The notes beneath the pieces were generated by a model. The model did not search any database, was not told the DNA's origin, and saw only the letters and a list, made by a program, of their open reading frames with translations. A stretch of DNA of 64,000 bases, from the NCBI GenBank assembly GCA_020205615.1, contig CM035163.1, positions 49,632,920-49,696,919 on the forward strand, written 5' to 3'. Numbering within the stretch: the first letter of the stretch is position 1; each line of letters starts with the position of its first letter. Origin of the DNA: Panax quinquefolius. Taxonomy: Eukaryota > Streptophyta > Magnoliopsida > Apiales > Araliaceae. Made by a program: the position numbers and the translations under genes. Of the stretch, positions 1-64,000 are shown in pieces.

Positions 1-522
1 TTCATGGATGTATGACATCCTAGCTATCTTCTGGTCTTTTACAACCAGTTTCTTTCGAAGCTCAACGACCTCTTCCTTATAGTCTCGTGCCTTATTTGTC
101 ATAAGCATTTTCTCATCCTGCTCTAACTCAAAATCCGCCTCTGCAGATTCCTTCGCCTCATATAGGGCGGTTATCTCCTCATTCTGTGTCTGCACTACAG
201 TGCACAGATGCACATTCCTATCCAACACTGCCAGATACAATGATGTTATTGCATCCGGAGGTGTTGACTCCTGAATAGGTATCACCATGTTATTCGATGT
301 TACCTCCATCTCCTCCTCCACGTCAATCATCATATTAAGATATGACGCTATTCCCATTGTCTCCTCAGAGTATTCCTCCTCAGAGATGTACTCTTCTATA
401 TTCGAGTCTTTGAGAACCACTAACGGTACCTCCGCCACTGACATTGGTAATATTTCCACTTGGTTCACTGACTCCTCACTTATCACTTCAATGTCTCTAT
501 ACATCATGATATTGATCGACAT
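1..522 (-). CDS. Partial gag-like ORF of a minus-strand Ty3/gypsy element
   Basis: An open frame starts with ATG at 522 and runs without a stop for 174 codons off the window edge. It lies 225 nt inside a primer binding site, in the place where gag begins, so a structural (gag) protein is the natural reading; no capsid motif is reached inside the window. The first ~100 residues are very acidic, with repeated Glu-Glu clusters and several Met. Residues about 115-170 are Lys/Glu-rich and look able to form a coiled coil. The sequence directly before the ATG (523-534) reads GTGCTATTGTAG, a good 3' splice-site shape. The plus-strand frame at 287-538 is only its antisense. Unlike the other coding parts of this window it shows no break, which suggests a young element. 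It could instead be an extra upstream ORF rather than gag itself. Confidence 0.65.
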   Translation of the reverse strand, partial: MSINIMMYRDIEVISEESVNQVEILPMSVAEVPLVVLKDSNIEEYISEEEYSEETMGIASYLNMMIDVEEEMEVTSNNMVIPIQESTPPDAITSLYLAVLDRNVHLCTVVQTQNEEITALYEAKESAEADFELEQDEKMLMTNKARDYKEEVVELRKKLVVKDQKIARMSYIHE

Positions 523-746
523 CTACAATAGCACATAACAAGTTGATTAGTACATAATACACAATAGTATAAGCACAAATCACATTTAATTTATTTAGGG
601 TTACTTTTCATCTTTTAAATCTTTTGGTACTTAGTTTTCTCAATACCTTATTGATTCATTTGACTCGAATTTCTTTCTTCAGACTTTACCTTCCTTACGA
701 GGTTATTAGCCTAAGGTTCTTTCCCCCTTAAGTTTTATAACCTAAT

Positions 747-758
747 GCTTTGATACCA
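747..758 (-). other. Primer binding site (tRNA-iMet type)
   Basis: On the minus strand the sequence is TGGTATCAAAGC, three bases inside the LTR end at 762. It matches the initiator-Met tRNA 3' end used by most plant LTR retrotransposons (usual form TGGTATCAGAGC) with one difference. It fixes the element's orientation and marks where the untranslated leader to the ORF at 522 begins. Confidence 0.85.
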
Positions 759-761
759 ACC

Positions 762-3700
762 TGTGACGCCCCCAAATTCGGGTATCTTCCAACCCAACAT
801 ATGGTGCTACACTATACTCATAACTATACAATCATTCCTTTGATAAACAACATAATGAATGTAATTACTCTCTTCTTATTACAATCAAAGTATAATCCAT
901 TCCTAGGTTCATAAACCGATTACATTGTTTGTTGTTCGTAAGGTATAATACATACAAGCATACTAATCTATTACACGATGGTTAAGTATCCATCTTAGCT
1001 TTGCCCTTATCTCTCTTAGCATTCTCAGTACGTTCATCCTTAACTGCAATCATATAATTCACACAAGAAGTGAGCATAACAAGCTAAGCAAGTTTATCAA
1101 AGAATAACAGTAATACCACATTCATGAATTATATAACAATTCATACATAACTGAACAAATAGTTATGAAGTATTATGAAACAATAATACTTTAACATTTC
1201 ATATCATCAATTCCCAAAGTATAGAGTAGATTAGGAATTCTGAACTGGTCAATAGACCATGAACAGTAGCTTTCTGTTTTCATACTTGAAAAGGATATCA
1301 CAGCACAAAGGCTGTACATTCGCATTACTTACGAGCACTTTTAGGTGATCAGCCTATAGTACTCTATGTTGATCAACACTCATTCGTTAAACGTATTTAC
1401 CTTTAACATTTATCAAATTCGCGTGCCCATCGAATAATCGATGAAAAATACTTTTGTTTGTTCATAGACAAACCTTACCTTCACAACCGTACCAATTACT
1501 TGGCATAGGATAGCGTTAACATTTATATATAGAAAGATATGAATATCAATCAATCTATATCTTACGAGTAGTCTAGCCGAGTTAAATCTGGCATTGACCC
1601 TTTCTTTAAAATCAGTCGTGCAATTCAGTACAATGAATCACATAAAACTTGACTAACTTGAAAGTTAGACAAGCGTTAAGAAAACTTTCCTTTCAGCATC
1701 TTCAAATAACTTAATCAACTAACCATAGCCTTTACAGAATCTACATGATATATTCACATAGCACACTATAATTAGCTATCAAACAATTATTCACATTGTT
1801 CCTACCAACTTCTTTCTCTTCTATGTCTTTGTTAACTTAATATCATCAATAAAGTCAACTCCATTTATTACCCTTCTTCCCAGCTTATTAACCAAACTAC
1901 GTTATTAACCAGACTCTATCATCATTAGCAAAGTACCAATGTTATTTCCCGACTAGGGTTCATTAATAACACTTCGTGTTCTTCATTCATAACTTACTAA
2001 CATACATTCAATTCCTAAGTTTCAATACCATATACCTTAGTATAGGTAGTATAGGAATAGTTTTAGTACACTTATGAAGTGCATAAACTTTACTCTTCTA
2101 GGTCTCTGAACAATTACAGTTCAAACCTAAGTCATTCAACAAATACCCTGCACTCTTGGCATGGCAGTGGCATCTCAAAGACAAGATCTGCGTGTGGTGC
2201 CGGTTAGTAATACCCAGTCTCGGTCTCGGTCTTTGCGGCATGAAGACTTCATTCTTTCGGTAATGGCTGCGGTGCCACTTTCCGAGAGCTAATTACATCA
2301 TTATGGGTACTTGGTACAGCAATTTAAAGAACTGTCTCTGCGTGGCGGTTGGACCTCAAACACGAGAAAAATTTTTACAGATAAAATTTTTGTGACATTC
2401 TCGGATTCATAAATTCTTCGTTATAAGTCTAATTTGGTCCGTTCAAAATCCTACACGTCATAAACGACATACTCTACGCGTTCATATAAGAATTCAACAC
2501 TTTCAAACCCGTTAACTCGAAATTCACTATTGAGATCGTTTTTTTAGCGTTCGTAAACGATAATGAGCGTTCAATGCTCGTTTTCTTCATTTTAAGTCAG
2601 AATCTGACGATTCTTAAGTCCACGACTCTTAAATACCATAACTCACGACATTGAAAAACAATGTTTTTAAGTCTCATGGCAACTTTCGACTATCAATTCA
2701 GAATTTCAACGTTTTCGACGTTTAACGTCTATTTTAGTGAAATTCGCCATAACTTCGTTACTAACGTTCTCTAAGCCAAATCACATGGAATACTCCATGG
2801 ACTTCATACTTACATCCTAACCAGGCAAGATGCACATATTTATGTATTGATGGAGTTCAATTGTTTATCAACAATCAATCTCAACAATCAATATTTTCAT
2901 GATTTTAAGTTATATCAAACCTTATGATTTCTATGATTTCATGACTTATAGAGATTGAATCTATAACAAGTCATCCTTATTCCACCATACTAGACATACA
3001 CCACCTATTTATGATTCTCCATACTAAAAGAAAACTAAAAGAGATGGAATTAAAATTAAGAAGTATTACCTTAAGAACTCTTAAGTAATCTTGAAAAACA
3101 CTTAAGCAAAGCTTCAAAGTAGAACTTTTGGTTGAGTCTAGCTCTCTCTCTCTCTCAAAATCTAGGTTGGCAATTTGAAAAACTCACAAAAGACCAACTT
3201 TAGCTTTCTATTTATAGGCAAATGAAATGGAGGGCAAATCGATCAATTCACCATCACCTCCTTACTATTCAACACTTTGTCACCAAGTAAAATACTTGGT
3301 GACCAAGTGTTATACTTGCCTTGCACAGCAAGGACCGGCCCACCATGCCCATGGGTCATCCCCATGGGTTGCCCCATGGGTTTTACCCTTTTGGTGACCC
3401 ATCGGTTCGATTTTCTTGCATTGGGCTTAACCAATCTAATATTGGGCCTTGACTTGTTCTTAACACATTAATTCATTGGGCTTGCCTATAAAATTAATTG
3501 GACTAAACATAATCCAACTCAAATGAATTATCATTAAGTCTTAACTTAATTTCATAATACTAATCGTATTCTATGCGTATAATTCGCGTATTCTCTCCGT
3601 ATAATACTCGTACGATAATCGTATTATACTCCATATTAACTCATCATATTATACATAGATACTAAATAGTATCATACTAGTATAACACGTTTTATCATTA

Positions 3701-4115
3701 TCAAAACTCTTCTACACATCTCATTTCCTTCTCGGAAATCATTCTACTCAACCCTTAGGTTTTAAGTCCGCAGGCGAAGACTTTGTTTGTCATAAATGAA
3801 ATATTATTAGATATTTCATCTTATCTTAATATTCTATCATTATGCGTTTCTCGGAATTTCAAAATAAATTCCCGAGCAGAAACGGATGAATAGTGCTTTT
3901 ACGAGAATTTCTCGGAAAACATTTATTTTCATCTTGGAAATTCTAAACAATTGATTCTAGCACGTAGCCAGATTACTAACCATATAAGCACATTCTAGGT
4001 CATAGAACGACATTCACATAGCTTACTCACAAAATAAATCAATTAAATTCATTTAATTCACATAATCAAATAAAAATTTAATTATCATAAAAATCTAATT
4101 TTCTCGGGCGTTACA
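762..4115 (-). mobile_element. 5' LTR (3.35 kb) of a minus-strand Ty3/gypsy element
   Basis: On the minus strand this begins TGTAACGCCCGAG at 4115 and ends GGGGGCGTCACA at 762, next to the primer site. It is therefore the upstream LTR, and the rest of the element lies beyond the left edge. A TATA box at 3208-3217 puts the U3 at about 0.93 kb and leaves about 2.4 kb of R-U5, which is unusually long. A short CT-rich tract follows the promoter. The start resembles the LTRs beginning at 5949 and 63724, so I group these three as one family. It is inserted in a copia LTR, whose remainder starts at 4116; the target-site duplicate (probably aagat) cannot be checked because the other end is outside the window. 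The small ORFs near 3243-3471 overlap on both strands and look meaningless. Confidence 0.85.
3064..3217 (-). promoter_or_regulatory. LTR core promoter (TATA) and candidate 5' splice site
   Basis: On the minus strand CTATAAATAG (3208-3217) is a strong TATA box, so transcription should start near 3175-3180. About 140 nt downstream the sequence AAG|GTAATA (GT at 3069-3068) fits a plant 5' splice site. The promoter is seen directly; the use of the splice site is inferred. Confidence 0.6.
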
Positions 4116-5196
4116 AAGATTGTAGTGTGCCAGTCCTGAAGAGAAATCATAGTGTTCTCATTTGGTTGCATCAAGCACCAAGGTGGCAAGACACCACGAT
4201 AAGAATCGTAGAGTATCATCTGGTTGTGTCAGAAGTTGTGGGCCTTGATCATCTGTTCAAGGATAAAATCTTAACAAATGTGGAATGGGTTTTAAACGTT
4301 GAAGTAATCACCAGTCCTAATGGCATAAAAATATCCTTAGTATGCAAGAAAGAGACGTATTAAAGAAGCTAAGGAAAGGACCATGGGACAGAGGAAAACA
4401 CCCTTTCAGGTGTTAGGTGAGAAAGCAGTCTGCTGTGTCAGTGGGCCAGAATGCAATTCAGAAGATATGCAGAAAAGTCTCCATCAAAGTTCAAAAATGT
4501 CAAACGCATTAAATGCTTCAACGGATGGATTCAACGGGCAGATTTCAAAGATCACATATATGCAAGACATCTGTAGATGATTCAATTAAGCTAGCAATTG
4601 AACAAAAAGGAAAAATACTCAACGCTCAACTCTACGATCTGAGAAAAAGAGAAAGCTTGCACAGCTACTTAGTTCTTTTGAACAAGAGCTTAACGGCAAC
4701 TGAGTAGCACCAACCAATAACTCAACAAATACCAATCAAGTGAAGTAAAAGTTCCAAGTCAGAAGGACTTGAAGAGTTCTAAGTGAACTGTGAAGAACCA
4801 AGTCTGCTGGACTTGAAGAGTTCAAGATTGAACTAAGAAGTTCCTAGACTGCTGGTCTAGAAGGAATCTGTGAGATTCAGAAAGTGTAAAAGACATCCTT
4901 AGTGGATTTCCTACTCGAGGAGTAGAAGAGTGGACTAGGAGTTTTAAGTGCTCTAAACCACTTAAAACTATTGTGTCTATTGCATTCTTGCTATAACTTC
5001 TATAACTACTATAACTGTTATAACTGTCTCACACTCATTAACTCACTATATTTAAAAAGGGAGATCAAACAAACCTTAATTCCACTGTGTTTAAATCATT
5101 ATCAAAACTAACAAAGTAAAATGAAAAAAAAATTAAATATCTATTCAACCCCCCCCCCCCCCCTCTAGATAATTATTGTGCCTTAGGGAACTAACA
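4116..5196 (+). mobile_element. Ty1/copia LTR fragment (3' part)
   Basis: This matches the 3' ~1.1 kb of the copia LTR at 42322-43780 in the same order (repeated gatcgtagtgt-like motifs, the hairpin block, the ataact repeats, and the terminal ggaactaaca). It ends in TAACA at 5196 but is followed by gypsy pol, not by a primer site, so it is a solo or broken LTR inserted in the chromovirus. Its 5' part was cut off by the minus-strand gypsy insertion ending at 4115. A run of 15 C at 5149-5163 replaces the shorter C tract of the other copy and may be miscounted. ATATTTAAAAAGGG near 5046 is a possible TATA element. Small frames at 4127-4707 have no recognisable product. Confidence 0.8.
4755..4967 (+). 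repeat. Array of eight hairpins in the copia LTR (diverged copy)
   Basis: Eight consecutive stem-loops: CAAGTC/GACTTG, AGTTC/GAACT, CAAGTC/GACTTG, AGTTC/GAACT, CTAGAC/GTCTAG, GAATCT/AGATTC, CTACTC/GAGTAG and TTTTAAGTG/CACTTAAAA. All stems are perfect, with loops of 3-8 nt. It is colinear with 43344-43555, and nearly all differences between the two fall in loops or spacers. Confidence 0.75.
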
Positions 5197-5948
5197 CAAC
5201 CAAACCACTAAAGTCAATCACTGTCATATTAAGCCATAAAGCTATTCATTTATCAAAAAATGGATGTCAAGGTTTCTTAGCCCATGTCACAGATTTAAAC
5301 AAAAATACGTCAGATTTGAATGATATTTCTATTGTTAATAAATTTCCGACGTATTTCACGAAGAACTTCAATGGCTACCCTAGGCGTGAAATTGAATTTT
5401 GTATCGACCTTGTGCCCTGTACAAAACCCATTTCTAAAGCCCCATATCGAATGGCTCCTATTGAACTTCAGGAGTTAAAAACCCAACTACAAGAATTGTT
5501 AGACATCGATTTCATTTGTCCTAGTACGTCTCCTTGGGGTGCTCATATTCTATTCGTAATGAAAAAAGATGGAAGTATGCGACTTTGTATTGATTATCGG
5601 GAGTTGATTCATGTCACCGTAAAAAATAGGTACCCGTTGCCTCGCATTGATGACTTATTTGACCAGTTGCAAGGTGCCAAATTCTTTTTAAAGATCGATC
5701 TTTGTTCCGGATATCATCAGTTAAAGATTAAAACTTATGACATTCCAAAGAATGCTTTTCAGAACTCGGTACGGGCATTACGAATTCCTAGTCATGTCTT
5801 TTGGATTGACTAATGCTCTTGTTGCCTTCATGGATATGATGAACCGAGTATTCAAGGAGTATATGGATAATTTTGTAGTCGTATTTATTGATGACAACCT
5901 CATATACTCCAAAACCTGTGAAGATCATGAGCAACACTTGAGGATGAT
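5197..5948 (+). pseudogene. Chromovirus pol fragment: end of protease region and first part of RT
   Basis: An open frame from 5199 to 5810 covers the protease-RT linker and the reverse transcriptase fingers, including [10 protein letters not shown] and the [10 protein letters not shown] block (usual D-L-R-S-G-Y-H-Q). A single-base shift near 5755-5765 moves the frame; the +1 frame carries RT palm residues with FIDD at 5884-5895, the gypsy form of the catalytic Y/F-x-D-D box. The upstream end is cut by the copia LTR at 5196. The fragment stops at 5948 where a solo LTR starts, and the same gene resumes at 12599. The target duplicate ATGAT occupies 5944-5948. The catalytic Asp pair is kept, but the frameshift and insertions make it dead. 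Confidence 0.9.
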
Positions 5949-6887
5949 TGTAATGACCGTAAATTTTGAACTCCTTATTAATTAAATATTTGATTTAATT
6001 TTTATGAGTTAGTTTTGTGAGTCTATTTAAAACCTTATGTGGTTATGTGAATTTATGAAATGATTAAAGGGAGTCACTAATAGTTAATTTAAATTAGTGG
6101 ACTAACCCTAAGAATTTAATATCAAGGAATTGATAAGATTTTTAATTAAATATTTAATTTATTTGAATATAGTAGCAAGAGTTGAACATATTAATTAATT
6201 GCAATTTTGAGTAATTAATTGATATTGTGTTAATTAATAATTATTATGAATAAATAATAATTAATGTGTAAGAGATTAATAATTTATAAAGTGATTATAT
6301 GTTTACTTGATTAATTTGTGCAAACATGCAATGTAGTAAATCTTTATTATATGGTAGTTAGCTATATATTTTATATAGTACAAGGTGGCACATTAATATG
6401 TCTATATATTATATATATAGACTATATAGTAAGAGTTATTTGCATTCATGTGAGTTGCATAATAATATTGTTATATGATGTGAAGTGTGTGGGTAAACAT
6501 TCATGTATACCTTATTGACATATAATAATATCAATTGTTAAATTAATAATGATTTCATTAAGTTATTATGATAATAATGATCATGGTAATAGAAAATGTA
6601 CATGAATTATATGTATGAGCACTACTTGTTACCTTGTAATTGGGAAATACATAGTATGCTCTTTAAATTATTATAACCTAGGTTATATGAAATGAATTGT
6701 GAAGACATATTTTATAACCAAAGTTTATATTATGTGTAAGACCCCAACTTATTATTAATGAAATTTAATTTTCTCTATTTATTATTTTAAAATAGTAAGG
6801 GTTGATTTGATTAATGTGGATAGTTAGGGGTAAAATAATAAATATTTCAAAATAAGCAAGTGGTTATAAAATATTCATTGTTGTCGG

Positions 6888-6936
6888 GAATATTCGTTTG
6901 GTGTCGTGGAATATTAAATCGTTTGTGGGAATATTC
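6888..6936. promoter_or_regulatory. Three GAATATTC palindromes (heat-shock-element-like)
   Basis: GAATATTC occurs at 6888-6895 and 6929-6936, with GAATATTA between them at 6909-6916. The spacing of 20-21 bp is close to two helical turns. The same triplet is present in the other family A LTRs (13337, 13356, 13375; 34743, 34762, 34781). The core fits GAAnnTTC, a two-unit heat shock element. Confidence 0.45.
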
Positions 6937-8070
6937 GTATTTAGTAGCGACCATGTGTGGGGCCCATAACTGAAAGCGATTGGATGAAGAAACGCACAAA
7001 TATAAGTGGTTTAAAAAATACTTGGCGTAGTTATTCAATTAATAATTGTTAAAATACCGGTGGTTAAAACACACAAGAAGAGCACCAGTATTGCACCAAT
7101 TATTGATTCTTACGTAAGAAGGCACTACTCAATAATGGTTACGATAATTATCTTATTCGAAGATTTTATTGATTTAATAATTCTTTGCGTTGATATTTTA
7201 TATTCTTTGTTGTTTCAATAATTGTCATTATCTGAAGATTTTTCATTATCGAAGCAATAATTCATATTATCTGAATAATATTATTAGATAACATTATTGG
7301 CAATGTCTAGAAAGTTACATCTAAGGAGAGGTTTGGTCACCTAATTGCGGCGCCGGTGAGAAGAAATTTTATTGAAGCCCCTCTTTCCAGGAACGCACGG
7401 TTGTCAATATTGTGATTACGTAATATTATTTGTGAATAATTAATTATTGATTCATATGATGAGGAAAATATTGATTTTATGTGGATATAGATGGAGAAAA
7501 TTTTAATGTGACAATTGTTGAAAATTGAAATTTTATCTTTTTACGATAAAATAATTCATTTAAATATATTATTATATTTTAGTAATATAATAATGGTGAT
7601 ATTTTTACAACGAATGTGGGATATATGAGTATCTGAGGAGGAAGAGTATTTTTGTTGCAATAAATATTTAAAACATGTTAAACATGTCGGTGGACCCCAT
7701 TTATTAACTGAAATTTGATTATAGCGTGTAAAATTCCCCGTTTGTGGATTTCGGTCAATTTTTGTTTGGAATTTGGAAAAACTTTCTTCTGCAAAGTTGT
7801 AGAGAATTGAATTTCCTATACAAACTCGTAAGATTCGAATTTTCTGATGAAAGGGCTATTTATTATAAATTATTGAAGTTCTGAAGCTCCGAAATAATTG
7901 ATTTTTGGAAGTTTAAAATATTTTAAATAAGAAAAACGTTTTTTGTTTGTTTTGTGGGCTACAACATGTGCATAATGAACTGAGATCAGATCTAAGAAGG
8001 TTGGCGTAGAAATTTTAATATATATATTAATATTTTATTAAATTTTCTACTTTGGTGTTCTAAGCATTTC

Positions 8071-8260
8071 CTATAAATAGGGTGCTTAGGTTAGAATTGA
8101 AAATCACACCAGAAACTGAAGTTTTCTCTCTCTATATTATCGAGCGTATTCTTGTGAGTATTTTGAGTATACTTCGAGTATTGCTATACGGTGCAAGTCC
8201 AAGTCATAGCCTATATATCAGGTGTTTCAAATTTAGAGGTCTTGATCTTTCGAGGTAAGG
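8071..8260 (+). promoter_or_regulatory. LTR core promoter (TATA) and 5' splice site
   Basis: CTATAAATAG at 8071-8080 is followed by a TCTCTCTC tract near 8126-8133, and at 8255 by GAG|GTAAGG, a near-consensus plant splice donor. Both are conserved in the sister LTRs. Confidence 0.65.
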
Positions 8261-8357
8261 ATGTTATTTTCTTCTCAAATGATATTATTTCTTCAATATC
8301 ATTATCTTTGAAATATTGGTTGGAACTTTTATCAAATTTGGAACTTTTTCATGTCGG

Positions 8358-8492
8358 GGTTACTATTCATAAGTTACTATTCACGAGTTACTATTCACGA
8401 GTACTATTCATGAAGCGTGAAGATATTTTTTTTTGGGAAATTTCTATCTTTTGGTGTCGGAGTTACTATTCACGTATACGGCACTATTCACC
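8358..8492 (+). repeat. ACTATTCA minisatellite-like array
   Basis: At least six copies of (g)(t/g)(t/c)ACTATTCA(c/t)(g/a/c) occur at 12-16 bp steps with one interruption. The same motif is repeated in every other gypsy LTR of families A, B and C here. Confidence 0.75.
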
Positions 8493-8733
8493 GAAAAATA
8501 AAATTTCTTCTTTTTGTCCAAAATATCTATTCTGGATACTAGCTTTGATTGTATCCATGTTTTGATCATTCTTGAATTTTACACCACTATAATTATTTTT
8601 GAGGTATTTTTGGACATGGATAAAACAAAGTACTGAATCCTTAATCCTTAATCCTTGTCATTTTGTTTCCTTTGGATTCGTTTCTTTAAAAATATTTTCA
8701 TCATCCTCATCTTAAATGATGATATTATTGAAT

Positions 8734-8858
8734 ATCTTTATTCAGTAGTGCAAAGATGAATGATTTCTGAAGAATATCTTTGGCCCGTAGTGCAAAGATG
8801 AGCAGTGTTTAGATGAACATGACTAATCGATGAATATCTTTGCCCAGAGTGCAAAGAT
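8734..8858 (+). repeat. Three tandem ATCTTTG hairpins in the LTR
   Basis: ATCTTTG pairs with CAAAGAT at 8776-8799 (loop GCCCGTAGTG) and at 8836-8858. A first copy at 8734-8757 has ATCTTTA and one terminal mismatch. The loop core is conserved in other LTRs of the window. Confidence 0.75.
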
Positions 8859-9697
8859 GAAATTTTGATTTCGGATGTATGTTGATTGATGTTACTGAGG
8901 ATAAAAGATAGGCGATGAACTTTTAAATTCATACATAGAAGATAGTAGTTTGCTTTTCTACTTAACTCTTCTAATGAATTATTATTTCACTGCGAATATT
9001 GATTTAAAATTTGTTGTCTATTGTATTCTATTTGATTTTTCCTGTTGAAGACTAACGATAATTTGTTGTATATTATCTTAGTCGTAATATTCTTTTCTTG
9101 GGCTAGTTGAGCTCACCCTTTTCCTTTTTGTTCCATTTTTTCTTCTCGGGAGGCGAGAATATAGCGAGTACGAGTGGGGTATGGAATGAAAGTTCTAGAG
9201 AGAGTTGTTTAGTAGTCCTCACCATTTTTGTAAAATAATGTATCAATAAATGTGATGAGGATTTATTTGAGTATAGATATTGTCTAGAAGATAATATTTG
9301 TATTCAAACTCACAGTTTTACTGTTGTAATAATAAAGTTGTAGTTGTTTCTGTACCATGTATTGACAACTCAGAATGGGTGATGTATACCTATTTTCGGG
9401 GTGTCACATTATGTGTATATATGGTTTTGACCAAGTGTTGCATTACATTGTTGCATTTCATTGTGCAAATGCTGAGGATTATTTCCTTGTCCCATAATAA
9501 GAGTCCAACTTTCTTCCCGCGTGAAAAAGCTAGCAAGCCTAGCCTAGTTTCATCTCAATTTCATCAAACCTAGATCAATTATTGGATGGGAAGTGGGATT
9601 CATGAGTGAATCACCAACTCTCCCTTAACCTTTGTGCATTCTTGAAAGCCAATGGTTTGATTTGTGAGGTAATGGTATTATCTAGTTAACCAATCTT

Positions 9698-9760
9698 CTA
9701 TAAATAAGACCTTCATCTTCCTCATTACAATTTGCTGAGAATTGTTTGCTAAGAGTAAGT
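9698..9760 (+). promoter_or_regulatory. LTR core promoter (TATA) and 5' splice site
   Basis: CTATAAATAA at 9698-9707 is the TATA box of the outer solo LTR. AGA|GTAAGT at 9755-9760 is a consensus 5' splice site only ~50 nt downstream. Confidence 0.55.
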
Positions 9761-11390
9761 AGATTGATAGATTGCAACTGAATTGAGTCGCAAAGGTATA
9801 AATTCCATTTCCATTCTTTATTTTTGATAAATTATTTAATGGGTTGATTCTTTGAATTAGCATGACGTAGCATACTAGCATTGTGTTAGGATGTATGTGT
9901 ATATACATAGAACCTATAATTATGGTTGGGAGCATATTTGAAGCAAGTGAAACCAAGTTGGTTAAGGCTCTGCAGAATAAAGCAAGTTACTATCTTTGAT
10001 GTACACTATGGCAATTGCCCTCTATTTGTACTTTAGGTGCGTAAGATACCACGCCCGTAACCCAAAATCAGTTTTGTTTCTGGCATGGCGTAGTTGCGCC
10101 CTAATTGTACTAGGGTGCTTGTAAGCAATTGCCGCTGCACTGCACCAACTCTCGATGTTTTCTCGTTAAGTTTCACAGCTAACTTGTTAGTATATGGTTA
10201 GAGCAAGCATGTAAACTGTTGTAACACACACATAAGCATGTGCATGTAGTATGAACAAGTATAACCATGTTAGTACCTACAATGGACACAACACTTGTGG
10301 TCTTGAAATGAGATTTGTGATTTCAAAAGTGAACCTTGTCACGAACCCATCATGTGAGCATTCTGACTTTATGAGTAAGATAATATGGTTTATATTGACA
10401 TGAAATGCAAGACTAAAGTGATTGAACACACTAGCATACATGATTGAAAGATTAGACTATTTCAAAGATAAGAAAGTTAAGACTTTTCAAAGTGAACTTG
10501 ACCAAGACTTTTATCTTGTAAGTTCTGACCATTTGAGCATGCATATGCGGCCTTAATATATGTTGTAAATGCATAAGAGTTACATGTTAAGATGCCTTGT
10601 ATATGCTAAGTTGACTTAGTGTAAAATTCAAAGAAAGTTAGAATGAGGAAGCTAATGTCATCAAGTAATGAGTAAAGTATGTTATGACCATGCAAGCATG
10701 TATATTAGGACGCATTATACCTATAGATATATTGGCATGAACATCATTTGGTTAATGTATGGTTTTCACTTATTCACACATAGTCATAAAAGGGAAAATT
10801 CTAAAATATGAACTATGTGAGTAAAGTATACATGTGTTGCCTATATACAAGCATGACTACTGAGTATTGTATAACCAAGTTATAAAGCATGATGACTTCA
10901 TGACCTTTTATGTTTTAATGACATATAATTTGTAAGTTAAACTTGAAGTAATGAATTCAAGTATGGTCACGTGTGAAACTTTAGCATGTATGCATGTATG
11001 TTAAAATGTATGTGTGATTAGTGTGGTAGAGTTAGACTAAAGTCAGGAGAGTAGTAGCCCAACCTTGGTCTGGCCAAGGGCCGGTCTTGATTAAATGTCG
11101 TCGTCCTTAGCCTACACACTGTGTAGTTGCGATAAATCAGCTTGATCTTGCCAAGATGATCTGTTTTTGGTCTAAAGTATTAAGGCATGCTTATATGATT
11201 ACTTTACTTTGTAATGTGGGAACAATATATCATATAATGTGTTGAGAAGCATGTTATGTGATAACTTGATTCTTTTAAGTGTAGACTCGTACTAGTTTAC
11301 ACATACTAATTGAAAAGACCGACTTGTTAATGTTAGGTCATTTCAACGCAAGTTAATTAAAGCTAGTATTATACTGTAGCTGAGCAAACA

Positions 11391-11656
11391 GGCAAGTTTC
11401 CTGAATTCTTACTCTTTTACTTGAGAAAGTTCCCTAAACTTACTCCAATTATTATTGAGCAAGTTTCTTTGAACTTCACTCTTTGATTATGCAAGTTCCT
11501 TGAATCATACTTTTATTGAGCAAAGTCCTTAATTCTTACTCAAATGTATATTGAGCAAGTATCCGAACACTATTTTATTGTGTTGTAAGTTTCCTAACTT
11601 ACACAACTTTATTTGTTGTGAAAGTTTCTAATCCTTCTCATATTGTATTGAGTAGG
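11391..11656 (+). repeat. Degenerate ~33-bp tandem repeat forming hairpins
   Basis: About eight units have the form AAGTTTCCTgAAcTTACTC...TTGAGC, each 29-36 bp. The end of a unit can pair with the start of the next: CTTACTC/GAGCAAG (11439-11463), CTTACTCAA/TTGAGCAAG (11535-11559), CTTACACAAC/GTTGTGAAAG (11598-11624) and CCTTCTCA/TGAGTAGG (11633-11656). A single internal mismatch sits at the same stem position in each. Confidence 0.65.
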
Positions 11657-12598
11657 TTATTGTTGAATTGAAAGTTATTTATTTAAGCTTGAATCTTATT
11701 TCGAAGCATGTTATTAAGTGGTTTAATTACCTTATAATTATTCCACATCGATATTATTGATATTCGCATTTAGTGCACTTGAGTTTGTACAGTCTTGGAC
11801 TTGTACACCATTTAAAGTTCAAATAATTCTTGAACTGTGTGAGATAGAGTCTGAACCTTTGTTCGGTCAGACAAGCATATGAAGTTTTATAAAAGCTATC
11901 CAAACCAATTGAGGGTAAGGATTCTTAGACTGAAAGAACACCCCTTTCTATGATAGGGGAGTACCAGGTATCTAATATAAGATATAAAGAGCATATTTAA
12001 ATGTTATGCATATACATAGTGTACGTGAGGCTGATACCCTCAAGTACTTATTCTGTAGCTAGTAACCAAAGGGTCAATTAGCTATAGATTCCATTGGAGT
12101 GTTATAGTTCAAAGTCTAGTTGACTAGCAGTTATTCTAAAAGCAATCATTATCTTTGCTTGCGATATTCATATTGTTGAATCCATTGCCAGATATTTTTC
12201 CATTCATCATGATATATCTTTATTGTTGTATTTAAACTTGTTGAGCAAACTTGTTGCTCATCCTTGCTATATCATGAATATATTACAGCTAAGCCTGAGA
12301 CCTCAAGGAAGGACAAGGGTAAAGGAAAGATGTAGAATAGTGGCAATGAGCAGACTTTTCCTTATGCCTAGTTTTAAATTACTGTTATGTAATACGAACC
12401 CTAATGATTATTTTAGGGTATGTTTGTAAGATGATATTAAGGTTATCGTATCTTGGGACTAGTAACACCTTTTGAATGAATGACGTACGTTTATTATATT
12501 CCGCATTTTAGTTATCGTATGTTGTTTAGAGGTGTATGTTAGTATTTTATCATGATGACTGAACCAGGGTCAGAGGACCCGAATTCGGGGGCTTCACA

Positions 12599-13179
12599 AT
12601 GATACTCCAAAAGCTTTATGAAAATAAGCTATATGTCAAGTTGAAGAAATGCGAGTTCTGGCTTGAGGAAGTAGCATTCATTAGGCACGTGATATCAAAT
12701 CACGGAATTTCTGTTGACCCAACAAAGATTGAAGCAATTCAAAGCTGGGAGCAACCTAAGTCAGTGACCGAAGTACATAGCTTTCTCGGCTTAGCTGGTT
12801 ATTATCGGAGATTCGTAGAAGGGTTTTCTCGAATCACTACTCCATTAACTCAGCTGACTCGAAAAGATACAAATTTTGTTAGAGCGAGAAATGTGAGAAG
12901 AGTTTTTAAGAACTCAAGAGGAGACTCATTTCAGCACTTGTTCTGACAATACCATCTAGTTAGGAGGGATTTGTCATATACAGCGATGCTTCAGGCAAAG
13001 GTTTAGGATGTGTTCTCATGCAACATGGGAAAGTCATAGCCTATGCCTCACGACAACTCAAAGATTATGAGAGGAATTATCCTACTCATGATCTAGAGTT
13101 GGCAGTTGTCGTTTTAGCGCTTAAAATCTGGAGGCATTACCTGTAAGGGGAGAAAGGTGAGATATATACGGATCATAAA
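12599..13179 (+). pseudogene. Chromovirus pol fragment: RT thumb and RNase H N-part
   Basis: This continues the RT broken at 5948. It carries the conserved KKCEFW, GHVIS-like and [11 protein letters not shown] blocks of the RT connection, then shifts frame near 12880-12890. RNase H follows with the DASGKG catalytic box near 12984-13000 and the [11 protein letters not shown] block. An in-frame stop TAA lies near 13143 in the HYL-(Y)GE motif. The last codons encode the TDHK motif, which is split by the solo LTR at 13180; the duplicate ATAAA is 13175-13179. It is a dead gene; the key Asp of RNase H is still present. Confidence 0.9.
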
Positions 13180-14385
13180 TGTAAGACCCTAACTTTTTAT
13201 AAATAAAATTGAATTTCCTCTATTTATTATTTTGAAATAGTAAGGGGTGTATTTGATTAATGCGGTTAGTTATGGGTAAAATATGCAAACTTTGCAAAAA
13301 TAAGCAAGTGGTTATAAAATATTCATTGTTGTCAGGGAATATTCATTTGGTCATGGAATATTCTTGCTGTTGGGGAATATTCATACGACGGCGCAGCCAT
13401 TTGTGGGCCCGATAACGAAAAACAGTCGAATAAAGAAAACGACAAGTTTGAGTTTATATAAATAACGACGTAATTGTTATCGTTAACACTGTTGGAATAC
13501 CTGGTGGTTAAAATACGAATGTCTGTGGTCGCAAGACGGTAGCATACGGTATTGCACAAATATTTTGGATTATTGGTTCTTACGTAAGAAGGCACTACTC
13601 AATAATGGTTACAGTAATTACTGTTTAATATTTTATTTTATTGATTCAATAATTGCTACGTTGATATTTTATATTATTGTTGTTTTAATAATTGTCAATG
13701 CACAGTATTTCCCATTATCATATCAATAATTCATATTATTTGAATAATATTATTAGATAGCATTATTGGCAATGTCTAAGGAAGTTATGTCTAGAAAAGG
13801 GGTTTGGTCACCTAATTGCGCGCCAGTAAGGAGAAATCCTTATCGAAAACCCCCCTTCTTTCCTTGGAACGACCTGATTGTCATTATTGTGATTTTGTAA
13901 TAATATTTGTGAATAATTAATTATTGATTTACATGATAAAGAAATATTTATTTTATGTGGATATAAATGAAGGAATTAATTTTGAGGTGTTTTATCAGTA
14001 TTTTGTCAGAATGTGGGTGTTTTATCATTTTTTTATCAGAATGGAGGTATTAAAAATCGTCCGTATGTGGATTTCGGTCATTTTCTGTTTGGAATTTGGA
14101 AAAACTTTCTTCTACAAAGTTGTAGAGAATTAAATTTCCTATGGAATAGACATAAGAATTGAATTTTTCTAATAAAAGGGCTATGTATTATGAATTATTG
14201 AAGTTTTGAAAATAAATATTTTTTAATTAAAAACATGGGTAGGCCCCACTTTTGGTTGGTGTGAAAATTTGCTGAATTTGGTGGGCCCCACATGTGGTTT
14301 GCTGAATTTTATTCAAAATGGTGTGCGTAGAAAAATTATATTAATATTTTATTAATTTAGTCTACTTTGGTGTTCTGGCATTTTC

Positions 14386-14565
14386 CTATAAATAGGGTGC
14401 TTAGTTAGAATTGAAAATCACACCAGAATCTGAAGTTTTCTCTCTCTATAATATCACGCGTATTTTGTGAGTATTTAGATACTTTGAGAGTTGCTATTCA
14501 GTGCAAGTTTTCTTCAGCATTGTATCTGATATTTTAGCCAGAAGTACTATTCTTTTGAGGTAAGG
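14386..14565 (+). promoter_or_regulatory. LTR core promoter (TATA) and 5' splice site
   Basis: CTATAAATAG at 14386-14395 and GAG|GTAAGG at 14560-14565 keep nearly the same spacing (174 nt) as in the LTR at 6735-9408 (184 nt). Confidence 0.65.
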
Positions 14566-14934
14566 AATGTTATTTTCTTCGTAAATGATGTTATTTCTTC
14601 AATATCATTATACCAAAATATTGGTATGAATTTTATTGTGAAATTTTTACCTTTTCATGTCGAGGTTACTATTCACGTATACGACACTATTCACGTATAC
14701 AATACTATTCACGAATACGACACTATTCACAGAAAAATTAAAAATTAATTTGATTGTATCCATGTTTTGATCTTCATTTTTGAATTCTGCTCCACAATTG
14801 ATTATTATGGAGTATTTTTGAACTTGGATAAACTAAAGTACGAATCCCTAATCTTTGATCTTTTATATCACTGGATTCGTTTTCTTTAAGATATTTTTCA
14901 TCATCCTCAGTCCTAAATGGTGATATAACTGAAT

Positions 14935-15113
14935 ATCTTTGGCCTGTAGTGCAAAGATGAATGATTATCTGATGAATATCTTTAGCTTGTAGTGCAAAGA
15001 TGAATGATTATCTGATGAATATTTTTGGCCCGTAGTGCAAGATGAACAGGTGTTGAGATGAACATGACCAACTGGTGATACGAATGAATATCTTTGGCCC
15101 GTAGTGCAAAGAT
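14935..15113 (+). repeat. Four ATCTTTG hairpins in the LTR
   Basis: Hairpins lie at 14935-14958, 14978-15001, about 15021-15043 (ATTTTTG/CAAGAT, degenerate) and 15090-15113. Stem ATCTTTG/CAAAGAT is perfect in three of the four. Loops are variants of GCCCGTAGTG. The first three are spaced by 43 bp. Confidence 0.75.
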
Positions 15114-15680
15114 GAATACTTGATTCAAGATGTATATTAATTGATGTTACAGGGATAAATTATTGATGATGGACTTTAAAATCATAGAAGATAGTAGACT
15201 TCATTCTCTACTTAACTCTTCTAATGAATTGTTGTTTCCGTTGTAGTTGTTGATCTAAAATTTGTTGTCTATTATATTCTATCAGATTTTTCCCTGTTGA
15301 AGACTAAAGATAATTTGTTGTACATTATCTTAGTCATAATATTCTTTACTGGGATAGTTGAGCTCACCCTTTTCCTTTTTGTTCCATTTTTCTTCTCAGG
15401 AGGCGAGAATATAGCGGGAACTAGTCGGGGTGTGGAGTGATGTTTCAAGTCGGTTGTTTTAGCAGTCCTTACTATTTTGTAAAATAGTGTATCAATAATT
15501 ATAATGAGGGCTGATTTGAGTTTGGATGTTGTCTAAAAGACAATATTTGTATTTAAACTCACAACATATGTATTATCATATTTTGCACGACAATTGTAAT
15601 AATGAAGTTGTAGTTATTTTCTGTACCATGTATTTGGCGACTCAGAATGGGTTGTGTGGACCTATTTTGGGGGCGTCACA

Positions 15681-16272
15681 ATAAAAGCCTCAAATATTTC
15701 TCCATGCAAAAGGAATTCAACGTGCAGCAACGAAGTTGGCTCGAGCTGTTGAAAGATTACGATCACACCATTCAGTACCATCCTAGAAAAGTGAGCGTAG
15801 TAGCTGACGCATTGAGTAGAAGATCATATGCGGGTACGAGTGTGATATTGTCAACGCAAAGGCCCATTTTGTATGACTTACAAAGGATGGAGATAGAGTT
15901 AAAGACTCTAGGGACCCACGTGATGATGAAAAATATACGAGTAGAACCGACTTTAATCGATAAAGTTAAAGATGCTCAAGCTGCAGACCTAGAGCTGATG
16001 TGTATGAGGAAGAAAGTACAAGAAGGTGTTATTTCGGAAGCAAAAATCGATGAAGAATGATTACTTCGAGTCAACTCCAGACTTTGTGTTCCTAATGACT
16101 CTCACTTGAAGTATAAAATCATGATGGAGGCGCACAACACATCGTTTTCAATCCATCCTGGGAGTACCAAAATGTATTGTGATCTTCGACATATATTTTG
16201 GTGGAGCAATATGAAGAGAGAGATAGAGGAATTTATCTCAAGGTGTTTAACTTGTCAACGTGTCAAGGCAGA
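15681..16272 (+). pseudogene. Chromovirus pol fragment: RNase H C-part and integrase zinc finger
   Basis: The frame resumes with KSLKYF and [16 protein letters not shown], then VVADALSRR, the end of the RNase H domain. The linker has a TGA stop near 16058. The integrase HHCC zinc-binding domain follows (His of EAHNT, His of IHPGS, then CLTC), with all four ligands visible. The reading frame is cut just after CQRVKA by the Athila-like LTR at 16273. Integrase continues at 17708. Confidence 0.9.
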
Positions 16273-17707
16273 TGATAAGTGGATTTCATATCCACGAATT
16301 GACGTTCATTTCAAGCTTTATCGTTGTTACTTTCTTGTTTTCATGTTCGTTTTTACTCGTTTCATGTTATTTTGTATGTGGGATAGGTACTGTGGTGATT
16401 GAGTGAAAAAAGGAAGCATTTAGAGTATTATGGTTGTAATTATGAAGATCAGCCAAGCCAGTTAGCAGAACCTATCTTCAAGGAAATGAAACCTTTTTTG
16501 CATTCATACCACGCAAAGGGGGGTCTTCAACATCGATTCACAGAATGGGTGTGCCCTTTTTATGGCCTTATTTACATATACCCTCGCCGGGGTGGGGGTC
16601 TCAAGCTCTTTGGACTCTTCTATCTTGCCTTGAACTCTGTTGGGACTTGAGTATAAGCAATTGGATAGCATATGGACTCTATTTAGCAGAGGATTTCAAC
16701 TAGGACTTGTGTGTTGGGATATCAATTGCTCAACTACAACAACTTAACAACACACACAAGGCATATTACAAAGATTAATTCCAGATTTTTCATAGCAAGC
16801 TTCGGAGGAAGATTTTGAAGAGATTTTCGTGACGATTGCAGATTTAGGCTACGTGAAGGGTGTTTTTCACTATCTTTATTTTAGTTTTATATTTGTAATT
16901 GGAATGATGTTTTCTTTGAATTATTCAGTTATTATTTCATTCATGATGAACTAATTCACTTGTTAGGCTTATGATGGATCCTTAAGTGAAACGATGATTT
17001 TGTAAACTTTGATTTCCAGTTCAATAAACTAATTTCCAGTTTATCTATATTAATTCGAGCTTGAATTTATGAATTGCCTGCTCAACAATTCTTTGTGGAT
17101 TTGTATGGAATCGAGAGAGGATATACGAATCTAGACTTAGTTAATATAGCACATGTTCATGAATTTTGTAAATAGCAGAATCTTGATGAATGTTAAGGTA
17201 GAGATATGCTTGACATCGCATGTAATCAGATAGGGAACTCAATCTTAAACTTTCTTTGATTATAATTCACATAGAGATATAGTGAGTTAGTTGATTAAGG
17301 TGTTTAAACTTTCTTTCTATACGATATTAGTGCATCGAGAGGTGGCTAGTACTACATTCGTGTTCTTGATTAATAAACTAGGATAGTGAGTTGAATTGGA
17401 ATAAAGGTGTAGAAATCAGAATGAAGCTTAGGGTGAAATTATAAGTCTAATTCTCCATTAATTGTTTAAATTTTTAGTTTTGATTTTTGTGACTGTTTGT
17501 GACAGTATATTCATTAATAATTTAGTTTTTATAATTTTAATCATTGAATTGGATAGTTTAATAAAATTAGGATTAATAGGGAATTGATAATTGTGAGGTT
17601 AAATTTCTTACTAAATTATCTCTGAGGGAACGATACTCTACTCACTATTATATTACTTGTTGACCACGTATACTTGCGTGTTGTGCGTATATAGAATTTA
17701 CCCAACA
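16273..17707 (+). mobile_element. Athila-like solo LTR
   Basis: A 1.4-kb insertion starts TGATAAGTGG and ends TTTACCCAACA. It is flanked by imperfect duplicates gcaga (16268-16272) and gtaga (17708-17712), and sits exactly between two colinear integrase parts. The right end (gggaacgatactctactcac, then acttgcgtgt, near 17627-17682) is of the type seen at the ends of Athila-lineage LTRs. No internal region or primer site follows, so it is a solo LTR. Frames at 16106-16650 that run into it are chance read-through. The lineage call rests on memory of such ends, not on a search. Confidence 0.65.
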
Positions 17708-18870
17708 GTAGAGCATCAAGTGCCAAAAGGTCCATTACAACCACTTGAAATTCTAGAATGGAAGTGGGAGCACATTACCATGGACTTCGTTACTGATCTT
17801 CCTAATGTTTCTTGAGGCATAAATGCGATTTGGGTCATTGTTTATAGACTAACCAAGTCTGCTCATTTCTTACATATACGAGAAACTTATTCACTTGAAC
17901 GTCTTGCTCGTATGTACATAAATGAGATTGTAAGACTACATGGTATGCCAGTATCCATAGTTTCTGATCTACACCCAAGATTCACTTCACAATTTTAGGT
18001 TAGTTTGCAAAAATCTATGGGCACAGATTTACAATTCAGTTCGGCATATCATCCTCAAACGGACGGGCAGTCGGAGAGGACTATTCAAACTCTTGAAGAT
18101 CTATTAAGACTCTTTGCCCTTGACTTCAAAGGAAGTTGGGACAAGTTCTTGCCATTAGTAGAATTCTCTTACAATAATAGTTATCAAACAAGTATTGGCA
18201 TGGCTCCATTCCAGGTGTTGTATGGACGTAAGTGTCGTTTTCCAGTATGCTGGAATGAGGTGGGTGAAGCAACATTATTGGGACCAGAATTGGTACAAAT
18301 GACTACAGAAAAGATTCAAATGATCTGAGAATGTATAAAGACCTCACAAGATTGACAAAAGAGTTATGTTGATCTTCATCGAAAGTACATGAAATTCAAT
18401 GTTGGAGAGCATGTGTTGTTATGTTTGGCTCCATGGAAAGGAGTTACGAGATTTGTAATGAGAGGAAAGCTCAATCCTCGATTCATTGGGCCATTCGAAA
18501 TCCTCGATCGAGTAGGAACTGTGGCCTATAGACTCGCTTTACCGCCAAGTATGTCTCGTGTTCATAACATTTTTCACATATCTATGTTACGTAAATATGT
18601 GAAAGACCCAAACCACATTATTGATTTAGAACCAGATGAAATAGGTGAAGATTTAACGTATGAAGAGGTACCTGTTAAAATCTTGGATAAGAAGGAACAT
18701 ATTCTATGCTTCAAGGTTATACCTCAAGTCAAAGTTTTGTGGACAAACCACGATGTTGAGGAAATGACCTGGAAGTTGGAATCTGAAATGAAATCAAGGT
18801 ATCCTCACATCTTCGACGTACCAGGTACGTACCCCAATTTCGAGAATGAAATTTCATATGAAGGGGAGGT
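17708..18870 (+). pseudogene. Chromovirus integrase core and chromodomain, broken
   Basis: The integrase catalytic core shows the first Asp (ITMDFVTDLP), the second (VSDLHPRF; usual S-D-R-D) and the Glu in GQSERTIQ, so the D-D-35-E triad is present. The GMAPFQVLYGRKC block and the GPF..L.RVG..AYRL.LP C-terminal domain follow. From about 18600 a chromodomain-like tail ([26 protein letters not shown]) identifies a chromovirus. Such domains bind histone marks and steer integration. Stops break the frame: TGA 17813, TAG 17996, TGA 18326 and TGA near 18354. The last codons overlap the conserved polypurine region. Confidence 0.93.
18858..18870 (+). other. Polypurine tract
   Basis: The purine-rich run ATGAAGGGGAGGT abuts the 3' LTR. 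It primes plus-strand DNA synthesis in this element class. Confidence 0.75.
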
Positions 18871-19872
18871 TGTAAGACCCCAACTTTTATGAATAAAGAT
18901 TAATTTTTCTCGAAAAATATATTTTTGAATATTATGGTGTGAATTTGATATAATGTTATAGTTGTGGGTAATATTTACAAATTTTTCAAAGTAAGCAAGT
19001 TGTTATAAAATATTTGAGTGGTCGGGGAATATTCGTTTTAACAGGAAATATTTGTACGATGGCACAATCATTGGTGGACCCCGTAATGAAATTATTGTCG
19101 GAGTTAGAAAATGACAGAAATATCTTTTTATAAAAATAACAACAAAAGGTTTACCGTTAAATTATTGAAATACCCGGTGGTAAAAGTACAGTAATACGCG
19201 TGGTTGCATAGTAGCACACGGTATTGATTATTGATGCTTACGTGAGAAGTCACTCAGTTATACTCAATTCTTGCAACAGTAATTGATGCATGATATCTAT
19301 CATATTATTGATTCAACTATTGTCATAGTATCATCTGCATAATATTTTATATTATTAAATTAATAATTGAGACGAAAAAGTTATTCATATTATTATTTGC
19401 ATTATTGACGATGTCTAGAAAGTTTTATCGAGGAAAGGAACGGTCACCTAATTGTGCGCCAATAGGGAGATATCCTTATCGAAAAGCCCCCTCTTTTCCT
19501 GAAAATGATCTGGTTGTTAAATATTATTAGTTATAATATTAATGATGAATAAGTTCGTGTTGATTAATGATGAAATTGATATTTCCATTGTGTTGGGATT
19601 ATTCTACTAATTTCACTATTGCAATATCCAGCCTTCTACTAAGGTAAGGGATATTATTTTTGTTCAATATTAGTATGAAATAATATTTTCATCCATACTT
19701 ATGTAAGTAATATTATTTCGTTTCGTATTTCTAATTCTACACTCATTTTCTTAAAATATTGCTTCTATACTCCGTGAAATTAGTAGAATATCCTTAAAAT
19801 TTGCGCTTCATCTAGTATCGTTCACAATGATATTTTTCTGAATATTCTTATTAAATTTTAAATTTTTCATGC

Positions 19873-20044
19873 CGAAGTACTATTCACGGGGTACTATTCA
19901 CAAATTACTATTCATGGGGTACTATTAACAAAGTACTATTCATGGGGTACTATTCATAAAGTACTATTCATGGGTACTATTCATGAAGTACTATTCACGG
20001 GGTACTATTAACTCAGGTACTATTCACCTGGGGTACTATTCATG
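19873..20044 (+). repeat. ACTATTCA array, about 12 copies
   Basis: Units of gTACTATTCA(c/t)(g/a)(g/a)g repeat at 14-17 bp. This is the longest array of this motif in the window. Confidence 0.8.
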
Positions 20045-20256
20045 ATAAAAAATTGATTTTTTTATGTCCAAATCATTTTTGATACAATATTATTCTTGAA
20101 TTTTACTCCACAAAGCAGTATCATGTTGACAATTTGGACATTATTAAATTCTGGATAAATTAAATTATAAATCTTTAAAAATTTATCCTTTTCTTTTTTT
20201 TAATTGAATTCTTATATCATTGTCATTATCCTCATGCTTATATTGTGATGGAAGTC

Positions 20257-20504
20257 ATCTTTGGCCATAGTGCATAGATGGACTGTTGATTGGTATGATT
20301 ATGACCAGGGATTATTCGGTATAATCATGACCTATAATGTTACAAATGATGTGGTAAAAGTCCTCTTTGGCCCGTAGTACATTGATGGACAGTTGTTGGC
20401 ATGATCATGATCATTGGTGATTACAAGAATATCCTTGGCCCGTAGTGCATGGATAATTCGTGGATGTGATACTAATGAATATCCTTGGCCCATAGTGCAT
20501 GGAT
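20257..20504 (+). repeat. Four variant LTR hairpins with changed stems
   Basis: ATCTTTG/CATAGAT lies at 20257-20279 and ATCCTTG/CATGGAT at 20431-20454 and 20481-20504. A variant at about 20361-20390 pairs through GTCC/GGAC. Relative to the family A stem, T-A has become C-G on both sides at one position. Confidence 0.7.
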
Positions 20505-20991
20505 AATTCAGTGATGTGGATTATTTATTGAGCTGAGTCTCAGTGATAAAATTAATGATAAATTTTGTAAATCATAGAAGATAGTAGATATCATGCTCTA
20601 TTTGACTCTTCTAATGGATTGCTTGTTTCGCTACAGTTAAACTTGTTGTTTATTAGTTTAACACTGTTAAAGGCTAACGATAATTTATTATGTAGTATCT
20701 TAGTCATTATTCTCTTCAGAAAATAAGAACGTAGTCGGGACTAGTCGGGGAACGGAATGATGGTCCGAGATGGTGGCAATAGTAGTCCTCATTATTCTAT
20801 GAAATAGTGTGATATTAAATGTAATGAGGACTCCATTTGAGTTTGGATATTGTCTAGAAGATAGTATTCGTGTAAAAACTCTCAGCTACGCTTTTTTCGT
20901 ATTATATAAAAGGAGCTTGTATTTGATTTTTGTACCAAGTATTTGGCGACCCAAGATGGGTGATATGGATACCTATTTTGGGGGCGTCACA

Positions 20992-21995
20992 TCACGTGCC
21001 CGAGGAATGTTACTTCCTTAAGCCAGAACTCGCATTTCTTTAACTTGGCATATAACTTGTTTTCACGAAGCTTTTGGAGTATCAGCCTCAAGTGTTGCCC
21101 ATGATCTTCATGGTTTTTGGAGTAAACAAGGATGTCATCAATAAAGATAACCACAAAATGATCCAAATATTCCTTGAATACTCGGTTCATCATATCCATA
21201 AAGGCAGCAGGAGTATTAGTCAATCCAAAACACATGACTAGGAGTTCGTAATGTCCGTACCGAGTTCTGAAAGCAGTCTTTGGAATGTCATCAGTTTTAA
21301 TCTTTAACTGATGATATCCGGAACGAAGATCGATCTTTGAAAAGAATTTGGCGCCTTGCAACTGGTCAAACTGGTAATCAATACGAGGTAATGGATACCA
21401 ATTTTTGATGGTGACATGATTCAACTCCCGATAATCAATACAAAGTTGCATACTCCCATCTTTCTTCTTTACGAATAGAACAGGAGCACCCTAAGGAGAT
21501 GTACTAGGACGAATGAAACCGATGTCTAACAATTCTTGTAGTTGGGTTTTTAACTCCTGAAGTTCAATAGGAGTCATTCGATATGGTGCTTTGGAAATGG
21601 GTTTTGAACCAGGTTCAAGGTCAATACCAAACTCGATTTCACGCTATGGGGGTAGGCCAGGAAGTTCTTCAGGGAATACATTAGGAAATTTATTAACAAT
21701 AGAAATATAATTCAAATCTGACATATTTTTGTTTAAATCCGTGACATGGGCTAAGAAAGCTTGACATCCGTTTTTCAATAAATGAATGGCTTTATGGCTT
21801 GATATGAAAGTGATTGACTTTAGTGGTTTGGTTGCTTGAATTTTCATAATAGGTTGGTTAGGAATATGAAAGCTAACAACCTTATGAAAACAATCAATTT
21901 TAGTATCATGAGTAGTTAACCAATCAATCCCTAAAATCACATCAAATGCAAATATTTTCAAAGAGATAAGATCGACAGGTAATGTGAGGTTGCCA
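20992..21995 (-). pseudogene. Chromovirus pol fragment: linker and RT, older copy
   Basis: Read on the minus strand, the protease-RT linker ([17 protein letters not shown]) leads into RT with [23 protein letters not shown] at 21133-21144 and the KKCEFW block. It ends at 20992 inside the GHV motif, where the plus-strand LTR begins. Stops are TAG near 21642 in front of the REIEF motif and TAG near 21492, where a Trp codon (TGG) of the SPWGAP motif has become TAG. Both are transitions of the kind that deamination of methylated cytosine produces. The catalytic D-D is kept. The rest of pol should lie left of the window. Confidence 0.9.
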
Positions 21996-22327
21996 ATTTG
22001 AATCAAACAAGATTTATAAACAGTGGATGTAATGATGGTTTCTCACAACGGAGCTTCAACAGATATGTCAAAGTCTAATTTCTCCGGAGTTAAATTTAAA
22101 CGTTGAGTACAAGTAGGAGAAATAAAAGAATGGGTAGAACCAGTATTAAATAAGGTATAGACTTCGCAAGAGTTTATGATTAGCTTACCCGTGATGACCT
22201 CATTCGGGTTCCTTGCTTTTTGGGAGGTCACGACAAACGCTCTTCCTTGAACTACTGGCTTTGACTTCTCTAGTATAATCTTTGGTGCCTCCATCCCAGC
22301 TGGAATTGACTTCACTGCACGATAAAA
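21996..22327 (-). pseudogene. Retroviral-type aspartic protease, active-site mutant
   Basis: The protease is recognised by YTLFNTGSTHSFIS and the following TPEKLDFD block. The usual active-site triad is D-T-G; here the codon reads AAT, giving N-T-G, so the enzyme cannot work. A TGA stop near 22328 separates it from the gag zinc knuckles, and a frame break follows near 22043. It lies between gag and RT as in all Ty3/gypsy elements. It provides a clean reference for the protease regions at about 38250 and 53865. Confidence 0.88.
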
Positions 22328-22845
22328 TCAAGCTAGGTGACCTTCTCTTTCGTAATTATAACATACTTTGGACTGCATCATGCAGTTTGGACTGATGTGT
22401 CCCTCCCCTCCGCATTTGAAGCATACGATTGGTGGTCGTTCTTCTTCCTTAACAACAGGTGCTGGTGTTGACACCTTTCCATCATTATTGAATCTCCTCT
22501 TCTTGAAATTTCCACTTCTATTATCTTGGCCATGGTTACCATTTCTGGCATGTTGATTACCTCCACGTTTTTTGTCACCGCTTCGATGATTGCTACCACT
22601 GGTATTATCAATTTTCCGACAGCTCTCGCTTGGTTGGGTTGACTCATTATCGCGCTCCAATAACTAAGCCTTATTTACAACATCTGAATATAAGCAAAGT
22701 TTGTGAGAAATGAGATATTGACGTATTTCGGGTTTCAAACCTCGCAGAAATATTCGCGTCATTCTCTCCTCATTATTTACCAAATGGGATGCAAACCGGG
22801 ATAATTTCACAAATTTAGCCTCGTACAGTGATATGTGTCGACGTC
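22328..22845 (-). pseudogene. Chromovirus gag: capsid C-part and zinc knuckles, truncated
   Basis: The capsid part (about 22670-22840) shows RFASHL, EERMTRIFLRGLKPEI and SDVVNKA, a typical retrotrans_gag end, then a TAG stop. A basic, Asn/Arg-rich linker (22450-22650) follows. The first zinc knuckle, CFKCGGEGHISPNC, is intact (C-x2-C-x4-H-x4-C). In the second the second Cys is replaced by Tyr (CYNYEREGH). The 5' part of gag and the LTR are missing: at about 22840 the sequence passes into unrelated Tat/Ogre-like DNA. Confidence 0.88.
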
Positions 22846-23079
22846 GGTATTTTTATTGTCCCTTTTCTATTCTTGCCTTTTGGTGTTCTCATGTTAGGTG
22901 AGATTTGTTTGAAAAAATAAGTTGTGAAAAGGTCTGACATTTATATGTCGACGATTGGACTGTAAGAGTCGCCAGTTGGTGTTTTTAAATGGTTGCACCA
23001 ACGCAACCGAGAAAAGGTTTGCACATTGACCACGTGATGTAACACTGTTAAACTGGTCTGTGAAACCGAGATTCGTTAG
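22846..23079. mobile_element. Tat/Ogre-like noncoding fragment, left part
   Basis: No coding frame is visible. The string AAGAGTCGCCAGTTGGTG (near 22967) and its continuation beyond the solo LTR, GGGAAGGTGTTAGGCA (near 25890), resemble a widespread plant motif that I associate with Tat/Ogre elements. The assignment is from memory. Confidence 0.45.
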
Positions 23080-24071
23080 TTTGAGATTCCAAATTTTATG
23101 AAATGAAAGTATTCAATTTTCTTATAATTATTATTCTATTTAGTAAATGGTTAAATTGATAAAAGATTAAAGTTATGGGTGATATTTGAAATTTTTCAAA
23201 GTAAGCAAGTTGTCATAAAATAATTGGTGATAAAAGTACAATAATACGCGTGGTTGCATAGTAGCACACGGTATTGATTATTGATGCTTACGTGAGAAGT
23301 CACTCAGTTATACTCAATTATTGTTACAGTAATTGCTGCATAATATCACTCATATTATTGTCACAGTATCATCTGCATAATATATTATTAAATCAATAAT
23401 TGAGATGACAAAGTTATTCATATTATTATTTGTAATATTGACGATGTCTAGAAAGTTCTGTCGAGGATAGGTTTGGTCACCTAATTGCGCGCCAATAGGG
23501 AGAAATCCTTATCGAAAAGCCCCCTCTTTCTTGGGAATGATATGGTTGTTAAATATTGTGAGTTATAATATTAATGATTAATAAGTTCGTGTTGATTAAA
23601 GATGAAATTGATAATTCCGTTGTGTTAGGATTATTAGTGTTAGTGGAAATTAACATTTATTTCGATAATAATTGATGTCTGGAAGTTATATTTACAATTC
23701 GGGTAATTAATCAGATAAATGAGTAATTAATTGCTATTAATTCACAAGCTTATAACTATTTGTTCACATGTATATACTATTGATTAACATGCATGTACTA
23801 TTAGGGGAGGTGGTGCAAGATTGATAATACTTGCATGACTAAATTAAAAATATAAGTATAGATGAAGGTACTATACTGTAATTATTTTTTCACATGAATA
23901 GAACTATTGATTCACATGATTGTACTATTGATTCACATGATGTACTATTAGGGGAGGTGGTGCAAGTTTGATAATACTTGCAGGACTAAATTAAAAATAA
24001 AGGAAAAGATGAAGGTATTATACTGTAATATTTCGAGCCCCAAAACGTACAATTATCGAAACTATGTTTTC

Positions 24072-24218
24072 CTATAAATAGAAGCTCATTCTTCCTTCAT
24101 TCTCACCAATTCACTAAGACTCATAAGAGCAATTATAGAGAGAGAAGTTGTAGAGAAAAAGAAGAAGAGAAGTCTTTTACCTCACTATTCCAGTATCTAG
24201 TCTTCTTCCAAGGTAAGG
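24072..24218 (+). promoter_or_regulatory. LTR core promoter (TATA) and 5' splice site
   Basis: CTATAAATAG is at 24072-24081. AAG|GTAAGG is at 24213-24218, 141 nt later. A GAGAGAGA leader lies between them. Confidence 0.65.
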
Positions 24219-24530
24219 GGTATTATTTATTTCATATTCTGAAGAGATATTATTTTTCGTATTCGTAAGGAATATCATCATTGTTCAATATTCGTAGGAA
24301 TAATATTTTCGTTCAACAGTCGTAAGGGGTATTATTTATTTCATATTCTGAAGATATATTATTTTTCGTATTCGTATGAATATTATTTTCGTTCAATATT
24401 CATAAAGAATATTATCTTCGTTCAATATTCATAGGAATATTATCTTCGTTAAATATTCGTTGGAATATTACTTTTGTTCAACAGTTGTAAGGGATGTTAT
24501 TTTTGTTCAATATTCGCTTGAAATAATAGT
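24213..24530 (+). repeat. Degenerate ~30-36 bp repeats (TATTCG / ATTATTTTCGTTC)
   Basis: About eight imperfect copies of a unit containing TTCGTTCAATATTCGTAGG and AATATTATT follow the splice-like site. They occupy the place where the sister family B LTR has its 73-bp array. Confidence 0.65.
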
Positions 24531-24718
24531 TTCTTCCATACTGTGTAGTATGTAAGTAATATTATTTCAGATTTTGAATTCTATACTCATTTTGTTAAAG
24601 TTTTGGCTTCTATACTCCATGAAATTAGTAGAATATCCTTGAAATTTGTGTTTCATCCAGTATCGTTTCACAAGGATATTTTTGAATATTCTTGTTAAAT
24701 TTTAAGCTTTTCATGCCG

Positions 24719-24878
24719 GAGTACTGTCTATGAGTACAATTCATTTATACGGTACTATTCATAAAAGTACTATTCATAGGTACTATTCACAAAGTACTAT
24801 TCATGAAGTATTATTCACGAGTACTATTCATGGGATACTATTCCCGAAGTACTATTCACCCGGAGTACTATTCATGAC
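24719..24878 (+). repeat. ACTATTCA array (family B LTR)
   Basis: About ten copies of a GTACTATTCA(c/t)-type unit, some degenerate (acaattca, actattcc). Confidence 0.75.
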
Positions 24879-25859
24879 AAAAATTGATTTCTTTTTTGTC
24901 TAAATCATTTTTGATACAATATCATCCTTGAATTTTACTCCACAAAGCAGTATCATGTTGACAATTTAGATATTTTTAAACTCTGGATAAATTTAAAGTC
25001 TTTAAAGTTTATTCTTTATTTCGTTTGATTAATGCTTATATCATTGTCATCATCCTCATGCTTATATTGTGATGAAAGTCATCTTTGGCTTACGTGCATA
25101 GATGGACTGTTGATTAGTATGATTATGACCATGGATCAATCGGTATAATCGTGACCTGTAATGTTACAAATGATGTGGTAAAAGTCCTCATTGACCTGTA
25201 GTGCATTGATGGACAATTGTTGGTATGATTATGACTAGGGATTATTCGGTATAATCATGACCATTGATGATTACATGAATATCCTTGGTACGTAGTGCAG
25301 GGATAATTCAATGATGTGGTTTATTTATTAAGCTGAGTCTCAGCGATAAAGTTGATGAAAAACTTTTTAAATCATAGAAGATAGTAGATACCATGCTCTA
25401 CTTGACTCTTCTAATGGATTGCTTATTCCACTGCAGTTGTTGATCTTAAACTTGTTGTCTATTGTATTCTATCAGTTGTTATGTTGTTGAAGGCTAAGGA
25501 TAATTTATCCTGCATTACCTTAGTCATAATATCTCTTACTGGGCTAGTTGAGCTCACCATTTTCTTTCACTGTTCTCTTCAGGAAATGAGAATATAGCTG
25601 GGACTGGTCAGGGAAAGGATAGACGGTCCAGATGGTTGTTTTAGTAGTCCTCACTATCTGTGAAATAGTGTGATAATAATTGTAATGAGATTAAATTTGA
25701 GTGTGGATATTGTCTAGAAGACGATATCCGTGTTAAAACTCTCAGCTATGTTTTGTCGTATTCTACACGACAGTTGTATAATTAAGTTATGGTTGTATTC
25801 TGTACCATGTATTTGGCGACCCAAGATGGGTGATGTATACTTGTTTTAGGGGTGTCACA

Positions 25860-26033
25860 GTTAGGGTCCGGGGACTTGCTTATGCGAAGGGAAGGTGTTA
25901 GGCATCCCCTGACATCTGTGTTACCACGGTGACCGCCATTTTTTCAATTAAATTATTATATGAATGTGTGTGTGGAAATTGAATGCAATTATTTGGAAGT
26001 AGTGTTATGCCTCATTCGCACCTATATACAAAG
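25860..26033. mobile_element. Tat/Ogre-like noncoding fragment, middle part
   Basis: This continues the sequence interrupted at 23079 after the GTTAG duplicate and contains GGGAAGGTGTTAGGCATC and a TGTGTGTGG tract. It is cut at 26033 by the next LTR element. Nothing is encoded. Confidence 0.45.
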
Positions 26034-27031
26034 TGTGAGATCCCAAATTTTATGAAATAAAAGTATTCAATTTTTCTATTTTGGTAAATAGTTAAATCGA
26101 TAAAAGTTTAAAGTTAAGGGTGATATTTGAAAAATTTTCAAAGTAAGAAAGTTTTCATAAAATAATCGGTGATAAAAGTACAGTAATACGCTTGGTTGCA
26201 TAGTAACACACGGTATTGATTATTAATGCTTACGTAAGAAGTCACTCAGTTATACTCAATTATTGCTACAGTAATTATTGCATCATATCTCTCATATTAT
26301 TGATTCAATTATTGTCACAAGATCATACGTATAATATGTTATATTATTAAATCAATAATCGAGACGACAAAGTTATTCATATTATTATTTACAATATCGA
26401 CAATGTCAGAAGTTACGTCAAGGAGAGGTTAGATAATCTAATCAACGCGGCATGATAGGGAGAAATCCTTATCGGAAAGCCCCCTCTTTCTTGGGAACGA
26501 CCTGGTTGTTAAATATTGAGAGTTATAATATTAATGATGAATAAGTTCGTGTTGATTAAAGATGAAATTAATAGTTCCATTGTGTGGGAATTATTAGTGT
26601 TAGTGGAAATCGACATTTATTTCGATAATAATTGATGTCTGGAGGTTTTATTGACCAATCGGGTAATTCACCAGATAAATGAGCAATTAATTGCTATTAA
26701 ATCACATGCTTATAACTATGTGTTCACATGTGTGTACTATTGATTCACATAATTTACTATTAGCAGAGTTGGTGCAAGATTGATAATACTTACATGACTA
26801 AATTAAAAATGGAGGTATAGATGAAGGTACTATACTATAATTAATTTTTTTCACATGTTTAGAACTATTGAGTCACATGATTTACTATTGATTCACATGA
26901 TTTACTATTAGGGGAGGTGGTGCAAGTTTTATAATACTTGCAGGACTAAATTAAAAATGAAGTAAAAGATGAAGGTATTATACTGTAATATTTCGAGCCC
27001 CAAAATGTGCAATTATCGAAACTATATTTTC

Positions 27032-27163
27032 CTATAAATAGAAGCTCATTCTTCTTTTATTCTCACCAATTCACTAAGTCTCACAAGAGAAATTATAGAG
27101 AGAAAGAAGAAAAGAAGTCTGCTACCTCATTATTCCAGTATCTAGTTTTCTTCTAAGGTAAGG
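27032..27163 (+). promoter_or_regulatory. LTR core promoter (TATA) and 5' splice site
   Basis: CTATAAATAG is at 27032-27041 and AAG|GTAAGG at 27158-27163. The 73-bp hairpin array starts about 80 nt further on. Confidence 0.65.
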
Positions 27164-27243
27164 GATATCATTATTGTGGTAAGGGGTATTATTTCTTTTG
27201 TATTCGTGAAGAGAGTTATTTTCTTTCAATACTCGTAAGGGTT

Positions 27244-27681
27244 GTTATTCCATTCTTTATTATTCTGTTGGAATAACCTGTCTACGCGGACTACCACATG
27301 CTTGGTGAATTCTTTTATTATTCCATTCTTTAATATTCTGTTGGAATAACCTGTCTGCGCGGACTACCGAATGTATGGTGAATTCTTCTGTTATTCCATT
27401 CTTTATTATTTTGTTGGAATAACCTGTCTACGCGGACTACTCCAAGTATGGTGAATTCTTCTGTTATTCCATTCTTTATTATTCTGTTAGAATAACCTGT
27501 CTACGCGGACTACCGCATGCATGGTGAATTCTTCTGTTATTCCATTCTTTATTATTCTGTTGGAATAACTTGTCTACGCGGACTACCGCATGCATGGCGA
27601 ATGACCCTTCATATTCATTCTTTATTAAATTATGGAAATGATCTGTCTACGTGGATTACCGCATGGCGGGTGAAAATCCAT
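27244..27681 (+). repeat. 73-bp tandem repeat, six units, each with a 9-bp hairpin
   Basis: Units begin at 27244, 27317, 27390, 27463, 27536 and 27609, an exact 73-bp period. Each carries GTTATTCCA pairing with TGGAATAAC over a 16-nt loop, then a conserved CTACGCGGACTACCGCATG stretch. The last unit is degenerate but still pairs (CATATTCA/TGGAAATG). The frame at 27517-27735 merely crosses it. Confidence 0.85.
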
Positions 27682-28644
27682 TTGCAGTTTCGAAATTTTT
27701 CTGACTCTCAAAAATTCTGGAAAAAGTGGAAATAATAATTTGTTAAGTTTTCTAGATTGTGTCCAAAAATGGCGATTTTGAATGTATAGATTAGGAGTTA
27801 TGAATTTTATGGAAAAAGACTATTTTAAAAGTAAACCCTTATAACTCCTTATGGTTAATTCCAAAATTGGTAAAAATTTTATTAAGAGTACATGAATATC
27901 ACAAGAGTATACCTTGTAAATTTCGGAATTTTTGGACAAAAGTATAGTTTATGACAAATGTCTAAATATTTGGCAGTTTTGGCCATATGAAAAATAGTAA
28001 ATGAATTTTAAAAATTCTGAGAAAAATATATGTTCAATATGGAACTATATTCTGCTAAATCCCAGAAAAAAAAACTTTTTTGGACTGATTTGTTATTTTT
28101 CATGAAAATGGTTTAGTTAAGAACATGTGAATTAAATATGTTATGTGAAGTTGAAAAATTGGTAAATAGGATTTTATGGCTTGGAAATCCTATATAAGCT
28201 ATATGCAGATTTTTGATGAAGGATTTGATCATTGGTGATGAAATCTTATGAGTATGACATTTTTGAATGATTAAATGCATTATTTGGTAAAGTGTAAATA
28301 ATTAAAATAAATTGTTTATAAGTTTAAGAAATGATTAAAATATTGTTATAATATTAATGATATCGGATTATGAGATTATTAAGTGATTGATAACATTTGG
28401 ATATTCTTGAACTCTGGATAAATTATATTATAAATATTTAATATTTATCCTTTATCTCATTTAATTGATTCTTTATATTATTGTCATGATCCTCATGTTT
28501 ATATTGCGTTAAAAGTCATCTTTGGCCTGTAGTGCATAGATGGACTGTTGGTTATTAGTTTTACAGTTGTATAAATGGAGTTATCAGTAGTGTATTTTCT
28601 GGCGATCAAGATGGGTGATGTATACCTGTTTTGGGTGCGTCACA

Positions 28645-28990
28645 ATTGGTATCAGAGCTTAGGGATATGATCCCTGGCTGAGATATGAGACTAGAACTAG
28701 GAGGGGAGAGACGGGTAATTCCTTCGCTAGTATGACCTACCTAAGTTTATTTGTTATTTAATTGGTCGGTCAGAATGTAGGGATAATATGTGAGAAGTCA
28801 ATTAACCCTTATTTTGAAACTATATTCTAGAATGATATCTAAAATATAGGAGATGAGCAATTGGAAAATCATAATACAGAGGAAATAATCGGGAAGGTAC
28901 AATCCGAAAAGAAAGCAAGGAATTCACATCTCTTCGAATACCAGGTACCTATATAAATTTCGAAGGCGAAATTTCATAAGGAGGGGAGAT
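28645..28990 (+). other. PBS, leader, deletion junction and polypurine tract of the deleted element
   Basis: Primer site TGGTATCAGAGC is at 28647-28658. The leader, including CTAGAACTAGGAGGG and CCTTCGCTAG, matches the minus-strand leader near 39610-39670. Codons matching the end of the chromodomain ORF (NFEGEIS-like) precede AAGGAGGGGAGAT (28978-28990). The junction between gag start and chromodomain end is near 28850-28915. Confidence 0.8.
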
Positions 28991-29991
28991 TGTGAGATCC
29001 CGAATTTTATGAAATAAAAGTATTCAATTTTTCTATTTTGGTAAATAGTTAAATTGATAAAAGTTTAAAGTTAAGGGTGATATTTGAAAATTTTTCAAAG
29101 TAAAAAAGTTTTCATAAAATAATCGGTGATAAAAGTACAGTAATACGCTTGGTTGCATAGTAACTTGCGGTATTGATTATTGATGCTTACGTGAGAAGTC
29201 ACTCGATTATACTCAATTATTGCTACTGATAATTGGCCGCATCATATCTCTCATATTATTGATTCAATTATTATTGTCACGATATCATCGTATAATATGT
29301 TATATTATTAAATCAATAATTGAGACGACAAAGTTATTCATATTATTATTTGCAATATTGACAATGTCTAGAAGTTCTGTCAAGGAGAGGTTAGATAATC
29401 TAATTGCGCGACAATAGGGAGAAATCCTAATCGAAAAGCCCTCTCTTTCCTGGGAACGACCTGGTTGTTAAATATTGAGAGTTATAATATTAATGATGAA
29501 TAAGTTCGTGTTGATTAAAGATGAAATTGATAGTTCCATTGTGTGGGGATTATTAGTGTTAGTGGAAATCGATGTTTATTTCGATAATAATTTATGTCTG
29601 GAGGTTGTATTGACCAATCGTATAATTCACCGGATAAATGAGCAATTAATTGCTATTAATTCACATGCTTATAACTATGTGTTCACATGTGTGTACTATT
29701 GATTCACGTGACTTACTATTAGGGGAGGTTGTGCAAGATTGATAATACTTGCATGGCTAAATTAAAAATGGAGGTATAGATGAAGGTACTATACTATAAT
29801 TAATTTTTTTTCACATGTTTAGAACTATTGAGTCACATGATTTACTATTGATTCACATGATTTATTATTAGGGGAGGTGGTGCAACTTTGATAATAGTTG
29901 CAGGACTAAATTAAAAATGAAGGAAAAGATGAAGGTATTATACTGTAATATTTCGAGCCCCAAAACGTACAATTATCGAAATTATATTTTT

Positions 29992-30137
29992 CTATAAATA
30001 GAAGTTCATTCTTCTTTCATTCTCACCAATTCACTAAGTCTCATAAGAGCAATTATTATAGAGAAATTATAGAGAGAAAGAAGAAGAGAAGTCTGCTACC
30101 TCACTATTCCAATATCCAGTTTTCTTCTAAGGTAAGG
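29992..30137 (+). promoter_or_regulatory. LTR core promoter (TATA) and 5' splice site, 3' LTR
   Basis: CTATAAATAG is at 29992-30001 and AAG|GTAAGG at 30132-30137, as in the partner LTR. Confidence 0.6.
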
Positions 30138-30217
30138 GATATCATTATTGCGGTAAGGGGTATTATTTCTTTCGTATTCATGAAGAGAGTTATTTTCTTT
30201 CAATTCTCATAAGGGTT

Positions 30218-30560
30218 GTTATTCCATTCTTTATTATTCTGTTGAAATAACCTGTCTACGCGGACTACCGCATGCCTGGTGAATTATTTTGTTATTCCAT
30301 TCTTTAATATTACATTGGAATAACTTTGTCTCACGCGGACTCACCGCATGCATGGTGAATTCTTCGTTATTCCATTCTTTATTATTCATTTGGAATAACA
30401 CATCTCACGCGGACTACCACATGCATGGTGAATTCTTACGTTATTCCATTCTTTATTATTACATTTGGAATAACTTGCTCACGTGGACTACACTGATGCA
30501 TGGTGAATGACCCTTCGTATTCATTCTTTATTAAATTGTGGAAATGATCTGTCTACGTGG
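30218..30560 (+). repeat. 73-bp hairpin array of the 3' LTR
   Basis: Units start at 30218, 30291, 30366 and 30440, plus a degenerate last unit. Steps of 73-75 bp and changes such as CTG to ACA against the partner LTR look like sequencing error rather than divergence. Confidence 0.75.
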
Positions 30561-31969
30561 TTTATCGCATGGCGGGTGAAAATCCATTTGCAGTTTCGAA
30601 ATTTTTCTAACCCTCAAAAATTCTGGAAAAATTGGAAATGATAATTTGTTGAGTTTTCTAGATTGTGTCGAAAAATGGCGATTTTTGGATGTATAGATTA
30701 GAAGTTATGAATTTTATGGGAAAAGATTATTTTAAAAGTACACCCTTATAACTCCTTGTGGTTAACTCCAAAATTGATAAAAATTTTATTGGGAGTACAT
30801 GTATATCACAGGAGTATACCCTGTAAATTTTGGAATTTTTGGACAAAAGTACAATTTATGATAAATGTCTAAATATTCGGGAGTTTTGGCTATATGAAAA
30901 ATAGTAAATGAATTTTAAAAATTCCGAGAAAAATATATGTTCAATATGGGACTATATTCTGCTAAATCCCAGAAAAGAAAATTTTTTTGGACAGATTTGT
31001 TATTTTTTATGAAAATGGTTTAGTTACGAACATGTGAATTAAATATGTTATGTGAAGTTAAAAAATTGGTAAATAGGATTTTATGGCTTGGAAATCCTAT
31101 ATAACGAATATGCATATTTTTTATGAGGGATTTGATCATTGGTGATAAAATCTTATGAGTATGGCATTTTTGAATGATTAAATGCATTATTTGGTAAAGT
31201 GTAAATAATTAAAATAAATTATTTATAAGTTTAAGAAATGATTAAAATATTGTTATAATATTAATGATATTAGATTATGAGATTATTAAGTGATTGATAA
31301 CATTTGGATATTCTTAAACTCTGGATAAATTGTATAATAAATATTTAATATTTATCATTTATCTCATTTGATTGATTCTTTATATTATTGTCATGATCCT
31401 CTTGTTTATATTGCATTAAAAGTCATCTTTGGCCCGTAGTGCATAGATGGACTGTTGGTTATTGATTTTACAGTTGTATAAATGGAGTTGTCAGTAGTGT
31501 ATTTTCTGGCGACTCAAGATGGGTGATGTATACCTGTTCTGGGGGCGTCACACAACGGGTTTGAATTTATGTAAAAAATCAGTTTTAAACAAGATATAGC
31601 AATAATGTTTTATAAAAGAGGTTTTTTAAAGCCTTATGCTCAATAGTAATTGAGGCCTTTGATACTTCCATTTTATTAAATGTTCGGCTTGATTGCTTTT
31701 ATTTTTCGAGATGAGAAGCATCTTTGAGAAAATAATGTACAAAGCAGTGCCGAACTCCTCATTGGCATGAAAGTTATCTAAGGAAATTCAAACACCGTGA
31801 ATAATTTATAAGCTCCTTACAGCTGAAAATGTCAATCACGGGAACCGAATCTAGATTTAGTAGACTGAATCTGTGATCACATGATTCCTAGGCTCACATG
31901 ATGCCACAATTTATATGAAAGCAGTAAGCAACTATATATATAAAAGCTGTAAATATATATATACAGACA

Positions 31970-32190
31970 TGATCAACCACCACGAATCACCTCCATGGGG
32001 GATCAGAAATGTAAATATATAAAAACGGTAAATATATATAAAGAGATGATCAACCACCACGAAACACCTCCATGGGGGATCAAAAATGTAAATAAAGCAG
32101 TAAATACAATCAACCGCCATGAAGTAAACTCCAGGCGGGACTAAATATAAAGTAAGCTGTAAAAGGCCATGAAGTAAACTCTAGGCCTGA
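31970..32190. repeat. Four tandem units, each a 5-bp stem with a 15-nt loop
   Basis: Stems start at 31977 and 32054 (CCACC/GGGGG, central A-G mismatch), 32114 (CCGCC/GGCGG) and 32164 (AGGCC/GGCCT). Every loop is exactly 15 nt, and the last two share ATGAAGTAAACTC. Stem bases change together while the geometry stays fixed. Confidence 0.7.
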
Positions 32191-32192
32191 CA

Positions 32193-32194
<2 letters not shown>

Positions 32195-32225
<31 letters not shown>
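32195..32225. repeat. (AT)n microsatellite
   Basis: About 15 uninterrupted AT dinucleotides. Related shorter runs occur near 47336 and 62931. Confidence 0.9.
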
Positions 32226-32227
<2 letters not shown>

Positions 32228-32347
32228 TGGTAAAGGCATAGGATATATATCAATCCCGGCTCGGTTTATCATTTCAACGATTTGTCGCTATTGATATTGT
32301 TGGAAGAATGCATATCTTGATTTGATGTTTAAAGTAAATGATCATGA

Positions 32348-34943
32348 TGTGACGCCCCCAAAATAGGTATACATCACCCATTCTGAATTGTCAATACATG
32401 GTACAGAAACAACTATAACTTTATTATTACAACAATAAAACTGTGAGTTTGAATACAAATATTATCTTCTAGACAATATCTATACTCAAATAAATCCTCA
32501 TCACATTTATTGATACATTATTTTACAAAAATGGTGAGGACTACTAAACAACTCTCTCTAGAACCTTCATTCCATACCCCACTGCTACTCGCTATATTCT
32601 CGCCTCACGAGAAGAAAAATGGAACAAAAGGAAAAGGGTGAGCTCAACTAGCCCGAGAAAAAGAATATTATGACTAAGATAATATACAACAAATTATCAT
32701 TAGTCTTCAACGAGGAAAAATCTAATAGAATACAATAGACAACAAGTTTTAAATCAATATTCGCAGTGGAAATAATAATTCATTAGAAGAGTTAAGTAGA
32801 GAATGCAAACTACTATCTTCTATGTATGAATTTAAAAGTTCATCGCTCTATCTTTTATCCCGTAACATCAATCAATATACATCGGAATCAAATATTCATC
32901 TTTGCACTCACAAAGCCAAAGATATTCAACGATTGGTCATGTTCATCTAAACACATTCATCTTTGCACTCTGGGCCAAAGATATTCATCGAAATCATTCA
33001 TCTTTGCACTACTGGCCAAAGATATTCAATAATATCATCATTTAAGGTGAAGATGATGAAAATATTTTTAAAGAAAGCGAATCCGGTGAAACAAAATGAC
33101 AAGGATTAAGGATTAAGGATTCGTACTTTGTTTTATCCATGTCCAAAAATACCTCAAAATAATCATAGTGGTGTAAAATTCAAGAATGATCAAAACATGG
33201 ATACAATCAAAGCTAGTATCCACAATAGATATTTTGGGATTAAAAGAAAAATTTACATTTTTCTATAAATAGTCCAGTATTAAGTGAATAGTGTCGATAT
33301 CGTGAATAATAATCTGATATATCGTGAACAAAGTAACTCAGAACACCAAAAGTTCCAAATTTGATAAAAACTTTAGATCAATATTTCAAAGATAATGATA
33401 TTGAAGAAATAATATCATTCTGAAAAAAAAATATCCCTTACCTCACAAAGACAAGATTTATTTCTAAAAACAGGATATTGACTATAACTTGAACTTAATC
33501 AGTATAGCAATACTCAAAGTATACTCAAAATACTCACAAGAATAAACTCGATAATATAGAGAGAGAAAACTTCAATTTCGGTGTGATTTTCAATTCTAAC
33601 CTAAGCACCTATTTATAGGAAAATGCTTAGAACACCAAAAGCAGAAAATTTAATATAATATTATTATTTATAATAAAATTTTCTCGCCTCTTAGAATTCA
33701 GCTCTAGCATTTTCCACATGCTCACCTTCTAGAAAAAGTAATAAAAACGTTTTCCAATTTAAAATATTTTAAACTTCCAAAATCAATTATTTTGAGACTT
33801 GAACTTCAATAATTCATAATAAATAGCCCTTCTATCGAAAAATTCAAATCTCATGAGTTTTTTAGGAAATTCAATTCTCTACAACTTTTCGAAAAAGGTT
33901 TTCCAAATTCCAATGAAAATTGGCCAGAAATCCACAAGCGAGAGATTTTTCAAATTTATAATCAAATTTCGGTCAATAAATGGGGTCCATTGACATGTTT
34001 AACATGTTTTAAACATTTATTGCAACAAAAATACTCTTCCTCCTCGTATACTCATATATCCCACATTCGTTGTAAAAATATCACCATTATTATATTATTA
34101 AAATATAATAATATATTTAAATGAATTATTTTAACGAGAAAAAGATAAAATTTCAATTTTCAACAATTGTCACATTAAAAATTTTCTCCATCTATATCCA
34201 CATAAAATCAATATTTTCCTCATCATATGAATCAATAATTATTTATTCACAAATAATATTATGAGAATCACAATATTGACAACCGTGCGGTTCCGAGGAA
34301 AGAGGGCTTTCAATAAGAATTTCTCCTTCTTGGCGCAATTAATTAGGTGACCAAACCTCTCCTTAGACGAGAACTTTCTAGACATTGCCAATAATGTTAT
34401 CTAATAATATTATTCGGATAATATGAATTATTGCTTCGATAATGAAAAATCATGTGTAATGACAATTATTGAAAGAACAAACAATATAAAATATCAACGC
34501 AAAGAATTATTAAATCAATAAAATTTGAGCGATAATTCTTGTAACCATTATTGAGTAAGTGCCTTCTTACGTAAGAATCAATAATTGGTGCAATACCGTG
34601 TGCTACTGTGTTTTAACCACCGAGTATTTTAACAGTATTAATGGTAACAACAACGCCGTTATTTTTAAACAACTTATATTTGTCGTTTTCTTCATCCAAT
34701 TGCATTCCGTTATGGGGCCCACACATGGCTGCGCCGTCGTATGAATATTCCCCGACAGTACGAATATTCCACGACCAAACGAATATTCCCCGACAACAAT
34801 GAATATTTTATAACCACTTACTTATTTTGAAATATTTGCGTATTTTACGCATAACTATCCACATTAATCAAATCAACCCTTACTATTTCAAAATAATAAA
34901 TAGAGAAAATTAAATTTCATTAATAATAAGTTGGGGTCTTACA
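32348..34943 (-). repeat. 3' LTR of the complete chromovirus
   Basis: On the minus strand it reads TGTAAGACCCCAAC to TTGGGGGCGTCACA. The GAATATTC triplet (34743, 34762, 34781) is spaced exactly 19 bp. The ATCTTTG hairpins (about 32895-33030) have corrupted loops. The 68-codon plus-strand frame at 32826 is antisense to these hairpins. Confidence 0.92.
33436..33618 (-). promoter_or_regulatory. LTR core promoter (TATA) and 5' splice site, 3' LTR
   Basis: On the minus strand CTATAAATAG is at 33609-33618 and GAG|GTAAGG is at 33441-33436. Confidence 0.6.
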
Positions 34944-34956
34944 ACCTCCCCTCCTT
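34944..34956 (-). other. Polypurine tract
   Basis: AAGGAGGGGAGGT on the minus strand abuts the 3' LTR. It is preceded by the conserved AATTTCGAGGACGAAATT, the end of the pol frame. Confidence 0.8.
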
Positions 34957-34959
34957 ATG

Positions 34960-36430
34960 AAATTTCGTCCTCGAAATTGACGTACGTACTTGGTGTTTCG
35001 AAAAGGTGAGGATACCTCGCTTTCATTTCCGTTTCTAATTTCTAGGTCATTTCCTCTATAGCATGATTCCTCCACAAAACTTTAACTTGTGGTATGACCT
35101 TTGCGCGTAGGACATGTCCCTTCTTATCCAAGATCTTGACAGGTACCTCCTCATACGTTAAGTCTTCGGCTATCTCATCCGGTTCTAACTCTATAACGTG
35201 ATTCGGGTCTTACACATATTTACGAAGTACAGATATATGAAACACATTATGAACACGAGACATACTCGGAGGTAATGCGAGTCTATAGGCTACATTTCCT
35301 ACTCGGTTAAGAATTTGAAATGGACCAATAAATCGTGGATTGAGCTTTCCTCTCTTCCCAAATCTTGTAACTCCCTTCCATGGAGCAACTCGCAACAACA
35401 CATGATCTCCTATACTAAATTCCACGTCCTTTCGATGAAGATCCGCATAACTTTTTTGTTGATCTTGTGCCGTTTGTATACGTTGTCGAATCATTTGGAT
35501 CTTTTCGGTAGTCATACATACTAACTCGGGTCCCAACAATGTTGCTTCACCCACCTCATCCCAACATATTGGAGAGCGACACTTTTCGTCCATATAATGC
35601 TTCAAATGGAGCCACACCTATACTTGCACGATAATTGTTGTTGTAGAAGAATTCCACCAATGGTAAATACTTATCCCAAGCGCCCTTGAAGTCTAGGACA
35701 CGAGTCTTAATAGATCTTCAAGAGTTTGAATAGTCCTCTCGATTGTAAAATCTGGTTTGAGGATGGTATGCGAACTAAATCGTAAATTCGTGCCCATAGC
35801 TTTTTGCAAGCTAACCCAAAATCTTGAAGTGAATCATGGGTCACGATCAAGAAACTATGGATACGGGCATGCCATGCAACCTCACAATCTCATTCACGTA
35901 CATACTAGCAAAGCGTTCAAGGAATAAGTCTCCAGATCGGCAAGAAATGAAATGAGACTTGGTTAATCTATCAACAATAACCCAAATAGCATTGATGCCT
36001 TGAGAAACCGTAGTAGGAAGACCCGTAACGAAATCCATGGTAATGTGTTCCCACTTCCATTTCGGAATCTCAAGTGGTTGCAATGGACCCTTAGGTACTA
36101 GATGCTCGCCTTTACCGTTAGCAAGTTAAACACATCGAGATAAACTTTGCAATCTCTCTCTTCATATTGTTCAACCAAAATGTATGTCGAAGATCACGAT
36201 ACATTTTGGTACTTCCAGGATGGATTGCAAATGGTGTATTGTGTGCCTCCATCATAATCTTGTACTTCAAATCAGAGTCGTTAGGGACACAAAGTCTAGA
36301 GTGGACTCGAAGTATTCCTTCTTCATCAATTCTCGCTTCCGGAATAGCTCCTTCTTGTACTTTCTTCTTCATACGCATCAGCTCTCCGATTCGTGGCTTG
36401 AGCAACCTTAACTTTTTCTATTAAAGTTGG
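34960..36430 (-). pseudogene. Integrase and chromodomain of the complete chromovirus
   Basis: Reading on the minus strand: the HHCC zinc finger (EAHNTPFAIHPGS, CLTC) near 36130-36270, the first catalytic Asp in ITMDFVTGLP near 36025, the second Asp region near 35840, and the GRKC and [11 protein letters not shown] blocks at 35210-35590. A TAA stop at 35210-35212 comes right after the LRKYV motif, in front of the chromodomain tail (35000-35200); it is also present in the second copy at 50824-50826, so it is real. Other breaks (for example around 35690-35780, where the Glu of the DDE triad should lie) differ between the two copies and may be sequence errors. Confidence 0.88.
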
Positions 36431-37860
36431 CTCTGTCGCGTATACTTGACATCATCACACTCATTCCACATATGATCTTCTACTCAACGCGCGTCGGCTA
36501 CCACGTTCGCTTTTCGAGGATGGTATTGAATAGTGTGGTCGTAATCTTTCAACAACTCAAGCCAAGCGTCGTTCTTGCGTGTTGAGTTCCTTTTTGCGTG
36601 AAGAAATATTTGAGGCTTTTATGGTGCGAATATATCTCCACTTTCTCCCCATATAGATAGTGCCTCCATATCTTTAGCTTGAAAACGATTGCGCCAACTC
36701 TAGATCATGTGTAGGATAATTCCTCTCATATTCTTTAAGTTGTCATGGAGGCATAGGCTATGACTTTCCCACGTTTCATGAGAACACATCCTAACCCTTT
36801 GCTCGAAGCATCATTTGTAGATAACAAATCCATCCGAACCGGATGGTATTGTTAGAACAGTCTTAGAAATGAGTCTCCTCTTGAGCTCTTGGAAACTCTT
36901 CTCGCATTCTTCGCGCCCAAACGAATTTTGTATCCTTCCGAAGTTAATTTGGGTTAATGGAGTAGCGATTCGAGAAAACCCTTCCACGAATCTCCGATAA
37001 TAAACAGCTAAACCCAAAAAGCTACGTACTTGATCACAGAGCTTTGGTTGCTCCCAACTTTGTATTGCTTCAATCTTATTTGGATCAACGAGATACTCCA
37101 TGTTTTGACACCAGCGTGCCCAAGAAATGCTACTTCCTCAAGCCGAACTCGCATTTCTTCAATTTGGCATATAGTTTGTTTTCACGAAGCCTTTGGAGTA
37201 CCGACTTCAAATGGTGCTCATGATCTTCACGACTTTTGGAATATATGAGGATGTCATCAATAAAGACAACAACAAACCGATCCAAATATTCCTTGAATAC
37301 TCGGTTCATCATATCCATGAAAGTCAGCAGGAGCATTAGTCGATCCGAAAGACATGACTAAGAATTCATAATGCCCATACCGAGTTAGAAAGGCGGTCTT
37401 TGGAATATCCTCGATTCTAATCTTGATTGATGATATCCGGAGCGAAGATCGATTTTGAAAAGAATTGTGCCTCTTACGGTGGTCGAACAAGTCATCAATA
37501 CGAGGTAGAGGATAACTATTCTTGATGGTGACATGGTTCAATTCAGATAGTCAATACAAAGTCGCATACTCCGTCTTTCTTCTTTACTGAATAAAAGCAG
37601 GAGCACCCCGAGGAGATGTCTTGGGGCGAATGAAACCGATGTCCAACAATTTCTGTAGTTGGACCTTTAACTCTGAAGTTCAATAGGAGCCATTCGATAT
37701 GGGGTTTTAGAAATGGGCTTTGTACTAGGTTCAAGATCAATAAAGAATTCAACTTCACGTTACGGGGTAGGCAAGGAAGTTCTTGAAATCGTCGTCGGAA
37801 AGTCAATAACAACAGGAATATTATTCAAATTTGGCGTGTCTTTATTCAAAGCCATAACAT
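36431..37860 (-). pseudogene. Reverse transcriptase and RNase H of the complete chromovirus
   Basis: RT spans about 36950-37860, with FIDD at 37252-37263, KKCEF near 37150 and [11 protein letters not shown] near 37010. RNase H follows to about 36480 (KSLKYF near 36610). At least six frame breaks are needed to join these blocks. At 36805-36835, where the DASGKG box should lie, both this copy and the copy near 52425 are garbled in different ways. In the plus-strand element the same box is clean, near 12984. Confidence 0.88.
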
Positions 37861-38400
37861 GGGCTAAGAAAGCTTGACATCCGTTTTTCAATAAGCGAAT
37901 AGCTTTATGATTAGATATGAGCGGTGATTGATTTTAATGGTTTAGTTGCTTGAATTAAATACAGCAGGTTGGTTAGGAATATGAAAACTAACAACCTTAC
38001 GAAAACAATCAATTTTGGCATGATGAGTAGTTAACAATCAATCCTAAAATCACATCAAAAGCAAGTATTTTTAAAGAGATAAGGTCAATAGGTAAGGTGA
38101 TGGTGCCAACTTGAATCAAAAAAAGATTTATAAGCGGTGGATGTGATGAAAGTTTCTCTAACGGAGTTTCCACAAATAGGTCAAAGTCTAATTTCTCCGG
38201 AGTCAAGTTTAAGCGTTGAGCACATGCAGGGAGAGATAAATGAATGGGTAGCACGGTATCAAGTAAGGTATAAACTTCTGAGAATTTATAAATAGCTTAC
38301 CCGTGATCACCTCGTTTGGGTTCCTCGCATTTTGACCGATCCACAACAAAGCGCTCTTCCGGAATCGTTGACTTTGACTTTTACGGGGACGATCTTTTGA
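37861..38400 (-). pseudogene. Aspartic protease region of the complete chromovirus
   Basis: The blocks YTLLDT, CAQRLNLTPEKLDFD and the linker with HVMALNKD-like residues identify the protease. The catalytic D-T is visible at about 38255-38260, but the Gly codon after it is lost in a local error: the plus strand reads gcacggtatc where the clean paralogue at 22138 has gaaccagtat. This CAG/CTG site is also wrong, differently, in the second copy. Confidence 0.82.
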
Positions 38401-39528
38401 GTCACCGTCCCCATTGAACTAGGGTTTCATTCTGCGTACAATCTCAAGCGATATGTCCTTCCTTTCCACAATTATAGCATACCTTGAAGCTATTGTGGGC
38501 GGTTTTGGTGATATGTCCCTCTTTCCGCATTTGTAGCATATAATGGGTGGTCGTTCTCCTCCCTTAGAACCGATTCTTTTGCAGCATTTGTCGTCTTCAC
38601 ATGGTCGTTGTTGAATCTCCTCTTTTAAAATCTCCTCCGACTCGTTTCTTCAATTTTCATGGCCATGATTACCACCGGAGTGGTTACCATTTTGTCCGTC
38701 TGCTTTTCTTTCTCATTTGGTTATCATTATTACATTGTTCGCTATCTCCGAGTACGATCTGGTTATGGTCCCTCGGTTGAACATACTCGTTATCTCGCTC
38801 TAACAATTGAGCCCTATTAACAACATCTGAATAGAGAGAAAATTTATGAGAAATGAGATATTGTCGTATCCCAGGGTTTCAAACCTCTAAGAAACATCCG
38901 CGTCATACGTTCCTCATTCTCCACCAAATGAGGTGCAAACTGGATAACTCTGCAAACTTTGCCTCGTCTTGAGACAATCATGTGTTGTTTTCTCTAATCG
39001 ATGAACTCCACTTCCTTCATATACGAACACTTTCGAGGAAAGTATTTGTCATTAAATAGTTTCTGAAAGCGTCTCCCAAGACATGCTTTGAAAGTGAATT
39101 TGGATGGATGTACGCTTCACAGAGACTCCCACCGATGATGCCTTTCATACCACGGAACATAAAGGTGGCGAATGGAACCTTCTATTCTCCGTGCATCCCA
39201 AGACATCGAATATCTTGGTAATTTGCTTGACCCATGTTTCGCTTGTGATCGGATCGGCTTTCCCTTAAATTCTGGTGGTCCCGACTCTTTGAAATGCTTG
39301 GTTGTGACAACCAGTGAATTGCTATCATTTCCTCTGTATTTTGAACACGAGTCTCCTAAATGCGATTTTGCATGAAGCGCAAAAAGCTTCTAAACATCCC
39401 TCGTTCATCATCCGCTTCGGTGGTGTTGTTCACGGGAGGAACATTGTCGAGATGTTGCACGTTCTCCTCGTTGGTGAGTGAGCGTCTCCACAGTCTCATT
39501 TCCATTGTTAATATTCTCGATTCGACAT
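38401..39528 (-). pseudogene. gag of the complete chromovirus
   Basis: The start ATG is at 39528 (ATGTCGAATCGAG). The capsid region contains the conserved TKIFDVLGCTENR block near 39200 and AYHRWESV-like residues near 39110-39140. Two zinc knuckles lie at about 38450-38560: CYKCGK...HISP and CYNCGKEGHI. The frame is broken in several places. Gag forms the particle in which reverse transcription occurs. It precedes protease in the same transcript. Confidence 0.82.
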
Positions 39529-39698
39529 TCTCAAATCCGTCATAAAATAAGGGTTAATTAAGGAAATCAATATATCACATAATATCCTTATATCTTGACC
39601 AACTAACAAATAAGCTTAGGTAGGACACACTAGCGAAGGATTTACTCGTCTCTCCCTCCTAGTTCTATTCCCGATCTCCGCCGGAGATCATATCCTAA

Positions 39699-39709
39699 GC
39701 TCGATACCA
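39699..39709 (-). other. Primer binding site (tRNA-iMet type)
   Basis: TGGTATCGAGC on the minus strand lies just inside the LTR end at 39712. It is one base shorter than the standard TGGTATCAGAGC: the A of the CAG is missing. Confidence 0.8.
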
Positions 39710-39711
39710 AC

Positions 39712-42321
39712 TGTGACGCCCTAAAATAGGTATACATCACCCATTTTGAGTTGTCAATACATGGATGCGAAACAACTACAACTTTATTATTACAACAATA
39801 AAAGCGTGAGTTTGAATACAAATATTATCTTCTAGACAATATCTATACTCAAATAAATCCTCATCACATTTATTGATACATTATTTTACAAAATGGTGAG
39901 GACTACTAAACAACTCTCTCTAGAACCTTCATTCCATACCCCAGGCTGCGTACTCACGTTATATTCTCGCCTCACGAGAAGAAAAATGGAACAAAAAGGA
40001 AAAGGGTGAGCTCAACTAGCCCGATAAAGAATATTATGACTAAGATAATATACAACAAATTATCATTAGTCTTCAACGGGGAAAAATCTAATAGAATACA
40101 ATAGACAACAAGTTTTTAAATCAATATTACATGGTGAAATAATAATTCATTAGAAGAGTTAAGTAGAGAATGCAAACTACTATCTTCTATGTATGAATTT
40201 AAAAGTTCATCGTCTATCTTTTATCCACTGTAACATCAATCAATATACATACGGAATCAAATATTCATCTTTGCACTGAGCCAAAGATATTCATCGATTA
40301 GTCATGTTCATCTAAATACATTCATCTTTTGCACTCACGGCCAAAGATATTCATCAAAAATCATTCATCTTTTTACTCTGAGCCAAAGATATTCAATAAT
40401 ATCATCATTTAAGGCGAGGATGATGAAAATATTTTTAAAGAAAGCGAATCCGGTGAAACAAAATAACAAGGATTAAGGATTAAGGATTCGTACTTTGTTT
40501 TATCCATGTCCAAAAATACCTCAAAAATAATCATAATGGTGTAAAATTCAAGAATGATCAAAACATGGATACAATCAAAGATAGTATCCACAATAGATAT
40601 TTTGGGACGAAAAGAAAATTTTTATTTTTAGATAAATAGTGTCGTGATTAAGTGAATAGTGTTGTATCGTGAATAGTCTGCAGTATCGTGAATAGATAAC
40701 TCAGACACCAAAAGTTCCAAATTTGATAAAAACTTGAGATCAATATTTCAAACATAATGATATTGAAGAAATAATATCATTCCGAAAAAAAAATATATCC
40801 CTTACCTCACAAAGACAGTACTTCTAGTTGAAACACCGGATATTGACTATAACTTGAACTTGTGCAGTATAGCAATACTCAAAGTATACTCAAAATACTC
40901 ACAAGAATACGCTTCGATAATATAGAGAGAGAAACTTCAATTTACGGTGTGATTTTCAATTCTAACCTAAGCACCCTATTTATTGGAAAATGTTTAGAAC
41001 ACCAAAGCAGAAAATTTAATATAATATTATTATTTATAATAAAATTTTCTACGCCTCTTAGAATTCAGCTCCTAGCATTTTCCACATGCTCACCTTCTAG
41101 AAAAAGTAATAAAAACGTTTTTCCAATTTAAAATATTTTAAACTTCCAAAAATCAATTATTTCGGAGCTTCAGAACTTCAATAATTCATAATAAATAGCC
41201 CTTCTATCAGAAAATTCAAATCACGCGAGTTTTTATAGGAAATTCAATTCTCTACAACTTTGCAGAAGAAAGTTTTTCCAAATTCCAAACAGAAATTGAC
41301 CAAAATCCACAAGCAGGAGATTTTTCAGGTATAATCAAATTTCGGTCGATAAATGGGGTCCAATGAGCATGTTTAACATGTTTTAAACATTTATTGCAAC
41401 AAAAATACTCTTCCTCCTCGTATACTCATATATCCCACATTCGTTGTAAAAATATCACCATTATTATATTATTAAAATATAATAATATATTTAAATAATT
41501 ATTTTAATGAGAAAAGATAAAATTTCAATTTTCAACAATTGTCACATTAAAATTTTCTCCATCTATATCCACATAAAATCAATATTTTCCTCATCATATG
41601 AATCAATAATTATTTATTCACAAATAATATTCTGAGAATCACAATATTGACAGTGAGGCGGTTCAGGAAGAGGGGCTTTCAATAAGAATTTCTCCTTTAC
41701 TGCGCCCAATTAGGTGACCAAACCTCTCCTTAGGCAGAACTTTCTAGACATTGCCAATAATGTTATCTAATAATATTATTAGGATAATATGAATTATTTC
41801 TTCGATAATGAAAATCTTTGTGTAATGACAATTATTGAAAAATGACAAATAATATAAAATATCAATATGACAATTATTAAATCAATAAAATCTTTGAGCA
41901 GTAATTCTGTAACCATTATTGAGTAGTGCCTTCTTACGTAAGAATCAATAATTGGTGCAATACGCAGTGTCTTCTTGTGTTTTAACCACCAAGTATTTTA
42001 ACGATGATTAATTGGTAACAACTACGTAGTTATTTTTAAACAACTTATATTTGTCGTTTTCTTCATCCAATCGCTTTCAGTTATGGGGCCCACACATGCT
42101 GCTACGGCAGGTTGCGATACGAATATTCACAAGCGATTTGAATATTCCAAGACCAAACGAATATTCCCAAACAACAATGAATATTTTATAACCACTTGCT
42201 TATTTTGAAATATTTGCGTATTTTACCCATAACTATCCACATTAATCAAATCAACCCTTACTATTTCAAAATAATAAATAGAGAAAATTAAATTTCATTA
42301 ATAATAAGTTGGGGTCTTACA
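39712..42321 (-). repeat. 5' LTR of the complete chromovirus
   Basis: Same structure as 32348-34943. On the minus strand TGTAAGACCCCAAC begins at 42321 and the LTR ends at 39712 beside the primer site. The TATA region reads CAATAAATAG instead of CTATAAATAG. Confidence 0.92.
40800..40985 (-). promoter_or_regulatory. 5' LTR promoter (variant TATA) and 5' splice site
   Basis: CAATAAATAG on the minus strand at 40976-40985 replaces the CTATAAATAG of the 3' LTR, and the same variant is in the second copy at 56566-56575. GAG|GTAAGG is at 40805-40800. Confidence 0.6.
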
Positions 42322-43343
42322 CATGATTATATGGAAAGTCCTTAAAAGAATATATGTACAAGGACTTAGTGATAGATCAAATTTTTTAGGTTGATCTCAG
42401 CTTTTAAGTGTTCATCATTCCATAAATGAATGTATAGATAAAGAGATCAAAGATGTTAGGTTAATCCATGACTTGAAAAGTATAGATAGGCTTCAACAAG
42501 AATCATAGTTTATCAAGCTGATCAACAGATTGAAAAAGCTAAGGCAGGATCGTAGAGCTTAACAGATCGTACTGTATCTGCCTTAAAGGACCTGTTCAGA
42601 AATTCTAGAGTGGTCCAGACGTTTTCCAAGCTAACTTCGAGGAGATCGTAGTGTTCTCTAGGAAATGTTGAGTCCGCAAGATGGGCAAGTGATGATCGTT
42701 GTGTTAAAAGATCGTAGTGTGCAAATCCTTGCGAGAAATCGTAGTGTTAAGCAAGTGCAAGCACTAATATGACAAGACTCTACGATATGGATAGTAGAGT
42801 GTCATCTGCCTTGTTTCAGAAGCATCGAGCCCTAACTTTTGTTTGAAGATAAATTCCAACAAATGAGGAATGGGTTTTGAACGTTAAAGCATTCACCAGT
42901 CCCAACGGTACAAAAGATATCCTTAGTATTGATCAAAAGGAACGTATTCAAGAAGCTAAGAAAAGGTCCATTGGGTAGAGGAAAACACCTTTTCAGGTGC
43001 TAGGTGAGAAAGCAGTCTGCCGTGTCAGTGGGCCAGAATGCAATTCAGAAGATGTGCAAAAATGTTTCCATCAAGGTTCAGAAATGTCAAACGTATTTAA
43101 TGCTTTATCAGATGATTTCAACGGATAGATTTCAAAGATCTCATATATACAGAATACAGACACATGAGAGAAATAAGCAAGCATTGATCAAAAATGCATA
43201 AGAACACTCAACGCTTAACTCTACGATCTGAGAAAAAGGGAAAGCTTTCTTAGCTACTCAGTTCTCTCGAACAAGTGTTTAATAGCAACTGAGTAGCATC
43301 AATCACGATCTAAACAACATTCAATCAACTGAAGTAAGAGTTC

Positions 43344-43555
43344 CAGGTCTGAAGGACTTGAAGAGTTCTAAGTGAACTGTGAGGAACCAAGTCTGCTGGA
43401 CTTGAAGAGTTCAAGAGTGAACTAAGAAGTACCTAGACTGCTGGTCTAGAGGGAATCTGTGAGATTCAAGAAGTGTAACAGACATCCTTAGTGGATTTCC
43501 TACTCAAGGAGTAGAAGAGTGGATTAGGAGCTTTAAGTGCTCTGAACCACTTAAA
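43344..43555 (+). repeat. Array of eight hairpins in the copia LTR
   Basis: Stems: CAGGTC/GACTTG (43344-43360), AGTTC/GAACT (43364-43378), CAAGTC/GACTTG (43388-43404), AGTTC/GAACT (43408-43423), CTAGAC/GTCTAG (43433-43449), GAATCT/AGATTC (43453-43467), CTACTC/GAGTAG (43500-43514) and TTTAAGTG/CACTTAAA (43532-43555). Loops are 3-8 nt; two different stems share the loop TGCTG. Confidence 0.8.
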
Positions 43556-43782
43556 ACTGCTGTGTTCATTATAACTGCTATAACTGATATAACTACAATA
43601 CCTGTTATAACTATCATAACTGCCTCATTCTCATTAACACAAGATATCTAACAAAAGGTTTATCAAATACTCATTCTGCTGTGCATTGATTACCATCAAC
43701 CTAAATAGGTTAAAAGAAAAAGTTTTAATTATCTATTCAACCCCCCTTCTAGATATCTATCGTGCCTCCGGGAACTAACAAT

Positions 43783-43794
43783 TGGTATCAGAGC
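43783..43794 (+). other. copia primer binding site
   Basis: TGGTATCAGAGC, the exact initiator-tRNA-Met form, two bases after the LTR end at 43780. Confidence 0.9.
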
Positions 43795-43833
43795 AGGTTC
43801 TATAATACAGCCTACAAAGCTTGAGTAGATCCA

Positions 43834-44503
43834 ATGGCACACTTACTAAATGAATCAAAGGCGGAGGAGGTAGCAAGCCACCTATGTGCAACAAAGATAA
43901 ATGTGTTAACTGGAAGGTTTGGATGCAAGCTTACATGGATTCAATAGATGAAGATCTATTTGAAATTGTTCATAATGGGCCCTATGTTCCTACAAAGCTT
44001 GCACCAACCATGAGATGACCCGCATAAGAGTATAGATTAAGGTCAAAGGGGAATGGATAGAGAACGAGAAGAGAACTATCCAACTTGACAAAAAGTCCAA
44101 GAATATCTTATTTCAATCATTAGAAGATGATCTATTTGAAAACGTGGTCAACTGCAAAATAGCAAAGGAGGTTTGGGAAGCACTACTCATTATGCATGAA
44201 GGAACAGAAGAAGTCAGAGAAAACAAACAATCTCTCTTGACTCAATAATATGAGATGTTTGCCCATGTTCAAGGAGAGAACGTCACTGTTACATACGAGA
44301 GATTCAATAGTCTGCTCCACTCTCTACGAGCCTATGGAAAGATATATCCAAACAAAGATCTGATCATAAAGTTCATGAGAGCTTTACCAAGCAAGTGGGA
44401 TGCCAAAACCACTGCCATTAGAGAATCAAAGAATCTACATGAAATGATTATTCAACAGTTATATGGCAACCTCCTCACGTACGAACTAGAGCTGACACAA
44501 TAA
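43834..44503 (+). pseudogene. Ty1/copia gag (UBN2 type), broken and truncated
   Basis: The ATG at 43834 opens MAHLLNESK, then WKVWMQAYMDS, the N-part of a UBN2 (copia gag) domain. The second half (44255-44503) shows YERFNSLLHSLRAYG, IKFMRALPSKWD and LYGNLLTYE, typical of the domain's end. Breaks: a one-base loss near 43863 (ggcgg against gactgg in the other copy), a TAG near 44032, a TAA near 44249, and TAA at the end. The TAG and internal TAA are shared with the second copy and so are real. The gene is cut at 44503, before the zinc knuckle, and pol is absent. Confidence 0.88.
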
Positions 44504-45480
44504 TGATACCTAGCAAGATTTAAACACTTAATTGAATTTCGAATATTACATAAGTCAAAAAGTTAACACAATCTAATTTAACATTGTGTGCTAACTAATA
44601 GGAAAGATTATGAGATGTGGAGTAGAGTTTACATTAAAATTACTATATGTAGTTATGTGACTAATAATTGATGTATATGATTATATAATTGTATAGGGCA
44701 CGTGAAGTGCAGATAACTGTAAGTTGTTAAACGTTTATTGGTAAACAACGATCAAGGCAAGTCTTTCAGTTCCTATTTGATATGTGAGCTTGATGATTAA
44801 CTGTTTTAAATATTTGTTGCAAAGAGTATGAGGTGTATATATATGTTGAATGTATGAAATGTTAAAGTCAATTTATGACTACGTTGTTTGACTAAAGCAT
44901 GCTGATTGAGTAAGGAACTCAATCTTTATAATTGTTATATGGATTGTAGCATGTATGTTATTATAGTCCGATGTTCATGATATATATGTTGAGCATGTTA
45001 TTATGTGCTACGTGATGCATGAAAACTGTTAGATTTTCTTTGGTCATCGAGCTCAACCTTGCAAATAACCACTTTTGCAGGTTAAAGATTTAAGGTAAGG
45101 ATATGTGCTATATGAAATATAGAGACCCATATTCACGAAGATTGCTTATGTTTTATGGGAAATGTATTTAATATTTTGAATGTAACATGTTGTTGAATTG
45201 TAAGTTGAGTTATCCAATGTATATGGATACCTATTTATGATGTAAGACTTTGTATAGTTATTTTATTATAACGATTCACGATATAAATTTGAATTGAAGA
45301 GATGTAATGTAAAGGTTGCAAATTAGGGCAATAAAGAAGGAAATGTATAAAAGTTTTAATTATTCCGCAAATTTCAATGGTTGTATTACCGTTTAATGAT
45401 ATAAAATTAGAGGTTGATTGTATTATTAATGGTGAAGTCGAGAATTAAATTTTATGAATTTTGGGAATTAAATTCTGAGT
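44504..45480 (+). mobile_element. 5'-truncated gypsy-type LTR
   Basis: The segment ends next to a primer site (45481) and contains TTTTGCAG and AAG|GTAAGG (45095-45100). It lacks the TGTAATATCCCGAG start seen at 63724, so its left part is missing where it meets the copia gag. No gene is visible. Confidence 0.6.
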
Positions 45481-47879
45481 TGGTATCAAAGCTGTAGGTT
45501 ATAAACCTTAGGTAGGAGTACCGTAGGCTATAACCTTAGAGAAGGAAGATGAAGATAATGAAAGAATAAGCTCAATTAGAGTTTGAATAATAAGAAGTAA
45601 TTTAAGAAATTTATAAAGGAGGGATTAAAGCATGCGTAAAAGGATTCAAAGAAGAATCTCGCAGAGTTATAAGGAATATGAATGTGGGGTTACCCAACTC
45701 CAATAATAAGATTGTAAGGTGATAATATATAGACAATGTCTATAAGAAGAGAGTGATAAAGAAGTTAAGAATCAAAAACTTATATTTATGTATGGTACAA
45801 TCGTACTCTTTAATAGTTGATGTATGGTATCTGGGCTAAACGATTCTTTCATAGAGCGGAGGTATATACGAACTAGCAACTCAGAACCTAGTTTGTTGGT
45901 TGTTTGTGGGAAACCACTCAGCGTACCATATTGAAATTGTTAGAGACTCGATGTGTACCAAGTATAGAAATACATATGTATGATGAAAATATAGAACTTA
46001 AATGAAATGTTGAGCAATATAAATGAAGTTAAAAATTCTTAAAAGAAGAATTGTTATATAAACAAGGGAATTCAAAGAAGAATCTTGAAGATAATAAATG
46101 GCAATAGCCAATATAAAGAATAATGTTGTAAGTGATGAAAAAGGAAAGAAAGAGGATGCGTAGAAACAAAGCGATCACGAGTTAAGAAAAAGACTATTAA
46201 GGGAGATGATTCTAGAATAAAATCACGACGTGATTTGTTTAAGTTATAAAAAAAAGATGGTGCGTAATGTTTGAATAATTATAGCTTGATGCTATGAAGA
46301 TGATGTACTATGAAATAGTACGAGATAACTCACGAGAAGTTATAGATGATGTTATACGAGGAATTTGTATCGAGCAAAGAGCAAGTTAAGAGTAAGATAG
46401 AGTTAGGTGGGATTTCAATTGAGGACTCATGTGATGGCTGAGTTGTACAAATCTTTGTATGGGCGAGGGTTTGTGCTTGCACTTAGTTTATTACATTGAT
46501 GATCATTGGAATGTCGGTGTTGTGCTATCAATGTATGTGTGGTGAAAAGGAGATTCTTTTCTCATGTGTATATTTGATAGTTAGAAACTATTAAGATTAG
46601 TAAGATATTATTAGGATTAGGTGCGGTTCTTAAAACTAATGCATATGGTAAGTTCGTGACTCATAATAATATGGTATGTTTTGAACCCCTCGGCGAATGG
46701 ACGCCTATGGTCTGACTAGGATAAGTTCATAAACTCATATTATTGTGGCAAGTTCCTGAACTTCTAATGTTCGATAAGTTTGATGAACTATATTGGGTAG
46801 GAAATGGTTATAGTATAGAGAGCATTGATGAAGTTGAAGATTGATAAAATGGTTAAGTAATGAAGTAATGGAGTAATGATTGAAGTTGATGGATACCGGA
46901 TATTCTAAATCTACTAGCTATGCTAGACTTTCAAAATTTCATCGACTTTCGTCTTTGATGGTTATACTTTTGATTTTGGAAAAAAAAATGTATTTGGGTC
47001 TGCTGTAAACCAAAGAATTTTTAAAAACATTGTTATTGTTTGTATGTCTATGCTAATTGCTTCGGCTAGACAAAAATGATTTAAAATATATCAAAATGTA
47101 TTTTTATATATATTATTAATGCATCCTGTAACCTGGTGGTGAGATGATAAAAATGATGGAGTCATTAATGCAGTATTACTTAGTGTTGGATGTGATCTAA
47201 GGATCGTCAGCCCACTATGGTATGATGTAGTATGATAAAATCACCAAATGACGAAATCCTCAAATGGACTGTAAATATAGTGCGGTATCATGGTGTCATA
47301 AAAGATATTTGAGATTTCTTTAAGATATGAGAATATATATATATATATATGTATGTATATTTCGATTGATGTCTAAATTATTGTAGAAGTCTATGCTATT
47401 TGATTCAGCTAGATGAATATTGAAAGATGTTCATGACATTCAAGCGTTTATTGAAAAGTTATGCCAAACCAAATTGTTTTGGTGAGGATTCAGATGTTGA
47501 AAAGTTGAGGTGAACAACCCTATAAGGAGACACGTTTTTGGGGACAATGGTTTGAGCGTAATGTATATAGTCGTTACAAAACACTACGTTGCATTGACAA
47601 CGTAGTGGTACAATAAAGTTGGCCACCTAGTGTACATGTGGAAGGTGTTTTAGGTCTTTGTGATTGATAAACACTACGGGTTTGCGATGTGAAGGATTGA
47701 GTTGAAAGCACTAGTAAACCAAGAATAGAGTTCACTGTCTTGTGACCCCTCAAAGCATGATTTGGAATCTTTGAAATTTCATTATTCATATCGCTTCCCA
47801 ATTATTGAGCAATTATGGAAGATTCTTATTATTCTAAAAGGTGAAAGTGTAAAGGATGAAAATTAAGCAAAACATAATA
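45481..47879 (+). mobile_element. Decayed interior of a gypsy element, cut by the assembly gap
   Basis: TGGTATCAAAGC (45481-45492) is the primer site, and the leader resembles that next to the LTR at 762. No long frame is seen. A weak trace (atggctgagttgtac, then ctttgtatgggcgagg, near 46430-46475) recalls the integrase block with LYGR. The 75-codon minus-strand frame at 47574-47801 has no recognisable product. The same sequence, extended to a 3' end, is at 61074-63723. Confidence 0.6.
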
Positions 47880-47979
47880 NNNNNNNNNNNNNNNNNNNNN
47901 NNNNNNNNNNNNNNNNNNNNNNNNNNNNNNNNNNNNNNNNNNNNNNNNNNNNNNNNNNNNNNNNNNNNNNNNNNNNNNN
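47880..47979. other. Assembly gap of exactly 100 N
   Basis: One N closes one line, 60 fill the next and 39 follow. A round 100 is a common placeholder for a gap of unknown size between scaffolded contigs. Confidence 0.98.
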
Positions 47980-50557
47980 GCCCCAAAATAAGTATACATC
48001 ACCCATTCGAATTGTCAATACATGGCATGCGAAACAACTATAACTTTATTATTACAACAATAAAGCTGTGAGTTTGAATACAAATATTATCTTCAGACAA
48101 TATCTATACTCAAATAAATCCTCATCACATTTATTGATACATTATTTTACAAAAATGGTGAGGACTACTAAACAACTCTCTCTAGAACCTTCATTCCATA
48201 CCCCGACTACTCGCTATATTCTCGCCTCACGAGAAGAAAAATGGAACAAAAAAGGAAAAGGGTGAGCTCAACTAGCCCGGTAAAGAAAGAATATTATGAC
48301 TAAGATAATATACAACAAATTATCATTAGTCTTCAACAGGAAAAAATCTAATAGAATACAATAGACAACAAGTTTTTAAATCAATATTAGAAGTGGAAAT
48401 AATAATTCATTAGAAGAGTTAAGTAGAGAATGCAAACTACTATCTTCTATGTATGAATTTAAAAGTTCATCGCTCATCTTTTATCCCCAGTAACATCAAT
48501 CAATATACATACGGAATCAAATATTCATCTTTGCACTCTAAAGCCAAAGATATTCTGCGATTAATTGGTCATGTTCATCTAAACACTGTTCATCTTTGCA
48601 CTACGCCAAAGATATTCATCGAAATCATTCATCTTTTGCACTCTGGGCCAAAGATATTCAATAATATCATCATTTAAGACCAAGATGATGAAAAATATTT
48701 TTAAAGAAGCGAATCCAATTGAAACAAAATGACAAGGATTAAGGATTAAGGATTAGTACTTTGTTTTATCCATGTCAAAAATACCTCAAAAAATAATCAT
48801 AGTGGTGTAAAATTCAAGAATGATCAAAACATGGATACAATCAAAGCTAGTATCCACAATAGATATTTTGGGACGAAAAGAAAAATTTACATTTTTCTAT
48901 AAATAGTCAGATTCGTGAATAGTGTCATTATCGTGAATAAGACCGTATACGTGAATAAAGAACTCTACACCAAAAGTTCCAAATTTGATAAAAACTTTAG
49001 ATCAATATTTCAAAGATAATGATATTGAAGAAATAATATCATTGAAAAAAAAAAATATCCTTACCTCACAAAGACATGATTTAGTTGAAACAGGATATTG
49101 ACTATAACTTGAACTTGTAGAGTATAGCAATACTCAAAGTATACTCAAAATACTCACAAGAATACTCGATAATATAGAGAGAGAAAACTTCAATTTCGGT
49201 GTGATTTTCAATTCTAACCTAAGCACCCTATTTATAGGAAAATGCTTAGAACACCAAAGCGTAAAATTTAATATAATATTATTATTTATAATAAAATTTT
49301 CACGCCTTAGAATTCAACTCTAGCATTTTCCACATGCTCACCTTCTAGAAAAAGTAATAAAACGTTTTTCAATTTAAAATATTTTAAACTTCCAAAATCA
49401 ATTATTTTGAACTTGAACTTCAATAATTCATAATAAATAGCCCTTCTATCGAAAAATTCAAATCTCTTGAGTTTTTAGGAAATTCAATTCTCTACAACTT
49501 TTGAAAAAGGTTTTCCAAATTCCAAACAGAAATTGGCGAAATCCACAAGCGAGAGATTTTTCAAAGCTATAATCAAATTTCGATCAATAAATGGGGTCCA
49601 TCGACATGTTTAACATGTTTTAAACATTTATTGCAACAAAAATACTCTTCCTCCTCGTATACTCATATATCCCACATTCGTTGTAAAAATATCACCATTA
49701 TTATATTATTAAAATATAATAATATATTTAAATGAATTATTTTAATGAAAAAAGATAAAATTTCAATTTTCAACAATTGTCACATTAAAAATTTTCTCCA
49801 TCTATATCCACATAAAATCAATATTTTCCTCATCATATGAATCAATAATTATTTATTCACAAATAATATTCTGAATCACAATATTGTGACAACCGAGCAG
49901 TTCCTGGGAAGAGGGGCTTTCAATAAGAATTTCTCCTCACTTGGCGCTGATTAGGTGACCAAACCTCTCCTTGAGTAACTTTCTAGACATTGCCAATAAT
50001 GTTATCTAATAATATTATTGAGGATAATATGAATTATTGCTTCGATAATGAAAAATCTTGTGTAATGACAATTATTGAAAGAACAAAGCAATATAAAATA
50101 TCAACGCAAACAATTATTAAATCAATAAAATATTTGAGCGAGTAATTACCGTAACCATTATTGAGTAGTGCCTTCTTACGTAAGAATCAATAATTGGTGC
50201 AATACTGCAGTAATCTTCTTGTGTTTTAACCACCAGAGTATTTTAATAAAAGATTAATGGTAACAACAACGCCGTTATTTTTAAACAACTTATATTTGTC
50301 GTTTTCTTCATCCAATTGCATTCAAGTTATGGGGCCCACATGGTCTGCCATCGTATGAATATTCCCAGAAAGCGATGCGAATATTCCCACGACCAAACGA
50401 ATATTCAAACAACAATGAATATTTTATAACCACTTACTTATTTTGAAATATTTGCGTATTTTACGCATAACTATCCACATTAATCAAATCAACCCTTACT
50501 ATTTCAAAATAATAAATAGAAAATTAAATTTCATTAATAATAAGTTGGGGTCTTACA
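47980..50557 (-). repeat. 3' LTR of the chromovirus, second copy, cut by the gap
   Basis: Colinear with 32354-34943. The first bases after the gap (gccccaaaataagtatac) correspond to position ~32354, six bases inside the LTR end. The TATA box, splice-like site and GAATATTC motifs (from 50356) are present. Confidence 0.9.
49059..49237 (-). promoter_or_regulatory. LTR promoter (TATA) and 5' splice site, second copy
   Basis: CTATAAATAG on the minus strand at 49228-49237 and GAG|GTAAGG at 49064-49059. Confidence 0.55.
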
Positions 50558-51900
50558 ACCTCCCCTCCTTATGAAATTTCGTCCTCGAAATTGACGACGC
50601 ACGTCTTGGTGTTTGAAAAGGTGAGGATACCTCGCTTTCATTTCGCTTTCTAATTTCTAGGTCATTTCTCATATAGCATGATTCCTCCACAAAACTTTAA
50701 CTTGTGGTATGACCTTTCTTGCGTAGGACATGTCCTTCTTATCCAAGATCTTTGAGGTACCTCCTCATACGTTAAGTCTTCGGCTATCTCATCCGGTTCT
50801 AACTCTATAACGTGATTCGGGTCTTACACATATTTACGAAGTACAGATATATGAAACACATTATGAACACGAGACATACTCGGAGGTAATGCGAGTCTAT
50901 AGGCTACATTTCCTACTCGGTTAAGAATTTGAAATGGACCAATAAATCGTGGATTGAGCTTTCCTCTCTTCCCAAATCTTGTAACTCCTTCCATGGAGTT
51001 AACTCGCAACAACACATGATCTCCTATACTAAATTCCACGTCCTTTCGATGAAGATCCGCATAACTTTTTTGTTGATCTTGTGCCGTTTGTATACGTTGT
51101 CGAATCATTTGGATCTTTTCGGTAGTCATACATACTAACTCGGGTCCCAACAATGTTGCTTCACCCACCTCATCCCAACATATTGGAGAGCGACACTTTC
51201 GTCCATATAATGCTTCAAATGGAGCCACACCTATACTTGCCTGATAATTGTTGTTGTAGAAGAATTCCACCAATGGTAAATACTTATCAAGCGCCTTGAA
51301 GTTCAGGACACGTAGTCTTAATAGATCTTCAAGAGTTTGAATAGTCCTCTCGATTGTCCGTCCGGTTTGAGGATGGTATGCCGAACTAAATCGTGAAATT
51401 CGTGCCCATAGCTTTTTGCAAGCTAACCCAAAATCTTGAAGTGAATCATGGGTCACGATCCAAAACTATGGATACTGGGCATGCCATGCAACCTCACAAT
51501 CTCATTCACGTGCATATACTAGCAAGACGTTCAAGGGAATAAGTCTCCGATCGGCAAGAAATGAAAGCAGACTTGGTTAATCTATCAACAATAACCCAAA
51601 TAGCATTGATGCCTTGAGAAACCGTAGGAAGACCCGTAATGAAATCCATGGTAATGTGTTCCCACTTCCATTTCGGAATCTCAAGTGGTTGCAATGGACC
51701 CTTAGGTACTAGATGCTCCGCCTTTACACGTTGGCAAGTTAAACACATCGAGATAAACTTTGCAATCTCTCTCTTCATATTGTTCAACCAAAATGTATGT
51801 CGAAGATCACGATACATTTTGGTACTTCCGAGATGGATTGCAAATGGTGTATTGTGTGCCTCCATCATAATCTTGTACTTCAAATCGAGTCGTTAGGGAC
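50558..51900 (-). pseudogene. Integrase and chromodomain, second copy
   Basis: Better preserved than 34960-36430. One 210-codon frame (50824-51456) covers the last part of the catalytic core through the [11 protein letters not shown] domain. In it the Glu motif reads TIERTIQ, where the plus-strand element has QSERTIQ. The zinc finger and first Asp are in the frame 51506-51883. The TAA stop at 50824-50826, before the chromodomain, is the same as at 35210. The polypurine tract is 50558-50570. Confidence 0.88.
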
Positions 51901-53260
51901 ACAAAGTCAGAGTGGACTCAAGTATTCCTTCTTCATCAATTCTCGCTTAGGAATAGCTCCTTCTTGTACTTTCTTCTTCATACGCGCATCATTTCGGATT
52001 GGGTGGCTTGAGCAACCTTAACTTTTTCTATTAAAGTTGGCTCTATGCGTACACTTGACATCATCACACTCATTCCCACATATGATCTTCTACTCAACGC
52101 GTCAGCTACCACGTTCGCTTTTCCGGGATGGTATTGAATAGTGTGGTCGTAATCTTTCAACAACTCAAGCCAGCGTCGTTCTGCCGCGTGTTGAGTTCCT
52201 TTTTGCGTGAAGAAATATTTGAGGCTTTTATGGTCCGAATATATCTCCACTTTCTCCCCATATAGATAGTGCCTCCATATCTTTAAGCTGAAAACATTCG
52301 GCCGCCAACTCTAGATCGTATGTAGGATAATTCCTCTCATATTCTTTAAGTTGTCATGAGGCATAGGCTATGACTTTCCCACGTTTCATGAGAACACATC
52401 CTAACCCTTTGCACGGAAGCATCGCATTTGAGATAACAAATCCATCCGAACCGGATGGTATTGTTAGAAACAGTGCCGAAATGAGTCTCCTCTTGAGCTC
52501 TTGGAAACTCTTCTCGCATTCTTCGCTCCAAACGAATTTTGTATCCTTCCGAGTTAGCTGGGTTAATGGAGTAGCGATTCGAGAAAACCCTTCCACGAAT
52601 CTCCGATAATAAACAGCTAAACCCAAAAAGCTACGTACTTCAATCACCGACTTCGGTTGCTCCCAACTTTGTATTGCTTCAATCTTCGCTGGATCAACAG
52701 ATACTCCATGTTTTGACACCACGTGCCCAAGAAATGCTACTTCCTCAAGCCAGAACTCGCATTTCTTCAATTTGGCATATAGTTTGTTTTCACGAAGCCT
52801 TTGGAGTACCAGCTTCAAATGGTGCTCATGATCTTCACGACTTTTGGAATATATGAGGATGTCATCAATAAAGACAACAACAAACTGATCCAAATATTCC
52901 TTGAATACTCGGTTCATCATATCCATGAAAGCCGCAGGAGCATTAGTCGATCAAGAAGACATGACTAAGAATTCATAATGCCCATACCGAGTTCAAGGCG
53001 TCTTTGGAATATCCTCGGTTCTAATCTTGATTGATGATATCCGAATGAAGATCGATTTTTGAAAAGAATTGTGCCCTTCAAATTTGGTCAAACAAGTCAT
53101 CAATACGAGGTAGAGGATAACTATTCTTGATGGTGACATGGTTCGATTCCCGATAGTCAATACTGAAAGTCGCATACTCCCGTCTTTCTTCTTTCTGAAT
53201 AAAACAGAGGGCACCCCGAGGAGATGTACTAGGACGAATGAAACCGATGTCCAACAATTC
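51901..53260 (-). pseudogene. Reverse transcriptase and RNase H, second copy
   Basis: A 190-codon frame (52354-52926) carries FIDD (52861-52872), [27 protein letters not shown] and the start of RNase H, uninterrupted. In the first copy the same stretch is broken about three times. The DASGKG box near 52425 is garbled. RNase H continues with KSLKYF at about 52210. Upstream, the RT fingers (52990-53214) are frameshifted near 53000, 53045 and 53080. Confidence 0.88.
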
Positions 53261-53960
53261 TCGTAGTTGGACCTTTAACTCTGAAGTTCAATAGGAGCCA
53301 TTCGATATGGGGTTTTAGAAATGGGCTTTGTACTAGGTTCAAGATCAATAAAGAATTCAACTTCACGTTCGGGGTAGGCAGGAAGTTCTTCAGAAATCGT
53401 CGGGGAAAGTCGATAACAACAGAATATTATTCAAATTTGGCGTGTCTTTATTCAAAGCCATAACATGGGCTAAGAAAGCTTGACATCCGTTTTTCAATAA
53501 GCGAATAGCTTTATGATTAGATATGATGATGATTGATTTTAATGGTTTAGTTGCTTGAATTCGCATAACACGGGTTGGTTAGGAATATGAAAACTAACAA
53601 CCTTACGAAAACAATCAATTTTGGCATGATGAGTAGTTAACAATCAATCCCTAAAAATCACATCAAAAGCAAGTATTTTAAAGAGATAAGGTCAATAGGT
53701 AAGGTGATGGTGCCAACTTGAATCAAACAAGATTTATAAGCGATTGGATGTGATGAAAGTTTCTCCTAACGGAGTTTCCACAAATAGGTCAAAGTCTAAT
53801 TTCTCGGAGTCAAGTTTAAGCGTTGAGCACATGCGAGAGAGATAAATGAATGGGTAGCACCGCAGATCAAGTAAGGTATAAACTTCTAGAATTTATAAAT
53901 AGCTTACCCGTGATCACCTCGTTTGGGTTCCTCGCATTTTGACCATCACAACAAACGCTT
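53261..53960 (-). pseudogene. Protease and linker, second copy
   Basis: Colinear with 37861-38400. At the active site the plus strand reads gcaccgcagatcaag, another corruption of the CAG/CTG site that is clean at 22138-22150. No long frame remains. Confidence 0.78.
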
Positions 53961-55127
53961 CTTCCGGAATCGTTGACTTTGACTTTTCTCGGGACGATCT
54001 TTTTGAGTCACCGTCCTCATTGAACTAGGTTTAAGCTACAGTCAATCTCAAGCGATATGTCCTTCCTTTCCACAATTATAGCATACCTTGAAGCTGTTGT
54101 GGGCGGTTTGGTGATATGTCCCTCTTTTCCGCATTTGTAGCATATGATGGGTGGTCGTTCTCCTCCCTTAGAACCCGATTCTTTGCGGCACCGCTGTCGT
54201 CTTCACATGGTCGTTGTTGAATCTCCTCTTTTAAAATCTCCTCGACTCGTTTCTTCAATTTTCATGGCTATGATTACCACCAGAGTGGTTACCATTTTGT
54301 CCGTCTGTTTCTTTCTCCATTTGGTTATCATTATTACATTGACTGCTATCTCCGGTGCGATCCTCGGTTATGGTCCCTCGGTTGAACATACTCGTTATCT
54401 CGCTCTAACAATTGAGCCCTATTAACAACATCTGAATAGAGAGAAAATTATGAGAAATGAGATATTGTCGTATCTTGGGTTTCAAACCTCTCGAAACATC
54501 AGCGTCATACGTTCCTCATTCTCCACCAAATGAGGTGCAAACACGGATAACTCGCAAACTTTGCCTCGTCTTTGAGACACCGTCGTGTTGTTTTGTTCTA
54601 ATCGATGAACTCCACTTCCTTCATATAGCGAACACTTTCAGGAAAGTATTTGTCATTAAATAGATTCTCAAACGTCTCCCAAGACATCTTTGAGAAAAAA
54701 TTTGGATGGTGCGCCACAGACTCCCACCGATGATACGCCTCGCCACGGAACATAAAGGTGGCGAATGGAACCTTCTATTCTCCGTGCATCCCAAGACATC
54801 GAATATCTTGGTAATTTGCTTGACCCATTTTTCGCCATGATCGGATCTCGCTTTCCCTTAAATTCGGTGGTCCTGACTCTTTGAAATGCTTGCATTTGTG
54901 ACAACCCGTGAATTGCTATCATTTCCTCCTGTATTTTGAACACGAGTCTCCTCAAATGCGATTTTTGCATGAAGCTGAAAAGCTTCTAAACATCCCTCGT
55001 TCATCATCTCTTTCTTCGGTGGTGTTGTTCACGGGAGGAACATTGTCGGCATGTTGCACGTTCTCCTCGTTGGTGAGTCTGAGCGTCTCACGGTCTCATT
55101 TCCATTGTTAATATTCTCGGTCGACAT
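53961..55127 (-). pseudogene. gag, second copy
   Basis: Start ATG at 55127. The first 13 codons are open (MSTENINNGNETV), then the frame shifts. FATFMFRGEAYHRWESV near 54710-54760 is the capsid core. The first zinc knuckle CYKCGKEGHI (about 54120-54150) is followed by CYNCGKEGHI in another frame. Differences from the first copy are mostly 1-3 base indels. Confidence 0.82.
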
Positions 55128-55309
55128 TCTCAAATCATCATAAAATAAGGGTTAATTAAGGAAATCAATATATCACATAATATCCTTATATCTTGACCAA
55201 CTAACAAATAAGCTTAGGTAGGACACACTAGCGAAGGATTTACTCGTCTCTCCCTCCTAGTTCTATTCCCCGATCTCATGGAGATCATATCCCTAAGCTC
55301 GATACCAAT

Positions 55310-57912
55310 TGTGGCGCCCCTAAAATAGGTATACATCACCCATTTTGAGTTGTCAATACATGATGCGAAACAACTACAACTTTATTATTACAACAATAAA
55401 GCTGTGAGTTTGAATACAAATATTATCTTCTAGACAATATCTATACTCAAATAAATCCTCATCACATTTATTGATACATTATTTTACAAAAATGGTGAGG
55501 ACTACTAAACAACTCTCTCTAGAACCTTCATTCCATACCCAGACTACGTACTCGTTATATTCTCGCCTCACGAGAAGAAAAATGGAACAAAAAAGAAAAG
55601 GGTGAGCTCAACTAGCCCGATAAAGAATATTATGACTAAGATAATATACAACAAATTATCATTAGTCTTGAACAGGAAAAATCTAATAGAATCTGATAGA
55701 CAACAAGTTTTAAATCAATATTCGCAATGAAATAATAATTCATTAGAAGAGTTAAGTAGAGAATGCAAACTACTATCTTCTATGTATGAATTTAAAAGTT
55801 CATCGCTCATCTTTTATCCCTGTAACATCAATCAATATACATCCGGAATCAAATATTCATCTTTGCACTCTGAGGCCAAAGATATTCAACGATTGGTCAT
55901 GTTCATCTAAATACTGTTCATCTTTGCACTACGGCCAAAGATATTCATCAAAAATCATTCATCTTTGCACTACTGGGCCAAAGATATTCAATAATATCAT
56001 CATTTAAGGCGAGGATGATGAAAAATATTTTAAAAAGCGAATCCGGTGAAACAAAATAACAAGGATTAAGGATTAAGGATTCGTACTTTGTTTTATCCAT
56101 GTCCAAAAATACCTCAAAAATAATCATAATGGTGTAAAATTCAAGAATGATCAAAACATGGATACAATCAAAGATAGTATCCACAATAGATATTTTGGGA
56201 CGAAAAGAAAATTTTTTTATTTTTCGATAAATAGTGCCGTATTCGTGAATAGTGTTGTATACGTGAATAGTACCGTATACGTGAACAGTAACTCCGACAC
56301 CAAAAGTTCCAAATTTGATAAAAACTTCAGATCAATATTTCAGCATAATGATATTGAAGAAATAATATCATTGCGAAAAAAAAATATATCCCTTACCTCA
56401 CAAAGACAGTACTTCTAGTTGAAACACCGGATATTGACTATAACTTGAACTTGTACCGTATAGCAATACTCAAAGTATACTCAAAATACTCACAAGAATA
56501 CGCTCGATAATATAGAGAGAGAAACTTCAATTTCTGGTGTGATTTTCAATTCTAACCTAAGCACCCTATTTATTGGAAAATGTTTAGAACACCAAAGCAG
56601 AAAATTTAATATAATATTATTATTTATAATAAAATTTCCTACGCCTCTTAGAATTCAGCTCCTAGCATTTTCCACATGCTCACCTTCTAGAAAAAGTAAT
56701 AAAACGCGTTTTCCAATTTAAAATATTTTAAACTTCCAAAAATCAATTATTTCGGAGCTTCGGAACTTCAATAATTCATAATAAATAGCCCTTCTATCAG
56801 AAAATTCAAATCACGCGAGTTTTTATAGGAAATTCAATTCTCTACAACTTTGCAGAAGAAAGTTTTTCCAAATTCCAAACAGAAATTGACCAAAATCCAC
56901 AAACGGGAGATTTTTTCAAATTTATAATCAAATTTCAGTCAATAAATGGGGTCCACCGACATGTTTAACATGTTTTAAACATTTATTGCAACAAAAATAC
57001 TCTTCCTCCTCGTATACTCATATATCCCACATTCGTTGTAAAAATATCACCATTATTATATTATTAAAATATAATAATATATTTAAATGAATTATTTTAA
57101 CAGAAAAAGATAAAATTTCAATTTTCAACAATTGTCACATTAAAAATTTTCTCCATCTATATCCACATAAAATCAATATTTTCCTCATCATATGAATCAA
57201 TAATTATTTATTCACAAATAATATTACAGAATCACAATATTGACAACCGTGCAGGTCCTCAGGAAGGGGGCTTTCAATAAGAATTTCTCCTTCATTGGCG
57301 CCCAATTAGGTGACCAAACCTCTCCTTAGCAGAACTTTCTAGACATTGCCAATAATGTTATCTAATAATATTATTAGGATAATATGAATTATTTCTTCGA
57401 TAATGAAAAATTTGTGTAATGACAATTATTGAAAGAACAATGATATAAAATATCAACGCATGACAATTATTAAATCAATAAAAAATTGAATAAGTAATAT
57501 CGTAACCATTATTGAGTAGTGCCTTCTTACGTAAGAATCAATAATTGGTGCAATACCGTAAGTGCTTCTTGTGTTTTAACCACCAAGTATTTTAACGGTA
57601 TTAACAGTGAACAACTACTGTAGTTATTTTTAAACAACTTATATTTGTCGTTTTCTTCATCCAATCGCTTTCCAGTTATGGGCCCACACATGGCTACTGG
57701 CTGTGGTAAATACGAATATTCCCGAAGATGCGAATATTCCAAGACCAAACGAATATTCCAAACAACAATGAATATTTTATAACCACTTGCTTATTTTGAA
57801 ATATTTGCGTATTTTACCCATAACTATCCACATTAATCAAATCAACCCTTACTATTTCAAAATAATAAATAGAGAAAATTAAATTTCATTAATAATAAGT
57901 TGGGGTCTTACA
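55310..57912 (-). repeat. 5' LTR of the chromovirus, second copy
   Basis: Colinear with 39712-42321. It is followed by the target duplicate CATGA (57913-57917). Its inner end reads GGCGCCACA where the first copy has GGCGTCACA. Confidence 0.92.
56391..56575 (-). promoter_or_regulatory. 5' LTR promoter (variant TATA) and 5' splice site, second copy
   Basis: CAATAAATAG at 56566-56575 (minus strand), the same variant as at 40976, and GAG|GTAAGG at 56396-56391. Confidence 0.55.
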
Positions 57913-59373
57913 CATGATTATATGGAAAGTCCTTAAAAGAATATATGTACAAGGACTTAGTGATAGATCAAATTTTTTAGGTTGATCTCAGCTTTTAAGT
58001 GTTCATCATTCCATAAATGAATGTATAGATAAAGAGATCAAAGATGTTAGGTTAATCCATGACTTGAAAAGTATAGATAGGCTTCAACAAGAATCATAGT
58101 TTATCAAGCTGATCAACAGATTGAAAAAGCTAAGGCAGGATCGTAGAGCTTAACAGATCGTACTGTATCTGCCTTAAAGGACCTGTTCAGAAATTCTAGA
58201 GTGGTCCAGACGTTTTCCGAAGCTAACTCAGAGATCGTAGTGTTCTCTCGGAAATGTTGAGTCTGCAAGATGGGCAAGTGATGATCGTTGTGTTAAAAGA
58301 TCGTAGTGTGCAAATCCTTGCGAGAAATCGTAGTGTTCGCTTAAGTGCAAGCACTAATATGACAAGACTCTACGATATGGATAGTAGAGTGTCATCTGCC
58401 TTGTTTCAGAAGCATCGAGCCCTAACTTTTGTTTGAAGATAAATTCCAACAAATGAGGAATGGGTTTTGAACGTTAAAGCATTCACCGGATCCCAATCTG
58501 ACAAAAGATATCCTTAGTATTGATCAAAAGGCGTATTCAAGAAGCTAAGAAAAGGTCCATTGGGTAGAGGAAAACACCTTTTCAGGTGCTAGGTGAGAAA
58601 GCAGTCTGCCGTGTCAGTGGGCGAATGCAATTAGGAGAAGATGTGCAAAAATGTTTCCATCAAGGTTCAGAAATGTCAAACGTATTTAATGCTTTATCAG
58701 ATGATTTCAACGGATAGATTTCAAAGATCTCATATATCTGAGAATCTGAGACACATGAGAGAAATAAGCAAGCATTGATCAAAAATGCATAAGAACACTC
58801 AACGCTTAACTCTACGATGCGAGAAAAAGGAAAGCTTTCTTAGCTACTCGGTTCTCTCGAACAAGTGTTTAATAGCAACCGAGTAGCATCAATCACGATC
58901 TAAACAACATTCAATCAATCAAGTAAGAGTTCCGTGTCAGAAGGACTTGAAGAGTTCTAAGTGAAGCTGTGAGGAACCAAGTCTGCTTTGGACTTGAAGA
59001 GTTCAAGAGTGAACTAAGAAGTACCAGGCTGGCAGTCAGAGGAATCTGTGAGATTCAAGAAGTGTATGAGACATCCTTAGTGGATTTCCTACTCGAGGAG
59101 TAGAAGAGTGGATTAGGAGCTTTAAGTGCTCGAACCACTTAAAGCTAACGTCATGTTCATTATAAGCTCGCTATAAGCGATATAACTACAATACATTATA
59201 ACTATCATAACTCGCCTCATTCTCATTAACACAAGATATCTAACAAAAGGTTTATCAAATACTCATTACTTGCGTGCATTGATTACCATCAACCTAAATA
59301 GGTTAAAAGAAAAAGTTTTAATTATCTATTCAACCCCCCTTCTAGATATCTATCGTGCCTCCGGGAACTAACA
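57913..59373 (+). mobile_element. copia LTR right part, second copy
   Basis: Colinear with 42322-43780, ending ggaactaaca before TGGTATCAGAGC (59376-59387). The hairpin block (about 58935-59150) is present, with scattered errors at CTG sites. Confidence 0.85.
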
Positions 59374-59426
59374 ATTGGTATCAGAGCAGGTTCTATAATA
59401 CAGCCTACAAAGCTTGAGTAGATCCA

Positions 59427-60097
59427 ATGGCACACTTACTAAATGAATCAAAGACTGGAGGAGGTAGCAAGCCACCTATGTGCAACAAAGATAAATGTGT
59501 TAACTGGAAGGTTTGGATGCAAGCTTACATGGATTCAATAGATGAAGATCTATTTGAAATTGTTCATAATGGGCCCTATGTTCCTACAAAGCTTGCACCA
59601 ACTACAGATGACCCAGACAGAGTATAGATTAAGGTCAAAGGGGAATGGATAGAGAACGAGAAGAGAACTATCCAACTTGACAAAAAGTCCAAGAATATCT
59701 TATTTCAATCATTAGAAGATGATCTATTTGAAAACGTGGTCAACTGCAAAATAGCAAAGGAGGTTTGGGAAGCACTACTCATTATGCATGAAGGAACAGA
59801 AGAAGTCAGAGAAAACAAACAATCTCTCTTGACTCAATAATATGAGATGTTTGCCCATGTTCAAGGAGAGAACGTCACTGTTACATACGAGAGATTCAAT
59901 AGTCTGCTCCACTCTCTACGAGCCTATGGAAAGATATATCCAAACAAAGATCTGATCATAAAGTTCATGAGAGCTTTACCAAGCAAGTGGGATGCGAAAC
60001 CAACGCCATTAGAGAATCAAAGAATCTACATGAAATGATTATTCAGCGGTTATATGGCAAACCTCCTCGCATCACGAACTAGAGTGACACAATAATG
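59427..60097 (+). pseudogene. Ty1/copia gag, second copy
   Basis: ATG at 59427 opens a 66-codon frame (MAHLLNESKTGGGS, VNWKVWMQAYMDS) that stops at the TAG near 59625. The second half (59847-60038) matches the first copy but shifts frame near 59995 and 60070. The shared TAG and TAA stops show both copies derive from the same inactive gag. Confidence 0.85.
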
Positions 60098-61073
60098 ATA
60101 CCTAGCAAGATTTAAACACTTAATTGAATTTGAATATTACATAAGTCAAAAAAGTTAACACAATCTAATTTAACATTGTGTGCTAACTAATAGGAAAGAT
60201 TATGAGATGTGGAGTAGAGTTTACATTAAAATTACTATATGTAGTTATGTGACTAATAATTGATGTATATGATTATATAATTGTATAGGAACACGTGAAG
60301 TGCGAGATAAGCGTAAGTTGTTAAAGCGTTTATTAGTAAACAACGATCAAGGCAAGTCTTTCGGTTCCTATTTGATATGTGAGCTTGATGATTAAGCATT
60401 TTAAATATTTGTTGCAAAGAGTATGAGGTGTATATATATGTTGAATGTATGAAATGTTAAAGTCAATTTATGACTACGTTGTTTGACTAAAGCATCTTGA
60501 TTGAGTAAAGGAACTCAATCTTTATAATTATATATGGATTGTAGCATGTATGTTATTATAGTCCGATGTTCATGATATATATGTTGAGCATGTTATTATG
60601 TGCTACGTGATGCATGAAAACTGTTAGATTTTACTGGGCTGTCGAGCTCAACCTTGCAAATAACCACTTTTGCAGGTTAAAGATTTAAGGTAAGGATATG
60701 TGCTATATGAAATATAGAGACCCATATTCACGAAGATTGCTTATGTTTTATGGGAAATGTATTTAATATTTTGAATGTAACATGTTGTTGAATTGTAAGT
60801 TGAGTTATCCAATGTATATGGATACCTATTTATGATGTAAGACTTTGTATAGTTATTTTATTGTAACGATTCACGATATAAATTTGAATTGAAGAGATGT
60901 AATGTAAAGGTTGCAAATTAGGGCAATAAAGAAGGAAATGTATAAAAGTTTTAATTATTCCGCAAATTTCAATGGTTGTATTACCGTTTAATGATATAAA
61001 ATTAGAGGTTGATTGTATTATTAATGACTGAAGTCGAGAATTAAATTTTATGAATTTTGGGGTCATTCTGAGT
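60098..61073 (+). mobile_element. 5'-truncated gypsy-type LTR, second copy
   Basis: Colinear with 44504-45480, including the TTTTGCAG and GTAAGG motifs near 60668-60695. It ends beside the primer site at 61074. Confidence 0.6.
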
Positions 61074-63723
61074 TGGTATCAAAGTCATGAGGTTATAAAC
61101 CTTAGGTAGAGATACAAGTAGGCTATAACCTTAGAGAAGGAAGATGAAGATAATGAAAGAATAAGCTCAATTAGAGTTTGAATAATAAGAAGTAATTTAA
61201 GAAATTTATAAAGGAGGGATTAAAGCATGCGTAAAAGGATTCAAAGAAGAATCTCGCAGAGTTATAAGGAATATGAATGTGGGGTTACCCAACTCCAATA
61301 ATAAGATTGTAAGGTGATAATATATAGACAATGTCTATAAGAAGAGAGTGATAAAGAAGTTAAGAATCAAAACTTATATTTATGTATGGTACAATCGTAC
61401 TCTTTAATAGTTGATGTATGGTATCTGGGCTAAACGATTCTTTCATAGAGCGGAGGTATATACGAACTAGCAACTCAGAACCTAGTTTGTTGGTTGTTTG
61501 TGGGAAACCACTCAGCGTACCATATTGAAATTGTTAGAGACTCGATGTGTACCAAGTATAGAAATACATATGTATGATGAAAATATAGAACTTAAATGAA
61601 ATGTTGAGCAATATAAATGAAGTTAAAAATTCTTAAAAGAAGAATTGTTATATAAACAAGGGAATTCAAAGAAGAATCTTGAAGATAATAAATGGCAATA
61701 GCCAATATAAAGAATAATGTTGTAAGTGATGAAAAAGGGAAAGAAAGAGGATCGTAAAACAAAACGATCACGAGTTAAGAAAAGACTATTAAGGGAGATG
61801 ATTCTAGAATAAAATCACGACGTGATTTGTTTAAGTTATAAAAAAAAAGATGGTCTGTAATGTTTGAATAATTATAGCTTGATGCTATGAAGATGATGTA
61901 CTATGAAATAGTACGAGATAACTCACGAGAAGTTATAGATGATGTTATACGAGGAATTTGTATCGAGCAAAGAGCAAGTTAAGAGTAAGATAGAGTTAGG
62001 TGGGATTTCAATTGAGGACTCATGTGATGGCTGAGTTGTACAAATCTTTGTATGGGCGAGGGTTTTGTGCTTGCACTTAGTTTATCACATTGATAATCAT
62101 TGGAATGTTGGTGTCGCGCTATCAATGTATGTGTGGTGAAAAGGTGATTCCTTTCTCATGTGTATATTTGATAGTTAGAAACTATTAAGATTAGTAAGAT
62201 ATTATTAGGATTAGGTGCGGTTCTTAAAACTAATGCATATGGTAAGTTAAGTTGACTCATAATAATATGGTATGTTTTGAACCCCTCGGCGAATGGACGC
62301 CTATGGTCTGACTAGGATAAGTTCATAAACTCATATTATTGTGGCAAGTTCCTGAACTTCTAATGTTCGATAAGTTTGATGAACTATATTGGGTAGGAAA
62401 TGGTTATAGTATAGAGAGCATTGATGAAGTTGAAGATTGATAAAATGGTTAAGTAATGAAGTAATGGAGTAATGATTGAAGTTGATGGATACCTGGATAT
62501 TCTAAATCTACTAGCTATGCTAGACTTTCAAAATTTACTGACTTCGTGCTGATGGTTATACTTTTGATTTTTGGAAAAAAAAATGTGTTGGGTCACACTA
62601 GTGAACCAAAGAATTTTTAAAAACATTGTTATTGTTTGTATGTCTATGCTAATTGCTTCGGCTAGACAAAAATGATTTAAAATATATCAAAATGTATTTT
62701 TATATATATTATTAATGCATCCTGTAACCTGGTGGTGAGATGATAAAAATGATGGAGTCATTAATGCAGTATTACTTAGTGTTGGATGTGATCTAAGGAT
62801 CGTCAGCCCACTATGGTATGATGTAGTATGATAAAATCACCAAATGACGGAATCCTCAAATGGACTGTAAATACAGTGCGGTATCATGGTGTCATAAAAA
62901 GATATTTGAGATTTCTTTAAGATATGAGAATATATATATATATATATATGTATATGTATATTTCGATTGATGTCTAAATTATTGTAGAAGTCTATGCTAT
63001 TTGATTCAGCTAGATGAATATTGAAAGATGTTCATGACATTCAAGCGTTTATTGAAAAGTTATGCCAAACCAAATTGTTTTGGTGAGGATTCAGATGTTG
63101 AAAAGTTGAGGTGAACAACCCTATAAGGAGACACGTTTTTGGGGACAATGGTTTCGAGCGTAATGTATATAGTCGTTACAAAACACTACGTTGCGGCCCA
63201 ACGTAGTGGTACAATAGGCTGGCCACCTAGTGTACATGTGGAAGGTGTTTTCAGTCTTTGTGATTGATAAACACTCTGGTTTGCAGTGTGAAGGATTGAG
63301 TTGAAGCACTAGTAAACCAAGAATAGAGTTCACGGTCTTGTGACCCCTCAGCATGATTTGGAATCTTTGAAATTTCTGTTATTCATATCGCTTCCCAATT
63401 ATTGAGCAATTATGGAAGATTCTTATTATTCTAAAAGGTGAAAGTGTAAAGGATGAGAAAATTAAGCAAAACATAATAATTTCAAGAAAGAATGTGAAAC
63501 TCTTAAAAGAGGAAGAGGTGAGGAATATGATGATCTTAGAAAGATCATTAGAGAAAGAATTTGGTTGCAGAACCTAATGAATAAATAAATATCAGCAAAA
63601 AATCTATTTTGATAAATGGAATGAATGAATAAAGTAATAACGTAAAAACTATTTTGATAGATTGAATGAATTAAGAGTAATAAATAAAATTTCGAGGACG
63701 AAATTCTTAGAAGAATGGGTGAA
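61074..63723 (+). mobile_element. Decayed gypsy interior with intact 3' end
   Basis: It begins with TGGTATCAAAG (61074) and ends with the conserved AATTTCGAGGACGAAATTC (near 63689) and a short purine stretch (63709-63723) before an LTR start. The 2.65 kb between has no long frame, so this is either a nonautonomous element or a heavily decayed one. From 63479 on it is unique in the window. An (AT)n run is at about 62931-62950. Confidence 0.65.
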
Positions 63724-64000
63724 TGTAATATCCCGAGTGTTCATGATAACGATCCTTAGAGAAGGAAATGAATGGGTTAAAGAATATGTAATACTCAAAT
63801 ATAATTGAGTCTATGTAAAGGTTATGAAATAAAACTTACAAGAATTTATTATGAAGAATGGTGGGAGTAGGAAATATAAAACCTATATTAAGGTAATGTG
63901 TTGAAGTTATTCAACGAAGAGATTTGGTAAGAAACCTGAGGAAGGTGGGGTTTCGGTGATTCCAAGGACGGAATCCTTATAAGGTGGAAAGAATGTAACA
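63724..64000 (+). mobile_element. 3' LTR start, cut by the window edge
   Basis: TGTAATATCCCGAG follows the polypurine-like stretch. The start resembles the LTRs at 4115 (minus) and 5949. The LTR continues beyond the window. Confidence 0.7.

What the first reader, a model, noticed from the sequence alone, without database searches (positions are those of the whole stretch)
43344..43555. Eight consecutive hairpins in 212 nt of a copia LTR, with changes confined to loops and spacers
Seen: eight adjacent inverted repeats with stems of 5-8 bp and loops of 3-8 nt, seven of them perfect and one with a G-U pair. A second, diverged LTR at 4755-4967 keeps all eight. Of about twelve hand-counted differences between the two, only one hits a stem, and it swaps A-U for G-U; the others are in loops or spacers, although stems make up about 45% of the block. 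Two stems with different sequence share the loop TGCTG. Inference: the structure is under selection in RNA or DNA form (packaging, dimerisation, translation control or a protein-binding array). I know of no named element of this shape.
Basis: partly seen in the sequence, partly recalled or inferred. Interest (0 to 1): 0.75.

Follow-up and report, generated by a model that had tools for sequence, protein, structure and literature searches.

The report
Conserved hairpin array in Sirevirus LTR
A plant jumping element carries a string of eight small hairpins whose pairing has been kept during evolution even where the letters changed, most likely in the untranslated start of its RNA, where it may guide packaging or translation.

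Summary
In detail: eight short hairpins fill window 43344-43555, more than shuffled sequence gives. The LTR belongs to a Sirevirus (plant copia) by its PBS junction, poly-C signal, copia gag and, in a related copy, the PPT/attachment site. In a genome sample not drawn by the block, stems vary 2-3 times less than loops and spacers. Copies of this family show no covariation. A second family in the same genome, alike mainly in this block, does: 10 of 49 pairs have changes on both sides in 25 cells, reached by 1 and 0 of 500 shuffles. Tandem modules inside the block differ by compensated pairs as well. In this family the block lies 3' of a conserved TATA-like box, inside 636 nt without ATG on the sense strand, so it is probably in the RNA leader; wobble pairs exceed A-C mismatches. 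Against that, the second family has ATGs after its block, and predicted folds keep only part of the array. Palindrome arrays in Sirevirus LTRs are published, but as repeated boxes, mostly CGG-CCG, upstream of the TATA box. I call this a new variant of a known kind. Packaging (Gag binding) is my preferred function and is inferred only. The copy at 58.9 kb looks like an assembly artefact.

The parts
42322..43780 (+). Sirevirus 5' LTR, 5' end cut off at 42322 where gypsy-type sequence ends; LTR ends CTAACA
   Evidence: fuller copies begin TGTTGG
43142..43150 (+). TATA-like box CATATATAC, candidate promoter
   Evidence: CATATAT in 33 of 35 rows, TATATA in 29; no experimental start site
43197..43832 (+). 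636-nt stretch without ATG, candidate RNA leader (rest of R-U5, PBS, up to gag ATG at 43834)
   Evidence: 0 ATG; 2000 shuffles mean 8.9, none with 0
43344..43360 (+). hairpin H1 (6 bp, one G-U; first stem of module 1)
43364..43378 (+). hairpin H2 (5 bp)
43388..43404 (+). hairpin H3 (6 bp, loop TGCTG; first stem of module 2)
43408..43423 (+). hairpin H4 (6 bp)
43433..43449 (+). hairpin H5 (6 bp, loop TGCTG; first stem of module 3); 4 of its 6 pairs have a change on both sides in the 13-row alignment
43453..43467 (+). hairpin H6 (6 bp, loop GTG)
43500..43514 (+). hairpin H7 (6 bp, loop AAG; module 4)
43532..43555 (+). hairpin H8 (8 bp, loop 8)
43741..43751 (+). poly-C integrase-signal-like motif
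   Evidence: motif from PMC2829016
43779..43794 (+). LTR/PBS junction CA/ATTGG/TATCAGAGC
   Evidence: motif from PMC2829016
43834..44503 (+). gag start and broken gag pieces
   Evidence: Retrotran_gag_2 in two of three pieces searched
4755..4967 (+). same hairpin block in an LTR of another subfamily (4110-5196, cut at its 5' side)

Best explanation
The block is a structured RNA element of a Sirevirus: an array of small stem-loops, built in part from about 45-nt two-hairpin modules, in the untranslated leader (R-U5) of the element's genomic RNA. Shown here by computation: the array exists, stems evolve more slowly than loops and spacers, and pairs are compensated between families and between modules. 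Inferred from sequence: transcription starts near 43175, so the block lies about 170-380 nt into the transcript. Inferred only: the regularly spaced stems with purine-rich single-stranded spacers (AAG, AAGAAG) are a docking array for Gag, that is, an encapsidation signal; a role in translation start is the next choice.
For: Variation in a sample drawn by the LTR end and gag start: stems 0.033, loops 0.081, spacers 0.069, leader 5' of the block 0.082, 3' of it 0.137 (30 rows). Per site: p 0.0014 on 30 rows (1 of 211 shifts of the stem mask does as well) and 1.5e-4 on 25 rows (0 of 211). Variants shared by 5 or more copies: 9 in stems, 25 elsewhere; single-copy variants 65 and 68; p 0.014, 0.037 without CG/CHG transitions. 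Second family (L163, L173, L174, L175, L182): 10 pairs changed on both sides against 5.9 in shuffles (1 of 500), 25 cells against 9.7 (0 of 500), covariation 0.167 against 0.104 (0 of 500) and at most 0.074 when slid. Module 2 to module 3: 12 pairs, 6 unchanged, 6 changed on both sides, none broken; tandem period 44-45. RNA sense: no ATG in 636 nt of the window copy while the reverse complement CAT is common. G-U against A-C cells 93:27 in 90 copies, 28:15 across families (p 0.033), 38:21 in the 30-row sample; stem transitions 16:5 shared against 10:15 single, p 0.014, or 12:5 against 9:15, p 0.038, without CG/CHG sites.
Against: Within this family there is no covariation (1 pair, as in shuffles), and RNAalifold on 90 copies prefers a partly different long-range fold with no compensated pair. 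The best sense fold keeps five of eight hairpins, and the fold of a second-family block is ordinary (z -1.1, 30 of 200 shuffles as good). Without the error-prone CTG/CAG surroundings the stem-loop contrast shrinks to 0.027 against 0.045 (spacers 0.060). Variants in 2-4 copies are not clearly depleted in stems (p 0.085). By pairs instead of cells the wobble excess is smaller: 26 against 18 in 90 copies, 18 against 12 across families. Second-family stretches have 6-10 ATGs after the block, and 25 of 32 copies of the first have at least one ATG in the leader. Some stems are reduced: H1 and H7 in L173, H3 in L174 and L175 (3 bp or fewer); one H8 pair is broken in 11 of 90 copies. 17 of 20 other LTRs with the same 18-letter PBS stretch show no similarity to the block. 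No transcript data; nothing here bears directly on Gag binding.
Confidence: 0.5

Rival explanations
1. DNA-level palindrome array: the boxes are binding sites for host transcription factors, a variant of the palindromic repeated motifs (RM) of Sirevirus LTRs, acting upstream of a promoter at the TATAAC repeats (43570-43611).
For: Sirevirus LTRs carry clusters of palindromes a short distance upstream of a TATA box (PMC2829016); TATAAC repeats begin about 15 nt after the block; the second family has many ATGs after the block, as if transcription began there; antisense DNA folding has the strongest z.
Against: Stem sequences differ from box to box and between families while pairing is kept, which does not suit one binding protein; a TATA-like box lies upstream and the ATG-free stretch begins before the block; G-U exceeds A-C, which selection on double-stranded DNA would not give, though a mutation bias could.
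Confidence: 0.22
2. Translation element: the ATG-free structured leader lets ribosomes reach gag by scanning, shunting or internal entry, and the hairpins tune it.
For: 636 nt without ATG in the window copy; small hairpins; the stretch before the block is CAA-rich in the second family (L174).
Against: Second-family stretches hold 6-10 ATGs after the block; simple scanning has no need of eight conserved stems.
Confidence: 0.2
3. Host-side or neutral origin: hairpins feed small-RNA production and silencing, as proposed for maize Sirevirus palindromes, or are kept by a mutational process (palindrome correction, conversion between modules) without benefit.
For: Maize Sirevirus palindromes are small-RNA hotspots (passages of PMC10760457 and PMC5311732); modules are tandem copies and some copies have lost parts of the array (L121, L132).
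Against: An element should not conserve a liability; in 54-nt windows the block is better conserved than the rest of the LTR except its last 54 bases, whereas the maize region is described as rapidly evolving; stems are far shorter than usual dicing substrates (recalled); palindrome correction alone would not make the spacers better conserved than the 3' flank.
Confidence: 0.08

Closest known systems
Palindromic repeated motifs (RM) in Sirevirus LTRs (Bousios et al. 2010, PMC2829016; maize follow-up Bousios et al. 2016, not held, known here from citations)
   Same: Sirevirus LTR; many dyad-symmetric boxes clustered in one region; the maize ones are reported to form hairpins (PMC10760457 passage).
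   Different: There one box sequence is repeated, with a CGG-CCG core in all but Tnd-1, most clusters form CpG islands and lie upstream of the TATA box; here stems differ, no CG is in the block, the block is highly conserved and in this family lies 3' of a TATA-like box.
Retroviral packaging signals (psi): stem-loops with purine-rich single strands in the 5' leader (MPMV, MMTV; abstract starts seen)
   Same: Leader position (inferred), several stem-loops, purine-rich unpaired spacers.
   Different: No homology tested or expected; short regular repeated hairpins; Gag binding untested; a plant copia element, not a retrovirus.
Repeated cis-regulatory boxes of Tnt1/Tto1-type copia LTRs (recalled; box I of Tnt1 is named as symmetric in PMC2829016)
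   Same: Repeated motifs in a copia LTR.
   Different: Few copies, U3 position, like boxes (recalled).

Membership tests
Sirevirus (Pseudoviridae) | LTR/PBS junction CA/ATTGG/TATCAGAGC | tested here: met
   43779-43794
Sirevirus (Pseudoviridae) | PPT AGGGGGAG plus AT/TG attachment site and flanking inverted repeat | tested here: met
   in copy L005 exact, with CATCAAAT/ATTTGATG arms; L006 and L003 with a changed PPT; not in the window itself
Sirevirus (Pseudoviridae) | poly-C integrase signal near LTR end | tested here: met
   43741, and in many copies
Sirevirus (Pseudoviridae) | copia-type gag/pol, RT in the Sirevirus clade | tested here: inconclusive
   Retrotran_gag_2 in 2 of 3 gag pieces; no RT tree made
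Sirevirus (Pseudoviridae) | multiple PPT copies before the 3' LTR | not tested
   linker region of an element with both LTRs not examined
Sirevirus RM boxes | dyad-symmetric boxes, eight or more per element | tested here: met
   eight boxes in the LTR
Sirevirus RM boxes | one repeated box sequence per element | tested here: not met
   H1 about equal to H3, H2 about equal to H4, the others differ
Sirevirus RM boxes | CGG-CCG core | tested here: not met
   no CG between 43306 and 43761; Tnd-1 lacks the core in the paper too
Sirevirus RM boxes | position upstream of the conserved TATA box | tested here: inconclusive
   TATA-like box 200 nt upstream, TATAAC repeats about 15 nt downstream
Retroviral-type packaging signal | Gag binds it and RNA uptake needs it | not testable with these tools
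   needs bench work
Rfam families | match to any of 4227 covariance models | tested here: not met
   0 matches in the window at gathering scores

The most novel reading that the evidence does not exclude
A modular stem-loop array, selected for RNA pairing and shared by two diverged Sirevirus-type families, forms a structured leader domain in plant copia genomic RNA: a candidate encapsidation or translation signal that did not appear in the paper listings I searched.
Probability: 0.45. Interest if true: 0.7.

Novelty: new variant of a known kind. Interest (0 to 1): 0.55.

Why it matters
Sireviruses make up a large part of some plant genomes (about 21% of maize, PMC10760457 passage), and to my knowledge little is known of how they select and translate their RNA. 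An element whose pairing is kept across families gives a defined, testable target. It also separates two things that could be confused: the CGG-CCG palindromes described in maize as rapidly evolving, and the slowly evolving hairpin array described here.

Tried and rejected
Rejected: the third window copy (L028) as an independent copy, because it looks like an un-merged contig overlap. L031 from viral contigs as a relative: a 24-nt chance match. Covariation inside the family: none. RNAalifold consensus of 90 copies: partly a different fold. The early reading that the block is simply the published RM cluster: not kept, because two RM features fail and one is unclear. Odd H5 sequences in L012, L111, L112, L116 and L117: not used as compensations, since they resemble the overlap copy's differences at CTG.

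Rows dropped before counts. L001, L028, L031 out, 39 copies counted; duplicates between the first two searches removed, 52 kept; 90 distinct blocks of 91 found (52 plus L072-L110), two of them the window's own; L001, L042, L028 and L031 left out; 34 of the 40 listed places fetched; L133 has no similarity upstream of 43694 and was left out; 35 rows (33 sampled, 2 from the window); five truncated rows left out (30 rows), then five noisy ones (25 rows); both results are given. ATG count: L124, L134, L144 out, 32 rows, 49 ATG against 218 CAT; 7 rows with none, 11 with one, 14 with more; 40 of 73 PBS sites fetched; 8 of the 40 resemble the block (3 this family, 5 the second). Whether the other 32 are Sireviruses was not tested; 13 rows chosen by me; one wrongly oriented row (L126) was removed; the alignment was not fitted to the structure, but the structure comes from its first row.

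Papers: PMC2829016 abstract and parts 1-4 of 7 of its main section; PMC10760457, PMC5311732, PMC3414828 passages only; the 2016 maize paper is not held. Searches; no title or abstract start listed there describes a Sirevirus leader hairpin array; the library lacks most subscription papers.

Full report
What is there. Window 43344-43555 holds eight adjacent hairpins with stems of 5-8 bp. A perfect-stem count gives 74 paired bases in the block and 98 in the second copy at 4755-4967, against a shuffle maximum of 54 in 1000 for each; two other windows (1114, 7103) reach 78 and 74. The block sits in an LTR that runs to 43780 and is cut at its 5' side at 42322; fuller genome copies start TGTTGG about 50 bases further out. 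The PBS junction, poly-C signal and copia gag pieces in the window, and the PPT with AT/TG site and inverted repeat in copy L005, place the family in Sirevirus as defined in PMC2829016. No RT tree was made.

The third copy. 32356-47879 and 47981-63478 are the same 15.5 kb (94.6% identity, 379 gap openings) on either side of a 100-N gap; their differences lie near CTG and CAG 3.4 and 2.7 times as often as expected. This looks like two contig ends that overlap and were not merged, one of them with basecalling errors. It was left out of all copy counts.

Conservation. In 39 genome copies the 54-nt windows touching the block show 0.017-0.057 substitutions per site per copy, the others 0.067-0.180 apart from the last (0.041); at 30-nt grain one stretch far upstream (42352) is also low, 0.022. 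Because those copies were found with a query that included the block, I drew a second sample by a 75-nt stretch at the LTR end and gag start and fetched 34 of 40 places. There stems vary at 0.033, loops 0.081, spacers 0.069, the leader on both sides 0.082 and 0.137, the U5 end 0.044 (30 rows). Per site, stems 0.033 against 0.073, p 0.0014, 1 of 211 mask shifts as low; with five noisy rows removed 0.023 against 0.069, p 1.5e-4, 0 of 211. Leaving out the surroundings of CTG/CAG, where this assembly seems error-prone, gives stems 0.027, loops 0.045, spacers 0.060.

Age of variants. In 90 distinct copies, single-copy variants fall on stems as often as elsewhere, as expected of neutral decay after insertion (and of sequencing errors); variants shared by five or more copies are depleted in stems, 9 against 25, p 0.014; the 2-4-copy class is not clearly so, p 0.085.

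Covariation. Inside the family there is none. A search for a PBS variant (40 of 73 sites fetched) led to a second family. L163, L173, L175 and L182 resemble this LTR at 69-74% in the block; L174 is linked through L163 (81%). L163 otherwise matches only at the U5 end and PBS. On a 13-row alignment 91.3% of cells are paired and 10 of 49 pairs have changes on both sides in 25 cells; shuffles give 5.9 pairs and 9.7 cells on average, slid structures at most 6 and 9. H5 is CTAGAC/GTCTAG in the window, CAAGGC/GCCTTG in L182 and CAAGGT/ACCTTG in L174. Inside the block, modules 2 and 3 share the loop TGCTG and the spacer AAGAAGT, while 6 of 12 pairs changed on both sides and none broke; the tandem-repeat finder follows the period only to 43444, so the kinship of the second half of module 3 rests on my alignment. 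Limits: few rows, chosen by me, related to each other, and a structure taken from the first row.

Strand and position. The sense strand of the window copy has no ATG from 43197 to the gag ATG at 43834, against 8.9 expected, while CAT occurs many times. Other copies hold 1.5 ATG on average against 6.8 CAT. CATATAT at 43142 is in 33 of 35 rows. The simplest reading is a start near 43175 and a leader that includes the block. The second family has 6-10 ATGs after the block in the stretches held, so the start site there is open. Wobble pairs exceed A-C mismatches: 93:27 cells in 90 copies (24 of the 93 from one old polymorphism), 28:15 across families, 38:21 in the sample. This fits selection on the sense RNA better than on double-stranded DNA, though counted by pairs the excess is smaller and CHG mutation bias may share in it.

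What is known. PMC2829016 describes palindromic boxes in 13 of 21 Sireviruses, eight or more per element, 12 of 13 with a CGG-CCG core, mostly forming CpG islands upstream of the TATA box. Later maize work ties such palindromes to small RNAs and to rapid evolution (passages). The present block shares symmetry and number, but not the repeated sequence, the core or the fast evolution. I therefore do not file it as an RM array.

How it may work. The regular stems with purine-rich single-stranded spacers suggest a binding array for Gag on the genomic RNA, by analogy with retroviral leaders (abstract starts). This step is inference. Translation control and a DNA-level enhancer remain open.

Noticed in passing
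window 32356-63478, gap 47880-47979: Two 15.5-kb copies meet at a 100-N gap and look like un-merged overlapping contig ends; their differences cluster at CTG/CAG, as long-read miscalls at CHG-methylated sites would.
   Followed up: partly
L182 about 354-491 (minus strand), upstream of its block: A further repeated unit with short inverted repeats appears twice before the block, as if the array can grow by modules (sequence printed).
   Followed up: no
L121, L124, L132: Copies that lost one or more hairpins; in L132 the loss appears to lie between two CTGCTGG repeats.
   Followed up: no
window 42549-42786 and 43221-43227: Repeated ATCGTAG/CTACGAT motifs, five of the six upstream of the TATA-like box, a possible counterpart of the published RM boxes.
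   Followed up: no
window 43570-43611: TATAACTGA-type repeats directly after the block, variable in number between copies.
   Followed up: no
window 1114-1325 and 7103-7314: Two other windows as rich in perfect inverted repeats as the block (78 and 74 paired bases).
   Followed up: no
window 27243-27680: A tandem repeat with 73-bp period, also present near 30217.
   Followed up: no
L163, L173, L174, L175, L182, after the block: Cluster of 6-10 ATGs in the stretches held after the block in the second family, unlike the ATG-free leader of the window copy.
   Followed up: partly
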